Assembly (NCBI RefSeq): GCF_019236475.1 | Contig: NZ_JAFAIX010000002.1 | Span: 248,001-312,000, forward strand | Source: Chitinophaga sp. | GTDB lineage: Bacteria; Bacteroidota; Bacteroidia; Chitinophagales; Chitinophagaceae | Direction: 5' to 3' | DNA: 64,000 bases | Shown: positions 1-64,000 of the stretch, piece after piece | How the letters are laid out: each line of letters opens with the position of its first letter | Numbering within the stretch: position 1 is the stretch's first letter | The notes under the pieces: generated by a model | The model's input: only the letters and a program-made list of their open reading frames with translations | Told to the model about the DNA's origin: nothing | The model's database searches: none | Position numbers and translations under genes: made by a program

Positions 1-25
1 CAAAAAGCACCGCCGGTAATAACAA

Positions 26-47
26 AGCTGAGATTTCGGCTTTTTTT
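26..47 (+). terminator. Intrinsic terminator of an upstream gene
   Basis: A 6-bp stem (AGCTGA / TCGGCT, one G-T pair) with a 4-nt loop is followed by seven T. It lies 29 bp before the signal peptidase gene, so it most likely ends a plus-strand gene left of the window. Confidence 0.65.
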
Positions 48-75
48 AACGAGATTCGTACGTAAAATATTCCAT

Positions 76-1251
76 ATGAAACTCTTCGGACGCAAACGCC
101 CAGCTTCCACTGAAAAAAAATCGATCTTGCGGGAATGGCTCAATGCTGGCTTGTTTGCCATTGTGGCCGCTACGATTATCCGCATGTTCATTTTCGAAGC
201 CTATTGCATTCCTTCGGGTTCTATGGAACGTACGCTACTGATCAATGATTACCTTTTTGTGAGTAACATAAGTTATGGCCCGCGTTTGCCCATGACTCCC
301 CTAGCGATACCGCTAGTGCATAACAAAATGCCTTTTACCACCTATACCCCTTCTTACAGCACTGCATTTCAACTGCCATATAAGCGACTGCCAGGATTTA
401 CTTCCGTGAGCAGAAATGATATTGTGGTATTTAATCTGCCTCCTGGTGATACCGTAGCTTTGGAAGTGGAGAGTTCTACCAGCTATTACGAACTGGTGCG
501 CCAAATGGGACGCGAGCAGGTATGGAACCAGTTCCATATATTGGTTAGGCCGGTAGATAAAAAAGAAAATATTATCAAGCGCTGTGTCGGCGTACCTGGC
601 GATACCATCTCTATCAGCAATAGTATTGTCAGTGTTAATCATCAGCCTGGATATAATGCTCCTACTGCAGAAATGCAATACCTTGTACAAACAAACGGGG
701 AAGTGCTGAACCCTGTTCGCTTGAAGGAAATGGGCATCATTGATGAGCCAATGGCTACCGGACAGCCAGGATTGTATCTCTGTAATCTCAGTACCACCGA
801 TGTGGAAACCATGAAAACCTGGTCTATCATTAAGAGCCTAACACCGTATACAGATCAGGAAAATGCGGATCCGGCGCTGTTTCCATACGATACCGCTCAG
901 TTTCACTGGAACCAGGATAATTTCGGTCCGGTGGTGGTTCCTGCCAAAGGCGCTACTGTTCAATTGACTACCGCCAATATTCCGTTATACCGCAGAATCA
1001 TCCGTATTTATGAACACAATGACCTGAAAGAGGAAAATGGTCAGTTCATCATTAACGGACAGCCTGCCACTTCCTATACTTTCAAAATGAATTACTACTG
1101 GGTAATGGGCGATAACCGCCACAATTCCATAGATTCCCGCTACTGGGGATTTTTACCGGAAGATCACCTGGTGGGTAAGGCATGGATTACTTGGATGAGT
1201 TATGATCATGATGGCATCCGCTGGAGCCGGATCTTGAAAGCCATCCAATAA
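76..1251 (+). CDS. lepB: Signal peptidase I
   Basis: Membrane-bound serine peptidase that removes signal peptides from exported proteins on the outer face of the inner membrane. One N-terminal membrane segment (about residues 22-40) is followed by the SGSM box, with catalytic Ser49, then the KRCVGVPGD box with the catalytic Lys near 168, and the late MGDNR..S.DSRYWG box. At 391 residues it exceeds the E. coli enzyme; the extra length lies between the Lys box and the last box, as is usual in Bacteroidota. It stands alone between two terminators. The ATG at 76 gives a short basic N-terminus before the membrane anchor, as expected. Confidence 0.95.
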   Translation: MKLFGRKRPASTEKKSILREWLNAGLFAIVAATIIRMFIFEAYCIPSGSMERTLLINDYLFVSNISYGPRLPMTPLAIPLVHNKMPFTTYTPSYSTAFQLPYKRLPGFTSVSRNDIVVFNLPPGDTVALEVESSTSYYELVRQMGREQVWNQFHILVRPVDKKENIIKRCVGVPGDTISISNSIVSVNHQPGYNAPTAEMQYLVQTNGEVLNPVRLKEMGIIDEPMATGQPGLYLCNLSTTDVETMKTWSIIKSLTPYTDQENADPALFPYDTAQFHWNQDNFGPVVVPAKGATVQLTTANIPLYRRIIRIYEHNDLKEENGQFIINGQPATSYTFKMNYYWVMGDNRHNSIDSRYWGFLPEDHLVGKAWITWMSYDHDGIRWSRILKAIQ

Positions 1252-1290
1252 TTGCTAGCTTATTACGGAAACATGCTATCATTTTATTCT

Positions 1291-1330
1291 AAAGCCATTC
1301 TTCTGTTTGAGGGATGGCTTTCTTATTTTT
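1291..1330 (+). terminator. Intrinsic terminator after lepB
   Basis: The arms AAGCCATTC and GGATGGCTT (one G-T pair) form a hairpin ending near 1321, followed by a broken T-rich run. It lies 40 bp after the lepB stop codon. Confidence 0.65.
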
Positions 1331-1350
1331 ATCATCTCAAAAATTAATAT

Positions 1351-2220
1351 ATGCCGGAACCCCGCGATTATAATACCATCAGTCCTTCCGCGAAGGCATT
1401 GCTTTTCCTCAAAAGCGTGACCCAAATACCTTATGCGCTGGAAGCGGCCACCATCGTGCATGCACCTGAACCTTTCCATCCGGATTTTGCAATAACACAG
1501 CCTTACTTCTGGGCCAGGGTTTTGCATTTTGAAGACCGCTACTGGAGTATTAATCAGCTATTGGAAGAACTCCCTATTCATAATATCTTGGAACTCTCTT
1601 CTGGCTTCTCTTTCCGAGGATTAAATACGGCGGAGCAACCAGGGTATTATTATATAGACACGGATCTGCCAGACCTGATTACCACCAAAGTGGCTTTGCT
1701 GGAGCAATTGCACCCCGGCCCGCTGGCAGGTAAACTGGAAGTACTGCCTTTGAATGCATTGGATGAAGCCGCTTTCGAAGCAATTGTAGCGCGATTTCCG
1801 CCCGGCCCTATAGTAATTGTAAACGAGGGATTGTTGATGTACCTGGATCCGGAAGAAAAGAAACGGCTATGTCAAATCATTCATAAAATCCTGCAAAAAC
1901 GTGGTGGCTACTGGATTACAGCCGACATCTACACCCGCGAAGAAGCAGCATTTACCGCTAAGTTGTATAGTCGCCCTGATGATCCGTTGATGGCCTTTTT
2001 GAAATCCCATAACATCGAAGAGAAAAAGTTTGAGACCTTCGATAGTGCCAAATCCTTTTTCAATGAGATGGGATTTGAGATAGACAAAGAAGCAGAGAAA
2101 GACAATACGCGATTAAGCAGTCTCCCCTACTTCCTGAAATCCTTAACGCCGGACCAACTGGAAAAGGTCAAAGCCAGGAAGAAATCCCGTGCCACTTGGC
2201 GATTAAAGCCCATGGATTAA
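1351..2220 (+). CDS. Class I SAM-dependent methyltransferase, LCM-like family
   Basis: Probable S-adenosylmethionine-dependent methyltransferase of the leucine carboxyl methyltransferase-like (PPM1/LCM) family. The SAM-binding glycine loop appears as ELSSGFSFRG (residues 81-90), followed by an acidic ribose-binding strand YIDTD (101-105) and the family-typical NEGLLMYL segment (158-165). It has no signal peptide or membrane segment, so it should be cytosolic. The substrate is unknown; in bacteria these enzymes methylate carboxyl groups of small molecules more often than proteins. Its end overlaps the end of the convergent MocR gene by 4 bp. The family is fairly certain, the substrate is not. 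Confidence 0.75.
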   Translation: MPEPRDYNTISPSAKALLFLKSVTQIPYALEAATIVHAPEPFHPDFAITQPYFWARVLHFEDRYWSINQLLEELPIHNILELSSGFSFRGLNTAEQPGYYYIDTDLPDLITTKVALLEQLHPGPLAGKLEVLPLNALDEAAFEAIVARFPPGPIVIVNEGLLMYLDPEEKKRLCQIIHKILQKRGGYWITADIYTREEAAFTAKLYSRPDDPLMAFLKSHNIEEKKFETFDSAKSFFNEMGFEIDKEAEKDNTRLSSLPYFLKSLTPDQLEKVKARKKSRATWRLKPMD

Positions 2221-3680
2221 GGCTTCACCGCCTTTGCCAATATATTAACTACACTCACCAATTCCTTGTTATTCAGCGATGCGAAACCGAAGCGCAAACC
2301 GTTGAGGGGTTTTGACTTATAGGCATAATGGTAGCCATAACTCATGGAAAGCCCGAAGGTGCCTGCTTTGTCGGCGATGGCAGGTATTTTCAAGTGTTTG
2401 GCAAATTGTAGCCAGATGGCCATTCCTCCTTGTGGCAACCGGAAGCTCGCCGCATCGGGTAAATGCCTGATGAGTAGTTCTCCTGCCAGGTCGCGGCGTT
2501 CCCAATAGAGTTTGTTTGCTTTCTTCAGATGCCTGTTGATACTGCCATTTTCCAGCATGCCTGCTAGGGCTTCTTCCACCAGGTTATCGCCTCCGATGTC
2601 TATCAATCGGCGCAATGCCGCTGCTTTTTGGATAAACTTCTCTGGGGCGATCATAAACCCAATGCGTAAAGAGAGGCCGAGGGATTTTGTAAAAGAGCCC
2701 ACATAAATCACATTACCGCCATGGTCTGCACTGGCCAATGGCACAATAGGGGCAGCGGAATAATGGAAGTCGAAGTCATAATCATCCTCAATCACTGCTA
2801 GTTTATACTTGCGGATGATTTCCAGCAATTTCATGCGCCGTTCCGCGCTGAGCGTGACGGTGGTAGGATGATGATGATGGCTGATGATATAGAGCATCTT
2901 TATTTTCTTCGTGCGGCATAACTGTTCTACCGTATCCGTGTCTATCCCCTCATCATCCACCGGCACCCGGATGATATTGGCACCCAGTTGCTCAAAGGCA
3001 AGATCTGCATAAAAGTAATTCGGACTCCCAACGATAATATTATCATTTTTCTGAACCACCATCGAAGCCGCCAAGTATATACTCATCTGGGCGCCGCGGG
3101 TGATCATTACATTTTCTTCCCGAATGTTAAGTCCTCTGGTATCAGCGAGATATTTCAGCATCTGATTCCGTAAATACATATTGCCTTCTGCCGGGCCAAA
3201 GGCCAGGTATTTATGATAAGCGGGGCGTTGAATAATAGATCGGCATTCCCGCGCCCAATCGTCGAGGGGAGCCAGCCGCGCATCAGGGAAACCATCGTTG
3301 AGCACCAGTTTTGCGGTCGGGAGATTACGCTTCAGTAGCAATGAAGGCGCCTCATATATCGGAAATGCCGGTCCTTCTGCATAAGCATGATGCGCATTAT
3401 TATAAGAACGTGGTTTTATTTCCGGAAGGTTTAACGATACCATCATCCCCTTTCTAGGGATGGCTGTGATCCAATCCTGCGCCTGTAATTCATCATAGGC
3501 CGCTATGACCGTTTTGCGGTGGAGCGCCAATAATTCTGCTAGTACCCGACTTCCTGGAAGATAGGTCCCTGGCTGGATGAGGCCATCCCGGATGAGGGAA
3601 ATGAATTGGCAGGCTATCTGCAAATAGACCGCTTGGCGACTGGATTTATCAATTCGAATCAATGTTTTATATGGCAGCAT
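2217..3680 (-). CDS. MocR/GabR-type PLP-dependent transcriptional regulator
   Basis: Fusion of a GntR-type winged helix (about residues 10-80) with a fold-type I aminotransferase domain (about 125-487). The PLP pocket is intact: EDDYDFDFHY near 298-307 and SFTKSL with the Schiff-base lysine K332. Family members sense PLP or an amine through this domain and control a divergent gene, often while repressing themselves. Here the divergent gene is a carboxymuconolactone decarboxylase followed by a GNAT enzyme, and the gap holds three copies of an operator-like element. The length of 487 residues is normal. A PdxR-like role in vitamin B6 control is possible, but no PLP synthase gene is nearby. Confidence 0.9.
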   Translation of the reverse strand: MLPYKTLIRIDKSSRQAVYLQIACQFISLIRDGLIQPGTYLPGSRVLAELLALHRKTVIAAYDELQAQDWITAIPRKGMMVSLNLPEIKPRSYNNAHHAYAEGPAFPIYEAPSLLLKRNLPTAKLVLNDGFPDARLAPLDDWARECRSIIQRPAYHKYLAFGPAEGNMYLRNQMLKYLADTRGLNIREENVMITRGAQMSIYLAASMVVQKNDNIIVGSPNYFYADLAFEQLGANIIRVPVDDEGIDTDTVEQLCRTKKIKMLYIISHHHHPTTVTLSAERRMKLLEIIRKYKLAVIEDDYDFDFHYSAAPIVPLASADHGGNVIYVGSFTKSLGLSLRIGFMIAPEKFIQKAAALRRLIDIGGDNLVEEALAGMLENGSINRHLKKANKLYWERRDLAGELLIRHLPDAASFRLPQGGMAIWLQFAKHLKIPAIADKAGTFGLSMSYGYHYAYKSKPLNGLRFGFASLNNKELVSVVNILAKAVKP

Positions 3681-3725
3681 CTGGACTACTTATTAATCAT
3701 TAACTGGACTACTTGCATAGTCCAG
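3681..3725. promoter_or_regulatory. Predicted MocR operator: two direct repeats plus one inverted copy
   Basis: CTGGACTACTT occurs at 3681-3691 and again at 3704-3714. The second copy also forms a perfect inverted repeat, CTGGACTA-N6-TAGTCCAG (3704-3725). Two direct copies and one inverted copy in the gap of a divergent MocR gene match the operator style known for MocR regulators. The first copy touches the MocR start codon, which would suit autoregulation. Confidence 0.7.
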
Positions 3726-3741
3726 ATCAAATATACATTTG
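3713..3741 (+). promoter_or_regulatory. Predicted Bacteroidota promoter of the decarboxylase/GNAT pair
   Basis: TACATTTG at 3734-3741 matches the -7 element TAnnTTTG. A TTG at 3713-3715 lies 18 bp upstream, close to the usual -33 spacing, and falls inside the spacer of the inverted MocR operator. The regulator and the sigma factor would therefore contact the same stretch. Confidence 0.55.
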
Positions 3742-3776
3742 TATCATTAAATCATAAAAGAAAGACGAACAATAGT

Positions 3777-4223
3777 ATGGAAGCATTAAGATTTAACCTG
3801 GCAGAAGTTTATCCAGAGGCCTATAAAGCCTTAGCAGCAGTAGAAGCGTTAAAAGCTAATTCCAAATTAACTCCTATTCAGAAAGAACTGATAAAGATTA
3901 GGGCTTCCCAGATCAACAAATGTGCTTTCTGTATCAATATGCATACAGCGGACGCTCGTAAATACGGCGAAACAGAAGCCAGGATTTATTTACTCAACGC
4001 CTGGAGAGAAGCGCAGGTATATACCCCCGAGGAACGCGCTATACTGGCGATGACAGAAGAAGTGACGGAAATCAGCAAGCATGGACTGAGGGAAGAAACC
4101 TATCAGGATGTAGTGAAACATTTCGGTATAGACGGAACGGCTCAAATTTTAATGATGATTATTGCCATCAATAATTGGAACAGGGTGGCAATTCCTCTTC
4201 ATTATCTGCCGGAGGTAAAATAA
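3777..4223 (+). CDS. Carboxymuconolactone decarboxylase family protein (AhpD-like)
   Basis: A 148-residue all-helical protein of the CMD/AhpD superfamily. The redox motif KCAFCINMH (Cys49, Cys52, His56) matches the AhpD-type CxxCxxxH centre, so a thiol peroxidase-like or alkylhydroperoxidase role is likelier than true decarboxylation. The frame is open further upstream, but the ATG at 3777 begins the conserved helix and lies just after the promoter and operator; an upstream start would run through the MocR gene. It is followed 6 bp later by a GNAT gene, so the two form an operon under the divergent MocR regulator. Confidence 0.88.
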   Translation: MEALRFNLAEVYPEAYKALAAVEALKANSKLTPIQKELIKIRASQINKCAFCINMHTADARKYGETEARIYLLNAWREAQVYTPEERAILAMTEEVTEISKHGLREETYQDVVKHFGIDGTAQILMMIIAINNWNRVAIPLHYLPEVK

Positions 4224-4229
4224 TCGTAT

Positions 4230-4664
4230 ATGCGTAAGGTTTATTATGCCGACTCAGATGAAGCCATCATCGGTTGCATTGACACCATCCTAGAATTGCG
4301 GCCAAAGCTGCAACGGGATAAAGTGCTTGGTCAAATAAAGGACATGCAAATGGATGATGGCTATATGTTGATTTATGCCATGGCGGACGATGATCACTCT
4401 AAAGTGGTCGCCATCGCAGGGTTTCGGCATCTCAACAAATTACTCTGCGGCAAACATATTTATATTGATGACCTGTCTACCCTACCGGAATATCGTGGTA
4501 AGGGCTACGGTTCCTTACTGTTAAATCATGTGAAAGAACTGGCTATCCGGCAAGGGTTGGGAAGTGTACGTTTGAGCTCTGGGTACATCAACAACGATGC
4601 ACACCGACTATACCTACAGCATGGGTATATTATGTCGGCCCATAATTTCATGCTGAAGCTCTAA
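4230..4664 (+). CDS. GNAT family N-acetyltransferase
   Basis: A 144-residue GNAT-fold enzyme that should transfer an acetyl group from acetyl-CoA to a small amine or amino group. The acetyl-CoA loop is clear as EYRGKGYGSLLL (about residues 90-101), preceded by the strand IYIDDLSTLP and followed by the C-terminal NNDAHRLYLQHGY motif. It starts 6 bp after the carboxymuconolactone decarboxylase gene and should be co-transcribed with it under MocR control. The substrate is unknown. Confidence 0.85.
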   Translation: MRKVYYADSDEAIIGCIDTILELRPKLQRDKVLGQIKDMQMDDGYMLIYAMADDDHSKVVAIAGFRHLNKLLCGKHIYIDDLSTLPEYRGKGYGSLLLNHVKELAIRQGLGSVRLSSGYINNDAHRLYLQHGYIMSAHNFMLKL

Positions 4665-4847
4665 CATTGATACATATAGATTGATACAGAATGAGTTGTG
4701 CATAGGTTCTACTTATGGGCAGCTCATTCCACTTTGTCGTAATTCGCCCTTTCCAGGTGACGCAAACCACCCCTTAAATTGACGTTTTCACACAGCATCG
4801 AAACAAGATGGTAAATGGATATTTGTAATCTGAAAATCCATTTTACT

Positions 4848-5591
4848 ATGCAAACGAAACACAAAGTAGTATCACCAGCAGAATGGGATCTTGCCCGCAA
4901 ATCCTTGCTGGTAAAAGAAAAGGAACTAACCCGCATGCGGGATCAGGTAGCCAAAGAAAGAATGGCATTACCCTGGGAGCATGTCAACAAAACCTACGAA
5001 TTCAATGGTGCACAGGGAAAAGAAACCCTCTCCGACTTATTCGACGGCCGCAGTCAGTTGATAATAGTGCATTTTATGATGGGGCCAGGTTGGGCGGAAG
5101 GATGTCCGGGATGTTCCTTTAATGCAGACAGTATTGATGGTTCTTTACCGCACCTGCTCAACCATGATGTGAGTCTGGTAGTGGTTTCCAGGGCGCCGTA
5201 TGAAGAAATTCAGCGTTTTCAGAAAAGGATGGAATGGAAATTCAAGTGGGTTTCCTCCCATGACAGTGATTTCAACTATGATTATCATGTATCCTTTACA
5301 CCGGAGGAATTGGATAAAGGAGAAGTCTATTATAACTATGCTAAGATACCCAACAAAGCATCAGAACTGCCAGGAATGAGTGCGTTCTACAAAGAGGAAG
5401 ATGGAGAAATTTATCATACCTATTCTGCCTATGCAAGAGGTACGGATATAATGGTAAATACCTACAATTACCTGGATATTGCTCCCTTGGGAAGGAATGA
5501 GGACGGGCCTCAGACCATGGATTGGATGAAACACCATGACAAGTATGTAGTGCAGCCAGTCGCTACGGGCAACGGCAATTGCTGTCACTAA
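4848..5591 (+). CDS. DUF899 family thioredoxin-fold protein
   Basis: A protein of about 247 residues matching the DUF899 family, which has a thioredoxin-like fold. Telltale segments are the N-terminal WDLARKSLLVKEKELTR, then HFMMGPGW with GCPGCSF (the region equivalent to a redox centre), VVSRAPYEEI, FKWVSSHDSDFNYD and the late YLDIAPLGRNED. No signal peptide is visible. The function of the family is unknown. The in-frame ATG at 4848 is chosen over one at 4815, because the conserved start of the family (…VVSPAEWDLAR) follows it directly. A small CPxC membrane protein gene begins 10 bp downstream. Confidence 0.82.
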   Translation: MQTKHKVVSPAEWDLARKSLLVKEKELTRMRDQVAKERMALPWEHVNKTYEFNGAQGKETLSDLFDGRSQLIIVHFMMGPGWAEGCPGCSFNADSIDGSLPHLLNHDVSLVVVSRAPYEEIQRFQKRMEWKFKWVSSHDSDFNYDYHVSFTPEELDKGEVYYNYAKIPNKASELPGMSAFYKEEDGEIYHTYSAYARGTDIMVNTYNYLDIAPLGRNEDGPQTMDWMKHHDKYVVQPVATGNGNCCH

Positions 5592-5601
5592 ATACCTTGC
5601 C

Positions 5602-5883
5602 ATGCAGCATTCTTGTAATTGCAACCGGGTGAGGAAAGTGCGCCGGCCGCTTATCCGGCGCCTCCTCCATTTCATTCGATGGGCCACACCAGGCGTGGTT
5701 CTGGCACTGATACCCAAGTGTCCTGTATGCCTCGCCGCCTATATAGCTTTGGCTACCGGTCTTGGTGTACCGATTACAACGGCCAGATACCTACGCTGGG
5801 GGCTTATCGTTACCTGCATTGCAGCGCTGCTGTATCTCTCCTTTCGGTATTTACAGTCCAGGCGCCGACGCAGTTACTCTTGA
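5602..5883 (+). CDS. Small membrane protein with a CPxC motif
   Basis: A 93-residue protein with a basic, cysteine-containing N-terminus (CNCNRVRKVRR) and two membrane segments (about 26-50 and 62-82). The first segment begins IPKCPVCLAAY. A cysteine pair at the mouth of a membrane helix recalls small metal-handling membrane proteins such as MerT and MerC, but I cannot assign it to a named family. It starts 10 bp after the DUF899 gene, so the two probably form an operon. Its last 33 bp overlap the end of the convergent heparinase gene. The overlap and the short length leave some doubt. Confidence 0.6.
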   Translation: MQHSCNCNRVRKVRRPLIRRLLHFIRWATPGVVLALIPKCPVCLAAYIALATGLGVPITTARYLRWGLIVTCIAALLYLSFRYLQSRRRRSYS

Positions 5884-7812
5884 CGGTGTAACCGTATAGG
5901 TATATTTCTCTTTCGCGGATGGCTTGATGGCTTTCAAGTGAATGCGGTAAATATTATCTCCCCATTTCTGCTTAATCCCTTCATCCTCCATTTTTGTCAA
6001 TGCCACCTTTTCCACGCTGGCATTGAGTTTAGCAGCAGGGTAAGTCACTTGGTAATCACGGCCTTCTCCGTGAATAAGCAGTACCCCTGGGGATACTATT
6101 TCCACGGGGAAACAGGTCATGAGGTATTGGGTGAGACTATCTGTTTTCGTTAGCACCACCTGGTCTTCAATCACCGCTTTCTGGTTTCTCTTCAACTGAA
6201 CCGTCCTGTTCCAACTGCTGATCCCTGCTTCTTTCGGATAGGCCTCCGCGATATTCAACTGCATTGTACTAGCGCCTGCATTATTGGTGCTGCTTACATT
6301 CGTTGCTTTAAATGCAGGGCCTGGCCTTTGCGTATATCCGTTAACGGTAGGCAGGTTATGATAATCGGAGCAGTTGAACCAGATGTCGTAACGCTTGTCG
6401 GAGAAGGTTCTGGCAGTGTAGGTACCACGTCCTACATCTATCAGTACTGGTAGCCCATCGTAATACACAATGAAATTTCCGACATCATTATGGTTATGGC
6501 TTTCATCATTGTTGCCTCCTTTCGCGGCCACATAAAAACCTTTGGTAACGCCGCCTTTATCACGAGCGATCATTACTTCCAGATCAGGCCACCAATTGTT
6601 TGCAGGCAATGGGAGTGATTTCTCTGCACGCTTGAATTCATCCTGCATAAACAAGGAGAAAAGATTACGGTAATACATATACGTTCCTTTCCAAGGATTA
6701 TGTTCGGTACGTACATAATACGCGCCGAAGCGCATCATATCTGGATCTTTTACATCTTTACCAAAGCGATAAATTAAAGCACCATTCATTCCCGGACGCG
6801 GGTCGGCGTCAGCAAAATCAATAAAATAATCTTCACTGATCTGTGCCTTATAAATGAACTGTGCCATATGTTTCACCTTTTCATCCGCCAATACATACTG
6901 GAAAGCATTGGCAGTGGCCAGGTTGAGCAGGCAGATATTATCATATAGTGAGGCAGCGGCTCCACTCCAGTATCCCGGGCCTTCATCGCAGCCACCATCC
7001 TGCGGATATGGGTTCAGGAACTGATCCAGTGTACCCAAGATTTTGCTGACAGTGGCGGCACGTTTTGCTTCATCGTGTTCCAGCAACAGCACTGAACATA
7101 ACCAGTTGGAGGAAATCCAAGGATTCCAGTTATTAGGTCGGCGCCCACTACCACTGGAGCCCATCCAACCATGATGCTTAGTCATGAGCGGTACAAAGAT
7201 CCTGCGATTGGTTTCGTCGTATATGCGTTTCCGTATTTGCGGCGAAACCGCGTCTAACTTATCACCCATAAAATAATCCACCCAGCCCAACAATTCTGCC
7301 GTTTCTGCGGAAAACAGCTCTACAAAAGGATTTGCAGCATCTGGCAGGCCGTTAATTTCCTTTGTGCGAGGCAGATGAGCAGATGCGCCCCAGAAAGATT
7401 CTTCACAAACAGACCATATCCCATTGACGATATCATCTGTAAAACGGCCTTTATCTTCATACACTTCCGCCATCATTAATGTGGCGAGTACATCTCTTTT
7501 CTTGTTGGCAATTTCCTGGTAATCCCTGCGGTTACCGGTTCTGACGATCAACAGCGAAGTGGTTGCCGGAATACCGGGCCATTCATAATGCAGGTAGCTT
7601 TCTGCCAATCGGATGGTCTTGGCTGCCAGTGCGGTATCCACATTCGTCCATACCTGACGGTTGCTACGAGCAGGGAATGGCTCCCAGCGATCCCGCGGAA
7701 TTAAACGCGTACGTAGTTCTTGCTCCGTAAACCGGCCACTCATCAGGTTTTGCGCCTGTGAGGCAACTACCGCAAAGAAGCAGCAGCCCAATAAAAACAG
7801 TTTCTTTTTCAT
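5851..7812 (-). CDS. Heparinase II/III family polysaccharide lyase
   Basis: Exported lyase (signal peptide about residues 1-20, ending SQAQ) that should cleave uronic-acid polysaccharides by beta-elimination in the periplasm. An N-terminal alpha/alpha-toroid (about 40-380) contains WMGSSGSGRRPNNWNPW; the C-terminal beta-sandwich (about 400-640) has the family-typical GGNNDESHNHNDVGNF with its histidines, then LIDVGRGTY. At 653 residues it is of normal length for a heparinase II-like enzyme. It is the last gene of the locus, 6 bp after the beta-helix lyase gene. The substrate (heparan-like, alginate or another uronan) cannot be read from sequence; no sulfatase is present, which argues for an unsulfated polymer. 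Confidence 0.85.
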   Translation of the reverse strand: MKKKLFLLGCCFFAVVASQAQNLMSGRFTEQELRTRLIPRDRWEPFPARSNRQVWTNVDTALAAKTIRLAESYLHYEWPGIPATTSLLIVRTGNRRDYQEIANKKRDVLATLMMAEVYEDKGRFTDDIVNGIWSVCEESFWGASAHLPRTKEINGLPDAANPFVELFSAETAELLGWVDYFMGDKLDAVSPQIRKRIYDETNRRIFVPLMTKHHGWMGSSGSGRRPNNWNPWISSNWLCSVLLLEHDEAKRAATVSKILGTLDQFLNPYPQDGGCDEGPGYWSGAAASLYDNICLLNLATANAFQYVLADEKVKHMAQFIYKAQISEDYFIDFADADPRPGMNGALIYRFGKDVKDPDMMRFGAYYVRTEHNPWKGTYMYYRNLFSLFMQDEFKRAEKSLPLPANNWWPDLEVMIARDKGGVTKGFYVAAKGGNNDESHNHNDVGNFIVYYDGLPVLIDVGRGTYTARTFSDKRYDIWFNCSDYHNLPTVNGYTQRPGPAFKATNVSSTNNAGASTMQLNIAEAYPKEAGISSWNRTVQLKRNQKAVIEDQVVLTKTDSLTQYLMTCFPVEIVSPGVLLIHGEGRDYQVTYPAAKLNASVEKVALTKMEDEGIKQKWGDNIYRIHLKAIKPSAKEKYTYTVTPSRVTASAPGL

Positions 7813-7818
7813 ACGTGA

Positions 7819-9852
7819 CTAGTAGGTATATTTTCGTTCAGTACTGATGTCTGTTTGCTGTGGGAGATGCCCGTTTAAGGAGAAGGTATTGTCTTTAAAC
7901 GTCCCGTTGGCAGTGGCGTAGGAAGCAATACCATAGCCACCATTGCATTGCAACACATTGTTTCTTACTTCTATATTTTTATTGGGTGCGTGTAAGCACG
8001 GAAAGATCATTCCACCTTTGTCATTCGCTTCTAACAGTGATCCCGTAATGGCTATATCGCTACAATTCAATGCCAGCAAGCCATACATCGCGTTACGCCC
8101 CATTTCACAATTTTCTAGTTTGATATTACTTGACTTATCCAGCACCAGTCCGCAGCCATAAGGAGCACCCACCATCCGACTACTATCTACACGTGCATCT
8201 GTGGCATGCGTGATATGTAGGTTATGCAGTAATCCTGCTCCTGGCACCACGCTGGAGCCATTTTCATTGAAATCACATCTTTTGATACAGATATGTTCCC
8301 CGCCGAAAATTTGTACACCGGCATAGGTGAAATTCTTTACCGTAATATATTCGAGAGAGATATTGCGGAACAACGTTGGCATTTCGGAACGGAAAATAAT
8401 TCCACCGCGACTCCCATTCGGTTTCCAAGACCGGCTGCTGTTGGGATCATTGCCATAATCCAGGATTGCCATGCCGTCTAGTACTAGGTTGCGGAGTACT
8501 ACATCATGCATATCATTGCTGGCATTGGTCATTACATCCCGATCGCCGGAAGCCGGATCTATGTGGAGAATCGTACCAGTACCTTCCCCCACCATCGTCA
8601 GGTTGCTGGGAATTTTTAGTGTAGCCGTTACCGTATAGACGCCTGATTTCAGGAGTAAAGTTTTGCCAGTACCGGCGGCTTTCTCCATAGCTTCTTGCAA
8701 ACTATCAGTAGGTGTAACCGTTATCACCTGACCGGAAACTTGGGGCTGAAAGCCTGTGCCAGCGCCGGCCATGTAATGCATTAGGGATATTTTAGGGAGG
8801 ATATTTTTTTGTACAGTCATAGGATTTCGCGTGTGTACCAGGATGCTCCTGGAAGCTGTGAGTCGGACGGAGTCTGCCACAGCGAATGTTGCAGGAAATT
8901 TTACTTTCATCGCGGCAGCATAGCTGACAGCAGGTTCATAGAAATCGCTGAAGCGCATAGCGCGATCGGAGATTTTACCATAGGCAGACACGTGCCTGCC
9001 TAGCAAGTAAGCGGCCGTATATTCATAGCCTTGGAGCAAGCGGTGATTGGCTACCTCAAAGAGATTAAGTCCTTGTGTGAGGGCAATATGCGCTGCACCG
9101 GCAAATTCTCCAATTCCTAATTGCACATGCCCCTGATCTCGGAGGGTTTCCTGGCATTGGCCTGTTGGATAGATATAGCGGCAAAGACTACCATTTACAG
9201 GTCCATGGTAGTAATGATCTACAGCGTTGTTAAATAACTGCCTATCGTCCAGGAATATTGCCATCGCCATTAACGTATGGATCATTGCCGCATCCCAATT
9301 ACCATTGGCCTGCGGGTAATAGTCTTTTATAACGGGGTAATAAATAGTGAGGAGCATGCGTTTAAAGGCATCCTGTTCGGCAGTAGGCCATTTAGCATCG
9401 GTATACTTCAGGATTTCAGCCGCATTGCAAAGCACATGACCTGTCCAGGCCACCATTAATTTGGCATCATTGTAATCGAAGTCCCACAAGTTTTCGGACC
9501 AGGCATGTAGGAGTTGCATGGCATTCGTCGCATATTGTTTTTTGCCGGTAATGTACCAGGCCACTGCATAGTCGTAGGCTAGTCCGGCACTTTTGCTGAG
9601 GTCTACCCCGCCAATATTCGGGCGGCCATAAGGGCCTCGCATCACATGTGCAAAAGGTTTGACTTCATAGGCTGTATCCAGATTGGTCATCATTCTGTCG
9701 AAGGCCCCTTTCCAAGGCTGCTTTCCCGCCAGGACCATGGATTTCATGTAAGCCAGGTCTTCGGACGACTGGTTAATACCTGGATGTTTGAAAGTAGACT
9801 GTCCCATCAGGAGTGCTGGGAACAAGAGTAGCAACACAACTAGTTTTTTCAT
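7819..9852 (-). CDS. Alginate lyase-like domain fused to a right-handed beta-helix
   Basis: A 677-residue exported protein (signal peptide about 1-17). Residues about 20-350 look like an alginate-lyase-family alpha/alpha domain, with the segments GRPNIGG, YAVAWYITGKKQYA, GNWDAAMIHTLMA and GQCQETLRDQGHVQLG. Residues about 375-677 form a parallel beta-helix with repeated N/D-rich turns such as LENCEMGRNAMYGLLALNCSDI, the fold of pectate-lyase-like and mannuronan-epimerase-like enzymes. The helix may be a second catalytic unit or a binding platform. The gene lies between a SusE-like lipoprotein gene and the heparinase gene, and is preceded by a hairpin and a strong ribosome site. Confidence 0.82.
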   Translation of the reverse strand: MKKLVVLLLLFPALLMGQSTFKHPGINQSSEDLAYMKSMVLAGKQPWKGAFDRMMTNLDTAYEVKPFAHVMRGPYGRPNIGGVDLSKSAGLAYDYAVAWYITGKKQYATNAMQLLHAWSENLWDFDYNDAKLMVAWTGHVLCNAAEILKYTDAKWPTAEQDAFKRMLLTIYYPVIKDYYPQANGNWDAAMIHTLMAMAIFLDDRQLFNNAVDHYYHGPVNGSLCRYIYPTGQCQETLRDQGHVQLGIGEFAGAAHIALTQGLNLFEVANHRLLQGYEYTAAYLLGRHVSAYGKISDRAMRFSDFYEPAVSYAAAMKVKFPATFAVADSVRLTASRSILVHTRNPMTVQKNILPKISLMHYMAGAGTGFQPQVSGQVITVTPTDSLQEAMEKAAGTGKTLLLKSGVYTVTATLKIPSNLTMVGEGTGTILHIDPASGDRDVMTNASNDMHDVVLRNLVLDGMAILDYGNDPNSSRSWKPNGSRGGIIFRSEMPTLFRNISLEYITVKNFTYAGVQIFGGEHICIKRCDFNENGSSVVPGAGLLHNLHITHATDARVDSSRMVGAPYGCGLVLDKSSNIKLENCEMGRNAMYGLLALNCSDIAITGSLLEANDKGGMIFPCLHAPNKNIEVRNNVLQCNGGYGIASYATANGTFKDNTFSLNGHLPQQTDISTERKYTY

Positions 9853-9859
9853 AACGTTT

Positions 9860-9866
9860 CCTCCTT
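9860..9866 (-). promoter_or_regulatory. Strong Shine-Dalgarno sequence of the beta-helix lyase gene
   Basis: AAGGAGG on the minus strand, 7 nt before the ATG, is a full anti-SD match. Such sites are uncommon in Bacteroidota, where most starts in this window lack one. It confirms the start at 9852. Confidence 0.75.
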
Positions 9867-9904
9867 AAAAAGGCAACGGGGACTATTTTCATAATCCCCG
9901 TTGC
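9867..9904 (-). terminator. Intercistronic terminator or attenuator within the polysaccharide locus
   Basis: A 10-bp perfect stem (GCAACGGGGA / TCCCCGTTGC) with a 12-nt loop is followed on the minus strand by CTTTTTAA. It lies 15 bp after the stop of the SusE-like lipoprotein gene and just before the Shine-Dalgarno sequence of the lyase gene. It should lower lyase expression relative to the SusC/SusD genes. Confidence 0.7.
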
Positions 9905-9919
9905 GTATAGGCATCCAGG

Positions 9920-10909
9920 TTATTTCATTGTATAACGCTTGATGCTGATCGTCATTCTCTTTTTTGTATCATCCACCACATTGAAGTAGATGTATGCGCG
10001 GTATTTACCGTCTGCAGTTTCTATCCATGCACCTGCTTCCTGTTTAATGTTCAGGAAATAATCCGGTGTATTGGTGAAATCCTGCGCCAGGAAGTCTGGG
10101 TCGTCGATAAATATACCGTAAGGCAGGCGGGCCAGTTGCTGATCACGCAGGTTAAAAGCTTTTACCAGGCGTACATCATTTGTGGCGCCAGCCGGCACTA
10201 CAAAATCCGTCAGGTAGTCTTTAGGTGCTGCCGGTGCTACCAGTGCATGTTTGTAAGTAACCGTCGTGAATGTACGATACATGTAGATCAGGTCAATTTT
10301 GGCAGGATCTACAGGTTGGCTTCTGCGGTATACTTTCATATCGGCAATGGAGATATAGCTGGAATCTGCGTCGGTTACCCCGAGGTCCAGCGCCATATCC
10401 ATTTTGGAAACCGAATAAGGGCCCATTTTATAAGTAACCGTTTCACCGTTGCTGCTTTTCGCAGTGAAAGTGAAAGACACCTGTTTTCCACGTGCTGCAT
10501 CTGGCGCTTGATAGAAGAAACGCAGGGTAGCCGCATTGGTATCTACTGTGAAGTTCGTCGTAGTGACGTTACCGTTAGTTACGGAAGGATCGCCGATTTT
10601 CACCGGAACATCCACCCCGCTGCTATTGGTATAAAAGGACCTGTTTTCCAGGTAGGTGCCGGCTCCGCCAGGGATGCTGGCTTCCACCTGTGCAGACACC
10701 AGTTTACCTTTTGCTTTTGGAATAGCCATCGCGTAAGCGAATTCGATATAGCCGCCTACCACATTTGGTCCCAGGGATCGTTTGATACAATCGTTTTGCA
10801 GTTGGTTCTTTGGAGTAGGCACTGCATAGTCATCATTCTTGGAACAAGCAGCGAATAGCAGCACGATTCCAGCGAAAAATGGTATATATGATTTGAAATT
10901 GATCGTCAT
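9920..10909 (-). CDS. SusE-like surface lipoprotein of the lyase locus
   Basis: A 329-residue lipoprotein with lipobox LLFAACS (Cys22). The mature part is all beta in character and shows no enzyme motif; blocks such as GGYIEFAYAMAIPKAKGKL and the closing YIYFNVVDDTKKRMTISIKRY suggest stacked Ig-like or jelly-roll domains. It may belong to DUF4466, a family I associate with heparinase-type loci, but I cannot confirm this. By position (SusC, SusD, small lipoprotein, this gene, lyases) it should be a cell-surface glycan-binding protein. It starts 10 bp after the small lipoprotein gene and is followed by the hairpin at 9873-9904. Confidence 0.7.
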   Translation of the reverse strand: MTINFKSYIPFFAGIVLLFAACSKNDDYAVPTPKNQLQNDCIKRSLGPNVVGGYIEFAYAMAIPKAKGKLVSAQVEASIPGGAGTYLENRSFYTNSSGVDVPVKIGDPSVTNGNVTTTNFTVDTNAATLRFFYQAPDAARGKQVSFTFTAKSSNGETVTYKMGPYSVSKMDMALDLGVTDADSSYISIADMKVYRRSQPVDPAKIDLIYMYRTFTTVTYKHALVAPAAPKDYLTDFVVPAGATNDVRLVKAFNLRDQQLARLPYGIFIDDPDFLAQDFTNTPDYFLNIKQEAGAWIETADGKYRAYIYFNVVDDTKKRMTISIKRYTMK

Positions 10910-10919
10910 GGTTCAGTGT

Positions 10920-11330
10920 TTACCTTGTTTGAACAGTAATGATTACTTTATAGGTTTTTCTGATCTGCCTGTTGCCGGAAATAACCGTGTATTGACGGGG
11001 ATTAGCGAGGTCAGAGAAATCAGTTTTACCGGTAACTTTCGGATTCAGTTTGCAATCCTGGGCCAGGGAAAACTGCGGCCAAACACTTCTCAGATCTGTT
11101 CCGTACAGTACTTCCTGGTTGATCGTACCTGCAGCCGTATCGATTACCGGCGCTTTAGATCTAACCGTTTGGAAATCGGGTCCTAGCAGTTCGAAGTTGG
11201 AAACATAGCAATCCGTGCGGGTAGTGATCAGCAGGCCATCTTCATCCACCGGGGTATCGTCCTTTTTGCAACCAGACAAGATGCTGATGCAAGCCATGAA
11301 TAATGCGCTGATGATAATATATTTTTTCAT
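10920..11330 (-). CDS. Small surface lipoprotein, DUF5018-like beta domain
   Basis: A lipoprotein of about 136 residues with lipobox ILSGC followed by KKDD. The mature part looks like one Ig-like domain: a strand near FELLGPDF, a central VWPQFSLAQDCKLNP and the ending YTVISGNRQIRKTYKVIITV. This pattern recalls the first domain of DUF5018-type proteins in polysaccharide loci. The ATG at 11330 is preferred to an upstream one at 11357, because it places a normal lipoprotein signal at the N-terminus and avoids running up against the SusD stop. It probably helps bind glycan or stabilise the SusCD complex; this is inferred from position. Confidence 0.7.
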   Translation of the reverse strand: MKKYIIISALFMACISILSGCKKDDTPVDEDGLLITTRTDCYVSNFELLGPDFQTVRSKAPVIDTAAGTINQEVLYGTDLRSVWPQFSLAQDCKLNPKVTGKTDFSDLANPRQYTVISGNRQIRKTYKVIITVQTR

Positions 11331-11357
11331 ACAATTCTTTTTAGAAGGATCAGTCAA

Positions 11358-13196
11358 TTATAACCATGGAGTATTCTGCGTCAGGTTCGGGTTACGATCA
11401 CGTTCACTCTGTGGTATTTTGAAAATATAGGCTCTGGTATAGTCCCTGTCAATCGCATTGTTGTAGTAGCGATCGTTCTGAGCGCCTTGCGTATCCAGCA
11501 GGTAACGGCCAGTAGCGCCTACGCCGCCCCAAACTCTTTCCAGTGCTCTCCAGCGACGGAGATCGAAGCCGCGTTGTCCTTCTGCCACCAATTCAATGAT
11601 TCTTTCTTGTTCGATAGCAGAGAAGAAGGCATTTTTGTCTGCGTATTTTGCTGCGGTCAAAGGAGGCAGGTTACCACGATGACGTACTTTGTTTACCAGT
11701 GCTACCGCATCGGCTTGAGGGCCCAATAATTCATTGGTTGCTTCTGCGTACATTAGGAACACATCTGCCAGGCGCATAACAGGGTAGTTGTAATCGCCGT
11801 CACTACGGCCTTGGCCAGCATAGTTGCGAATGAACTTACGGAAGATGTAACCAGATTTGGTACCGTCTGTGTTATAGGTGATATAATCGACTCCACCCAG
11901 GGTAATTTTAGCGCCCCAGTTTTTATAGATGTATGGTGCTAAGCCGGTAGATTTCAGAGAAGCCATACCCATGATTTTCTCATAATCCCACAGCATACTA
12001 GCTTTCATGCGGTAATCGCGATTAGCATAGCTGGCAGGATTCACAGCGGAATTGAGCGCTGTTCTGGCGCCAGCTTTCGCAGGGTCCATTGGCACCAATT
12101 TCGGAGCGAAATCGCCGGTAGTGGTTAACTGATATCTGTCTGCAATTTCATAACGCGGATAGATCCAGTTCTGCGCACTTTCTTGTGTACGTCCGCCGAA
12201 ATCACGCATCAGCTCCTCCCCTTGTCCGGTGTTGGTACCGCCGTGGGTAAAGGTCATGATCATTTCCGCATCGCCATTAGCGATAGGTTGGAACAGGTAA
12301 AAATAGTTAGGCAGGATATCGGCGCCGCCTAAAGTATCGATATTTCCTGGTTCTCCGCCACGGAAGAGGGTCAGGCCGTAATCATTGATAACGTGACCAA
12401 AATCGGCAGCAGCCGCAGTAAAAGCAGCAGTAGCGGCAGCAGCATCCGGTTTGAAAGTTGTCAGTTCAGGCCAGCCGTTTTTATTCCAGCAAGCCCAGAA
12501 GAGTTGCAGTTTACCGCGGAAAGCCAGTGCAGCAGGTTTTGCAGCACGACCTACCTGCGTGGCTTTTGCAGGAAGGTTATTGAAAGCGTAGGTAAAATCG
12601 TCCATGATAGAGTCTTTCACCTGTGCAATCGGCATGCGTGACAGCGAAGCAACATCGCTGTTATTGGTATTTACTTTCGTAAAGTAGGGAACATCGCCCC
12701 ACATAGAGATCAGGCGGAAATACGTCATACCACGCAGTAGTCTTGCTTCCGCAATGATGCGCTGGAGATTGGCCGCATTACCTATTTTCCTGTTGATCAA
12801 GTCCTGCGTATTGACGATCACATAATTGGCCCTGTTAACTGAGCCATATAGTCCTTCGAAATAGTTATCGAATCTATCGCCGTATGATTGTGGGGAATAA
12901 CCCGCACTATTGGAAGGGTTATACTCCTTTGCATTGGAGGAAGTGGTGGAAGTACCACGTGTTTTCGTGTATTCACCCTGACCATCGAAATAGTAATCGC
13001 GGTCGAATACGTTTCGGGTGGCATTATATGCGCCCATTAACGCATAGGTAGCATCATCTTCTGATTGCCAGAATTTATCCACGTTCACTTCCGTGGTTGG
13101 CATCTGGTCCAACAGGTTCTTTGTACATCCGGTAGCGAAAATGGCGAGAGTACTAGCTACCAGTGCAGTTTGTATAATAGAGATTGATTTCTTCAT
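11358..13196 (-). CDS. SusD/RagB-family glycan-binding lipoprotein (lyase locus)
   Basis: Outer-membrane lipoprotein that lids the SusC pore and captures oligosaccharides. Lipobox FATGC at about residue 24 is followed by the typical LLDQMPTTEV...FWQSEDDATYALMGAYNA opening. TPR-like helices follow, with RGMTYFRLISMWGDVPY and LRRWRALERVWG near the C-terminus. The length of 612 residues is normal for the family. It lies 10 bp after its SusC partner and is followed at 27 bp by the small lipoprotein gene, forming one operon. Confidence 0.93.
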   Translation of the reverse strand: MKKSISIIQTALVASTLAIFATGCTKNLLDQMPTTEVNVDKFWQSEDDATYALMGAYNATRNVFDRDYYFDGQGEYTKTRGTSTTSSNAKEYNPSNSAGYSPQSYGDRFDNYFEGLYGSVNRANYVIVNTQDLINRKIGNAANLQRIIAEARLLRGMTYFRLISMWGDVPYFTKVNTNNSDVASLSRMPIAQVKDSIMDDFTYAFNNLPAKATQVGRAAKPAALAFRGKLQLFWACWNKNGWPELTTFKPDAAAATAAFTAAAADFGHVINDYGLTLFRGGEPGNIDTLGGADILPNYFYLFQPIANGDAEMIMTFTHGGTNTGQGEELMRDFGGRTQESAQNWIYPRYEIADRYQLTTTGDFAPKLVPMDPAKAGARTALNSAVNPASYANRDYRMKASMLWDYEKIMGMASLKSTGLAPYIYKNWGAKITLGGVDYITYNTDGTKSGYIFRKFIRNYAGQGRSDGDYNYPVMRLADVFLMYAEATNELLGPQADAVALVNKVRHRGNLPPLTAAKYADKNAFFSAIEQERIIELVAEGQRGFDLRRWRALERVWGGVGATGRYLLDTQGAQNDRYYNNAIDRDYTRAYIFKIPQSERDRNPNLTQNTPWL

Positions 13197-13206
13197 GATA
13201 ATAATT

Positions 13207-16200
13207 TTAGAATCCTACATTCAAGCCTACAGAATAAGATTTCAGCAGCGGATAGGCTGTGTTCTTGTTACCACTCGCTTCAGGATCCAGGCCGCGGTAG
13301 CCGGTGATAGTAACAATGTTTTCAGCGGAGCCATAGATTCTGACACTGTTAATTTTCAGCAGTTTCATCAGGTGTTGAGGCAGGGTGTATCCCAACTGAA
13401 TATTTTTCAGGCGGAGATAAGCCGCGTTATCCAGCCAATAGGTAGATTCATCGCGGTTACCGCTGTAACCACCGAGGCGAGGCCATGCCCCATCGCGGTT
13501 ATCAAGGCTCCATGGATTATTCCAGTGATCCCAGGTAGCAGCATAACGTTGCGCAGAGAAGTTGGTATTGTTGTAGTTATTCAACCAGAAATCTTTTCTG
13601 CCAGCAGCGCCTTGCACCAGGAAGTTGAAGTCGAATCCTTTCCAGCCCACATTACCACCCAGAGAGAAGTTGGTAGTAGGGCGGTCGCGTTGGAAGTTTT
13701 TCTGTGCTACTTTATCATTACCATCTACGATACCATCGCCATTTACATCGTTACGCAGGATATCACCTGGGGAGGCGCCTTGTGGAGTGGCATTGTATAT
13801 ATCCTGCCAGGTTTGCGCAATACCTCTGTCGGTGTAAGTATACACGAAGTGATAAGGCATGTTCAAGAAGGTATAACCACGTCCGAGGTATTCATTCCAT
13901 TTTTCCAGGTTGGTACGGTTGTAGGAAAAGTTACCAAAGAGGCCGTAACGGATGCCGTTACTTAACTTATCGCTCCATCTCAGGTTCAGTTCCACACCGC
14001 GGTTGCGCAGGTTACCGATATTTTTACGAGGGGCGTTATAAGCGCCTGTTAACAGGAGAGACATATCAGAAGGTCTGTTCATGTTGGTGGTCAGGCGATC
14101 ATAGTAATCCAGTTCCGCGTTGAGTCGACTCTCGAAGAAACCGAGATCCAGACCGAGATTGAATACAGAAGTGGTTTCCCAGGTCAAGTCTTGGTTGACC
14201 ATTTTCTGGTATACCAGGCCTTTCTGGATATCTTTATCCAGGAAGTAAGTAGCCAGGGCGAGGGTGGAGAGTTGTTCATATCTGCCTACGCCGCTGTTGT
14301 TACCCAGGGTACCGTATGAAGCGCGCAGTTTACCATTACTCAGCCAATTGCTGGTGTAAGGTTTGATAAAGCCTTCCTCTATAAAGCGCCAGCCTAGGGC
14401 TGCAGATGGGAAGAAGCCATATCTGTGGCCAGGTAGGAATTTGGAGGAACCATCAGAACGGAAATCCAGTTCCAGCAGATATTTATCGTAAGCCGTATAG
14501 TTAACGCGACCCAGATAGGAACGAAGACCTTCCGTACTAGAGTTACCGCCTGCACTCATGATACTGGTCAATGCCGCATCAATTTCATGGAGATTAGGAT
14601 AGATACGATCGTTGCGGCTAGCGCTCAGATTGCGGTCGTACCAATACTCTTCACTATATACGCCGAGAATGGTGAGGTCATGATTTTTATTGAAAGCCTT
14701 GTGGTAAGTCAGGCCACCGTTCAACTGTGTTTTGTACCCAGAACTGGTGTTATTGGAAATCCCCGCGTTTGTACCATAGTAAGTACGGCTTCCGTTGGAC
14801 ATTGTCTGGAAGTTATAGGCGATAGTTGGTTGTGCAGCGGAATAAGCAAACTGGTTATAATATGCCAGTGAGTAATCCACTTTACCAGTCAGTCCTTTGA
14901 TAGGCTCCCAGGAATAATACACATTGGCATTCAAACCTTGACGGTTTTGGTTAGTCAGTGCTTGCGTATATCGCATGTATGGGTTGAAAGCTTGCGCATC
15001 TTCGCCATAAGCCATGGTACCACCAAATTTTCCGGTTACTGGATCATATGGCGTAATACCTGCGATCGCATATTGGAGATCCACGTTTCCACCATCAGCA
15101 TCGGTGAAACCTTCTTCCATGGCGTAGACATACTTCGTCCAGTTACCGGCGAACTTCATACCCACGTTCATATTAGAACGCAGTTTATAATCGAAATTGA
15201 AGCGTGCGTTATAGCGTTTAAAGGTATTATTGATCTGTAAACCTTTCTCATCTTGAACGCCGATTGAAGCGAAGAAATTCGAAACATCATTTCCACCGCT
15301 TGCAGAGAGGTTATAGTTCTGGTTGATACCATTATGCATGATAATGCTCCACCAGTCTGTATTTGGATAGGCCAGTGGATCGAGCATACTCATCGCCATC
15401 CACTGATCAATAGTACCATCTTTGAAGTTTAACAGATTGCGTGCAACACTTACCTGCTGGAGACGTTGTTCCAGTGTGAGTGCGCGGGCATAATCTGCCA
15501 TGAAATTATACGATTTGGTAGGTTGTGTTACACCATAGTATCCGTTGAAATTGAACTGCGTTTTCTTCTGTCCTTTACCAGATTTGGTAGTGATGAGAAT
15601 AACTCCATTCGCAGCACGGGAACCATATACAGAAGCAGAAGTCGCGTCTTTCAGTACAGAAATGCTTTCGATATCATTCATGTTGATGGAATTGATATCT
15701 ACATCTGGCATACCATCCACTACTATCAATGGTTTAGCGTTATTTACCGTACCCAGGCCGCGGATGACCAGGTCTGCGCCGTTTTTACCTGCCATACCAC
15801 TGGATTGTGTGGCAGAGAGGCCAGGCACCATACCTGAGAGTGCAGAAGAAGCGTTGGAAACAGCGCGACCAGCCATTTGCTCATCCACTTTGATAGCAGA
15901 AACTGCACCCACCATATTTACTTTACGTTGGGTACCATAACCGACTACCACTACTTCACCCAGCGCTTTCTGGTCGGCCATCATTTGCTGGTTTAATGTT
16001 TTCTGATTGTTATAGGCCACTTCTTTGGGTGTGAAGCCCATAGAAGAGAACACGAGTACAGGTGATTTAACGGAGCTGGGTATACGTAATGAGTATGCTC
16101 CTTTTTCGTCTGTAACGGTACCGTGCGTGGTACCTTTGATTGCGATGGTTACTCCTGGTACAGGTTGTGATTTTTCATCCGTGACGATACCCGTTAAAAC

Positions 16201-16371
16201 GTGGTACTGGGACGGCTCTTGCTGAAAGAATGCAGCGGCCACATAACCGGATGCACCGGTCGCCGCATGAGCAGGAGCAGTATACGTCAGCCCGGCTGCG
16301 GGTATCAGTGTCAGCATCATCCAGTGTAAACGTAGTTTACCCGATGAAGAACGTGGTAAATAGTGAATCAT
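13207..16371 (-). CDS. SusC/RagA-family TonB-linked outer-membrane receptor (lyase locus)
   Basis: Energy-dependent oligosaccharide importer of the outer membrane, 1054 residues. A long signal region (about 1-38) precedes a carboxypeptidase-regulatory-like domain (about 57-135, GIVTDEKSQPVPGVTI). A TonB-box-like VVVVGYGTQRK and the plug domain follow, with the SusC hallmark VLKDATSASVYGSRAANGVI. The rest is a 22-strand-type barrel ending in ...SYSVGLNVGF, a terminal aromatic as needed for barrel insertion. It is the first gene of the lyase locus; about 510 bp of regulatory DNA with two LacI-type palindromes lies upstream. Confidence 0.95.
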   Translation of the reverse strand: MIHYLPRSSSGKLRLHWMMLTLIPAAGLTYTAPAHAATGASGYVAAAFFQQEPSQYHVLTGIVTDEKSQPVPGVTIAIKGTTHGTVTDEKGAYSLRIPSSVKSPVLVFSSMGFTPKEVAYNNQKTLNQQMMADQKALGEVVVVGYGTQRKVNMVGAVSAIKVDEQMAGRAVSNASSALSGMVPGLSATQSSGMAGKNGADLVIRGLGTVNNAKPLIVVDGMPDVDINSINMNDIESISVLKDATSASVYGSRAANGVILITTKSGKGQKKTQFNFNGYYGVTQPTKSYNFMADYARALTLEQRLQQVSVARNLLNFKDGTIDQWMAMSMLDPLAYPNTDWWSIIMHNGINQNYNLSASGGNDVSNFFASIGVQDEKGLQINNTFKRYNARFNFDYKLRSNMNVGMKFAGNWTKYVYAMEEGFTDADGGNVDLQYAIAGITPYDPVTGKFGGTMAYGEDAQAFNPYMRYTQALTNQNRQGLNANVYYSWEPIKGLTGKVDYSLAYYNQFAYSAAQPTIAYNFQTMSNGSRTYYGTNAGISNNTSSGYKTQLNGGLTYHKAFNKNHDLTILGVYSEEYWYDRNLSASRNDRIYPNLHEIDAALTSIMSAGGNSSTEGLRSYLGRVNYTAYDKYLLELDFRSDGSSKFLPGHRYGFFPSAALGWRFIEEGFIKPYTSNWLSNGKLRASYGTLGNNSGVGRYEQLSTLALATYFLDKDIQKGLVYQKMVNQDLTWETTSVFNLGLDLGFFESRLNAELDYYDRLTTNMNRPSDMSLLLTGAYNAPRKNIGNLRNRGVELNLRWSDKLSNGIRYGLFGNFSYNRTNLEKWNEYLGRGYTFLNMPYHFVYTYTDRGIAQTWQDIYNATPQGASPGDILRNDVNGDGIVDGNDKVAQKNFQRDRPTTNFSLGGNVGWKGFDFNFLVQGAAGRKDFWLNNYNNTNFSAQRYAATWDHWNNPWSLDNRDGAWPRLGGYSGNRDESTYWLDNAAYLRLKNIQLGYTLPQHLMKLLKINSVRIYGSAENIVTITGYRGLDPEASGNKNTAYPLLKSYSVGLNVGF

Positions 16372-16498
16372 TAGGTATTAATTTTTTAGCAATAAAAAGG
16401 CCGTACCGGCAGCACCGGCAGCATACAGAAGATTAATCCATGATAAAATAGCAATAGAAAGCCTGAGCCGGTAGCCGACTAAATCGATTTTGGCAACA

Positions 16499-16510
16499 GC
16501 AAACGTTTGC
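16499..16510. promoter_or_regulatory. LacI-family-type operator palindrome, proximal
   Basis: GCAAACGTTTGC is a perfect 12-bp palindrome with a central CG, the pattern bound by LacI/PurR/CcpA-type repressors. It lies 128 bp before the SusC start codon. Confidence 0.6.
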
Positions 16511-16823
16511 ATGAAAAATGGCGTGTAGCCCTCTTCACTCGTCAATGAAATTTCATACGTGGGAAGATTTTAGTTGTTTCTCTTTAGTTGATTTAGTTGA
16601 TTATGGAATTTATTATATCAGTAAAACAGTACATCATCAAAAATACAAAAAGCAATCGATTGAAATAAATATTATTTTAACAAAATCTTGATGCTTGGGG
16701 CGCATTTTGATACTTTCTAATAAAAATTAGGGGAATTGATAAAATTGTATATTAATTGACTAGAATAATACCAGGAAAAACCTAGCCCCTGAGATATAAT
16801 TTTGCGTTTATGCAAACAAAGCA

Positions 16824-16835
16824 GCAAACGTTTCC
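16824..16835. promoter_or_regulatory. LacI-family-type operator palindrome, distal
   Basis: GCAAACGTTTCC differs from the proximal palindrome at one base. Centre to centre the two sites are 325 bp apart. It lies 50 bp after the stop of the ABC permease gene. Confidence 0.5.
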
Positions 16836-16885
16836 GTAAAAATAGTATCAAATTGTCTAGGATAGAATAGCAATAAGGATTGCCA

Positions 16886-18010
16886 TCAGGAAGTTTTCCG
16901 ATAATTGATTACAGCCCAAGTATTGAGCACCAAAGCAAAGATAATGAGATAGATAAATTCCATATGCACATCCTGGAACGTACTGCCCTTCAGCATTACC
17001 ATGCGTACCACTTTAACAAAGTGTGTAACCGGTATCAGACTGGAAATAGTTCTTGCCCAAACTGGCATACTTTCAATAGCGGTAAACAAGCCACTCATCA
17101 GCGCGAAAATCATCATAAAGAAAAAGGCCACAAACATCGCCTGTACTTGATTGGCACTATAAGTGGATACTAGTAGTCCAAATCCCAACAAAGCGACCAA
17201 ATAGACCGCTGCAAATGAATATAATAACCAAAGCGGCCCCACTGATACAATACCGTAAATAATCCAAGCCACCAGTAACCCAATTGTGAAGATAATCATA
17301 CCGATGATCCAGAAAGGTATCAGCTTACCAGCAATAAACTCCCATTTGCGTATAGGGGTTACATTTATCTGCTCCATCGTACCTATCTCCTTTTCCTTTA
17401 CCACATTCACCGCAGTTAAGAACCCTCCGATGAGGGTTAGTAGCAGCACAAATATACCAGGTACCATATAGTACTTATATTCCTCCCGTGCATTATACCA
17501 GATGGAGTAAGTCATTTGGATGAGCGGGAGATTAGCAGCTACCGGATGCGCGTCTCTCACAACATCCAACTCGGTACTCTGACTAAAATCATTGATAATA
17601 TTATTGAGATACGCCCCGCCAATAGAGGCCCTCGCACCATTTATAGCATCAATCGACAAAGCTACCTGCTGCCGCCCCTCACGTACCAAATTGCGCTCAA
17701 AAGCGACTGGTATCTCCAGTACCACATCCGCCGCTTCCCGCTCTACATAAGTTAATGCATGCTGATACGAATCCGCGTAACCCACAATATGAAAATACCC
17801 GGAAGCGCCTATCTTGGAAAACATCCGAGCGGTCATACTACTATGATCATTATCTACCACGACTATACGAATATCTTTCACTTCAAAATTCGCCGCCATT
17901 GGCATAATGATCAACTGTATGGTAGGCATCGCAAACATCATCACCAGGATAATCCTGTCGCGCACAATCTGCCTGAATTCCTTTTGTAGTAAAAATCCCA
18001 GCCTTTTCAT
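16886..18010 (-). CDS. ABC-2 type transporter permease (YbhR-like)
   Basis: Inner-membrane permease of the export operon, 374 residues. It has one N-terminal membrane segment (about 22-40), a large periplasmic domain (about 45-170) and a cluster of five C-terminal membrane segments (about 175-370). The KEKEIGTMEQINVTPI coupling segment after the second membrane helix is typical of ABC-2 permeases of the YhhJ/YbhR type. Its start overlaps the end of the neighbouring permease gene by 4 bp (ATGA), which suggests translational coupling. It should pair with the second permease as a heterodimer. It is the last gene of the operon. Confidence 0.9.
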   Translation of the reverse strand: MKRLGFLLQKEFRQIVRDRIILVMMFAMPTIQLIIMPMAANFEVKDIRIVVVDNDHSSMTARMFSKIGASGYFHIVGYADSYQHALTYVEREAADVVLEIPVAFERNLVREGRQQVALSIDAINGARASIGGAYLNNIINDFSQSTELDVVRDAHPVAANLPLIQMTYSIWYNAREEYKYYMVPGIFVLLLTLIGGFLTAVNVVKEKEIGTMEQINVTPIRKWEFIAGKLIPFWIIGMIIFTIGLLVAWIIYGIVSVGPLWLLYSFAAVYLVALLGFGLLVSTYSANQVQAMFVAFFFMMIFALMSGLFTAIESMPVWARTISSLIPVTHFVKVVRMVMLKGSTFQDVHMEFIYLIIFALVLNTWAVINYRKTS

Positions 18011-19113
18011 GAGAGCCTGGTTTTAAATTTCAATAATGCCAGTGACAACAATGCCGTAGTCATTCCTACCAATACCAGCGTTTCTTTCCATACATAACTG
18101 AATCCAAGTCCCTTCAGCATCACGGCTTTCACGATGAGATAATACCAACGGGCAGGCACTACGTTCGACAATAACTGCAACACATATGGCATATTATCCA
18201 ACGGGTACAAAAACCCCGTCAATAGCAATGTGGGCAGCATCATGCCCATCATGGAAAGCAGCATGGCCGCCTGTTGTGAGTTAGCGATATTGGAGATCAA
18301 CAGTCCTACTGATAAACAAGTAATGATAAACAAGGTGCTTTCTCCAAAAAGCAGTAGCATACTACCTTTAATGGCTATATCCAAGAAGCCGACGGACAAC
18401 ACCAGGATAAAAGTGAAGTTCACCAAAGACAATACCAGGAAGGGTATTGCCTTAGAGATCAATACCATGATAGGATTAAACGGCGATACCAACAGTATCT
18501 CCATCGTCCCTAATTCTTTTTCGCGCACAATGGAAACGGAAGTGAGCGTGGAACACACAATCATAAAGATGAGGGCGATCACGCCCGGTATAAAATTCAG
18601 CGACCCATTGCCTTCGGGATTATACAACATCCGTAACTGCGGTACTATTCCTGGCGGCGCATTGGCGCCAACCGCCAACGATTGCTGGTAGTCTCCCAAA
18701 ATTGCTGTCAGATAATTAATAATCGTTTTAGCAGTATTCGGGTCTGCTCCATCTGCTACTATCTGCACATTTGCTTTTCCTTTATGTTGTAAATCTTCTC
18801 CGAACTGAGGGGGAAATATCACCACACACCTGACCACTCCTTTTCGGAAAGCGGCGTCTATCTCCTCTCCTGCCAGGGTTTTCTCCTCTGTGATAAAATA
18901 TACGGACGATTTAATTTTATTGATAATCCTGGTAGTATTCGCATCCCTGGATTGATCGCTAATGATAATATGTGCGTTCTTCACTTCGCTGGTAAGGGCA
19001 TATCCAAACAACAGTATTTGCGCTACCGGCAGCCCAAACATAATGAGCAATGTACGCCGATCGCGAAATACATGATAGAATTCTTTCCTGATAAATACCA
19101 ACAACTGTTTCAT
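18007..19113 (-). CDS. ABC-2 type transporter permease (YbhS-like)
   Basis: Second permease of the export operon, about 368 residues, with the same layout as its neighbour: one membrane helix near residues 20-38, a periplasmic domain, then five helices, with VREKELGTMEILLVSPF as the coupling segment. The ATG at 19113 is chosen, giving MKQLLVFIRKEFYHVFRDRR; a longer frame from 19146 would overlap the upstream ATPase gene and add a tail absent from the family. The gap to the ATPase gene is 7 bp, and its end overlaps the last permease gene by 4 bp. Confidence 0.9.
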   Translation of the reverse strand: MKQLLVFIRKEFYHVFRDRRTLLIMFGLPVAQILLFGYALTSEVKNAHIIISDQSRDANTTRIINKIKSSVYFITEEKTLAGEEIDAAFRKGVVRCVVIFPPQFGEDLQHKGKANVQIVADGADPNTAKTIINYLTAILGDYQQSLAVGANAPPGIVPQLRMLYNPEGNGSLNFIPGVIALIFMIVCSTLTSVSIVREKELGTMEILLVSPFNPIMVLISKAIPFLVLSLVNFTFILVLSVGFLDIAIKGSMLLLFGESTLFIITCLSVGLLISNIANSQQAAMLLSMMGMMLPTLLLTGFLYPLDNMPYVLQLLSNVVPARWYYLIVKAVMLKGLGFSYVWKETLVLVGMTTALLSLALLKFKTRLS

Positions 19114-19120
19114 AATCGTA

Positions 19121-19864
19121 TCAGTCTGATGAACGTTTGGCGCCACGCGCCAACTGGTAAAATACTTCTTCCATATTATTCGCCTGAAAGCGGGCTTTCA
19201 GCGCCTGTGGCGCATCCAGTGCTTCAATCCTGCCATCCACCATGATCGTTACCCGGTTACAATATTCCGCTTCGTCCATATAGTGGGTGGTTACAAAAAC
19301 TGTGATGCCAGCCGCTGCGGCTGCATATATCATATCCCAGAACTGTCGCCTCGTTACAGGGTCCACACCACCGGTTGGTTCATCCAAGAATACGATCTGT
19401 GGCCGATGAAAAATAGCCACAGAAAAGGCTAGTTTCTGTTTCCAACCTAATGGTAGCTCTCCTACCAGTTTACGTGATTCTTGTTGTAACCCCAACTGGG
19501 TGATCAGCTCATCGCTGCGTTCACGGATGGTTTTACGGGAGAGCCCATATACGCCGCCGTAAAATTCTATATTCTCCAATATGGTCAGGTTCTCATAGAG
19601 GGAGAATTTCTGACTCATATAACCGATATTTCGTTTGATGGATTCCTGTTGTTTGTAGACATCAAAACCTGCTACGGTGGCCGTTCCGCTGGTGGGGTAA
19701 GATAAACCACAAAGGATGCGCATCGCCGTCGTTTTGCCGGCACCGTTAGCACCGAGGAACCCGAATATTTCACCGCGACTCACCTCAAAAGAAATCTTAT
19801 CGACTGCGAGGAAGTCGCCGAACCGTTTGGTCAATTCCTTGCATATGATCACCTGTTCAGCCAT
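19121..19864 (-). CDS. ABC transporter ATP-binding protein, second of pair
   Basis: A 247-residue nucleotide-binding subunit. Walker A is GANGAGKTT, Walker B IVFLDEPTGGVDP, and the switch histidine is in FVTTHYMDEAEYC. The signature is LPLGWKQ rather than LSGGxxQ; this variant is typical of the C-terminal half of YbhF-like double ATPases. It overlaps the first ATPase gene by 8 bp. It should pair with that subunit, so the two genes together equal the fused YbhF of E. coli. Confidence 0.92.
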   Translation of the reverse strand: MAEQVIICKELTKRFGDFLAVDKISFEVSRGEIFGFLGANGAGKTTAMRILCGLSYPTSGTATVAGFDVYKQQESIKRNIGYMSQKFSLYENLTILENIEFYGGVYGLSRKTIRERSDELITQLGLQQESRKLVGELPLGWKQKLAFSVAIFHRPQIVFLDEPTGGVDPVTRRQFWDMIYAAAAAGITVFVTTHYMDEAEYCNRVTIMVDGRIEALDAPQALKARFQANNMEEVFYQLARGAKRSSD

Positions 19865-20792
19865 CGGTTTGTGTTTTACGATTCATTAAACGGATAAAAG
19901 TATCCTCAATTCCTGGTTCTATTGCTTTTACCTCCAACCCCTTATGGCCATGTGCCTGCGCGAATTGCAGCAGTGCCGCTTCATCGCCGGGTTTATCCGC
20001 TTTCATGGTCAGATGCAAATATTCTCCAAAAGCATAACAGGAGTCTACGGTATCGAGGGTACGAAAATCTTGCACTAGTTTGTAAATATCATCTGCCTTC
20101 GCAGCGTATAGTCGTACAGGATAGCTTTGAATAATCTGATCCGGCGTATCCACTTGCATAATACTTCCTTCTTGTATCAATGCAATGCGCTCGCACAAGA
20201 TCGCTTCATCCATATATGGTGTAGATACCATAATCGTAATCCCTTGCGCTTTCAGTCGGTTGAGAATATCCCAAAACTCGCGCCTGGACACCACATCCAC
20301 ACCGGTTGTAGGTTCGTCCAGGAAAAGTACTTCTGGTTTATGAATCAGGGCACAGCAAAGCGCCAGCTTTTGTTTCATACCACCTGATAATTTCCCGGCA
20401 CGTCGATCATTAAAAGGTTTTATCTGATCGTAGATATCTTTTATTACTTCATAGTTTTCAGCAATCGTAGTACCGAATAAAGTAGCGAAGAAAGTCAGAT
20501 TTTCTTTGACGGTGAGGTCCTGGTAGAGGGAGAATTTACCAGGCATATAGCCTATCTTATCCCGGATTTTCCGGTAATCCTTTACTACATCAAGACCTTG
20601 AACGGATGCCGTTCCTTTATCCGCCAACAGCAAAGTGGTGAGGATGCGGAATATACTTGTTTTACCTGCGCCATCGGGCCCGATCAGGCCGAATAGCTCC
20701 CCCGACTTCACCTGCAGCGACACATTATCCACTGCATGCACCTTTCCCTCATTGTAGGTTTTCGTAACTCCTTCCAGGATAACACTATTCAT
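19857..20792 (-). CDS. ABC transporter ATP-binding protein, first of pair
   Basis: A 311-residue nucleotide-binding subunit with Walker A GPDGAGKTS, a canonical signature LSGGMKQKLAL, Walker B VLFLDEPTTGVD and a C-terminal extension of about 70 residues. In place of the switch histidine the sequence reads MVSTPYMDEA, with proline where the partner subunit has TTHYMDEA. This site is therefore probably degenerate in hydrolysis, while the partner supplies the switch histidine but has the variant signature. Such asymmetry is known for heteromeric ABC exporters. It lies 6 bp after the HlyD-like gene. Confidence 0.9.
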   Translation of the reverse strand: MNSVILEGVTKTYNEGKVHAVDNVSLQVKSGELFGLIGPDGAGKTSIFRILTTLLLADKGTASVQGLDVVKDYRKIRDKIGYMPGKFSLYQDLTVKENLTFFATLFGTTIAENYEVIKDIYDQIKPFNDRRAGKLSGGMKQKLALCCALIHKPEVLFLDEPTTGVDVVSRREFWDILNRLKAQGITIMVSTPYMDEAILCERIALIQEGSIMQVDTPDQIIQSYPVRLYAAKADDIYKLVQDFRTLDTVDSCYAFGEYLHLTMKADKPGDEAALLQFAQAHGHKGLEVKAIEPGIEDTFIRLMNRKTQTDG

Positions 20793-20798
20793 GGACTG

Positions 20799-21743
20799 TC
20801 ATTTTAAATGAGACCACAATGCTTCGCCGTACATGCCTATTTTGATAAAGCCGTCGTTCACCACTTTGATTTTTACTGCATACACGAGATTGGCCCGTTC
20901 GTTTTTCGTTTGAATCGTTTTAGGCGTGAACTCAGATTTATCCGAAATCCAGGTGATGATACCTTTATAGTTTTTATACTCTTTTTTTCCTTGGTCAATG
21001 CGTACCTGTACTTTTTGTCCCAGACGGATTTGCGGGAGTTGCGTACCATCGGCATAAGCGCGGAGCCAGATCGTATCTGTGTTTGCAATTTTATACAGCG
21101 GCTTTCCTATGGTGGCCAGCTCTCCTGCCAGGGCGTAGCGCGTTAACACCGTACCAGTGATAGGATTGATGATGAGTCCTTTTCGGATTTGTTCCTGGTA
21201 TTGGGCTGCGGCCATTTGCAGGGGTGCTTGTTCGCTCAGCACTGTTCTGTTTTGTACGCGGGTATTATAATCATCGAGTGACATTTGTTGTTTGGTGGCA
21301 TTGATTTGTTTACGCATCTGATCCACCTGGCTATTGAGGTCATCCAGTTGTTTCTGCGTAGCTGCGTCTTCCTTTACTAAATTCGTTGTACGCTGTTGCT
21401 CCCGCAATAACTGCGCTAGTTGGGATTCTTGCACCTCTAACTGCTTTGCCACCAGTTGGTTTTTCTCAAACGGACTGCTGGTTTTCTGTTGTAGCGCAGC
21501 GATGGAAGCTTGTACCTGATCTCGTTGGAGGGTAGGGATTTTCACGTCTATCTGACCAACGGTATCGCCTGCACGAAGCCCCGTTCCTTCCGGCGTCTGG
21601 AGGGCGAGGATTTCCCCGTTTTGTTGGGCGGAAACGATTACCTCATCTGCCTCGAAGTTACCGGCTGCATCATAAGGGACGCCTTTATTCCCACAGGAAT
21701 TGAGCAGGAAAAGGATAGCTGCCAAGGAGAAAAATGATTTCAT
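20799..21743 (-). CDS. HlyD-family periplasmic adaptor lipoprotein
   Basis: A 314-residue membrane-fusion protein that links the ABC exporter to the TolC-like channel. Lipobox LLNSCG anchors it to a membrane. It has a biotinyl-lipoyl half-motif (about 30-75, VSAQQNGEILALQTPEG), a long alpha-helical hairpin (about 75-180, rich in Q, K and E), the second lipoyl half with NPITGTVLTRYALAGELATIG, and a beta-barrel domain. It resembles YbhG. It lies between the TolC-like gene (10 bp) and the first ATPase gene (6 bp). Confidence 0.92.
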   Translation of the reverse strand: MKSFFSLAAILFLLNSCGNKGVPYDAAGNFEADEVIVSAQQNGEILALQTPEGTGLRAGDTVGQIDVKIPTLQRDQVQASIAALQQKTSSPFEKNQLVAKQLEVQESQLAQLLREQQRTTNLVKEDAATQKQLDDLNSQVDQMRKQINATKQQMSLDDYNTRVQNRTVLSEQAPLQMAAAQYQEQIRKGLIINPITGTVLTRYALAGELATIGKPLYKIANTDTIWLRAYADGTQLPQIRLGQKVQVRIDQGKKEYKNYKGIITWISDKSEFTPKTIQTKNERANLVYAVKIKVVNDGFIKIGMYGEALWSHLK

Positions 21744-21753
21744 ACTATATGAA

Positions 21754-23028
21754 TTAATTACCGGAAGTAAATTTATGCTGATAGCTGGCCTGCAATAGTT
21801 GAAGTTTATGCAGGATGAGTGCTTGTTTTGCCAGATTTTCTGCGTTCAACTGTGCGATGTAATCATGTACCGTGATGACGCCATTGTCTAGTTGCGCTTT
21901 CGCAGATTGTTTAACAGATGCCCGTAGGGCGATAGCCTCTTCATCTTCCACAATGATCGCTCTATATTTACGCATATCGCCATCTTCCTGCGCCAAGGAA
22001 AGGCGCGTATTAAAGAGAAAAGTTTCTTCCTCCACCGTAATAGACTTACGATTATTCTCCAGGATGCGCTTGTTATTTTTGAGTCCGTATAAACTGCCCA
22101 GGTTCCAGTTCATGCGTAGTCCTGTCATATACCAAGGTCCGAAGCTGTTATCCAGGAAGTTTAGGGTAGGTCGGCCATAAGCGCCCTGGAAGAAAGCACT
22201 GAACTTAGGGAGATAATCCGCCTTCAACTGCTTTTCTTCTGTGTCCATTACTTTGCGGCGGTTCTTATACCAGTCCAATTCCGGCCGATGAATTTCCGCG
22301 GAGATAGGCTGTTCTACGGGCATTTGCAGTTGTGTATTCTCTGGTAGTTCTTTACCAATGAAGATGCCCAACATTTTCATATAGGCGCTACGGTTAGCCT
22401 TAAACGTAATGTCTTGGGAACGTGCCGTCGACATCTCCGCTTTCAGTTCATCTACATTACTCCTATAAGCGGTACCATTACGAAGCGATGCGCTTACCTT
22501 TTCAATGGCATTATTGAGATCGGAGATACGGAGTGCATTTTGTTTCAGTTGTTCATCCATTAGCAATACAGAGAAGTACAATTGATTGATACGATCTCTG
22601 ATGGCATACATGTTCACCGTTACATTTTGTTTATCTGCCTCTTCGTTGGCGCGTATATTCTCTTTTCTATAGTGGGCGGCGCTTCCATCATAGATCGTTT
22701 GAGACACCTCTCCTACTATTTTATATTGATCCTTACTGAATACCGGCAACTTCACATTAGCGCCTGGAGGCAGGATATTAGGGAATTGTACCACATCCGA
22801 CTGATAGGTAGCAGCGCCTGAAAAGCTGAGCTGTGGCAGGTATACCTTGCCTGCATTTTCCAGGGAATATTGGCTGGTGGTTTTCACCAGGTCGTAACGT
22901 TTGATGAGTGGGTAGTTCTCTCCGGCCAAACTATAGCATTGTTCCAGTGTGAGATCCTGCGCTTGCAGCGGTGCAGCGACCAGGACCCATACCACCAGTA
23001 TCAGCCATGTATGCAGCTTGTATACCAT
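21754..23028 (-). CDS. TolC-family outer-membrane efflux protein
   Basis: A 424-residue exported channel subunit (signal peptide about 1-23, ending PLQAQ) with the OEP opening LTLEQCYSLAGENYPLIKRYDL. Long heptad-rich helical stretches alternate with short beta parts such as FPNILPPGANVKLPVF. It should form the trimeric outer-membrane tunnel of the efflux pump. It is the first structural gene after the TetR gene (36 bp gap). Confidence 0.92.
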   Translation of the reverse strand: MVYKLHTWLILVVWVLVAAPLQAQDLTLEQCYSLAGENYPLIKRYDLVKTTSQYSLENAGKVYLPQLSFSGAATYQSDVVQFPNILPPGANVKLPVFSKDQYKIVGEVSQTIYDGSAAHYRKENIRANEEADKQNVTVNMYAIRDRINQLYFSVLLMDEQLKQNALRISDLNNAIEKVSASLRNGTAYRSNVDELKAEMSTARSQDITFKANRSAYMKMLGIFIGKELPENTQLQMPVEQPISAEIHRPELDWYKNRRKVMDTEEKQLKADYLPKFSAFFQGAYGRPTLNFLDNSFGPWYMTGLRMNWNLGSLYGLKNNKRILENNRKSITVEEETFLFNTRLSLAQEDGDMRKYRAIIVEDEEAIALRASVKQSAKAQLDNGVITVHDYIAQLNAENLAKQALILHKLQLLQASYQHKFTSGN

Positions 23029-23064
23029 GATACCTGAGATTAGTATATTGGAAAAAATGATCTG

Positions 23065-23688
23065 TTACATCATTGCTTTAATCCAGATGGCGACTTTCTT
23101 CTTCCGGTCTTCCATCATTGCTTTGAACATCTGCATATCCACAGCGCCCGACCGGATCAAGAGATGCCTGGCTACAAAGGGCAGGATCAGCATGCTCATC
23201 ATATTCATCACTAGGTGCAGTGGTTCAATGTCCAGTTTTCCTTGTGCCCTTCTTTCCTGTAACTGTTTGACAAAATAGGAATGCAGCATCACGTTGTTTT
23301 CCACCAGTTCCTTTCCGATATCCGGTGAACTGTTTGCCACGCCATTCATCACAAACAGCGGCAGATCGGGATGTCCCATTAGCATATCCAGTAATTCTAC
23401 ACAAACGATATCGATCTTTTGTTCAGGTGTGGTATGTTCATCGTTGAGGTGCTTACGCATACCGGATAGTAACTGCTGTATGCCCTCTTTCATGATGATA
23501 TCGAAGAGTTTCTCTTTGCTGCGGAAGTAATAGTTCACCAATGAGAAATTGATATCCGCTTCCGCCGCGATATCCCGCACCGTAGTGGCCGCGTATCCAT
23601 TGCGTGTAAAGACGACCCTGGCCGCCTGTATAATCTTTTCCTCCGCAGAAGCGTCGGCAACTTTTTTCTTTCTAGCCGCTTTTGCCAT
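23065..23688 (-). CDS. TetR-family transcriptional regulator of the efflux operon
   Basis: A regulator of about 207 residues. The N-terminal TetR helix-turn-helix is clear: ARVVFTRNGYAATTVRDIAAEADINFSLVNYYFRSKEKLF (about residues 22-60). The C-terminal ligand domain is divergent. It heads the efflux operon, the position held by CecR near E. coli ybhGFSR. The ATG at 23688 is preferred; the frame runs upstream to 23757, but that would pass through the promoter element and palindrome at 23734-23757. Confidence 0.9.
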   Translation of the reverse strand: MAKAARKKKVADASAEEKIIQAARVVFTRNGYAATTVRDIAAEADINFSLVNYYFRSKEKLFDIIMKEGIQQLLSGMRKHLNDEHTTPEQKIDIVCVELLDMLMGHPDLPLFVMNGVANSSPDIGKELVENNVMLHSYFVKQLQERRAQGKLDIEPLHLVMNMMSMLILPFVARHLLIRSGAVDMQMFKAMMEDRKKKVAIWIKAMM

Positions 23689-23733
23689 TGTCTGGGATTT
23701 GAAATCAAAAGTAGCACTTTGATTAAAATTAAA

Positions 23734-23757
23734 CAAATGTATTAAACAATTGTTCAA
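23734..23757 (-). promoter_or_regulatory. Promoter and palindromic operator of the efflux operon
   Basis: On the minus strand TACATTTG (23734-23741) matches the -7 element TAnnTTTG. Directly upstream, TTAAACAATTGTTCAA (23742-23757) is a 16-bp palindrome with one mismatched pair, including a perfect AACAATTGTT core (23745-23754). Its place between the -7 and -33 positions suits TetR autorepression. Confidence 0.6.
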
Positions 23758-23824
23758 AATCGGGAGACACGATTCTCTTAAAAACAGTATAACAAACTAA
23801 TCTACAATTAGTTATGAATTATTC

Positions 23825-24364
23825 TTAAGCAGGTTTATTTATTTTATAGAGGACGTGTGGCATCAATGGGTGGTGGGTTGGCAGACTGGGGTGGTTAAAT
23901 ATAGTTAAGAAGGTCATCCCTATTTTTTGCATGACTCTTTCTGAGCGTTGGTTGAGGGTGGCGGTAAAAGACACTACTTCCTCCAGGCCCAATTGATCAA
24001 AGCCGTATTGCAGGCAGCGAATGGCTCCTTCAGTGGCAAGTCCGGCGCCCCAGGCTTCGGCGCGCAGGCGCCAGCCAATTTCCACGCAGGGAGTGAACGT
24101 GGCTTCAAAGGCTGGATGTGAGAATCCGATGAAACCGATGAACTCCCCTGTAGCCAACAGATCAACGGCGTATAGTCCGTAGCCATACTTGGAAAAGTGT
24201 AGTTCCATACGATCCATCATAGCGCGTGTATCCGTAGGCGTTAGTGTATTGGGAAAGAATTCCATCACCGCCTCGTTGACGTTCATAGCTGCAAAGGGCG
24301 CTTCGTCTCCCGACAACCATCGTCTGAAACCCAGGCGGGCAGATGTAAAAATGTAATCTTTCAT
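23825..24364 (-). CDS. GNAT family N-acetyltransferase, RimJ-like
   Basis: An acetyltransferase of about 179 residues of the RimJ/RimL type, which often modifies protein N-termini or small amines. The opening TSARLGFRRWLSGDEAPFAAMN and the segments GFIGFSHPAF, CVEIGWRLRAEAWGAGLATEG (acetyl-CoA loop) and NQRSERVMQKIGM are typical. ATG 24364 is chosen because the family usually begins a few residues before the TxRL motif. It stands alone between the efflux operon and the second SusCD pair. Confidence 0.87.
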   Translation of the reverse strand: MKDYIFTSARLGFRRWLSGDEAPFAAMNVNEAVMEFFPNTLTPTDTRAMMDRMELHFSKYGYGLYAVDLLATGEFIGFIGFSHPAFEATFTPCVEIGWRLRAEAWGAGLATEGAIRCLQYGFDQLGLEEVVSFTATLNQRSERVMQKIGMTFLTIFNHPSLPTHHPLMPHVLYKINKPA

Positions 24365-24380
24365 ACCTGCAAGGTACAAA

Positions 24381-24425
24381 ATAAGAAAATGGAGAGATGC
24401 CTGCGACGTCTCTCCATTTTCTTAT
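24381..24425 (-). terminator. Intrinsic terminator of the second SusC/SusD operon
   Basis: A perfect 17-bp inverted repeat (arm ATAAGAAAATGGAGAGA at 24381-24397, complement at 24409-24425) has an 11-nt loop, and the 3' arm is U-rich on the minus strand. It lies between the SusD stop and the GNAT gene, both minus strand. Confidence 0.75.
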
Positions 24426-24433
24426 TTTTTGTC

Positions 24434-24456
24434 GCCGCTGCCCACCGGGCAGCGGC
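24434..24456 (-). repeat. GC-rich perfect hairpin after the SusD gene
   Basis: A 10-bp perfect stem GCCGCTGCCC / GGGCAGCGGC has a 3-nt loop. On the minus strand it comes 26 bp after the SusD stop and is not followed by a T run, so it may protect the 3' end or assist the terminator just beyond it. Confidence 0.6.
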
Positions 24457-24482
24457 AATAGGCATTAGATTTCAGTTTGCAT

Positions 24483-26192
24483 TTACCACCCAGGATTTGC
24501 ACTCAGGGCTTTATTCATATCTCTTTCTGCTTGTGGGATTGGCCAGAGATAATCCCTTGGATCGAGGAATACGCGTACCTCGCGCTTCATACGTTGCGTG
24601 GCGCTTGTGGTATAATCTGGAATATCATTCAGGTCTGTTTCAGAACCGGCGCCACCAAAGGAAGGAACAGCAGCAGGTGCAGCCACAGCCGCCGCAGCGC
24701 CATATATTGTCATGTTCATAGCCAGTTTACCTGTCTTCCAACGACGCATATCAAACAGGTGGATACCTTCTGTGGCCAGTTCCACCACTTTCTCTCTACG
24801 TACCAGTTGACGCAGTTTTTGCTGACTACCAGCTACCAGCGGGTCTACTACGGGCATGCCTGCACGCTGACGCACCCGGTTGATGGCATCTGTTACGGAT
24901 GCATCCAACTGATTCAGTTCAATCTTTGCTTCTGCATAGGTAAGCAGGATTTCCGCAAAACGCATGTAAATGAAACCTGTTTTGGAGGTAAAGGCATCTT
25001 GCCCTTCATCCAAGGTATATTTCGCCCAAAGGTAGCCTACGCCGTTCTTCACGGGGCCATAGATATTGGATTTGTCCGCATTACTGCTATTATACCAGGT
25101 ATTGCTCGTGAAGTTAAAGAAGCTGGTGGAATCTTTGTAAATGCTGTATACGCACCTTCTCATCGCACCACTCACTAGCATCGTGATCGTATCACCATCC
25201 ATAGTAACCGTGCTTTTCAAGCGTGGGTCACGGTTTTTGGAAGGATTTGCAGGATTATACAGTGGAGATTCATCGATGCGTTTACCATCAATGCATTCAA
25301 AACGGTCTACCAATGTCTGAATAGGAAAACGACCACTTTGTGCCGATAAAGCACGAGAACCTTGCCCTACGGCAACGAGACTGGTAGGATTGGCCTGATC
25401 ATCCGGGAAAGGCAGCATAAACAGGATTTCTTTACCCGCGTTTGTGTTCTGTCCTGCTTTTTTGAATAGGTTAGCAAATACAGGATTCAAACCATATTGC
25501 GCACTCTTGATCACATCATTAGCAGCGGTAGCCGCTACATCATAGCGTTGTAACAGCAGTGCCAGCTTGGCTTTCAATCCCAATGCGGCCCCTTTGTTCA
25601 CCCTACCCTGATCCGCCATTTGCCAAGGTAGCTTTGCAGCAGCACTGTCCAGATCATTCAAGAGATAATCTCCTATTTTATTTTTGTCTGTTCTTACCTG
25701 GGTATAGAATTCTGTTGGCAGCAAGGGCTTGGTATAAAATGGTACATCCCCGTACAAGCCAATCAGATGGTAGTAGGCCCATGCGCGTAATACCAGTGCC
25801 TCCGCTTGCATGCGTGCATAGGTATCCGGCAGCATATTACCTTTTGCTCTTACCATACCATCCAATAGGTTATTGGCAAATGATACCGTTTTATACATCA
25901 ACTGCCAGGAGGTTCCTATAGTACCTGTGGTGGCGTCATAGGCTCCCGCAGCGATGCCAGGGTTTCTTTCTAGCCCCAGCTCCGTGTATTGGTCAAACGA
26001 TATTTGAACGGGAATGCTGTTGTTTAGGTTCCAGTAAGTGCTGCTGTAGACGCCTGTCAGGCCCAATGTCACCTGGGCTTCATTGGTATAATACGTGGAT
26101 GAGGACGGGCTATCCAGCGGCTGTTTGTTGAGATCCTTCTGACAGGCACCGAGGGCAGTTGCCAGGAGGAAGAATATACTGATGCGTTTCAT
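24483..26192 (-). CDS. SusD/RagB-family lipoprotein (second locus)
   Basis: A 569-residue outer-membrane nutrient-binding lipoprotein. Lipobox ALGACQ is followed by KDLNKQPLDSPSSSTYYTNEAQVTLGLTGVY, the usual SusD opening. Later motifs are LRAWAYYHLIGLYGDVPFY and VELATEGIHLFDMRRW. It pairs with the SusC gene 20 bp upstream. No enzyme gene follows, so the substrate is unknown; such stand-alone pairs may serve glycans or peptides processed by enzymes encoded elsewhere. Confidence 0.93.
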   Translation of the reverse strand: MKRISIFFLLATALGACQKDLNKQPLDSPSSSTYYTNEAQVTLGLTGVYSSTYWNLNNSIPVQISFDQYTELGLERNPGIAAGAYDATTGTIGTSWQLMYKTVSFANNLLDGMVRAKGNMLPDTYARMQAEALVLRAWAYYHLIGLYGDVPFYTKPLLPTEFYTQVRTDKNKIGDYLLNDLDSAAAKLPWQMADQGRVNKGAALGLKAKLALLLQRYDVAATAANDVIKSAQYGLNPVFANLFKKAGQNTNAGKEILFMLPFPDDQANPTSLVAVGQGSRALSAQSGRFPIQTLVDRFECIDGKRIDESPLYNPANPSKNRDPRLKSTVTMDGDTITMLVSGAMRRCVYSIYKDSTSFFNFTSNTWYNSSNADKSNIYGPVKNGVGYLWAKYTLDEGQDAFTSKTGFIYMRFAEILLTYAEAKIELNQLDASVTDAINRVRQRAGMPVVDPLVAGSQQKLRQLVRREKVVELATEGIHLFDMRRWKTGKLAMNMTIYGAAAAVAAPAAVPSFGGAGSETDLNDIPDYTTSATQRMKREVRVFLDPRDYLWPIPQAERDMNKALSANPGW

Positions 26193-26212
26193 CGCAAAAT
26201 AGTTTAGATAAA

Positions 26213-29200
26213 TTAGAATTTCAGGTTAATGCCAGCGGTATACGTTTTCATAACAGGATAGAATTCCCCGTTGATGTTATTGATTTCCGGATCAAATCCA
26301 GGCGCGTATTTGGAATGCGTAAACAGGTTACTACCGCTCACGTATACACGCAATGAGTTGATTCTCGCAAACTTCAACTGCTTGCCATTGAAAGTATAGC
26401 CCAGTGAGACATTCTTCAATCGGAAGTAGGCCCCGTTTTTCATCCAGAAGGAAGAGGTAGGGAAAGAAGGATTCTCCGTCAGACGCGGATAAGCGGCATT
26501 AGGATTATTTGGCGTCCAGAAATCTTTCTGCCAGGTGTACATCGTACCGATGAAGTCTGCAGAATAGAATGCCCATGCACCTGTACCACTTACATAGTTA
26601 TCTCTTTTGCCAACCCCTTGGAAGAAAACATTCAAGTCAAATCCTTTCCAGGATCCATTGAGGTTCAGGCTATACTCATAGTGCGGCATATTATCTCCCA
26701 GCACTACGCGGTCGTATCCATCAATTTTTCCATCTGGCGTACCATTCGGTCCACTGATATCTTTGTAGCGGATATCTCCTGGCTTGGTAGTACTCTGATA
26801 GAACGGCCCTTTCGTTACTTCTGCATCATTCTGGTAATAACCATCTGCTATATATCCATAATAACTACGTATAGGCGATCCCGGTGTAGTGATAAATGCG
26901 CCATCGATGATATTCACGCCACCCAGGTCTTTCACGCGGTTACGAACATCAGAGAGGTTCAAACCTACATTATAGCGGAACTCCCCTATATGATCTTTCC
27001 ATCCCAAAGCCAGCTCCCATCCTTTGTTTTCCATGGAACCGATGTTGACATAAGGAGGAGTTAGACCCACATAATTCGGAATAGGTTTTTTCAACAACAT
27101 GGCCGACACTCCTTTCTTATAATAATCGAAAGTGAGACTCAGCCTGTCTTTCAAGAACACCATATCCAGACCAATATCCTGCTGCGTAGATTTCTCCCAG
27201 GAGATCATCGGGTTGGCAGCAGCGGTTTGTGCGACACCGGAGTTATTGCGACTATTGAAATAATAGTTATAATCAGTGGTATTCAGCGTGGCTACGAAAG
27301 GATAATATTCAGGTAGGGACTGGTTTCCGAGGGAACCGTAGCTGGCTCTGATTTTCGCGAAGCTGATGACATTTGTTAGGCTGCTGAAGAAATTTTCTTG
27401 ACTCAGTATCCATCCTGCGGAAACAGACGGATAGTATCCCCATTGGTTATGAAATTCCTGTGAGAAACGGGAAGAACCATCTGCCCTTCCATTCAATTCG
27501 AGGAGGTACTTTCCACGGTAGTTGTAGTTGAGTCTCCCAAAAAAACTCTGGAGAAAATACTGACTAGCGCCGCCGCTGTTGTTGAAGTTTTTCGTACCAA
27601 TACCCATGTATGGATCATTGGAAGGAAAATCTGTACGGGAAGCACCCAGGGAAGAAACGCTGAAATCTTCCGCCTGATAACCCGCCAGCAGCTTCAGTTC
27701 ATGGCCACCGAAAGATTTACTGAATGTACCCTGAATGGTATAGTAGTTCAGTTTATTATTTGAATAGCTTTCTGACAGCATGTTTTGTGCAGGATAATAG
27801 CTATCAAACGCCAACTGATTGCTGGTATAATCTGGGCGGTATACCGCATAGTTCTGTGTGAACTTCTTATTATGTGCGTTGTACGTATTGTTAGAGAACC
27901 AGGCTTCGAATTCCAGTTCTTTAATCGGTTTATATACGAGCGTAGCTTTCAGGATATTGGAAGGCGTTTCATTTAGATTGAAGCCGCTAGCTTCTGCTTG
28001 TCCGACGGGGTTGCGCTTAGCGCTTTGTCCGGCATCGCCATATTTTCCATCGGCGAATTTACCTGCCGCATTGGCTGGCATCCCCAGCATCTGTTTAATA
28101 ATAAACTCCGGAGTAGCGCCACCAGGTTCGTTTCTAGCGGATTTATTATAGATGAAGTCTCCTTTCATACTTAATTTGTCGCTGATGCGGATATCTGCAT
28201 TCATGCGCAAATCGTAGCGGGAATAGTAGGTATTGGGTGTAAGACCTTGTTGTTTCAGATAGGTGCCAGAAGCGAAGAAGCGGATATTTTCACTACCCAG
28301 ACTCAGGTTCAGGTTATGATTTTGCATCATGCCTGTATTGGTCAGGATCAGTTTTTCCCAATCCGTATCGAAGTAATTGAAATTATCTGCCGGATGTTGT
28401 TTGTATTTATTGATCAGTGCAGTATCAAAAGCGAAAGCATTTGGATTGTTGGTAGTGTTCTGGCGAGCGATGTTCGCGTATTGCATATGCTCTATGGCAT
28501 TCACTTTCTCTGGCAGGTTAGTAGCTGCCTGTTTGGCTACAAAGGCATTGTATTGCATGGCAAGTCCCTGCCCTTTTCCGCGGCGGGTAGTTACCAAGAT
28601 TACCCCGTTGGTAGCGCGGGAACCATAGATGGCGGTGGAAGCCGCATCTTTTAGTACCGTCATGCTTTCAATCGTATTTGGATCTATTTGATCTAGGTTC
28701 ATCTGCACACCGTCTACGAGGATGAGCGGGCTGGAACCTGCGTATACAGAGCCTTCGCCGCGAATGCGAATACTGGCGCCATCTGTTCCGGGTTTACCGG
28801 ATTGTTGAGTCACCATTACGCCTGGAACAAGACCTTGCAATAGATTCGAAGCAGAAGCTACTTGTCTTTTGGTAAGATCTTCTGTTTTTAATACCGTGAG
28901 TGCGCCGGTGAGATTTGCTTTCTTTTGTGTGCCATAACCTACTACTACCAAGTCTTTCAGCGCAATAGCCTGACCGGAGAGTTGTATTTGCAAGTTGGTA
29001 GCGGTACCTACAGTTTGTTCCGTCTGGTTATATCCGACGATCGAACAGATCAGAATATCTTGCGGACCGGCATTGAGTGAGAATACTCCTTTGCCATCCG
29101 TTTGTGCCGCGATGGATTTTCCTTTCACCCTGACCGTAACCCCGGGGAGAGGTTCACCACTGTCATGGTCGGTGATTTTGCCGGATATTTTACCGGATTG

Positions 29201-29266
29201 CCCATGTACTGCGGTTGCAAACAGCATGAGCAGCATAAGACACGGGATAAGGAACCGTTCTTTCAT
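26213..29266 (-). CDS. SusC/RagA-family TonB-linked outer-membrane receptor (second locus)
   Basis: An importer of about 1017 residues. Signal peptide about 1-22 (ending AVHGQ), regulatory-like domain GKISGKITDHDSGEPLPG, TonB-box-like LVVVGYGTQKK, plug with VLKDAASTAIYGSRATNGVI, and a barrel ending ...TYTAGINLKF. The ATG at 29266 gives MKERFLIPCLMLLMLF, a standard signal peptide; an upstream in-frame ATG at 29311 would add a polar tail. It shows only family-level similarity to the other SusC in this window, so the two pairs should import different substrates. Confidence 0.94.
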   Translation of the reverse strand: MKERFLIPCLMLLMLFATAVHGQSGKISGKITDHDSGEPLPGVTVRVKGKSIAAQTDGKGVFSLNAGPQDILICSIVGYNQTEQTVGTATNLQIQLSGQAIALKDLVVVGYGTQKKANLTGALTVLKTEDLTKRQVASASNLLQGLVPGVMVTQQSGKPGTDGASIRIRGEGSVYAGSSPLILVDGVQMNLDQIDPNTIESMTVLKDAASTAIYGSRATNGVILVTTRRGKGQGLAMQYNAFVAKQAATNLPEKVNAIEHMQYANIARQNTTNNPNAFAFDTALINKYKQHPADNFNYFDTDWEKLILTNTGMMQNHNLNLSLGSENIRFFASGTYLKQQGLTPNTYYSRYDLRMNADIRISDKLSMKGDFIYNKSARNEPGGATPEFIIKQMLGMPANAAGKFADGKYGDAGQSAKRNPVGQAEASGFNLNETPSNILKATLVYKPIKELEFEAWFSNNTYNAHNKKFTQNYAVYRPDYTSNQLAFDSYYPAQNMLSESYSNNKLNYYTIQGTFSKSFGGHELKLLAGYQAEDFSVSSLGASRTDFPSNDPYMGIGTKNFNNSGGASQYFLQSFFGRLNYNYRGKYLLELNGRADGSSRFSQEFHNQWGYYPSVSAGWILSQENFFSSLTNVISFAKIRASYGSLGNQSLPEYYPFVATLNTTDYNYYFNSRNNSGVAQTAAANPMISWEKSTQQDIGLDMVFLKDRLSLTFDYYKKGVSAMLLKKPIPNYVGLTPPYVNIGSMENKGWELALGWKDHIGEFRYNVGLNLSDVRNRVKDLGGVNIIDGAFITTPGSPIRSYYGYIADGYYQNDAEVTKGPFYQSTTKPGDIRYKDISGPNGTPDGKIDGYDRVVLGDNMPHYEYSLNLNGSWKGFDLNVFFQGVGKRDNYVSGTGAWAFYSADFIGTMYTWQKDFWTPNNPNAAYPRLTENPSFPTSSFWMKNGAYFRLKNVSLGYTFNGKQLKFARINSLRVYVSGSNLFTHSKYAPGFDPEINNINGEFYPVMKTYTAGINLKF

Positions 29267-29675
29267 ATGCGTCTTTTTTTTAGTGATAGATAGCATCGTT
29301 GTGTAATTCATAAGTGAAATGACAATATTGATCCGGACTATGACATAGTCGGTTACGACGTCCGTGGACGCCTGTTTTTATTTTGGTTTCAGGAAAGTTT
29401 ATCTGTGAAGACGTCCCTGATGTTTGGTTGATGTTCTAATACAGCGCAGTGTGAATATATATATTTTTATTAAACTACAATATAGTTAATATATTTTTTT
29501 ATTAAGTTTATTTGGAGGTAAATGGAGGGTTGGCTGTCTCTATAATATCATAATTACATAATAATCAATCTATATAGACATATAAATTATTATATATTCC
29601 TAAAGTAAACGCCAAAAAAAAATTTAGCAGAAGATTAATAAAGTATCAGTTTGATAAATAATTTTTTTAAAAAGA
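29267..29675. other. AT-rich intergenic leader of the second SusC/SusD operon
   Basis: About 400 bp without a gene, very AT-rich from 29450 to 29660. A short hairpin CGTCC-GT-GGACG lies at 29358-29369. I see no clear -7/-33 pair, sigma-factor/anti-sigma gene or operator here. Confidence 0.5.
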
Positions 29676-29957
29676 TTAGTTATTGCGCACAGTTGTAATC
29701 CAAGATTTGATCATTGTTTGTTCTTGTTCAGACAGTGGGTTGCCCTCTCCCATTGGCATTCTTTTCTTTACAAATACTTGTTGGTAGATATCGGCAGCAT
29801 TGGTATCCATATTTTTCTTGTTAAAAACGCGATAAGGGTTTGCAACGCGATGGCAATAGTTACATTTGGTTTCCAGGACTTGCAATACCGCTTTTTTATC
29901 GGTGTCAGCATTCATACTAAAGAAGGCAGGTAATAAGAGCAGCAGTTTCATGTTCAT
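29676..29957 (-). CDS. Small c-type cytochrome / haem-binding protein
   Basis: A 93-residue exported protein with a short signal peptide (about 1-17) and one haem c attachment motif, CNYCH (about residues 33-37). A later MPMG is a possible axial methionine. Pattern and size fit a minimal class I-type cytochrome c of the kind that carries electrons in the periplasm. It is isolated, with no oxidase or dehydrogenase gene nearby, so its partner is unknown. A second ATG two codons later (MKLLLLLP) is an equally good start. Confidence 0.75.
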   Translation of the reverse strand: MNMKLLLLLPAFFSMNADTDKKAVLQVLETKCNYCHRVANPYRVFNKKNMDTNAADIYQQVFVKKRMPMGEGNPLSEQEQTMIKSWITTVRNN

Positions 29958-30178
29958 TTTTATGTAAAACTACTGTGGCGCTATCTCGGGAAATAGAACG
30001 AAACCGACAGCCTTCAAAAAAGAGATAAAATATCAAAATGATTTTTGTTTGATTACATTTCGTTATCTTTAATGAATTATCGACCGCAAGACAGGTATTT
30101 TCCCCGAAAGCCGAATAACTCCCAAAACACCCTATTATAACCGCAAGCAACTACCATCTATTCTAACAATCGAGATTT

Positions 30179-30874
30179 ATGCGATACTTATTGTCATTGT
30201 CATTGATTCTCTGTATCTGCACTTTTGCTTTTGCTCAGCGGCCTATTGCTGCAGCAGAGCTGTCTTTCGCCGCTATGGCGCGCGATTCTTGCAGGTCCGC
30301 CTTCTTACACTTCCTTGATAGTGCCGCTGTTAGTTTTTCTAAGGGTATTATCCGTAATGTGCATCCACAGTGGCTACAACTTCCTGAGCCACAAATTCAG
30401 CTTTTTGGAAAAGCGGTATATCATAATATGGCTCTTAGTGGCAATACCGAATTTACAACTAGCCCATCTGAGGGGAAAGCCACTAGCGCCACACCTAGCA
30501 CCTCTTCCAACAGTATAGCTAATAAAAGTGCAGTACCCTCCGCTATCGGTGAGATCAGCGAAGTAGAGTCCTTATTTTTAAAGGACTATCAAACGGCTGG
30601 TAACCTGGCATTCAGTGAGTATATCACAAATGCCACCTGGTTTAACCTGGAAGGATATCCACCGCTGCACGACAGTACCAGTATTATGGAGGCTATTGGC
30701 GAACTACATAACAATATCACCTTCAAACCAGTAGCAGGCGGACTTTCAGAAGACAAAGACCTGGGCTACGTATATGGTTATACGTTAGAAGGTGCTAAAA
30801 GAAACAATTACATGCGTATCTGGTTTCGTACCAGTGCAGGGTGGAAAATCATCTTGCAGATTATACAATGGTAA
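30179..30874 (+). CDS. Secreted protein, possible NTF2-like C-terminal domain
   Basis: A 231-residue protein with a clear signal peptide (about 1-19, ending AFAQ). Two segments look alike in style: ELSFAAMARDSCRSAFLHFL (about 26-45) and ESLFLKDYQTAGNLAFSEYI (about 128-147), separated by a Ser/Thr/Ala-rich linker (about 93-120). The end, YMRIWFRTSAGWKIILQI, matches the last strands of an NTF2/DUF4440-like cone fold. My reading is a degenerate half-domain followed by one NTF2-like domain. Function unknown. Its stop lies 3 bp from the stop of the convergent PhnB-like gene. Confidence 0.7.
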   Translation: MRYLLSLSLILCICTFAFAQRPIAAAELSFAAMARDSCRSAFLHFLDSAAVSFSKGIIRNVHPQWLQLPEPQIQLFGKAVYHNMALSGNTEFTTSPSEGKATSATPSTSSNSIANKSAVPSAIGEISEVESLFLKDYQTAGNLAFSEYITNATWFNLEGYPPLHDSTSIMEAIGELHNNITFKPVAGGLSEDKDLGYVYGYTLEGAKRNNYMRIWFRTSAGWKIILQIIQW

Positions 30875-30877
30875 TGC

Positions 30878-31372
30878 TTACGCGAGATGCGTAGCTCCCT
30901 GGCCACTGGCTGCATCTTCCAATGCTTGTATGTCCAGTTTGGTCATCTTCAACATAGCTTCCATTACCCTGGCCGCTTTAACGCGGTCCTTATCTGAGAG
31001 CAACTGTCCTAGTTGAACGGGCACGATCTGCCAGGAAAGGCCGTATTTATCTGTCAACCAGCCACATTGATTAGGTACTCCCCCATCTGCCAAGAGTTTG
31101 GACCAAAGCTCGTCCACCTCAGCTTGCGTGGTGCAGTTTACAAATAGGGAGATCGCAGGATTAAAGGTAAATACAGGGCCTCCATTTAATGCGTAAAAGG
31201 TTTGTCCTTCGATCTCGAAGGTAGCAGACATCACACTCCCCTCTGGGCCAGGGCCCGCAGCAGTATAACGATTCATCTCTACAATACGTGCATTTTTAAA
31301 CACGGAGATATAAAAATTGATGGCTTCTTCTGCTTGGTTATCAAACCAAAGAAATGGTACTATCTTTTGCAT
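30878..31372 (-). CDS. PhnB-like VOC-superfamily protein
   Basis: A 164-residue glyoxalase-fold protein of the PhnB / 3-demethylubiquinone methyltransferase-like family. Diagnostic segments are the opening QKIVPFLWFDNQAEEAINFY, the ALNGGPVFTFNPAISLFVNC core and YGLSWQIVP. Most members have no known activity despite the methyltransferase name. It is a single gene, convergent with the secreted protein gene on its left and divergent from the TlpA-like gene on its right. Confidence 0.88.
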   Translation of the reverse strand: MQKIVPFLWFDNQAEEAINFYISVFKNARIVEMNRYTAAGPGPEGSVMSATFEIEGQTFYALNGGPVFTFNPAISLFVNCTTQAEVDELWSKLLADGGVPNQCGWLTDKYGLSWQIVPVQLGQLLSDKDRVKAARVMEAMLKMTKLDIQALEDAASGQGATHLA

Positions 31373-31503
31373 AAAAACAATTTTATAATTGCTGACAAAG
31401 AAACTTAAGCGCTTTAGGCAATGACATGGCTTATCTACATTTCTCCTCGTACAGTTTGTTCATCCATCCTATATTTGCTACTCACAAACCAAATTTAACT
31501 GCT

Positions 31504-32076
31504 ATGAAAAAGAAATGGTTCACCAGGAGCAACATTTTTAATGCTATTTTCCTGTTGATCCTGGTAGTGGTCATCATTAATCCAACGGCCAAATCTTACG
31601 TCATCAGGGGTTTGATGAAGATCGGATTGTTTCAACCATCGGTGCCTACCACTGCTGGCGAACACATGCCAGATGCCTCTTTCAGCGATGAGTCTGGTCA
31701 GATGATGAGTATTACTGGTATGCAGGGTAAAGTAATTTTGCTGAATTTCTGGGCCACTTGGTGCCCTCCTTGTAGGGCCGAAATGCCCTCCCTGGATGCC
31801 TTGTACCAGGACTTCAAGGGCAATAATCAGCTTGTATTTGTAGCGGTAGATGCAGACAGCGACCTCGTGAAAGCGCGTCGTTTTCTAGAGGAGCACAACT
31901 ATACACTTCCCGTCTATGCGGCCACTACCGCCATTGCCCGGGATGTATACAATGGTACATTGCCTACCACCATTGTTATCGATAAGAAAGGTAATATACG
32001 TGCCCGTTATACCGGCGCTAAAGATTATACGAACACTGATTTTAAAAAATTCCTATCTGCGCTGCTCGCAGAATAG
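31504..32076 (+). CDS. TlpA/ResA-type membrane-anchored thioredoxin
   Basis: A thiol-disulfide oxidoreductase of about 190 residues. It has one N-terminal membrane anchor (about 10-28), then a periplasmic thioredoxin fold with the active site WATWCPPCRAEMPSLD, the cis-proline loop LPTTIVIDKKG and a closing GAKDYT segment. It should reduce or exchange disulfides in the envelope, for instance for cytochrome c maturation; the small cytochrome c gene about 1.5 kb away may be coincidence. The ATG at 31504 is chosen because it gives a basic MKKKWFTR before the anchor. TATATTTG at 31470-31477 may be its -7 element. Confidence 0.88.
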   Translation: MKKKWFTRSNIFNAIFLLILVVVIINPTAKSYVIRGLMKIGLFQPSVPTTAGEHMPDASFSDESGQMMSITGMQGKVILLNFWATWCPPCRAEMPSLDALYQDFKGNNQLVFVAVDADSDLVKARRFLEEHNYTLPVYAATTAIARDVYNGTLPTTIVIDKKGNIRARYTGAKDYTNTDFKKFLSALLAE

Positions 32077-32148
32077 ACTGGTAAATACTACATCATTGAT
32101 GTATATTAGCCCCCAATTTTATTGGACCTTTAATTAAACCATCATTTT

Positions 32149-33120
32149 ATGGAATACAGAGTATTTGGAAAAACAGGCTGGAAAGTCAGCGAGATTGGAT
32201 ATGGTATGTGGGGAATGGCCGGCTGGACAGGCTCTGAAGAGAAAGAAGTGAACATGGCGCTGGATCGCTCCATTGAACTGGGTTGCAATTTCTTCGATAC
32301 CGCCTGGGGATACGGAGAAGGCTTGAGCGAAGAAATACTGAACAAAACCATCCGTCGTCATCCGGGCAAACGCCTGTATGCCGCCACCAAAGTACCTCCT
32401 AAAAACCGTAAATGGCCATCCAGACCTGAATATAAATTATCAGATGTATTCCCTGCCGATTACATCATTGAATACACAGAAAAAAGTCTTAAAAACCTCG
32501 GTGTAGAATGCATCGACTTACAGCAATTTCACGTTTGGGAAGATAGTTGGGTACAGCAAGACGAATGGAAAGAAGCCATCACCAAACTGCAACAGCAAGG
32601 TAAAGTAAAACATTGGGGGATCAGCGTTAACCGCTGGGAACCAGACAACTGCCTGGAAACCTTGAAAACAGGGCTGATAGATGCCGTACAGGTCATCTAC
32701 AATATCTTCGATCAGGCGCCGGAAGACAACCTCCTGCCTCTCTGTCGAGAAATGAACATCGGCGTGATTGCCCGTGTACCTTTCGATGAGGGTACCCTCA
32801 CCGGCACCTTCACCAAAGAAACTACTTTCCCTGCTAATGACTGGAGAGCTAGTTACTTCGTTCCTGAAAATCTGAACAGCAGCGTAGAACATGCAGATGC
32901 CTTGAAGCCATTGATTCCCGCAGGGATGACCATGCCGGAAATGGCGCTACGATTCATTCTCAGCAATCCAGATATTGGAACTACCATTCCTGGTATGCGT
33001 AAACTGAGAAACGTAAACGCTAATATGGCTGCCAGCGATGGTAAAGGTCTCTCACAAAGCCTGCTGCAAGAACTGAAATCTCATCGTTGGGATAGAACGC
33101 CTACCGGTTGGTCTCAATAA
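32149..33120 (+). CDS. Aldo/keto reductase
   Basis: A 323-residue NADPH-dependent oxidoreductase with a TIM-barrel fold, cytosolic. The catalytic tetrad is visible: Asp and Tyr in FFDTAWGYGEG, Lys in YAATKVPP and His in LQQFHVW. The C-terminal cofactor segment is IGTTIPGMRKLRNVNANM. It belongs to the YghZ/Tas-like branch acting on small aldehydes or sugars; the substrate is unknown. It is a single gene between the TlpA-like gene and the hairpin at 33139-33166. Confidence 0.92.
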   Translation: MEYRVFGKTGWKVSEIGYGMWGMAGWTGSEEKEVNMALDRSIELGCNFFDTAWGYGEGLSEEILNKTIRRHPGKRLYAATKVPPKNRKWPSRPEYKLSDVFPADYIIEYTEKSLKNLGVECIDLQQFHVWEDSWVQQDEWKEAITKLQQQGKVKHWGISVNRWEPDNCLETLKTGLIDAVQVIYNIFDQAPEDNLLPLCREMNIGVIARVPFDEGTLTGTFTKETTFPANDWRASYFVPENLNSSVEHADALKPLIPAGMTMPEMALRFILSNPDIGTTIPGMRKLRNVNANMAASDGKGLSQSLLQELKSHRWDRTPTGWSQ

Positions 33121-33131
33121 ATTTTTTCTGC

Positions 33132-33166
33132 AAAAAAATCGTCCCTGCCCCACTGGGCAGGGACGA
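33132..33166 (-). terminator. Intrinsic terminator of the GATase-like lipoprotein gene
   Basis: A perfect 12-bp stem TCGTCCCTGCCC / GGGCAGGGACGA has a 4-nt loop (33139-33166). On the minus strand it is followed by seven T (33132-33138). It lies 18 bp after the stop of the minus-strand lipoprotein gene; it may also slow plus-strand readthrough from the reductase gene. Confidence 0.85.
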
Positions 33167-33184
33167 CAAGCTATAGCGTATTTC

Positions 33185-34774
33185 TTATTGCAGCTTAGCC
33201 AACCACAAAGAAGCATTTAAGTGTAAAGCCGGATGTGAAGTATATCCAGAAGGCACATCGCCAGACCAGCCATTATGCAGCGCATCATTGGGATCGCCGG
33301 TGCCATCATCCGCCGGAGAGCTATCACCGATAAATACTACTCTTCCGTTGCCGTAGGTAGACAGTAAGGCCATCACGCCAGTGTTACCATTCAGCGTGGC
33401 GCTCATTCTCCAGAACAGCCCTTGTACATTACCATTGACACTTGGATACAGAGTAGCTGTAGTACCATTGTAGAAGGCCAGTTTAGCAGCGGTACCTGCT
33501 GCTCCACCCAGTACTTTCTGCGCATAGCTATTGGTACCTGTGTACACCTTGGTAGTAGGCTGTTCGTTGATATCTACAGAGTCTACCACAAAGCCGAAAG
33601 GTTTGTTGTTATTAACGCCGTTGTTGCTCATAAAATCATTCCATACACGTGGACTATCGTATCCATCTCCATCCCGATCAGAAGGGTTATAGCCATTAGC
33701 ATCCACGCCGGAAATATTCTGACCGGTATGATCAGCGATCATCATGAGTCCGCCGCCATTGGCAATAAAATTCATCAGCGCTGTTTTTTCTGAAGCTGTA
33801 AACAAACGGTTAGGTTCAATTACCACGAATACATCGTAGTTGCTGAGGTCCTGGGGATTGGTGGCATCGCCGTAAGTTATGGCGCCGCCATTAGGCAAAG
33901 ATTCTACATATTGTCCTCTTTTCACGAGTTCAATGGCCCAAGAAGAAGTAGCCCCTCTCCAATAGGTTTCAGGCGTAGTGGCAGTAATGCCCGTGTAAGA
34001 AGGCGTAGGGAAACGCTGAGCGGCAGTTTCCACGGTAGTTCCGCCGGTATAAATGGGTACATTCTCGGTACCATCGGCATCTATCTGCCAGTCGGCACTA
34101 CCGGCATTCTCTCTCTTACTGGCATCAAACAGGAATTTCTTTCCTGGCAATGGCGTACCGCCTCCACCACCAAAATCATTGATAACAATGTTGTCGATGT
34201 TGATACGATTGGTACCGCCACTCAGTTTACGGATTTCGATACGAGCATTTCCGGAAACGTTGATGGTGAACGTTTGCGTTTGGAGTGTAGCCGTAGACGT
34301 GATAGCGGCGCCGGATTGCGTCCAAGTAGTACCGCCGTCAGTGGAGTACCAGAGGCCCCAGGTGCTGGCGCCGTCTGTTCCGTACAAACCATGAGCTACA
34401 GATACCGTGCTGATACCAGTAGTTACGTCAAACTGCATCGTAATACGACCTGTATTACGGATGCGGGCCGACCAGGAGCCAACTTTGAGATCTGCGGCGA
34501 GATTGCCTATCAACGCATCAAATAGGTTCCATGAATTACCGTGCAACGTGACGTCATCACCCGCCGAGGAGCCCGCCGGGGCTACATCATAGGCTGTTTT
34601 GGGACTGGTAGTGCCTACCTCAAAATCCTCACTGAGTGTAACAGATTCCGTTTTTGCTTTGACAGTGCTCTCTGTTTCTGGCTTTACGGGATTGACATTT
34701 TTAGTACAGCTAACGATCAGACTTGCTGTGGCGACAGATAGCAGGAATAAAATCCTGAATGGAGTTTTCATCAT
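33185..34774 (-). CDS. Large lipoprotein with a jelly-roll-like and a GATase1-like domain
   Basis: A 529-residue lipoprotein (lipobox LIVSC, then a Lys/Glu/Thr-rich tether to about 50). Residues about 48-200 look like a beta-sandwich: LSEDFEVG, VGSWSARIRNTG, LWYSTDGGTTWTQSG, RINIDNIVI. Such domains are often found on secreted Bacteroidota nucleases and hydrolases. A Gly-rich linker (GGGGGTPLPGKK) leads to about 320 residues with the look of a DUF4350/ThuA-type GATase1-like fold: DVFVVIEPNRLF, FIANGGGLMMIADHTGQ, GRVVFIGDSSPADDG. No cysteine nucleophile is visible there, so it may bind rather than cut. Function unknown, probably on the cell surface. Confidence 0.7.
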   Translation of the reverse strand: MMKTPFRILFLLSVATASLIVSCTKNVNPVKPETESTVKAKTESVTLSEDFEVGTTSPKTAYDVAPAGSSAGDDVTLHGNSWNLFDALIGNLAADLKVGSWSARIRNTGRITMQFDVTTGISTVSVAHGLYGTDGASTWGLWYSTDGGTTWTQSGAAITSTATLQTQTFTINVSGNARIEIRKLSGGTNRINIDNIVINDFGGGGGTPLPGKKFLFDASKRENAGSADWQIDADGTENVPIYTGGTTVETAAQRFPTPSYTGITATTPETYWRGATSSWAIELVKRGQYVESLPNGGAITYGDATNPQDLSNYDVFVVIEPNRLFTASEKTALMNFIANGGGLMMIADHTGQNISGVDANGYNPSDRDGDGYDSPRVWNDFMSNNGVNNNKPFGFVVDSVDINEQPTTKVYTGTNSYAQKVLGGAAGTAAKLAFYNGTTATLYPSVNGNVQGLFWRMSATLNGNTGVMALLSTYGNGRVVFIGDSSPADDGTGDPNDALHNGWSGDVPSGYTSHPALHLNASLWLAKLQ

Positions 34775-35008
34775 AACGAAATAGGAGTTTAGAGAAATTT
34801 GGATTTGGTGGTGAAAGGGTTATTACGAGTACAATTTCAATGATCTATGTTAACTAGGGGTGTCGGGGACGTTAAGGCTATATTATTTCAATATAACGAA
34901 AATCCCTGGAATATTGCGCCCTTCTACGATCTCCTTCTTCTCCCGTTGTTTATAACAAAATATCCCGTCAGATTGTAATTAAACCGATTTACTGTAATCA
35001 GCATTTTC

Positions 35009-35968
35009 ATGAAATCCACCACTACTCACCTATTGCTTTTTTGCTTATTTACGCTGTTGCTAATTTCCTGTAAATCAGGAAGGGTAATGGAAATGAATCG
35101 GCTACAGATGGAAAGCAATTATTGTGCACCCGCGCCTTCTTTGCATCCCAACAAGGAATATCATCCTTTGATGAACAAAGATTCTTTGCTGAACCAATAC
35201 CCTGACTGGAAACCGCATACTGTATTAACTGCCAATGCCACCGGTACATTGGAGATGATTGCGCAGTTGCGCCAGATGCGCCGTGATACAGGACTTGCAG
35301 CTACTGCTCGAAGGGCTATTCTGCGATCAGATATTCAGCAGCGTTTAATGATTGCCGGTACTGAAATAGCAGGACTAGCTGCACAACTGGACTGTGAAGG
35401 AGAAAGGGCAGATCAATTGGGCCGCTATCTTGACGATATCAATGATACCCGCGATAATCGGCTCACCGTAGCATCCATTGCAGCCGGCGCTATTACTACA
35501 ATCCTCACTATAAAGCTGAACGATGAAAGGGCACAGAATTTTGCAGCAGTAACTGGGGGCGCTATTTCAACAGGATTGGTATTGATGACCATTAATCCGG
35601 CTGGTAAGAAGATACGATTACGGTTAGATAAAAACATGTTATCTCCACTGTGGTATGAGAGTGACAGCAGCCACTATTATTCCCCGTTCATCTGGTATAT
35701 GCTCACAGAGCCTATGTTTAGTAATACCGGTAAACATTCCCTGGCGGCCAGTATCAGAGGGCGCTGGCAGGAATATGATATGGGAACTGAGTTAAGCAAA
35801 AAAGAAGAACAAAAATTCTTTGGTAACGGTGGCGTATATACGGCAGATGATCTGCATACCAGGGCAGCCATGTTGAATGAATTGCAATCCTCTATTCGTT
35901 CTCTTAACCAAGACCTGCAAGACCTGATGCAGTTTTTGGAAGAAATTCCTATTCAGGGGACTTATTAA
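35009..35968 (+). CDS. Lipoprotein of unknown function
   Basis: A 319-residue protein with lipobox LLLISC (Cys at about 21). The middle holds a helical stretch followed by a hydrophobic pair of segments (about 150-195, VASIAAGAITTILTI and FAAVTGGAISTGLVLMTI), which may be a membrane hairpin. The C-terminus is helical and ends in a coiled-coil-like stretch (LNELQSSIRSLNQDLQDLMQFLEE). I do not recognise the family. It is a single gene, divergent from the GATase-like lipoprotein gene across a 234-bp gap. Confidence 0.7.
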   Translation: MKSTTTHLLLFCLFTLLLISCKSGRVMEMNRLQMESNYCAPAPSLHPNKEYHPLMNKDSLLNQYPDWKPHTVLTANATGTLEMIAQLRQMRRDTGLAATARRAILRSDIQQRLMIAGTEIAGLAAQLDCEGERADQLGRYLDDINDTRDNRLTVASIAAGAITTILTIKLNDERAQNFAAVTGGAISTGLVLMTINPAGKKIRLRLDKNMLSPLWYESDSSHYYSPFIWYMLTEPMFSNTGKHSLAASIRGRWQEYDMGTELSKKEEQKFFGNGGVYTADDLHTRAAMLNELQSSIRSLNQDLQDLMQFLEEIPIQGTY

Positions 35969-36118
35969 AAACGAAGGCCAGCTTCACTATGGGCGGGGAC
36001 CATCCTTTTAAATATCACGTGTCTCCTTATATATTAAAAAAAATATTTCTATAACAAAAAAAGCTGGTTATCTTTACGCCTGAGATCATCCGCCTATGGG
36101 TGGACCATTCCTGTACCG

Positions 36119-37363
36119 ATGCCTATGAATAACATCTACATTAAGAAAGTAGCGCAATTGCTATTTGCATCTGCGGCTATACTGATGAGCGATCCTGTGT
36201 CTGTAAAAGCAGCGGGCACACATTTCAGTAGTACCATGGCGGCAGCTCCCAGCATTGATAACCAAGCTTTTACTATTCGGGATGACAGTCCTGTTGGCGC
36301 CATTGTAGGCCAACTGACGGCTACCGGCAGTAACCTGCAATGGATCCTCGAAGATGATGGTAGTAAAGGCGCCTTTGACCTGGATGCCAGCGGCAGGCTG
36401 GTAGTAAAGGATGCAACCCGCTTACAAGCGAATCGTGGCAATATCGTCAGTGTATACGTGATGGTGAGTGACGGAATATCCAATAGCAATATGGCTGAAA
36501 TTACGGTGGCTATCATGGATACTTACATGAATATACCGCCTACACTTGATCCTATTGCTGATAAAGGGGCGTGTGCTGGAACATCTGTGGATACTATCTT
36601 TCTAACGGGTATGTCTGCCGTAGAACCAGATCAGACCTATAGCTTGGTAGCGGTAGCAGATGCGCCTTTACTGCAACAGTTAAATGTGACCCATGAAGGC
36701 GTACTCACCTATCAACTGAAAGGTGGTATTTTAGGCGGTAGTTGCATAATTACTGTGATGATCAAAGATAATGGAGGCGTACGTAACGGCGGCCAGGACA
36801 CGCGTTTACGCACTTTTACCCTAACCGTCAACCGACTTCCTAACGTCAGCATTGCAACTGATAAAGGTAGTATTATTGCTAAAGGCGATCAATTGACACT
36901 TACCGCTTCAGGTGGTGATCAATACCAATGGCGAGCAGCTTCCGGCATCGTTGGAGAAACCGGCTCCGCCAGTATTGTAGTAAGACCTGTATTCAACACC
37001 CGCTATATAGTAACGGCCACCAGTAATTTTGGAGGCTGTTCGGATACCGCTGCCATTGATATTCGCCTGTTAGGGGATTTTATTGTCAGAGCTAATAATG
37101 TAGTAAGTCCTAATGGAGATGGCCACAATGATCTCTGGAGGATTGAGAACATCGAAGAGTATCCCGTAAATGAACTGACCATTGTAGACAGAGCAGGAAG
37201 AACTGTTTATTCTCAGAAAAATTACAACAATACCTGGGATGCGCACATAAATGGGCAGCGACTGGCAGAAGGTACTTATTACTATATCTTCCGGGTAAAA
37301 AATCCAGTGACAAAAGCCACCGATGTAGCAAGAGGATTTATTACTGTAGTAGTGGGCGATTAA
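36119..37363 (+). CDS. Secreted protein with a gliding-motility-associated C-terminal domain
   Basis: A 414-residue exported protein (signal peptide about 1-31, ending VKAAG). Two cadherin/Ig-like domains follow (about 45-140 with FTIRDDSPVGAIVGQLTATG, and about 145-235), then a PKD/SprB-like stretch (about 240-315). It ends in a CHU_C domain (about 320-414: VVSPNGDGHNDLWRIENIEEYPVNEL, spread over 328-353) of the type used for type IX secretion, type B sorting. It should be exported by T9SS and presented at the surface, perhaps as an adhesin. Two start codons (36119, 36125) are equally possible. Confidence 0.88.
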   Translation: MPMNNIYIKKVAQLLFASAAILMSDPVSVKAAGTHFSSTMAAAPSIDNQAFTIRDDSPVGAIVGQLTATGSNLQWILEDDGSKGAFDLDASGRLVVKDATRLQANRGNIVSVYVMVSDGISNSNMAEITVAIMDTYMNIPPTLDPIADKGACAGTSVDTIFLTGMSAVEPDQTYSLVAVADAPLLQQLNVTHEGVLTYQLKGGILGGSCIITVMIKDNGGVRNGGQDTRLRTFTLTVNRLPNVSIATDKGSIIAKGDQLTLTASGGDQYQWRAASGIVGETGSASIVVRPVFNTRYIVTATSNFGGCSDTAAIDIRLLGDFIVRANNVVSPNGDGHNDLWRIENIEEYPVNELTIVDRAGRTVYSQKNYNNTWDAHINGQRLAEGTYYYIFRVKNPVTKATDVARGFITVVVGD

Positions 37364-37410
37364 TCTTCACCACTATTCTGTACAAACATAACAGCAATAC
37401 CAATACAAAG

Positions 37411-37437
37411 GCCGCATGGGAAACTGTGCGGCTTTTT
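37411..37437 (+). terminator. Intrinsic terminator after the CHU_C protein gene
   Basis: GCCGCA (37411-37416) pairs with TGCGGC (37427-37432) and is followed by TTTTT. It abuts the stop codon of the convergent gene at 37436. Confidence 0.65.
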
Positions 37438-37891
37438 AATGCCCGCCATTGCCCAGGATAAGCCCAGTGAGGATACTTAGCGCTTTTTTCATTTCGTTCA
37501 CCCAAGCAGCAGAAACTAGATCTCGTTGCGATTTATATTGCAACATGGCATGACCATATTCCAGGATCAATTGGTTGAATTCCGGTTGTCCGACTAGTAC
37601 AGCCCCTACATACTCCTGGGATATAAAAACCTCTGCAGGCTTCATTCTACGACCTTCAAACCGTTCTACTGCATGTCTTTCCGGGACATCCATGCAATCA
37701 TAAAATTTGAAATAAGCAGACGAAAATCCCCAGTTCTCCGACTGGCTAACAACGGTCATGAATTCCGGGAACAACTCATAGTCGATTGTATAAATAGCAT
37801 TGACAAGTGGGTCAAACTCGGGTTTCATTCGTAACTCAACAGCATGTGGGTTATCAGTGCCATTGCTCTTTTTTAACACCCATTTCATCAT
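37436..37891 (-). CDS. Hypothetical protein
   Basis: A 151-residue soluble protein with no signal peptide, membrane segment or motif that I recognise. Its length, regular composition and alternation of helices (IYTIDYELFPEFMTVV, VNEMKKALSILTGLI) and strands look like a real gene. The opening MMKWVLKKSNGTDNP and an acidic first half resemble small cytosolic proteins encoded near toxin systems, but no toxin gene is adjacent, so I assign no function. Confidence 0.65.
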   Translation of the reverse strand: MMKWVLKKSNGTDNPHAVELRMKPEFDPLVNAIYTIDYELFPEFMTVVSQSENWGFSSAYFKFYDCMDVPERHAVERFEGRRMKPAEVFISQEYVGAVLVGQPEFNQLILEYGHAMLQYKSQRDLVSAAWVNEMKKALSILTGLILGNGGH

Positions 37892-38024
37892 GGCGTACCA
37901 ACAGTTTGGCTTTGTGCTGAAATAATCATACCAAACATCTGTTTACAACGGGTAAACAAGATTAGTTATTGCGGAATAGTTACAGGATCTTTTGAGTCGA
38001 TAAGTTGAAAATGTGGTTATTAAC

Positions 38025-38480
38025 TCAAGCAGGTTTCATATAATCAAAAGCGCCCTTACGCAGATGTATACCATATTCCAGCCATGCTTTCATACAGGCG
38101 AGGAAGTTAGCCCAACCTTCGGTATTGCCTCTGAGCCACTTCAAGCCGGCATCTGTATTAGGCATATCTCCTTCGGTTACTTTTACAACAGTACTATTGC
38201 CACCACGGTCTTCTAGTTGTATATCTACTTTGAGCTGATTGCCTGGAGCGCCTTCCCATTCAAATATAATGGACACTGGCGCATGTACGGTGAGCACCTT
38301 TACAGGAATTTTGTCTGCGAATTCTGGAAATTTCCAGGTAACCGTATTACCCGCTTCTAGCTTACCAGTACCAGTTTCAATAAAATAATTAGACATTTCA
38401 TTTGGGTCAACAATCGCCTGAAATACCGTTGCGATTGGCCGGGAAATCTGGATGCCCGCTTTTGCCTGTAGTTCATTCAT
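38025..38480 (-). CDS. SRPBCC-family protein (AHSA1/START-like)
   Basis: A protein of about 151 residues with the Bet v1/START cavity fold. The opening AGIQISRPIATVFQAIVDPNEMSNYFI and the segments TWKFPEF, IIFEWEG, NSTVVKVTEGDM and the closing GWANFLACMKAWLEYG are classic for the AHSA1-like group. Members bind hydrophobic ligands or co-chaperone Hsp90; no specific role can be given. The ATG at 38480 is chosen over 38519 because it places the family's first strand eight residues from the start. Confidence 0.85.
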   Translation of the reverse strand: MNELQAKAGIQISRPIATVFQAIVDPNEMSNYFIETGTGKLEAGNTVTWKFPEFADKIPVKVLTVHAPVSIIFEWEGAPGNQLKVDIQLEDRGGNSTVVKVTEGDMPNTDAGLKWLRGNTEGWANFLACMKAWLEYGIHLRKGAFDYMKPA

Positions 38481-38693
38481 AAGACATGATTTTAAGCTTA
38501 CTAATTTAATGATTCTCACGCAAATGAAAAAGTCCTCATTTCCCAGCGACGCCTGCAGGCAAGGATAAAAAATGTAGGTGGTTTACCTGCCAGTCTGTTC
38601 AGAACCGATAACTAGTAAAAATTTTGACGTCTGGTTATTTTGTTTACCTTGAGGCATCAACATATTATAAAAATAGATAAACCATGAGAACCA

Positions 38694-39386
38694 ATGAAAC
38701 GCCAAGAGGATACGCCAGTTTATGAGCAGCTCACGCACCTGCTGAAGGAAAAATTAATGGAGCAACATTACCATGTGGAATTCAACCCTGAACGCATAAG
38801 TTTGATGGTGGATCATCAGGTAGAAGTGGTTGCTTCTGATGTAATCCAGGAGGGCTTACATCCCAATTTGACCAAGCTAGTTTTTGTGGTAATGCATCCG
38901 GAATATTTTCCGGACGGTATTGTAGAATACTTGGTAGGTGTAGGCACCACCCTACATGAAAAGTTGGAGTCAGGCATTGATAATTTCCTCAGCACGATAT
39001 TTCCTCCTATTATGGATGGATTCAATGATACACATGATCCAGATCTCGACTTTAACGACCGGGATGGCATTCTGTGGCATCCAAAAGAAGGACAGATAGG
39101 CTTACAGGGCAATTGGGAAGAAGAACCAGAAACAGCCAGTATGCGTGAAATCCTGAATATATTTTTAAAGTCCATTATTCCCAACCAGAAATTTAACTGG
39201 TTAAAAATATATGCCGCCAAGGATGGTCAAGGCAATATCACGCATGAATGTAACCTGAACAATCAACCATGGGAAGCCGGCGCCAAAGTGGTAGCGGATT
39301 TCGCAGCAGATTGGAAGAACCCGAATATATTCTGTGGATTAAAGCAATTCATTGTATACAGGCGTTGTGATGCTTTTGATAATTAA
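38694..39386 (+). CDS. Hypothetical protein, possibly DUF6348 family
   Basis: A 230-residue acidic, soluble protein with no signal peptide. It has alternating strands and helices, with EYLVGVGTTLHEKLESGIDNF, GILWHPKEGQIGLQGNW and a closing GLKQFIVYRRCD. It may belong to DUF6348, a family seen with secreted-toxin immunity proteins, but I am unsure of that link. It is followed by the hairpin at 39412-39441. Confidence 0.65.
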   Translation: MKRQEDTPVYEQLTHLLKEKLMEQHYHVEFNPERISLMVDHQVEVVASDVIQEGLHPNLTKLVFVVMHPEYFPDGIVEYLVGVGTTLHEKLESGIDNFLSTIFPPIMDGFNDTHDPDLDFNDRDGILWHPKEGQIGLQGNWEEEPETASMREILNIFLKSIIPNQKFNWLKIYAAKDGQGNITHECNLNNQPWEAGAKVVADFAADWKNPNIFCGLKQFIVYRRCDAFDN

Positions 39387-39411
39387 GAGCGCGATCATAT
39401 TGTTATAAAAT

Positions 39412-39441
39412 AAGAGGCGGCACCCACGGTTACCGCCTCTT
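39412..39441. terminator. Shared hairpin between convergent genes
   Basis: A 9-bp perfect stem AAGAGGCGG / CCGCCTCTT has a 12-nt loop between the stops of the DUF6348-like gene (+) and the Hsp20 gene (-). The T runs are weak on both sides, so termination strength is uncertain. Confidence 0.55.
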
Positions 39442-39471
39442 GACATTTCTCGAATAGATAAAACCGAATTA

Positions 39472-39909
39472 TTATTTAATAGCAATTTGCTTAGTGGCTT
39501 TCACCTGCTGCCCGCTTTTGGGCACATTCAACTTCAGGACGCCATCAGCATAGGTGGCGGTAATACCGTCATCCTTCGTATTTTCAGGGAGCTTGAAAGA
39601 TCTGGTAAAAGAGCTGTAACTATATTCACGGCGACTATACCTTTTCTTCTCATCTGCTTCTGTTGATTCATGTTTGGATTCCGCACTAATGGTGAGTACA
39701 TCATCTTCTATGTTTACTTTAAAATCTTCCTTCTTGAATCCGGGAGCAATCACATCCACCACATAATTTTTTTCATCTTCGCTGATGTTTACTGCCGGAA
39801 GCTGTCTGGCAGCACGATCGGCTGGAAAAAAGTTTTCCCAGCTAAAGAAATCGCGCCAGGGATCATAACTGAGCGCACGACTTTGTTTTTCAGGAGCATT
39901 CATAAACAT
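39472..39909 (-). CDS. Small heat-shock protein, Hsp20 / alpha-crystallin family
   Basis: A 145-residue ATP-independent chaperone that holds unfolding proteins. The N-terminal arm SYDPWRDFFSWENFFP is followed by the alpha-crystallin domain (about 38-135), with APGFKKEDFKVNIEDDVLTISAE and the closing ADGVLKLNVPKS. A C-terminal I-x-I-like KQIAIK supplies the oligomer contact. It is a single gene. I see no CIRCE-like inverted repeat upstream, so control by an alternative route is likely. Confidence 0.95.
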   Translation of the reverse strand: MFMNAPEKQSRALSYDPWRDFFSWENFFPADRAARQLPAVNISEDEKNYVVDVIAPGFKKEDFKVNIEDDVLTISAESKHESTEADEKKRYSRREYSYSSFTRSFKLPENTKDDGITATYADGVLKLNVPKSGQQVKATKQIAIK

Positions 39910-40027
39910 CGGTTAATTGAGTGAACAATAATTATGGTATGTAATTATTAAACACATTTGGCAGAAAATAGTTCCTTAAAAAGAAAAGAAAAAGGACGTT
40001 TAATGCGTAGATAACTATCTTTGCCGG

Positions 40028-40600
40028 ATGGAAAAAATTGAAGTCGTACCTTATGATCCCCAATGGCCGGAGCAATTTCAGGCACTGAAGGAAATTTACT
40101 TACAGCGGCTGCAAGCCCTTTATCCGCGCATAGAGCACGTGGGCAGTACGTCGGTTCCGGGTCTGCCTGCAAAACCTATCCTAGATATAGATATCATCAT
40201 TTCATCGGCAGCGCAGTTGCCAATTGTTACCAGTGCACTGGAATCGTTGGGATATACTTTCCGCGGCGATCTCGGCATTAAGGACCGTTATGCTTATGGC
40301 ATTACTAGCGCCTATACGCCGGATACCGGCGATCAAACCCTTCGACCTAAACACAACCTATATTGCTGCGTGGATGGCAGTGTTAGTCTGCGTAATCATC
40401 TGCTGGTGCGTGATACCCTGCGCGCAGATGCACAGCTCCGTAATGCATATGGCCAACTGAAGGAAACCCTGGCTGCACAGGTAGATAACATCGATGACTA
40501 CATCGAAGGAAAAAGTGCTTTTATCGGGAAAATATTATTGCAAGGCGGTATTGATGCCGATGATGTAGCAGACATCGAGGATCAGAACCGTAAGAAGTAA
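40028..40600 (+). CDS. GrpB family protein (nucleotidyltransferase fold)
   Basis: A 190-residue protein of the GrpB family, which has the nucleotidyltransferase fold and is sometimes fused to dephospho-CoA kinase. The motif EHVGSTSVPGLPAKPILDIDIII (about residues 36-58) contains the GS and DxD catalytic elements; DRYAYGI and KHNLYCCVDGSVSLRNHLLVRD follow. The substrate of the family is not established. TATCTTTG at 40016-40023 is a good -7 element only 4 nt before the ATG, so a leaderless transcript is possible. The stop is 3 bp from that of the convergent gene. Confidence 0.88.
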   Translation: MEKIEVVPYDPQWPEQFQALKEIYLQRLQALYPRIEHVGSTSVPGLPAKPILDIDIIISSAAQLPIVTSALESLGYTFRGDLGIKDRYAYGITSAYTPDTGDQTLRPKHNLYCCVDGSVSLRNHLLVRDTLRADAQLRNAYGQLKETLAAQVDNIDDYIEGKSAFIGKILLQGGIDADDVADIEDQNRKK

Positions 40601-40603
40601 GGC

Positions 40604-41200
40604 TTACTTTCTTCTCAGGCGCGACTGCATCGTGTTCAAGATATTGACGCTTTCTTGTAGTCGCCCTGTATTAGCACTACCATCCACTGCCAGGTCTTTT
40701 TTGGTGACATCATAACCTGCCAGGAAAGCTTCTAGGTTGGAGAGGTATACCACCTGATCTCCATAGAGCATATTGTACATCTTTTCATTTAACCGGTCCC
40801 CTTCTGAACGGAGGTCGTTATTGGTGAGGTCTGTTACATCTCGCATGCGCTGCATGATACCAGACATTTTCTCTTTCATTATTTCCAGGGTAACTTCATC
40901 CTTCTTGCCTGGAGCGATATTATGACGGAAAAGGCTATCCGACAAACGTTTCCGGAACTGCATATATTCCGTGAGTTCCCGACTCAGGTTTCCGAATTTA
41001 TCATTCAGATCTTCCTTTTTCTCAGCAGTGGCGTATTTGTCCAGCCCTTTATCCAAATGCTTCACCCATTCCAGTATGGAAACGGTGATATCGGATACAG
41101 GCGCTTTTCCGGTCGTCTGCGCCATAACATCAACAGTGGAGGCAATACATAACAGGCAGCCAACAATGCCACTAAAAAAATAACGTAAGGTATGTTTCAT
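40604..41200 (-). CDS. Exported helical protein of unknown function
   Basis: A 198-residue protein with a signal peptide (about 1-28, ending VMAQ). The mature part is almost entirely helical and charged (VKHLDKGLDKYATAEKK, LTEYMQFRKRLSDSLF, MKEKMSGIMQRMRDVTDL), suggesting a periplasmic helical bundle. I do not recognise the family. It is a single gene, with its start 120 bp from the hairpin-bearing gap at 41201-41320. Confidence 0.7.
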   Translation of the reverse strand: MKHTLRYFFSGIVGCLLCIASTVDVMAQTTGKAPVSDITVSILEWVKHLDKGLDKYATAEKKEDLNDKFGNLSRELTEYMQFRKRLSDSLFRHNIAPGKKDEVTLEIMKEKMSGIMQRMRDVTDLTNNDLRSEGDRLNEKMYNMLYGDQVVYLSNLEAFLAGYDVTKKDLAVDGSANTGRLQESVNILNTMQSRLRRK

Positions 41201-41278
41201 GATAGTATTAAAATGCTTCCCTAAGAACGTTTAATATTACACCATATTACTGAGACTGACATTATTTTTTTAACGCGC

Positions 41279-41309
41279 AAACGCGCAAAGGACTGGGCTT
41301 TGCGCGTTT
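41279..41309. repeat. Perfect 12-bp inverted repeat with a nested direct repeat
   Basis: AAACGCGCAAAG (41279-41290) and CTTTGCGCGTTT (41298-41309) are perfect complements around a 7-nt loop. The left arm overlaps a direct repeat of ACGCGCAA (41273-41280, 41281-41288). It lies 12 bp after the stop of the minus-strand monooxygenase gene but has no T run on that strand. Confidence 0.6.
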
Positions 41310-41320
41310 GACGTATTTAC

Positions 41321-41608
41321 TTACAATAGTTTCCCTCTATAAATAACAGGTGGCTCCTGGAGCATAACAGGAATTATTCCCACAAACGATTGAATATAGG
41401 GTTGCTGGTCATGCTGTGCCAGGCCTTCGGCATTTTCCCAAATCTCATGGAAAGTGAAAATGTTTTCATCCGTATTTTCTTGATGGAGGTCGTACTGTAG
41501 GCAGGCGGCTTCCTGTCGGCTCTGCTGCACCATTTGCAACAACTGCGTTTTTACTGCTTCCTGGTATTCTGGTTTACTTTTAATAATTGCGGTTAAATAG
41601 ACTTTCAT
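41321..41608 (-). CDS. Antibiotic biosynthesis monooxygenase-domain protein, YgiN-like quinol monooxygenase
   Basis: A 95-residue dimeric alpha/beta-barrel protein of the ABM family: VYLTAIIKSKPEYQEAVKTQL at the start, QYDLHQENTDENIFTFHEIW in the core and a C-terminal helix HDQQPYIQSF. It lies 6 bp after an MdaB-like quinone reductase gene, the same pair as mdaB-ygiN in E. coli, where YgiN oxidises quinols made by MdaB. A quinone redox cycle or detoxification role is therefore a good inference. Confidence 0.87.
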   Translation of the reverse strand: MKVYLTAIIKSKPEYQEAVKTQLLQMVQQSRQEAACLQYDLHQENTDENIFTFHEIWENAEGLAQHDQQPYIQSFVGIIPVMLQEPPVIYRGKLL

Positions 41609-41614
41609 GTATAA

Positions 41615-42238
41615 CTAATTTAGAACAGGTGCTTGTAACACGTGTTTATTCGAAAATACTTCGTTTAGATGGGCAGTATAGGCAGACACGTGTTTTTCTA
41701 TCTGTACGTTTTTCTCCACATCATGGAAATGATAGCTCTTCAGTGGCGCCAGTCCAGCGAATGCATTCATGCGATGGAAGCCATTCATCACGCCGTCATC
41801 CACTGTGGTTTGATTAAAAAATTCACCTGGGAGTGTAAATGCCGTTTCTGGTGCATTCCAACTGCTAGTGAGCATATAATGCTTTCCGTGCATCATTCCA
41901 CCTGTGCCATAGTTGATGGCTGGATTGGCGGATGAGCGACCATCGCTGGTATAGATGCCTGTATTATGCCCTGCGGTGAATACATCATCCAAATATTTCT
42001 TAAAGGCAAAAGGTACGGCAAACCACCAAATGGGGGTATGATAAATAATCACATCAGCCCATACAAATTTCTTCACCTCTTCATCTGGGTTATAATCGGC
42101 AGTCACATTAGTAATTTGGGCTTCATAACCTTCTTTGGCATCAAAGAAGCGCTTAGTGACATCGGTAATCGTATTGGTAAATTTTCCTCCGGAATGGCCA
42201 AATTCCTGGCCTGCATTTATAATTAAAATCTTTTTCAT
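41615..42238 (-). CDS. mdaB: MdaB-like NAD(P)H:quinone reductase
   Basis: A flavodoxin-fold FAD enzyme of about 207 residues that reduces quinones by two electrons. KKILIINAGQEFGHSGGKFT supplies the phosphate-binding loop; HTPIWWFAVPFAFKKYLDDVF and MMHGKHYMLTSSWNAPETAF are strongly MdaB-like. The ATG at 42238 is used, not one 27 bp upstream, because the flavodoxin strand begins directly after it. It is followed at 6 bp by the YgiN-like gene. About 95 bp of AT-rich DNA upstream should hold the promoter. Confidence 0.88.
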   Translation of the reverse strand: MKKILIINAGQEFGHSGGKFTNTITDVTKRFFDAKEGYEAQITNVTADYNPDEEVKKFVWADVIIYHTPIWWFAVPFAFKKYLDDVFTAGHNTGIYTSDGRSSANPAINYGTGGMMHGKHYMLTSSWNAPETAFTLPGEFFNQTTVDDGVMNGFHRMNAFAGLAPLKSYHFHDVEKNVQIEKHVSAYTAHLNEVFSNKHVLQAPVLN

Positions 42239-42332
42239 AGTCTTTTTTGCTGTTTGATGGTACAAAGGTAGATGCGCTCCATCAATCAGAAAAAGAATAT
42301 AAATTATAGGTTAGTATTATAAAAATAATAGA

Positions 42333-43088
42333 TCAACGATTAAACACGGGGATATTTGTGCGGCCACTATGGACTTCGGACTCGTAATAGGAGCCCATTT
42401 CCTTGATATAGCGGAGGTAATCGTAATCATTTTCGAAGCTCATCAGCATGGCATAAGTAGGGCGATACGCTACCATAAAGCTTTCCAGGAGTGGGGATTT
42501 GAGTCCAGTAATTTTTTGAACGAGGTCCTTATTGAAGCGGTAGTCCACATATTTCTCCTGTTCATCTCTTTGGAGGAATTTGCGGAACTGCTGCATGCGT
42601 TTGATTTTACCTATGCTGAAAAGGGCATCCAGGTTGATGCCGGCGCCCCCATTGCCGCTGGTGATATATTCCGGATGGAAGTCGAAATACTTGCGGTATT
42701 CTCGGCGGTTCTCCAGGGAATCGTACTGGTAAGACTTAGGTTTGGCCTTTACTTCTACTGTGGCGAGGGTTTTCACTTCCACCAGCAGTTTCATATCAAA
42801 AGGCCGGGTAAGGTTGATTTCCCTTACGGCGAATTTTTGGGTAGACTTACCTTGATAAGAAAAGCTAAGCGAATCGGTACGTGGGATTTTGATGGTATAA
42901 CGGCCCAGGGAATCAGTGACAGCACCGGCTCCGGAGTTGCTGTGCACACTAACGCCCGACAAGCCCATAGTAGCTGTCTTTTCGTAGACAGTTCCGCTGA
43001 CCTGCACCTGTTGTGCTAAGGCTACAAACCTTATCAGCACCAGCAAAAGTATCAGTAACACCTTTTTTACCAACGTAGATTCACTCAT
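42333..43088 (-). CDS. Exported carboxypeptidase-regulatory-like domain protein
   Basis: A protein of about 251 residues. Signal peptide about 1-26 (ending VALAQQ), then one carboxypeptidase-regulatory-like beta-sandwich (about 28-105, VSGTVYEKTATMGLSGVSV ... GRYTIKIPRTDSL) as found at the N-terminus of SusC receptors. A strand, VEVKTLATVEVKAKPK, and a helical C-terminal half follow. No barrel follows, so this is the free-standing type common in Bacteroidota, with no known function. The ATG at 43088 is preferred to 43127. Confidence 0.78.
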   Translation of the reverse strand: MSESTLVKKVLLILLLVLIRFVALAQQVQVSGTVYEKTATMGLSGVSVHSNSGAGAVTDSLGRYTIKIPRTDSLSFSYQGKSTQKFAVREINLTRPFDMKLLVEVKTLATVEVKAKPKSYQYDSLENRREYRKYFDFHPEYITSGNGGAGINLDALFSIGKIKRMQQFRKFLQRDEQEKYVDYRFNKDLVQKITGLKSPLLESFMVAYRPTYAMLMSFENDYDYLRYIKEMGSYYESEVHSGRTNIPVFNR

Positions 43089-43434
43089 TTGAAGCACCAA
43101 TCTAAGACAGCTAATAGATATAGACAAGTTTCTGACCTAATATTAACAAATCATTGCATTTGAACGGTTCGGAATAATAGATGGATACATGAGAAATATA
43201 ATTAAATTTCCAGGAAGGCATATATATTTGAGCAGTCACATTTATATATCCCTATGCGTACTGTCTATTTTACACAACTATTTTGACTGCGAAAAAAATG
43301 GGAACAGGGGGATAACGTTTAAATATATACGAAGTTGCAAATTCCCTTTACTACCTTATAATAATTGACTATGGGACCAGGAGAAATCTTAGGCTCCAAC
43401 AATTTACCTAGTCAAGATTAAAGCATCTATTTCT
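43089..43434. other. AT-rich intergenic stretch
   Basis: About 345 bp between divergent genes. I see no conserved frame, RNA-like fold or clear promoter element in it. Confidence 0.5.
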
Positions 43435-43875
43435 ATGCCCACTGCATTTTCCATATGTATTCGAAAGTATTTCCGAATAATAAAAATTCGATTAGCCTTA
43501 CTGTCGCAATACAGTAAAGCGATTATTATTATTGGATTGTTATTTTGTTTGATAATAATTGCAGCACTTGTGTTGGAGTTCTTTTTAAGGCCAACACTAG
43601 GATGGCCCTCGTATACTTCATCTCCCATCATCTACCTATTATTACTATTGGCTGCTTATTTAATGATAAATATCTTGTTACTATTAGGGTATAAAATGGC
43701 CATCCGATTTGCTTTCCTCGTACATGGAATAATAATCCTTACTACCCTATTTTTCTGTTTATTACTTGAAGGAGCGGATCACGTACTGTTGTTCTTCTTA
43801 CTACCGCATATCCCCTTCTATTATGAATTATTTAAGATAAGGAAGTCATGGGAGACGGCTGTCTCTCATGACTAA
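43435..43875 (+). CDS. Small integral membrane protein of unknown function
   Basis: A 146-residue protein, mostly hydrophobic, with four membrane segments (about 30-52, 65-86, 88-112 and 115-130) and a basic N-terminus (SICIRKYFRIIKIR). It ends in a short charged tail. It does not resemble a known transporter subunit. Codon use is more AT-rich than in its neighbours, and it stands alone, so it could be a recent arrival. The stop lies 14 bp from that of the convergent reductase gene. Confidence 0.6.
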   Translation: MPTAFSICIRKYFRIIKIRLALLSQYSKAIIIIGLLFCLIIIAALVLEFFLRPTLGWPSYTSSPIIYLLLLLAAYLMINILLLLGYKMAIRFAFLVHGIIILTTLFFCLLLEGADHVLLFFLLPHIPFYYELFKIRKSWETAVSHD

Positions 43876-43889
43876 TCCTATACTTCATG

Positions 43890-45020
43890 TCAGGCAGGCT
43901 GCAAATCATCCGCCAAACCGCAATTTTCCTTAATAATTTGATACGTTGGATAATCAATTAATCCCCTATCTCCTCCCTGGTAAAAGGTTTCAGGATCAGC
44001 GGGCGCCAGTGGCAACTGGTACCGTATTCTCTCCACCAAGTCGGGATTGGAGATGAAAGGTCGGCCAAAGGCAATGATATCTGCCAAGCCTTCTTGGAGT
44101 CGCGCTTCCGCAGTAGCGGGCGTATATCCACCTGCGAGGATAATCAGTTGATGGAATCGTTGACGAAGATCTTCTAGGTATGCGTGAGGAATGGGTGGCT
44201 GGCCATTTACAGACTGATCTGAGAGGTGAATATATAAGATACCCAGTTTATCTAATTCCTCCGCCAGGTATTGATGGGTAGCCAGTTCCTCTGGATAGGT
44301 GGGCAGATCATTCAATCCTGAAAACGGCGATAAACGCAGGCCAGTGTGTTCTTTCCCGATAGCTATTGCCACACCTTCCATAATTTCCATTAGGAACCTG
44401 CTTCTGTTGACGATACTTCCTCCGTATTTGTCGGTTCGTTGATTGGTAGCAGGATGTAGAAACTGGGCCGGCAAGAAGCCATGTGCCCCATGGATTTCCA
44501 CCCCATCAAAACCAGCTTCCATAGCGGCGATGGCGGCATCTACATGGGCTTGCACCATCGCGGCAGCCCCTGCTGTGGTCAGGGTATCAGGGACAGGCAA
44601 TGGTACATGGTTTCCACCAGGGATACCGACCATACCGGCTGCCGCTACATTAGAAGCACCAACAGTAGGCAAGCCCTGTTGATTGGCCGGATGCCCTATC
44701 CGCCCTGTATGGACGAGTTGTATGAAAATGGTACCTCCCTGCTGGTGGACTTCATCGGTAATCTGTTTCCAGACTTTTTGTTGGGCGGCGGAAAATATGC
44801 CTGGATTATGCTGATAGCCAACCCCATTAGGGGCCACGGCGGTATTTTCTACTATAATTAATCCAGCGCTGGCCCTTTGTCCATAATAGATACGCATATT
44901 ATCTGTAGGCATCGCGTCGCCGGTTGCTCTTCTTCTACTCATGGGCGCCATTGCAATCCTATTGCGGAAATGGTGACCACCTTTGGTCAATGGGGCGAGT
45001 AATTTTGCAGTAGTATTCAT
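43890..45020 (-). CDS. Old Yellow Enzyme family ene-reductase (NemA-like)
   Basis: An FMN-dependent TIM-barrel oxidoreductase of about 376 residues that reduces activated C=C bonds or nitro groups with NAD(P)H. Family marks are KLLAPLTKGGHHFRNRIAMAPM in the first 30 residues, GFDGVEIHGAHGFLPAQFLHP with NQRTDKYGG, LILAGGYTPATAEA and AFGRPFISNPDLVERI. The ATG at 45020 (MNTTAKLL) is preferred; a 45062 start would run into the divergent promoter. An AraC regulator gene is transcribed divergently 88 bp away and probably controls it. Confidence 0.92.
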   Translation of the reverse strand: MNTTAKLLAPLTKGGHHFRNRIAMAPMSRRRATGDAMPTDNMRIYYGQRASAGLIIVENTAVAPNGVGYQHNPGIFSAAQQKVWKQITDEVHQQGGTIFIQLVHTGRIGHPANQQGLPTVGASNVAAAGMVGIPGGNHVPLPVPDTLTTAGAAAMVQAHVDAAIAAMEAGFDGVEIHGAHGFLPAQFLHPATNQRTDKYGGSIVNRSRFLMEIMEGVAIAIGKEHTGLRLSPFSGLNDLPTYPEELATHQYLAEELDKLGILYIHLSDQSVNGQPPIPHAYLEDLRQRFHQLIILAGGYTPATAEARLQEGLADIIAFGRPFISNPDLVERIRYQLPLAPADPETFYQGGDRGLIDYPTYQIIKENCGLADDLQPA

Positions 45021-45108
45021 TGTTTCATCGTTTGTTGACACAAAGTTAGTTCCACCGAACACGGCAGAACAGTGATAAAAAAAGGTTTGTTTTGTACATT
45101 TACAGGTT

Positions 45109-45984
45109 ATGACACAAAAATCGTTGCATAGTCCATTTGAAGTAGGCGTTTCTGATCTGGAACACTGGAATGAAAGGCCACTGGTACATCATTTCTTTGA
45201 GATCGTACAGGTGATGGAAGGAAGCGGTATGCGTACTCTTAATCGTAATAAATACCCTTATACCAAGGGAAATATATTCCTTTATACCCCGCTGGACTGT
45301 CGCGGTTTTGAAAGTGAAACGCCCACACAACTGTGTTCTATCCGATTTTCGGAGGTATTTCTTGGGAGTAGTAAATCGGCGGCCGACAAAGAACGAACCT
45401 TACAATGGTTAAAGCAGTTGGAACATATATTCTTCCACCATAACCGTTTTCAGCATATACAGATCACACATGGGGGCGATTGTCGGATGATTGGAGCGTT
45501 TATTCGGCAGTTGGTAACAGAATATGAGCAACAACGGGATTACCATGAAGAGAATCTGCAACACCTTGTTACCTTAATTCTGAATATCCTAACGAGAAAT
45601 GTAACTGGCAGCAAACCTGCTACTGTAGCCACTATAGAAGAAGAACCATTAATCAACCGGATGCTGGTGCATATTCGTCAACATATTGGAGAGAGTGAGC
45701 AACTGAGGGTAGAGCATCTCGCCCAAACCTTTCATCTCTCTATTAATTATGTGGGAGAATATTTTAGAAAATTTACGGGAGAGAGTTTACAACAATATAT
45801 TGCACAGTACCGGAATAAGCTTGTCCAGCAACGATTAGCGCATAGTGCTATTACTATTGGTCAGATCGCCGAAGAACTTGGTTATACAGATGAGAGTCAT
45901 CTTAATCGCCAATTTAGAAAACATAATGGTGTGAGTCCGCTTATGTACAGAAAACAGTTTTTATCTGATAGCCAACAAGCATAA
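45109..45984 (+). CDS. AraC-family transcriptional regulator
   Basis: A 291-residue regulator with an N-terminal cupin-like sensor domain (about 15-160) and a C-terminal double helix-turn-helix (about 185-288): LRVEHLAQTFHLSINYVGEYFRKFTGESLQQYI, then IGQIAEELGYTDESHLNRQFRKHNGVSPLMYR. It is divergent from the ene-reductase gene, so it most likely regulates it in response to an electrophile or another small ligand. It is followed by the long hairpin at 46051-46099. Confidence 0.92.
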   Translation: MTQKSLHSPFEVGVSDLEHWNERPLVHHFFEIVQVMEGSGMRTLNRNKYPYTKGNIFLYTPLDCRGFESETPTQLCSIRFSEVFLGSSKSAADKERTLQWLKQLEHIFFHHNRFQHIQITHGGDCRMIGAFIRQLVTEYEQQRDYHEENLQHLVTLILNILTRNVTGSKPATVATIEEEPLINRMLVHIRQHIGESEQLRVEHLAQTFHLSINYVGEYFRKFTGESLQQYIAQYRNKLVQQRLAHSAITIGQIAEELGYTDESHLNRQFRKHNGVSPLMYRKQFLSDSQQA

Positions 45985-46360
45985 AAAGTAATTAGAATCC
46001 TTTCTAGTAGCTGATTAAAATACAATATAACGTAGAAGCATATACGAAAAAAAACACGGTGTAAAATATACGTTTGTACATTATTTACCACCGTGTTTTC
46101 ACCCTATTTTTGTGAATGATCCGTTAACGTCTTTTAGCGATAAAAATAAACCACCTCTCAAAACAAGCCCCCACAAAGCATTTCATCGGAAATGTTTTTT
46201 TCACCCGAAGAAGTATTTAACAAAATTTTTAAAACGGTGATGGTGGTCATCAAACAGGAGTCGTAAAGGCTCTAAGTTTGTAATCGTAAACCGCATGCAA
46301 ATCTTGCGAAACAATTTAAAGAATTTGTTTTTTTACCTCAGAACTTTAAACCCAAATAAA
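45985..46360. promoter_or_regulatory. Intergenic region: AraC gene terminator and promoter of the pilus-like cluster
   Basis: The left part holds an 11-bp perfect inverted repeat (AAAACACGGTG at 46051-46061, CACCGTGTTTT at 46089-46099) with extended pairing, a likely terminator. TAAGTTTG at 46273-46280 matches the -7 element; a start about 7 bp beyond it would leave a leader of about 75 nt before the pilin-like gene. No good -33 element was seen. Confidence 0.5.
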
Positions 46361-46897
46361 ATGAAAGCATTGTTCTTATCGGCTGCAATTGCCATGGCTT
46401 CCATGAGCTGCTTCGCTCAGGCTTCAGATCACGCTACAATTCGCGTTGGTTTGTGTTTAACAAACATTATTGACATCGACCCTCCATGCAGTACATTGGT
46501 AGGTAACTTTGATGACGAACATGATTATGATCATGGTGTTATCTTGAAAAACACTAAGGGTGATCATGATGTAGACTACAAAGTTAGTTCTAACCGTGAC
46601 TTCAACGTTACCATCAAAGCGGGATCCGCTAATTTCTCTTATCTGGGCACAGGTACAGACGACAACGTAATGCCTTGCAGCGTTCTGAAATATCACCTGC
46701 TCTCCAACAATACTGGTGGTACCAATGCAACTCCATCATTCTGGAATGCACTGACAGTTGCTCCTGCTCCTGTAATCAATGGTGGTGAAGAAGGTCGTAA
46801 CAAACGCTTCTCACTGCAATTCAAAGCAGATCCAGGATGGAACTACACTGGTGGTCTGTATGGACTGGACGTAATCGTAACAGCAACACAGTTATAA
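46361..46897 (+). CDS. Secreted pilin-like protein, first gene of a putative surface-fibre cluster
   Basis: A protein of about 178 residues with a signal peptide (about 1-19, MKALFLSAAIAMASMSCFAQ). The mature part is about 158 residues, all beta, Gly/Asn/Asp-rich, with three cysteines (VGLCLTN, PPCSTLV, MPCSVL). It ends in GGLYGLDVIVTATQL, resembling the last strand of pilins and spore-coat-U-like proteins (…GxYxxxIxVTA…). The ATG at 46361 gives the signal peptide; an upstream in-frame start at 46295 would put a polar tail before it. It is followed by a terminator-like hairpin and the barrel gene. A major fibre subunit is my inference, not a family match. Confidence 0.75.
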   Translation: MKALFLSAAIAMASMSCFAQASDHATIRVGLCLTNIIDIDPPCSTLVGNFDDEHDYDHGVILKNTKGDHDVDYKVSSNRDFNVTIKAGSANFSYLGTGTDDNVMPCSVLKYHLLSNNTGGTNATPSFWNALTVAPAPVINGGEEGRNKRFSLQFKADPGWNYTGGLYGLDVIVTATQL

Positions 46898-46911
46898 TTT
46901 CCGTCTCTATC

Positions 46912-46950
46912 ACAGGTAAGCCTTTCCAGGCGAGAGGCTTGCCTGTTTTG
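46912..46950 (+). terminator. Attenuator-like hairpin after the pilin-like gene
   Basis: ACAGGTAAGCCT (46912-46923) pairs with AGGCTTGCCTGT (46935-46946; one G-T pair) and is followed by TTTTG and more T. It lies 15 bp after the pilin-like stop codon and 36 bp before the barrel gene. Partial termination here would give far more pilin-like protein than barrel. Confidence 0.75.
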
Positions 46951-46981
46951 TATTTTCAATGTACCCCAACCCCTCGAGATC

Positions 46982-49732
46982 ATGAAATCTCAGTTGATCC
47001 GGCTATTGCTCATTGCACTTGTCATTAGCAATATCTGCTGCGTAAAAATATTTGCGCAGTCCGGTGAATCTTTGATGGTACAGCACACTGATTCGCTGGC
47101 AGCCAATAAAGACGCTCGATTTCTGTACAATAACTTTACGATAACAAATAAACTGAGCACCGAAAAGGAGTTTACCCTAACTTTACAGGTGCCGGAGTCT
47201 TGGAAATTAATTGCCCCGGTAAAAGATCTAACACATAAGCTTGGCCCCAATTCAAAGGTGACAATACCTGTCATCGTCATGAAGGAACAACGCACCTCAG
47301 CTAAATGGCTCCCCGTAATTGTGAATATTCGGGAAACTTCAGGCATATTTCATTCGTACAAATTCTACATTAAAGCGGATCCAATCAGCGCGTTCCGCGT
47401 GACACCTATTACCCAAATCGTACAGCTCCGTGGTACGGAGAGAGAGGTATCTATCACGACCAGGGTTAAAAACAGTGGTACGATTGAAGGCAATTATAAC
47501 ACTGAATATAAAGACAATAACCTCGGAATAAACCACAACGTAAAAATGAAACTTGCACCAGGTATGGACACTGTATTCACATATAAGTTCAGACTGAATG
47601 AAGTTCAATGGAACCGCCTGAAAACGGAACCCATAGCGGTTACTGTTGAAGAAGCCTCTGGTGAAAGCTTCATGAATATAGTGAATCTTGAAAAGGTACA
47701 GAGTTTACTCAAAGAGAATATATCTCCTTATCAAACTTTCCCTTTTTCCGTAGAAACTGGCTATATCAATTGGGATGGTCAAGCTACCTATTATGTTGGA
47801 TTTGCCGGAGATATAGCATGGTCAGATAAAATGCTCTCTTTCTACTATCGAACCAAGCAGTATGGCATGGGTACCCGACTGGAGAAAAACGTATTTGGCG
47901 TTACTTATAATACGCCGAAGTGGAATCTGTATGGCGGAAACATGATAGACAGCAAATACTTCTACACTTTTGGTAATGGCGGAAGGGTTACCTATAAATT
48001 CACCCCTGATGACTTTATTTCTTTTGCTGTTGCCATACACAGACAAAATATCCCCTACTACGTCAATGATAATGCTACTATTACTGCACAGTATCACATC
48101 GGAAAGGTAAAGCTACTACAGGCCGTAGCTGCCAATCATGATACAGTTAACAAGTATAATAGTTTGTTATTTAACAATGAAGCGGTTATAATCAAGAATA
48201 ATAACATTACCCTGCAATTAAATGCAGGCGTAGGTAAGAACTTCAGCACTATTTATATACCAACAGCACCACCTGATAAGATTGGGTATGCTGGCGGATA
48301 TCTCTTCAGCCTTTCCAAGAAAAAATTCAATCTGTTCTCTCAGATGCAGTACAATTCAGACGATTATCCAGGACTGTATAGAGGACTACAGATTCAATCG
48401 CATTCCTTTACTTACAAAATGGGTAAAAATGGAATTGGCGCTTTTTATCAACAAAACCGCTCCCCTGTCAACATCCTCCGGGATACCGTATTCAATTCAG
48501 CGGCGCTTAGCTATAATGTCACCAAGTATGGTCTCAGTTATAGTCATAGTCTGCCCGGCGGAGCCTTTTCCATCAGTGGCGGAAAACTGGAACAAACCGC
48601 CCAATTTATAACCTCTTTGCCCAAATACAATTTTGGGGAGTTGGCATACCAGCAGAAATTTAATAAAACATCAGTCATTTATTTCAACAGCCTCAGCGGT
48701 TATAACCCGTCTTATGGCACTAATAATAAATCTGTTTTCATTACAAATACATTATTGTCAGCAAACTATAAATGGTTCGGAGTAAAAGGGTATTATATCC
48801 AAATTCCCTTATTCGACTCGGCAACAACTAAGAACTTCGCGAGTTATCAGCAGTCTATTCTGGCCGGACCGTATTTTAATTTCGTTTTGTTCAGGTGGCT
48901 TAAAACAAGTCTTTACTATAACTGGTCTAAAACAATATCTGACAGTATTACATACCACATCATAGGTGCGGATCTATTATATAGTAATCCTCATAACAAC
49001 TTGGATGTAATGGTTAACGCATCTATTCCGCTGGAGAACAATGCAAATCCAGCGCTGAATGGGGTTAATACCCGGTATTTCAGTGTAATTATTACGAAGA
49101 AATTCAATGTGCCTATTGTAACACACAGAAAATATTTTACGCTCAACCTTTTACCGTTTAATGATGTTAATGGGAATGGCATCATGGATCCTGGAGAGCA
49201 CACTTTACAAAATCTGGAGATCAGCATTAATGACATTCCGTTTATAACTGATGCAACCGGTAAAGTTACATACAAGAATATTGAACCGGGAACCTATAAG
49301 ATAGAATTTCGGGCCATTAATACCATCAAAGGGCTTATTCCCGCAGCAGGCCTTTCACAGGTCATCCCAGTTAGCAAAGACATGACAGTTCAACTGCCTT
49401 TCAAGAAAAGCAGTGTTATCTCAGGACAATTAAAAATCCTGTCAGATTCTATAGCCCATACTCGTGTACGGCTGGAAAACATAAAGGTAACCGCAACAGA
49501 TAGTGCAGGGGTAAGTTATAGTACACTTACGGATATGACTGGTGCATATTTTATCAATGTACCTGCTGGTAAGTATACTGTTTCATTAAACCCAGATGCA
49601 TTTATAGATAAGGTAAGACCCAAAGCCATGGCTCATCCTGTAGACCTGAGTCATGAGATTGAAGGAACAGCAAATTTTGAGATTGTCGATAAAAGCCGGG
49701 AAATTAAATTCTTTAAACCAAAAACAAATTGA
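46982..49732 (+). CDS. Large outer-membrane barrel protein with Ig-like and regulatory-like domains (usher-like)
   Basis: A 916-residue exported protein (signal peptide about 1-26, ending IFAQ). Residues about 30-235 form two Ig-like domains of the NEW3/COG1470 style (FTITNKLSTEKEFTLTLQVP, KVTIPVIVMKEQ). Residues about 250-735 are rich in alternating Tyr/Phe/Asn strands separated by short turns (FSVETGYINWDGQATYYVGF, YTFGNGGRVTYKFTPDDFISFAVAI), the pattern of a beta-barrel. The C-terminus has an SdrB-like domain (FNDVNGNGIMDPGEHTLQNL) and a carboxypeptidase-regulatory-like domain (about 830-900). Order and position after a pilin-like gene suggest an usher-like secretion pore; I see no motif of the FimD or EcpC families. 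Confidence 0.72.
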   Translation: MKSQLIRLLLIALVISNICCVKIFAQSGESLMVQHTDSLAANKDARFLYNNFTITNKLSTEKEFTLTLQVPESWKLIAPVKDLTHKLGPNSKVTIPVIVMKEQRTSAKWLPVIVNIRETSGIFHSYKFYIKADPISAFRVTPITQIVQLRGTEREVSITTRVKNSGTIEGNYNTEYKDNNLGINHNVKMKLAPGMDTVFTYKFRLNEVQWNRLKTEPIAVTVEEASGESFMNIVNLEKVQSLLKENISPYQTFPFSVETGYINWDGQATYYVGFAGDIAWSDKMLSFYYRTKQYGMGTRLEKNVFGVTYNTPKWNLYGGNMIDSKYFYTFGNGGRVTYKFTPDDFISFAVAIHRQNIPYYVNDNATITAQYHIGKVKLLQAVAANHDTVNKYNSLLFNNEAVIIKNNNITLQLNAGVGKNFSTIYIPTAPPDKIGYAGGYLFSLSKKKFNLFSQMQYNSDDYPGLYRGLQIQSHSFTYKMGKNGIGAFYQQNRSPVNILRDTVFNSAALSYNVTKYGLSYSHSLPGGAFSISGGKLEQTAQFITSLPKYNFGELAYQQKFNKTSVIYFNSLSGYNPSYGTNNKSVFITNTLLSANYKWFGVKGYYIQIPLFDSATTKNFASYQQSILAGPYFNFVLFRWLKTSLYYNWSKTISDSITYHIIGADLLYSNPHNNLDVMVNASIPLENNANPALNGVNTRYFSVIITKKFNVPIVTHRKYFTLNLLPFNDVNGNGIMDPGEHTLQNLEISINDIPFITDATGKVTYKNIEPGTYKIEFRAINTIKGLIPAAGLSQVIPVSKDMTVQLPFKKSSVISGQLKILSDSIAHTRVRLENIKVTATDSAGVSYSTLTDMTGAYFINVPAGKYTVSLNPDAFIDKVRPKAMAHPVDLSHEIEGTANFEIVDKSREIKFFKPKTN

Positions 49733-49906
49733 TTACCAAGTACACCTCAGGAACTTAAACAACTAACCCCCAAGTCCGTGCTATACTAGACGTAGCCATT
49801 TTTTGGACCCCAATCGAATCTCCCAAAAATGATGACCATATCCTCTTGAATTGTTGATAAACCTCTTCAACAGTAATATTACGTACGCCCTTAACTATTC
49901 TAATTT

Positions 49907-50632
49907 ATGCTGATGATGAAAAAAGTAATGATCGCTGAAGAAGTGGAACCGGGACCCACTGTTAATCCCGTAACAACAATCAATGAGTTGCTTAAACTGC
50001 AAATTGATGATGGTAATCTTTTACATCTGAAAAAGAAACGCATCATTTACAGCGAAGGCAAATCTGCCACCTGCATCTTCTATGTCCTCAAAGGCAAGGT
50101 GAAAACCAGCAAATGGAATGAAGATGGAAAGGAACTGATAACAGGTCTCTTTAATGAAGGAGATTTTCTCGGATTCCAAGCACTCATGGATGGAGGCCGA
50201 CACCGGGAAACGGCCGAAGTCATGGAAGAAGCCGACCTCGTATTTATATCGCGGGAAGACCTTCATTACCTTTTCCAGTGTAACAATTCATTTCTGTTAG
50301 ATATCATCAAAATTCTAACCCGCAATATTGCGGACAAACAAGAACAAATGCTACGCATGGCGTATAGCTCCCTGCGAAAAAAAGTGGGTGAAGCATTACT
50401 CCTTACGTATGAAAAGTATAACCCTTCCGGTTCAATTGATTTCAGTTTAAATATCAGTCGTTGTAACCTCGCCGCACTTGCCGGCGTTGCAAAAGAATCA
50501 TTAATCCGCACACTCAGCGACATGCGGGATGAACACATCATAGACATCCAGGAAGGAAAAATAATTATACTCGATCATCACAAATTGGAACGCATCATTT
50601 ATCATGAAGACATGAGAAACGGAAACGCTTAA
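49907..50632 (+). CDS. Crp/Fnr-family transcriptional regulator of the fibre cluster
   Basis: A 241-residue regulator. Residues about 28-145 are a cyclic-nucleotide-binding-like beta-roll (KRIIYSEGKSATCIFYVLKGKVKTSKWNEDGKELI, FNEGDFLGFQALMD); about 165-235 is a Crp-type winged helix (ISRCNLAALAGVAKESLIRTLSDMRDEHII). No cysteine cluster for an iron-sulfur centre is present, so it is not Fnr-like in sensing; the ligand is unknown. It sits inside the cluster, 174 bp after the barrel gene and 15 bp before the chaperone-like gene. The first four residues include several possible starts. Confidence 0.88.
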   Translation: MLMMKKVMIAEEVEPGPTVNPVTTINELLKLQIDDGNLLHLKKKRIIYSEGKSATCIFYVLKGKVKTSKWNEDGKELITGLFNEGDFLGFQALMDGGRHRETAEVMEEADLVFISREDLHYLFQCNNSFLLDIIKILTRNIADKQEQMLRMAYSSLRKKVGEALLLTYEKYNPSGSIDFSLNISRCNLAALAGVAKESLIRTLSDMRDEHIIDIQEGKIIILDHHKLERIIYHEDMRNGNA

Positions 50633-50647
50633 CTAAATTCAATCACC

Positions 50648-51571
50648 ATGAAAGGATTGCTGCTGCTATTTATCAGCTTTCAATTGATGGCCCAGGGACA
50701 AGTACTACCAAACGGACAGGTACAAGGGCAAGGGAAACCTCAAACCCCTACTCCCGCTCCCACTGTAAATTCTACTGCCCCTACAGCCCAGCCCCCGGTT
50801 CAGACGCAAAACGCGGACCCAGGCACCGATAAAAGATCAGGCCTGTTATTCAGACCGTCCACTATTGACTTTCAGCTCAATTCAGGACAAACAGGTATAG
50901 GAAAGGTGGTTATTACCAACTTTCTGAGTACTAAAAAGCAGTTTCGGATCTACGTAGATGATTTTGTGCGGGACTCCGCTGGTGGCCATACCTATTCCGC
51001 AGGTGGCTCCATTCCGCAAAGCTGCGCTAAATGGATACAACTGGATAGAACCTTTTTCGAATTGGATACTGGTCAGACGATAGAAATACCTTTTAAAGTA
51101 GTAGCACCTCCGGATTCGCTTTCAAATATTGAAATGAAATGGGCGATGCTTTTCTTCGAGACAACACAGGAACAAATTGTAGAAGATGCAAAAGGCGTAA
51201 AAACCACTGTAATGGGAAGATTGCGCATAGGCGTACATATATATCAGACTTCCCCCAGTATTACAGATAAGGATATAACCATCGAAGGATTTAAACTTCC
51301 TACAGACAGCAACAGGACATGTGTAATTACGTGCAGAAATACAGGAAAAACGCAACTACTAGTCAAGAGCTATATCGAATTATCTAATACCGCCACCAAT
51401 GAACGAACGAAACTAAACTTCCCGCTATTCCCCATGTTCCCTGGCCAGAAACGGGTACTCCCGTTCCAATTGCCGAACAACCTGCCGAAGGGAAAATATT
51501 CGCTGATAGGTGTGATAGACGCCGGCGGGGATGTTCCGATTGCAGCAGTGCAGGAGAACATTGATATATAG
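50648..51571 (+). CDS. Periplasmic two-domain Ig-like protein, PapD-like chaperone candidate
   Basis: A 307-residue exported protein (signal peptide about 1-15), then a Pro/Gln/Thr-rich linker (about 18-60). A first beta-sandwich (about 66-200) opens LLFRPSTIDFQLNSGQTGIGKVVITN and ends GRLRIGVHIYQTSP. This is the place where pilus chaperones have the conserved basic residue and R-x-K-x-x-Y strand. A second sandwich (about 205-307) follows. The layout is that of PapD-type chaperones and of DUF916-like proteins. It lies 15 bp after the Crp/Fnr gene and should be co-transcribed with it. A chaperone role is inferred from fold pattern and neighbours. Confidence 0.7.
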   Translation: MKGLLLLFISFQLMAQGQVLPNGQVQGQGKPQTPTPAPTVNSTAPTAQPPVQTQNADPGTDKRSGLLFRPSTIDFQLNSGQTGIGKVVITNFLSTKKQFRIYVDDFVRDSAGGHTYSAGGSIPQSCAKWIQLDRTFFELDTGQTIEIPFKVVAPPDSLSNIEMKWAMLFFETTQEQIVEDAKGVKTTVMGRLRIGVHIYQTSPSITDKDITIEGFKLPTDSNRTCVITCRNTGKTQLLVKSYIELSNTATNERTKLNFPLFPMFPGQKRVLPFQLPNNLPKGKYSLIGVIDAGGDVPIAAVQENIDI

Positions 51572-51593
51572 TACACCAGTAAACGCTTCATAC

Positions 51594-52124
51594 ATGGCCA
51601 TCGCCAGCAGCGGTACCCTGCTGCGGGAAGTGGAAAGCAGCACCCCTCGGATGTTTATTGCTACACCAGGCAGTATCTACTGCCGATTCGAGGGAAGCTT
51701 TGCAACAGCTCCAGTCCAGGATCCTCAAGGACCTTTGGCTGGCTGCCACGAAAGGCCATGGTCGGGGGCCCTTATAGTTCGGACTTCTTCGACGGGAATA
51801 TATCTGGATGATTACCTTCAAGGCCAACATCCTATTCATGCATTGCCTGGAATCCTGCCGGGTCAGGATTCAACCGGAGAAATACCTCCCGAAGGGGACT
51901 GGGAAATATCCCATGGCTGTACCCCCTTCGTATCCGCCGAAGAAGCCAGCTATATGGTAAAAGAAATTGAAAGAAACTACAGTATGCCTTATAGTGGATA
52001 CCGCGCTTATATACCGCTACCATCATTTCTATGTTGGGTAGCATCCCATTCAATTATAGCTATTCCCTATGCAGAAACAGGGCCCCTGGCCCTGTTTCCA
52101 TTATCTGACACAGCAAGTCAGTAG
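51594..52124 (+). CDS. Doubtful open frame after the chaperone-like gene
   Basis: A 176-codon frame starting 22 bp after the chaperone-like stop. The product is rich in Ser, Pro, Gly and Arg, lacks a signal peptide and matches nothing I know; segments such as HERPWSGALIVRTSSTG look like out-of-frame translation. A perfect 11-bp hairpin (52074-52098) lies inside its last 50 bp, where a transcript-ending structure of the upstream operon would be expected. It may be chance, or a decayed gene. Its only support is its length. Confidence 0.25.
   Translation: MAIASSGTLLREVESSTPRMFIATPGSIYCRFEGSFATAPVQDPQGPLAGCHERPWSGALIVRTSSTGIYLDDYLQGQHPIHALPGILPGQDSTGEIPPEGDWEISHGCTPFVSAEEASYMVKEIERNYSMPYSGYRAYIPLPSFLCWVASHSIIAIPYAETGPLALFPLSDTASQ
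52074..52098 (+). terminator. Perfect hairpin, possible terminator of the fibre cluster
   Basis: GAAACAGGGCC and GGCCCTGTTTC form an 11-bp stem around CCT. No T run follows, so it may act as an RNA 3'-end stabiliser or a factor-dependent stop. It is about 500 bp past the chaperone-like gene. Confidence 0.5.
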
Positions 52125-52542
52125 TAAATAAAGTAGTTATGTTTCCTCTTTTATACTGATCTACACTTGTCCTGATAACGGAAACGATTTAGCAACCAGG
52201 TCTTTATCTTGGACGGAAGGATAGTTGATATCCTCATCCGGAAAGAATATGCCAAATAACATATCATTACTTTATAATATATTACACAGATAAAATACTT
52301 ATATATGTCCGATACCGGACCAACGAACGTTCACTAACGGACTATCAATCAATGGATGCCAGCGATGGGCCCTATAATAGAAATTATAAAAATTATTACT
52401 AAATTACACGCTCCCCGAACCCTGGCGTATTTTGTCAGGTTTTTACTACAACAAATGTTACGTGTTATGAATACCTTTAGTTACAAAATAACCCTGGATT
52501 TATCCAGTAATAAAAATCGCGCATCCCTCAAAACGAATTGAG
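52125..52542. other. AT-rich intergenic stretch before the hybrid kinase
   Basis: About 420 bp without a convincing gene. It contains a small GAACGTTC palindrome at 52325-52332 and AT-rich runs around 52260-52310. I see no clear promoter. Confidence 0.45.
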
Positions 52543-54216
52543 ATGTTGAAATTGATCCGGAAAATAATATTTGCCGGGGTGCCACCGGATGCAGGAAATA
52601 AGTATAACAGTGTGATTGTAATCAACGCGCTGGCTTTCCTCACCGCGGTATTTCTGGCGATCATTGGAACCTATTTTTACTTTTTGACCAACAGCATTTT
52701 CCTTATTACTGGGGTAATAATCGAATGTTGTTGCTTTGCTGTAGTGATCTATTTTAATCACAAAAAATTTTATGAGTTTGGCACCTTGGGTACGGTATTG
52801 ATTCATACCGTGTTTGCCTGTTATTTCGGCGCCCTACTAGGCCCCGCCATGCCAGAAGCCTTGATCACGGCTTTTCTACTAACCTTTTTGATTGGCTCCT
52901 CTTTCACCGTATACAAACGTTGGGGAATACGTATTTTCAGTCTGGTCATGGCAGTACTGTTGTTTGCGCTCATCGCATTGAATAACCGCTATCATTTCGT
53001 AGAGCCTATTGCACTCAGTCTCGATACTACCAATAATATCAAAGTAATCTGTTGGGTAGCAATGTTGGCATTGATAGGATTCAGTACCTGGCTCCTGATC
53101 AACCAGAACGACCGCTCCTTAAAAGAAGTACAGCGATTGAATGAAGAGAAGGCCATTTATCATGCAGAGATCAACCATGAATTACGGAATACGGTACACA
53201 CCATCTCTACCTTTGCAGACTTAATCGCCCATAATCACCTTACACCGGAAGAACAGGCGCATATTGTTAGTTGCTTGAAAAGTTCGTCTGAACAGGCATT
53301 GGATATTATCAACAATGGATTATTACTGACGAAAATCGAAGCTGGTAAAAATGATAAGGTAGTGGAAAGTGTGGTAGACATCACGCCATTCCTGCAAGAT
53401 AAGGTCAATATATTCAAAGTGCTGGGAGAACTGGAAGGCAAACAAATCTTGCTGCACACGGATATCCACTCGGCTATTACCACAGACAGGCTTGCGCTGA
53501 CTAAAATCGTCAATAACCTGTTGACCAATGCCATCAAACATAGCGGATCAGGAACTATCATTAAGGTAGATGCTGTCCAACAAAATAATGAACTGTTGCT
53601 GAAAGTGAGCAATCCCGGGCATATTGACCAATCCCGATTGGCCCAGTTGTTTCTGCCGTTCGACTCCGACAATCATTCCCGATACGATAGTACAGGACTT
53701 GGTTTGTATATCACCCATTATTTGGTGACCAGGATGCACGGCACTATAAATGTCACTTCCGAAAATGATACCATTACCTTTACCGTACAACTGCCAGTAA
53801 AGGAGGCCCAGCAAACCATTACGACAGAGGAGCGCAAAGAGGATATTGATTTATCAAGATTCAATATACTCGTGATTGAAGATGATTTGATGAACCAGGT
53901 AGCACTTTCTCGTACCCTCAGAGATAAACATGCAGTTGTTACCGTTACAGGTAGCGCGAATGAAGGCATCCACCTCATCCGAGAAAACAAGCCAGACCTG
54001 ATTATTACGGATCTCAACATGCCAGATATGCTAGGTACAGATCTCATTTCTTATCTCCGACAAGACGATACCCTTCGACATATACCTGTTATCCTTATTA
54101 CCGGTCAAATGATAGAACTGCCTGCCAACGGCTATTCCAATGGTATTGTAAGATTACACAAACCCTTTAAAGTAAAAGAACTCTATCAGGCAGTGCAAAC
54201 CCAACTGCGCTGCTAA
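52543..54216 (+). CDS. Hybrid sensor histidine kinase / response regulator
   Basis: A 557-residue membrane sensor. Six or so membrane segments fill residues about 22-190 without a large periplasmic loop, so it probably senses something within the membrane. A dimerisation domain has the phospho-acceptor His212 in AEINHELRNT; the ATP-binding domain has the N box NNLLTNAIKHS (about 324-334) and a G box DSTGLGLYI (382-390). A C-terminal receiver domain (about 438-557) has Asp490 in IITDLNMPDM and Lys540. No DNA-binding output or separate response regulator gene is adjacent. The start codon at 52543 is the first ATG in frame. Confidence 0.93.
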   Translation: MLKLIRKIIFAGVPPDAGNKYNSVIVINALAFLTAVFLAIIGTYFYFLTNSIFLITGVIIECCCFAVVIYFNHKKFYEFGTLGTVLIHTVFACYFGALLGPAMPEALITAFLLTFLIGSSFTVYKRWGIRIFSLVMAVLLFALIALNNRYHFVEPIALSLDTTNNIKVICWVAMLALIGFSTWLLINQNDRSLKEVQRLNEEKAIYHAEINHELRNTVHTISTFADLIAHNHLTPEEQAHIVSCLKSSSEQALDIINNGLLLTKIEAGKNDKVVESVVDITPFLQDKVNIFKVLGELEGKQILLHTDIHSAITTDRLALTKIVNNLLTNAIKHSGSGTIIKVDAVQQNNELLLKVSNPGHIDQSRLAQLFLPFDSDNHSRYDSTGLGLYITHYLVTRMHGTINVTSENDTITFTVQLPVKEAQQTITTEERKEDIDLSRFNILVIEDDLMNQVALSRTLRDKHAVVTVTGSANEGIHLIRENKPDLIITDLNMPDMLGTDLISYLRQDDTLRHIPVILITGQMIELPANGYSNGIVRLHKPFKVKELYQAVQTQLRC

Positions 54217-54556
54217 CATGCCATTTTAAGCAAAAGGAAAACTCGCTGTCACACCATCCTCTTCCATTCTTCTAAACAAACGTATCCAGGTCCGATAAAC
54301 AAATTTGCCCCCTGTAGCGTTCCTGATATTTATTGCCCCTCAACACCACTAGATAAGTTCCGATTGATTGGCCTTCTGCCGCAAATTTGTTGAAATCCCT
54401 GCTGCCTGGTAACAGGACTGATTTCCTCATTGCATAACACATTAAAAATAAATCAATTGTTTACTGCGGCCACATTTCAGCCTTGTTGGTGTAGAAGATT
54501 ATTACGCAAGCCACAAGATTAATATATTTATCATATAAGCTCTTAATTTTTCTTTT
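54217..54556. other. Intergenic stretch with nothing recognised
   Basis: About 340 bp between two plus-strand genes. No gene, terminator with a T run, or RNA-like structure was recognised; the promoter of the prenyltransferase gene should lie in its AT-rich right end. Confidence 0.5.
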
Positions 54557-55429
54557 ATGCTAACTGTGAATGTACTATTTGAGATTCGTCTTATCTGGCG
54601 TTTTGTCAAAAACGACCTTATGGACACTATTGTCCCTTGTTTCATCACTTTTCTCACGGCTTGGTTTTATGAGGGCAGGCCAGTGAGCGACTTACCCCTG
54701 GCTATTTTTACTTGTACCTTGTATACGATGTTTTACATTCTCACATTCTGTGTAGCCAACCAGGTAAATTCGGAAGAAGAGGATGCCATCAACAAGCCAG
54801 ACCGTCCCTTACCAGCAAAGCTGATTACGAGGAAAGCTGCTATTAAGCGACTCCTCATTTACAATCTCCTCTTTATGCTGATTTCCTGGTGGCTGCATGT
54901 GCTTTTATATGCAATCGCATGGCAGGTGATCACGGTAGTGCTCTGCGGCTGGGGAAGTAGACACTGGATCACTAAAAACCTCGTCTGTATTTCTGCCGGC
55001 ACGGTGGCACTATTGGGCGCAGAATGGCAACTCGCCACCAATCACATCGGCCATAATGTTTGGCTATTTATTATTTTCCTCAGTGTATGGGCCGGCTTTG
55101 GCCTACCAGTACAAGATCTAAGAGATCAGGTGGGAGATGCCGTGATGCATCGTAAAACACTTCCCTTGCAGTATGGCGATGGTAAGTCCAGGAAAATGCT
55201 CTTCATTTATTTCCTTACCGTCTCTCCCCTACTCTATTATTTTGCTATCATCAGCCAAAACAAATACACCGCTTGGGTAATCACGTTGATTGTGGCACAA
55301 TACCTCTACCATGCCGTTATTGCCTTCAGAGTGGTGAAATACCGGAACAGTAAGGCGGACGACAAAACCTACCACTATTTCGTTTACATGTTCATCGCGA
55401 CCATCCCGGTGATCTGTTTCCTGAAATAA
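54557..55429 (+). CDS. UbiA-superfamily prenyltransferase-like membrane protein
   Basis: A 290-residue integral membrane protein with about eight membrane helices. The two metal/prenyl-diphosphate sites of the UbiA fold are visible: NQVNSEEEDAINKPDRPLP (first Asp-rich loop, about residues 71-89) and VQDLRDQVGDAVMHRKTLP (second, about 190-208). UbiA enzymes join an isoprenoid chain to an aromatic or other acceptor, and some relatives are membrane terpene cyclases. No quinone or terpene gene is next to it, so the acceptor is unknown. It is a single gene ended by the hairpin at 55435-55469. Confidence 0.82.
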   Translation: MLTVNVLFEIRLIWRFVKNDLMDTIVPCFITFLTAWFYEGRPVSDLPLAIFTCTLYTMFYILTFCVANQVNSEEEDAINKPDRPLPAKLITRKAAIKRLLIYNLLFMLISWWLHVLLYAIAWQVITVVLCGWGSRHWITKNLVCISAGTVALLGAEWQLATNHIGHNVWLFIIFLSVWAGFGLPVQDLRDQVGDAVMHRKTLPLQYGDGKSRKMLFIYFLTVSPLLYYFAIISQNKYTAWVITLIVAQYLYHAVIAFRVVKYRNSKADDKTYHYFVYMFIATIPVICFLK

Positions 55430-55434
55430 TGTAA

Positions 55435-55469
55435 AAAATCCCAACTGGTAATTCACCAGTTGGGATTTT
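55435..55469. terminator. Strong bidirectional terminator
   Basis: A perfect 14-bp stem AAAATCCCAACTGG / CCAGTTGGGATTTT has a 7-nt loop, with A/T-rich ends on both strands. It lies 5 bp after the UbiA-like stop and 19 bp after the stop of the convergent AAA ATPase gene. Confidence 0.85.
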
Positions 55470-55488
55470 CGTATATACATCGCTGTTA

Positions 55489-56214
55489 CTATGCGCTGGC
55501 TAATTCCAGGGCAGCAGTTTCCAGTTCATGAATGATGCGTCCTTTCATGGTAGTATTGATATAATCTTCTGCTTCCGCATAGGAGATATCATACTTGCGA
55601 GGAAGGTCCCGAAGATGTTCGGGGAATCGTTCCAATTTCTTATCGTAATAGAGGTCCAGTTTATCCGGCCCAGGCAGTTCATATTTCAGTTTCAACTGGA
55701 AACGGCGCAGTAGTGCGGGATCAATGAGGTCATAGAAATTGGTAGCACATACCAGCATACTATCCTGGGGAAAATAATCCACCAATTGTAAGAGGGTATT
55801 GACCAATCGGCGCATTTCGCCGGAGTCGTGATCATCCGTAGAGCGCATTTTCCCAATCTGATCGAACTCGTCCAGGAAAAGCACGGCTTTATCTCGGATC
55901 GCTTTATCGAACACCGTTTTTAGGTTATGGGAAGTTTCTCCAAGTTTGGAAGAAACCAATGTGCTCAGGTTCAAGATCACAATACTTTTACCCAAAGCAG
56001 CCGCAATGGCTTTGGCGGTGGTAGTTTTACCGCAGCCCGACTGTCCGTGGAGTAGTATTTTGTTATCTACTGGGAGCTCGTACTGCCGGAGGGCATGAAT
56101 ATGGCGGTGTTCTTTAATCACCTGTTCCAGGATAGCCTTGTTGGCATCGCTGAAGAAGACATCTTCCAGGTCAATTTTCCTGGGATCAATAATAATCAGA
56201 TCAAATATGCTCAT
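55489..56214 (-). CDS. Stand-alone AAA-family ATPase
   Basis: A 241-residue single-domain AAA ATPase with Walker A HGQSGCGKT (56-64), Walker B VLFLDEFD (111-118), sensor-1 CATN with Asn159 and an arginine-finger pair RRF (170-172). The short N-terminal extension has IDLEDVFFSDANKAILEQVI, as in proteins that couple an AAA module to a small adaptor. It resembles the ATPases of spastin/FtsH type, without any protease or substrate domain, so a chaperone-like or remodelling role is likely, with unknown clients. It is divergent from nothing; the upstream GNAT gene is in the same direction, 20 bp away. Confidence 0.88.
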   Translation of the reverse strand: MSIFDLIIIDPRKIDLEDVFFSDANKAILEQVIKEHRHIHALRQYELPVDNKILLHGQSGCGKTTTAKAIAAALGKSIVILNLSTLVSSKLGETSHNLKTVFDKAIRDKAVLFLDEFDQIGKMRSTDDHDSGEMRRLVNTLLQLVDYFPQDSMLVCATNFYDLIDPALLRRFQLKLKYELPGPDKLDLYYDKKLERFPEHLRDLPRKYDISYAEAEDYINTTMKGRIIHELETAALELASA

Positions 56215-56234
56215 CTCACTAAATCTGCACGTAG

Positions 56235-56774
56235 TTATTGTTTGGGCTTCACCCAGTTTTCCCGGGTGATTTCATATACAAAATTATGTCGGTCTGGTTC
56301 TCCGTAATAGGCTACTTGTGCCTCTGCCACTTTTTCGGCTCCGATTCGCTGAATAGCCTGCTGGGAGCGGAAATTAGTAGCCCCGATATGAAAATGTACC
56401 TTATCTACAAATTGAAGGATATAATCCAGCATCAGTTTTTTGACGGAAGGATTAATACCAGTTCCCCAATAGGCTGTACCATAGAAGGTATAACCGATCA
56501 TAATGGTATTTGCCGCAGCATCATAATCATAAAATCGGGAGCTGCCGGCTACTTTACCGGTGGCTTTGTCGATAATCTTAAATGCGCCGCCACTTTTCAT
56601 AGCGCCATCGAAGAAAGATCTAAATACAGGCTCCTGCCAGCGATCTTTATTAGGATGCTGTTCCCAGATTTTAGGATCGGAGGCTACTGCGAACAGTTCC
56701 TCAAAATCTGTTGTTTCCAGCGGCACCAGCCTGGCCCGCTCATTTTCCAGTATGGGTTGTATGGAGAAATTCAT
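56235..56774 (-). CDS. GNAT family N-acetyltransferase
   Basis: An acetyltransferase of about 179 residues, RimJ-like. It opens SIQPILENERARLVPLETTDFEEL, and then has GSSRFYDYDAAANTIMIGYTFYGTAYWGTGINPSVKKLML with the acetyl-CoA loop, and FHIGATNFRSQQAIQRIGAEKV near the end. The ATG at 56774 is chosen over 56813. It is followed 20 bp later by the AAA ATPase gene, probably one transcript. The substrate is unknown. Confidence 0.86.
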   Translation of the reverse strand: MNFSIQPILENERARLVPLETTDFEELFAVASDPKIWEQHPNKDRWQEPVFRSFFDGAMKSGGAFKIIDKATGKVAGSSRFYDYDAAANTIMIGYTFYGTAYWGTGINPSVKKLMLDYILQFVDKVHFHIGATNFRSQQAIQRIGAEKVAEAQVAYYGEPDRHNFVYEITRENWVKPKQ

Positions 56775-56846
56775 ATATAAATTATTCAGTCCACGCTTTT
56801 CAGCGCAGGACACAAAAATAAGTATTTACGCTGGATGTATTTTCGT

Positions 56847-57227
56847 TTAGCCGAGTACGTAATTGGCAAGCACCTTTTGTACTTCGTAAACGTCTACGGA
56901 TTTGTTAAACTGTTTGACTATACTGGGATTGGCTTCGGAGGATACCCAGATTTTCAATTCTGCATCCAAATCAAAAGTGCCGGCTGTTTCAACACTGAAC
57001 CGGGAGATACTCTTATAAACGATACTGCGATATTCAATTTTACTGCCTGTGAGTCCTTGTTTTTCCACGAGAATCAGGCGTTTGTTGGTAAAAAGGAAAA
57101 CATCTCTAATCAGTTTGAACCCCATTTCAATATGCTCGGTGGCCGTCAGGAGTTTACTGTATTCCTGCACTAGTTCTTCCTGGCTGACAGCGCCGGCGTT
57201 CCCCATTAATCCCGAAAATAGGCCCAT
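56847..57227 (-). CDS. Bacterial PH-domain protein
   Basis: A 126-residue cytosolic protein with a bacterial pleckstrin-homology fold: FKLIRDVFLFTNKRLILVEKQGLTGSKIEYRSIVYKSISRFSVETAGTFDLDAELKIW covers the seven strands, and a C-terminal helix ends YEVQKVLANYVLG. Such proteins have no known ligand but form oligomers in structural studies of the family. It is a single gene, 72 bp upstream of the GNAT gene in the same direction and possibly co-transcribed with it. Confidence 0.85.
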   Translation of the reverse strand: MGLFSGLMGNAGAVSQEELVQEYSKLLTATEHIEMGFKLIRDVFLFTNKRLILVEKQGLTGSKIEYRSIVYKSISRFSVETAGTFDLDAELKIWVSSEANPSIVKQFNKSVDVYEVQKVLANYVLG

Positions 57228-57328
57228 ATCGTTGTTACTTTTTGGACTGGAAAGATATGATAAATTCGTACATTCGAAAGCCTTCTTATCATGAGGTATA
57301 TACCCAATTTCACAACAACTTTTAGATC

Positions 57329-59855
<2,527 letters not shown>

Positions 59856-59870
59856 CAGTAAAGCCGTTTG

Positions 59871-59909
59871 GAGCACCGGTTGTCTCCCTAAAACAGACAA
59901 CCGGTACTC
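59871..59909 (+). terminator. Hairpin after metY
   Basis: A 15-bp stem with one mismatch (core ACCGGTTGTCT / AGACAACCGGT) has a 9-nt loop and begins 15 bp after the metY stop. No clean T run follows. Confidence 0.6.
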
Positions 59910-60029
59910 ACTTCTCCTCCAGTACGTGATAAATCTTTGTTTGTTATCTATATCAATATCCCTCTTAAAGCAAGTCGAGAACGCACTTAACGCATTATTC
60001 AGTTTATCAGGTAATTACACAACAGTTAT

Positions 60030-60449
60030 TTAACTTTTCCTGGCAGTATTACTGCGGATAATTGCCAGATCATCCATAGGCTTTAATCCTGCCTGTTCCT
60101 GGATGTCAATAACCTTACGGTGAAGCATATACGCCGTTTCACTCATATTGGTATCGCATAAAAGGTAGTTAGGGATATCGTATTGCGTAGCATACTGGCC
60201 TTTGTCAAATGCCGACGCTACCAATGAAAGCGTCTGTTTCTCCAGGAAGGCTTTGTAGCTGATCTCTCGGGCAATTTTCCGAAATATACGGGCAGAAAGC
60301 GCTGTGGCAAACTGACTGTCGGTTCCAGAGGAGCAGCCATCCATGACGATAAAAAGATGGGTATTGGTGGAAAGGGCGTCTGTAAATAGGTAATCCTCAC
60401 AGTGATGCGTGTGGAAGGCGCCCATATGAAGGGTGGTGTATACTCTCAT
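60030..60449 (-). pseudogene. PP2C-family phosphatase lacking its central region (in-frame deletion)
   Basis: A 139-residue product. The first 65 residues match the start of Bacteroidota PP2C-like phosphatases (MRVYTTLHMGAFHTHHCEDY, then VMDGCSSGTDSQFATAL), with metal-binding acidic residues. The last 45 (PNYLLCDTNMSETAYMLHRK, then GLKPMDDLAIIR) match the end. The roughly 100 residues between, with the remaining metal-binding Asp motifs, are missing, while the frame is kept. The usual length is about 250. Activity is unlikely. The start codon follows directly on the T run of the TPR-gene terminator, so no separate promoter is visible. Confidence 0.65.
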
Positions 60450-60450
60450 A

Positions 60451-60485
60451 AAAAAAGCAGTGAAAGTTACCACTTCCACTGCTTT
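60451..60485 (-). terminator. Intrinsic terminator of the TPR gene
   Basis: A 14-bp stem with one mismatch (60454-60467 with 60472-60485, loop TACC) ends in TTTTTT on the minus strand at 60451-60456. It lies 16 bp after the TPR stop codon and abuts the start codon of the truncated PP2C gene. Confidence 0.8.
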
Positions 60486-60501
60486 CTGAAAAAATTATTT
60501 C

Positions 60502-62415
60502 TTAGAAATCACAGGTTTTGATCAGTCCTTTTGCCAGGGTGATCTTCTTGGTTTCACCATCTTCTTTGATTTCAACAAATCGTTCCAGTCGGGTGGACCG
60601 GCCCACCAAGTAATCCTGATCATAGTAATAATTCGTCACCTGTTGCACAGGACCATTTTGGAAGACATCAGACCCGGTATAAACACGGGCGGTTTTCTGT
60701 TGATTGAAACTGTGAATCAACTGGATGAAATATTTTCCTGGTTTCAGTCCCTCGAAAACAAAACGGCCATCATCTCCAGAATAGGCTACCACACAGTATT
60801 TGTTTGCTTCGTCCGACATATATACACTCGTATTCTTACCTTCCTTTTTCTCTCTCAGCGCATACCATTCATCTAAATAAGGCGTTTCAGGGAAGAGTAC
60901 CACTTTTACATTTTTAGCGCTGAAAATAAGTCCATCGATTTTGGTACAGGCCCTACCCATAATGGTGGAAGTACCTCGTTGCAAGGCAGCAGCCGCTAAT
61001 TTCGGGTCGAAGGTACCTTCTGGAAAAATGCTCCGATGGCTATCACCGCCACTGGCGGTGATTTGGCCTCCCAAGTCAGCGTATTTCTTACGATCCAGAT
61101 TAGCCTGTTTCTTGTTGCCGATAGCTTCATAGGCATCAGCGCGATTGCCATAGGCAAACATATTTTTGGGGTCCAGCTCAATTGCTTTGGTATAGTTGCT
61201 GATAGCGAGACTATACTGTTGCTTATTATGCTGGATCGCTCCCATATTCATATAGCCGTAGGAGTTATTTGGATTTATTTCAATTACTTTTTGAAAATCC
61301 GCCATTGCCTTATCGGGGGCCTTCAATTGGCTGGAATAGAGAATTCCTCTTTGAATGAGTACGTTTTCATTACGGGGATCTGCGGCTATGGCGCGATTGT
61401 AGTCGGTCATAGCGGAATCGTATTGTTGCCAGCGTTCAAAGATTTGCCCTCTGCTGAAAAGGTAATTTGGATTTTTGGGTGCGAGATTAATTGCTTTGCA
61501 GTATTCCTTGAATGCTTCTGGCACTTTATCCGTAGCCATGTACACCAGGGCACGGTTGCCATAGAGGGCAGGGTCTTTCGGCGTTATTTCTTCCACCTTC
61601 GCATAATCAGCCAGGGCTTGGTCGTAATGCCCCCATTTCTTATAGGCTACGGCCCTATTGAAATAGGCATCTCCGTCTTTAGGATCATAGGAAATGGCCT
61701 TTGTATAATCTGCGATGGCTAGTTCGTATTGGTCTTTACCTGAGTAGGCATTCGCCCGATAGCCGTAGCAGGCCCCATAACTGGGATTGATGGCCAGTGC
61801 TTTGGAAATTTCCGCGATACCGTCATCGTTTTTGTCATCGCGCAGGAGGAGGATCCCTCTTCTTAGGTATGCGATGGCCATTCTTTGCTGGAGGGAGATG
61901 GCTTTAGCGTAATCGTTCATTGCCGCTGCGGTGTTATGCAGACTTTCATCTATCAGCCCCAGGGCGTAATAATCCAGTGCTGTAGCAGGATTTGACAGCA
62001 GTTTATGGGCTTTATCGTAAGTTTTTGTGCTGAGATCCGGCTGTTGCTGGAACTGGTAGCAGGCAGCTTTCAGGGCGTAAAAGAGGCCGTTGTTCGGATT
62101 TAGGCGAATGGCCTGGTCATAGCTGGACTGGGCAGCGGTCAGGTTATTATCCAAGACCTGCGATCGGCCGGCAACGGCATAGGCCATAGCGTTATTGTGA
62201 TCCGTACGGATAGCGGCAGCCGCTAAAGTGCCAGCTTGTTTAAAATCGCCCTCCATCATTTTGATGACGGCTTGGTCTGTCTGGGTGGTCTGTGCTACAG
62301 CAGTAGCTGTAGTGAAAGCAATCAAGGAAACAATGGGTACAATACGGTTTCTCGTTGATCTTAGCAAAAATGGAATCAGGAACATGGGTTTAAAATATGG
62401 TTCGATGGCCATCAA
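60502..62415 (-). CDS. Exported TPR-repeat protein
   Basis: A 637-residue protein with a signal peptide (about 22-42, ending AVAQ) and about eleven tetratricopeptide repeats (about 45-435): typical units are DYAKAISLQ, DYTKAISYDPKDGDAYFNRAVAY and NYTKAIELDPKNMFAYGNRADAY. The C-terminal part (about 470-637) has no repeats; FVFEGLKPGKYFIQLIH resembles a carboxypeptidase-regulatory-like strand pair. TPR proteins scaffold protein complexes, here in the periplasm or at the surface. A start at MFLIPFLL, ten codons later, would also give a good signal peptide. Confidence 0.85.
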   Translation of the reverse strand: MMAIEPYFKPMFLIPFLLRSTRNRIVPIVSLIAFTTATAVAQTTQTDQAVIKMMEGDFKQAGTLAAAAIRTDHNNAMAYAVAGRSQVLDNNLTAAQSSYDQAIRLNPNNGLFYALKAACYQFQQQPDLSTKTYDKAHKLLSNPATALDYYALGLIDESLHNTAAAMNDYAKAISLQQRMAIAYLRRGILLLRDDKNDDGIAEISKALAINPSYGACYGYRANAYSGKDQYELAIADYTKAISYDPKDGDAYFNRAVAYKKWGHYDQALADYAKVEEITPKDPALYGNRALVYMATDKVPEAFKEYCKAINLAPKNPNYLFSRGQIFERWQQYDSAMTDYNRAIAADPRNENVLIQRGILYSSQLKAPDKAMADFQKVIEINPNNSYGYMNMGAIQHNKQQYSLAISNYTKAIELDPKNMFAYGNRADAYEAIGNKKQANLDRKKYADLGGQITASGGDSHRSIFPEGTFDPKLAAAALQRGTSTIMGRACTKIDGLIFSAKNVKVVLFPETPYLDEWYALREKKEGKNTSVYMSDEANKYCVVAYSGDDGRFVFEGLKPGKYFIQLIHSFNQQKTARVYTGSDVFQNGPVQQVTNYYYDQDYLVGRSTRLERFVEIKEDGETKKITLAKGLIKTCDF

Positions 62416-62442
62416 ATGGTTTGCTAAGATAAAACTTTTCCG

Positions 62443-62820
62443 TTAGTGTGACTTACTAATTGCCGCATGACCGATCATGCCCAGGTGGGTATGTTTGAAA
62501 TCATCAGCATATTTGAGACCGTATCCCATCATACGATCAAAGGAACTATGTGCAAAGAGCAATAACCCGGCGCTGAGCAGCATTGGGATAGAGAGCCAGT
62601 AGCCGAATGCCGCCACCAGGAGCGCCACTCCCCTATGGTGAAACAGGTTGTAGGAAAATGCGCCGACCCGTGGGCCAGCAAGGTACCCCAGGGCGGAGAT
62701 ATCTGGCAGGAGAAACAGGGGTATCCAAAGCCAGAAGGAAATTCCTGGGGTGAAATGCACCAGTAGGTAAATTGAAAATGCGGTGAGTAGGATTTCTTCC
62801 GTTTGTAATGTTTTTTTCAT
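62443..62820 (-). CDS. DUF4260 membrane protein
   Basis: A 125-residue membrane protein with four hydrophobic segments and the strongly conserved DUF4260 end: HSSFDRMMGYGLKYADDFKHTHLG. The segments WIPLFLLPDISALGYL and YNLFHHRGVALLVAAFGYW are also typical. The function of the family is unknown. It is probably under control of the Crp/Fnr-type regulator encoded 66 bp upstream in the same direction, as such pairs often are. Confidence 0.88.
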   Translation of the reverse strand: MKKTLQTEEILLTAFSIYLLVHFTPGISFWLWIPLFLLPDISALGYLAGPRVGAFSYNLFHHRGVALLVAAFGYWLSIPMLLSAGLLLFAHSSFDRMMGYGLKYADDFKHTHLGMIGHAAISKSH

Positions 62821-62886
62821 ATAGCTTGTTTGTGGATGTAAAGTTATCTGGCAAACAGGCTCCTTCTCTTGACAAAAATCAAGAAG

Positions 62887-63456
62887 TTATGACAATTGCT
62901 TTTTCCTGATCCTGCTGAGGGTTTCAGGCGTCATACCCAACATAGAAGCCAGGTATTGTAGTGGTACTTGGTTAAAAAGACCAGGATGCATCCCAAAGAG
63001 CCATTGGTAGCGTTGCTCTGCGCTCATGGCCAAGAGATTGAACACACGGTCTTCCATATACGTAAAACAGCGGGCAATAAATCTCTTTTCCAATTCATGC
63101 CAGGAAGGAATTTTTTCGCCTAGCTGTTGATAGTCTTTTCGATGAATCGTAAATAGTTCACAATCTTCCAATGCTTGTATACTGCAGCGGGCAGGTTTTC
63201 CGAAAAAAAGTCCGTTCAGGTCTGTAACAAAATAGGCAGGAGTACCGATCCATTGCGTAACTTCCTTTTCTGGCAATTGCACAAAAAAGCGTGTGAGGCC
63301 GGAATGTTGAAAGCTAAGGGTATCGCAAACCTGCCCTGCTTTCAGGTAGTATTCCTGTTTACGGAGTTGTTGTGGTTGGAAGTAATTGGCAATGGCTGTC
63401 AGGTCATTATCCGGCACGCCAAAGAAACTGCTGATATATTGTTCTAATGCTGTCAT
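62887..63456 (-). CDS. Crp/Fnr-family transcriptional regulator
   Basis: A 189-residue regulator. A cyclic-nucleotide-binding-like domain (about 15-120) contains QQLRKQEYYLKAGQVCDTLSFQHSGLTRFFVQL; the DNA-binding part (about 150-189) is a short winged helix, QVPLQYLASMLGMTPETLSRIRKKQ. No Fe-S cysteine set is present. It is related to the regulators often found beside small membrane-protein genes in Bacteroidota, and the DUF4260 gene follows. An inverted repeat lies just upstream of its start. Confidence 0.9.
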   Translation of the reverse strand: MTALEQYISSFFGVPDNDLTAIANYFQPQQLRKQEYYLKAGQVCDTLSFQHSGLTRFFVQLPEKEVTQWIGTPAYFVTDLNGLFFGKPARCSIQALEDCELFTIHRKDYQQLGEKIPSWHELEKRFIARCFTYMEDRVFNLLAMSAEQRYQWLFGMHPGLFNQVPLQYLASMLGMTPETLSRIRKKQLS

Positions 63457-63457
63457 A

Positions 63458-63474
63458 TTCGTACTAGGAACGAA
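63458..63474. promoter_or_regulatory. Inverted repeat at the Crp/Fnr gene start, possible operator
   Basis: TTCGT and ACGAA flank 7 nt (TTCGTAC-TAG-GAACGAA, six of seven positions symmetric). It lies in the 47-bp gap between the divergent Crp/Fnr and NTF2-like genes, so it could serve both. Confidence 0.4.
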
Positions 63475-63503
63475 AATATAAAAACCTTAAATTACATGAA
63501 AAA

Positions 63504-63974
63504 ATGCGTACCGGTTTTATCCTGATTACCCTGTTAATCTTCGGCGGAAAATTACAAGCACAAACCGCTGAAGATGAAGTCAAAGTAGCCGTTAATAAGT
63601 TATTTATTGCAATGCGCACTTCAGATAGTGCATTACTTAGTTCTTGTTTTAGTGCCAACGCTATTGTACAAACCATTGCAAAAGATCAAACTGTTAAATC
63701 CGACACCGTAGAAAGTTTTGCCAGTGCTATTGGGAAAGAGCCTAAAGGGCTACTGGATGAACGTATCTATTTTAAACAAGTGAGTATAGACGGTAACTTG
63801 GCCAGTGTATGGACTCCTTATCGTTTTTATCTCAAGGACCGTTTTCATCATTGCGGTGTAAATTCCTTTCAATTGGTAAAAACCAATGGCGTGTGGAAAA
63901 TTCAGTACCTGATAGATACGCGTCGTAAGGAGGACTGTGTGGAGGAAAGTATGGTCGTGTCTCCCGGAAAATAA
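63504..63974 (+). CDS. Exported NTF2-like (SnoaL/DUF4440-type) protein
   Basis: A 156-residue exported protein (signal peptide about 1-19, ending LQAQ). The mature part is an NTF2-like cone: EDEVKVAVNKLFIAMRTSDSALLSSCFSANAIV supplies the helices and first strand, LASVWTPYRFYLKDRFHHCGVNSFQLVKTNGVWKI the sheet. Members bind small ligands or act as isomerases, but no catalytic acid can be fixed here. It is divergent from the Crp/Fnr gene. An ATG 8 bp upstream is in another frame and soon stops. Confidence 0.85.
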   Translation: MRTGFILITLLIFGGKLQAQTAEDEVKVAVNKLFIAMRTSDSALLSSCFSANAIVQTIAKDQTVKSDTVESFASAIGKEPKGLLDERIYFKQVSIDGNLASVWTPYRFYLKDRFHHCGVNSFQLVKTNGVWKIQYLIDTRRKEDCVEESMVVSPGK

Positions 63975-64000
63975 AATTGTTTTAAAACAACGACATCTGG

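Follow-up and report, generated by a model that had tools for sequence, protein, structure and literature searches.

The window analysed here is a stretch of 64,000 nucleotides from the genome of a Chitinophaga species (6.48 Mb in 14 contigs). Four open reading frames lie in a row on its forward strand, at positions 46295–46897, 46982–49732 (916 aa), 49907–50632 and 50648–51571. An earlier note on this DNA had described, all on one strand, a subunit gene, a hairpin and genes for a 916-residue barrel protein, for a regulator of the Crp/Fnr type and for a protein with two Ig-like domains, and the ORFs are found in just this arrangement. The features are as follows.

46361–46897, + strand: pilin-like subunit of 178 aa bearing a signal peptide
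46912–46946, + strand: hairpin and T run, directly after the subunit gene
46982–49732, + strand: usher-like outer-membrane protein, 916 aa
47072–47713, + strand: N-terminal tandem Ig-like module of the barrel protein, residues 31–244
47735–49114, + strand: predicted transmembrane beta-barrel of the barrel protein, residues 252–711
49136–49690, + strand: C-terminal tandem beta-sandwich domains of the barrel protein, residues 719–903 (SdrD_B, CarboxypepD_reg)
49907–50632, + strand: Crp/Fnr-type regulator
50648–51571, + strand: 307-aa chaperone-like protein of the periplasm, with two Ig domains in a WxLIP/PapD-like fold
51164–51247, + strand: low-confidence loop of the chaperone-like protein (residues 173–187), then a conserved donor-strand-like stretch (residues 188–200)

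The locus is preceded (43890–45984) by an old yellow enzyme-like gene, recognised by eye, and a gene for an AraC-type regulator, and is followed (52543–54216) by a hybrid histidine kinase gene; the order of these neighbours is kept in C. dinghuensis (L003). The 17 sites of a promoter scan compare with an expectation of 18.5, and no claim is built on them; terminator-like sites numbered 11 against 6.3 expected. The source genome contains a second set (L064, G000:C10:55000-74900, positions 2331–8792), made up of a 999-aa barrel, a 178-aa subunit and a chaperone, along with a multi-domain subunit of 462 aa (two or three subunit-like domains). A GNAT acetyltransferase-like gene lies within this second set at 5379–5966.

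One scan yielded 51 named related loci, and because these include closely similar pairs (L019/L020 and L022/L023), the locus counts given here are not independent. The expectation that the genes would be conserved together elsewhere is borne out: subunit genes occur in 49 of the 51 loci (up to five per locus), a barrel gene lies within about 10 kb in 31, and barrel and subunits occur together in 30. Among the 38 loci longer than 15 kb, all have subunits and 27 have the barrel; ten of the 11 long loci with no barrel nearby have one elsewhere in the genome (E-value = 1.8e-218 or better), and the 1.9 Mb genome G540 is the sole long-locus genome with no barrel match. The Crp/Fnr gene, assigned by the Pfam/NCBIfam scan of the third ORF, behaves differently. 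It had been proposed as a local regulator belonging to the system, but it lies between the barrel and chaperone genes only in seven Chitinophaga loci (L003–L009), with one further case (L027) adjoining the chaperone gene, and it is therefore placed outside the conserved core and rejected as a core part.

Across 395 genomes of the phylum, strong matches to the barrel were found in 11 of the 12 genomes with a strong chaperone match, and to the chaperone in all 11 with the barrel, at cut-offs (1e-40 and 1e-30) that were chosen after the tables had been seen and with at most six and at most two candidates scored per genome among the matches listed. In genome G460 the chaperone match is strong, and no row lists a barrel. 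At an E-value of 1e-5, 49 of the 395 genomes had the chaperone and 45 had the barrel, the two sets overlapping in 17, and many of the weak barrel rows covered the C-terminal domain only. In a sample of the same family, the chaperone is present in 25 of 147 genomes and absent from 122, and so the system is patchy. Three contigs named Azovibrio, Sphingomonadales and Williamsia (L023, L031 and L035) carry the Bacteroidota system; these assemblies are likely mis-binned or mislabelled, a suspicion raised by the near identity of the L023 subunits to those of L022.

For the subunit, 46361 is a more likely start than 46295, since it gives a protein of 178 aa, the length of the copy in the database and of several close relatives; the signal is MKALFLSAAIAMASMSCFAQ. 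As judged from the sequence, the protein has an N-terminal strand of alternating hydrophobic and polar residues and a fixed C-terminal strand ending in TATQL, and, with its signal peptide, it is taken as the secreted, all-beta subunit of the earlier description. Pfam and NCBIfam left both the subunit and the chaperone unnamed. Single-sequence searches of the PDB gave one chance-level match for the subunit and nothing for the barrel protein or the chaperone; these being uninformative, profiles were needed. The subunit alignment (A6) comprises 51 sequences, the one from the window together with 50 drawn from the 88 listed, and C-terminal positions were counted in 116 subunits, all distinct sequences, namely those of 128 matches that are 141–229 residues long. 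Gly at position -14 is found in 92 of the 116, Tyr at -12 in 102 and Thr at -5 in 110; a Gly at -14 is also the rule in classical pilins. Neither a WxL-domain family nor a type V pilus family appeared for the 51 subunits among the matches listed (25 of 26 families), and SEF14_adhesin, named for the chaperone-usher fimbria SEF14, was touched by one of the 51 at E = 0.002.

In 22 of the 51 loci, the subunit next to the chaperone is about 13 residues shorter at its N end, before an anchor shared by the subunits (anchor and guessed signal cleavage were both available for 112 of the 116). Eighteen of these 22 lie at 34–44 and four at 58–77, values at which, on visual inspection, the signal cleavage seems to have been misplaced (e.g. 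L022, L023, L036 and L041). In L034 and L053 the chaperone-adjacent gene encodes two subunit domains in tandem. Such N-short or two-domain subunits would fit fibre tips, because the first subunit of a strand-exchange fibre needs no donor strand and may bear an extra domain. The window locus has a single subunit gene; a tip-like partner was not found in the window by profile, and genome-wide only the second set appeared. In several Chitinophaga subunits (L006–L009), additional cysteines occur and a Pro/Ser-rich N-terminal tail precedes the first strand. A subunit-like protein of L029 (10947–11645) is interrupted midway by a long low-complexity insertion of Gly, Asn and His, and shorter Gly/Asn-rich stretches occur in L021 (10927–11379) and L032 (10960–11487).

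The profile of 51 subunits matched two PDB entries, TLP-2 (E-value = 3.5e-8) and TLP-1 (7.9e-8). The entries, 9ikj and 9ikk for TLP-1 and TLP-2, have 16 chains each and are fibres of uncertain origin solved by cryo-electron microscopy. We take TLP to stand for a pond-water sample and TLP-1 and TLP-2 to be pond-water filaments. According to the accessible part of PMC12967142, the pond-water filaments of Wang et al. resisted conclusive identification; TLP is not named there. The TLP-2 stretch has a match in one of the 395 phylum genomes and in nine of 245 genomes of that genome's family. The nearest genes found to TLP-1 and TLP-2 sit in clusters of the window type; the genes for the barrel, the chaperone and two subunits are neighbours in each of L067, L094 and L095. 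However, the TLP chains are longer (236–237 residues), and the best TLP-2 match per genome is only 36–40% identical, so that none of the matched genomes is that of the source organism. We suggest, from these sequence matches, that clusters of this type may be a class of genetic source for the TLP filaments.

The hairpin between the subunit and barrel genes (46912–46946) has 15 pairs followed by a T run, and one of 200 shuffles folded equally well. Its stem is kept in all seven other Chitinophaga loci. Two of the 15 pairs show compensatory changes, and two of the eight sequences have lost one pair; the T run is missing in four of the seven (L006–L009). Rfam listed no match in the window at gathering scores and none around the hairpin at E-values up to 0.1. 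The subunit-barrel spacers of the window and 22 other loci were inspected. Different strong hairpins stand at the same place in L025, L028, L033, L036 and L043, and two more, in L029 and L032, lie within long gaps of about 390 bases; no spacer hairpin was found in L011, L037, L049 and L053, and L041 has no gap. The window hairpin is probably a leaky terminator, which would hold the subunit mRNA above the barrel mRNA.

The model of the 916-aa protein (pLDDT 83.7, pTM 0.57) has an usher-type layout, with a predicted barrel flanked by N- and C-terminal domains, the latter matching SdrD_B and CarboxypepD_reg in the family scan. By count of the listed elements, the barrel has 26 strands (residues 252–711), and the longest gap between them is 19 residues. 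FimD heads the Foldseek list with a match in the same order over 822 columns, at low TM-scores. Of the earlier expectation of a pore and a plug, then, the first part is favoured by the large predicted barrel and by FimD at the head of that list, whereas the plug fails, since no insertion of plug size is present in the model. By VIA, the barrel fits MtrB better than the usher, and ordinary porins fit as well; the VIA match to 9fy9_D spans model residues 253–902, and the barrel part alone ties with porins. One alternative is an ordinary outer-membrane transporter, or an MtrB-like electron-conduit barrel, with unrelated neighbours. We regard this as very improbable, as every genome with a strong barrel match (11 of 11) also has the chaperone gene; the electron conduit was set aside since no cytochrome is present among the eight window proteins scanned. 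The Usher family (PF00577) gave no match in the source genome, while the E. coli positive control matched, and none was listed for three barrels at E-values up to 10. In hhalign, the N-terminal module of the barrel protein was related to the chaperone at 93% with signal peptides included and 63% once they were cut, a drop that demotes the likeness to a possibility; the chaperone against the C-terminal domains gave 3%, and the N- against the C-terminal domains 47%. The tandem Ig module may thus possibly be a relative of the chaperone.

The 307-aa protein is predicted to fold as two Ig-like domains (residues 66–200 and 210–306) in a PapD-type arrangement, as had been anticipated, and both domains align with those of real pilus chaperones. 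In Foldseek and VIA, an enterococcal WxLIP comes first, followed by both domains of CfaA, CsuC and FimC; the lists also contain unrelated Ig proteins (Cep192, RbmA and transglutaminase). In the model, a low-confidence loop at about residues 173–192 is followed by a strand at 193–200. The best-conserved stretch of the protein is the hydrophobic strand of residues 188–200, placed after the loop like a chaperone donor strand. In the larger of two alignments (A4, 34 sequences; A5, 56 sequences), residues 188, 194, 196 and 198 are hydrophobic in all 56 sequences and residue 192 in 55, and residue 190 is not. Candidate cleft residues from the alignment are K/R164 (49 of 56), R269 (54 of 56) and Y284 (56 of 56); P265 and P276 in domain 2 are invariant and P70 and P154 nearly so, all positions by alignment only. 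In the accessible part of a 2015 paper (PMC4654587), the cleft residues that anchor the subunit C-terminus are given as an Arg in domain 1, with an Arg and a Tyr in domain 2 of non-classical chaperones, and a strand D1 proline as invariant in the chaperone superfamily. PapD_N (PF00345) had no match in the source genome, and the E. coli positive control matched; by family models, the earlier statement holds that neither an usher nor a PapD family can be recognised. The best relative reached E = 0.0025 against PapD_N, short of the cut-off, four of 72 relatives are named PapD by JGI, and a match to FimA-like_C at E = 0.022 comes from a single chaperone relative.

The closeness to WxLIP (E-value = 1.2e-5 for the profile against the solved protein; WxLIP_PGBD matches in 20 of 29 relatives at E-values up to 1, the best being 6.8e-7, and none for the window protein itself), together with the single subunit gene of the window, would also suit a surface complex with no fibre, in which the two-Ig protein holds the subunit as WxLIP holds WxL and the barrel serves as exit or anchor. 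Such a complex is unlikely. The window protein has no C-terminal membrane helix (its last strand in the model, 299–306, all but ends the 307 residues), the subunits show no WxL-domain family among the matches listed, and an usher-like barrel is co-conserved. Moreover, many loci have several subunit paralogues, with an N-short one in 22, and relatives were deposited as 16-chain assemblies.

In short, these genes very probably encode a chaperone-usher-like system of Bacteroidota that is predicted to build a surface fibre. The architecture proposed in the earlier note is upheld by the two-Ig chaperone matches, the barrel list headed by FimD and the co-conservation of the genes; counted against it are the VIA tie with porins, the T run missing in four loci and the single subunit of the window. 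What was computed here comprises the genes and the folds predicted for them, their conservation, the hydrophobic strand resembling a donor strand, the fixed end of the subunits, the class of tip-like length seen at other loci, and the relatives deposited as multi-chain assemblies; the scheme that follows is the reading placed on it. Signal peptides would export the subunits to the periplasm, where the hydrophobic strand of the chaperone-like protein (residues 188–198) may complete an incomplete Ig-like subunit and its cleft may hold the fixed C-terminus. Bearing Ig-like modules on either side, the barrel would take up the chaperone-subunit pairs, and the N-terminal strand of each incoming subunit would displace the chaperone strand (donor-strand exchange), the chain growing outward through the pore. 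Because of the hairpin, more subunit than barrel protein would be made. The tip would be the N-short chaperone-adjacent subunit of 22 of the 51 loci, other than the window, or in a few the two-domain one; at the window locus, with one subunit gene and no tip-like partner, a fibre of one kind of subunit is the simplest reading.

We interpret the system as a new Bacteroidota branch of chaperone-usher-like assembly in which donor-strand exchange is presumed. At somewhat less than even confidence, we further propose a third, Bacteroidota-wide chaperone-usher machine, with a plugless usher carrying its own N-terminal tandem-Ig chaperone-like module, that unites Gram-negative pili, Gram-positive WxL/WxLIP proteins and TLP filaments in one strand-donation superfamily. 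The earlier caution about convergence stands, with descent and convergence both in play. An independent origin, in which WxLIP-type Ig proteins and a Bacteroidota barrel converged on the chaperone-usher principle, is compatible with the fibre-building system and is a possibility that we take seriously while rather doubting it. It would explain why the window proteins show no usher or PapD signature among the matches listed (25 of 33 families), why the plugless barrel is nearer MtrB by VIA and tied with porins, and why its N-terminal module is a tandem Ig, weakly chaperone-like. However, the same-order FimD match, the chaperone match spanning both domains, the PapD_N touch of one relative, the four JGI names and the SEF14_adhesin touch all speak for descent. 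If true, a conserved system of this kind would change the known range of the pathway, provide a class of genetic source for environmental filaments of uncertain origin, and tie pilus chaperones to the Gram-positive WxLIP proteins.

The pili for which Bacteroidota are known are, to our knowledge, of type V and not of the chaperone-usher kind. Our literature search, which lacked subscription papers and preprints, so that an earlier account may exist, found no description of such a Bacteroidota system. The accessible part of the paper cited above (PMC4654587, 2015) gives the range of the three chaperone-usher branches as Proteobacteria, Cyanobacteria and Deinococcus-Thermus, Bacteroidota not being listed. 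Like these pili, and especially the alternative and archaic branches (CfaA/EcpB, Csu), the present system has a two-Ig periplasmic chaperone with a loop and a hydrophobic donor-type strand, a large outer-membrane barrel flanked by domains on both sides, and short subunit paralogues with a fixed C-terminus and, in other loci, a shorter tip-like subunit; the two-domain layout is that of FimC and PapD. It differs in its phylum, in the lack of any Usher or PapD family match in the source genome, in the tandem Ig module at the N terminus of the barrel protein, and in the predicted barrel of 26 strands with no plug insertion, whereas the usher has 24 strands and an inserted plug. With the Gram-positive WxL/WxLIP pair it shares the chaperone-like protein, nearest to WxLIP by profile and fold; in AlphaFold2 complexes, according to the accessible part of PMC10599100, a hairpin strand of WxLIP fills a gap in WxL. 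However, the window protein has no membrane helix, an outer-membrane barrel is added, and the partner subunits are unrecognised as WxL among the matches listed (25 of 26 families). The FimA/Mfa1 type V pili are surface fibres of Bacteroidota built from lipoprotein subunits by protease-driven assembly; membership among them was set aside since no type V family occurs among the listed subunit matches, in keeping with the earlier view of a separate Bacteroidota counterpart. Unlike the type V pili, the window system has a chaperone and an usher-like barrel.
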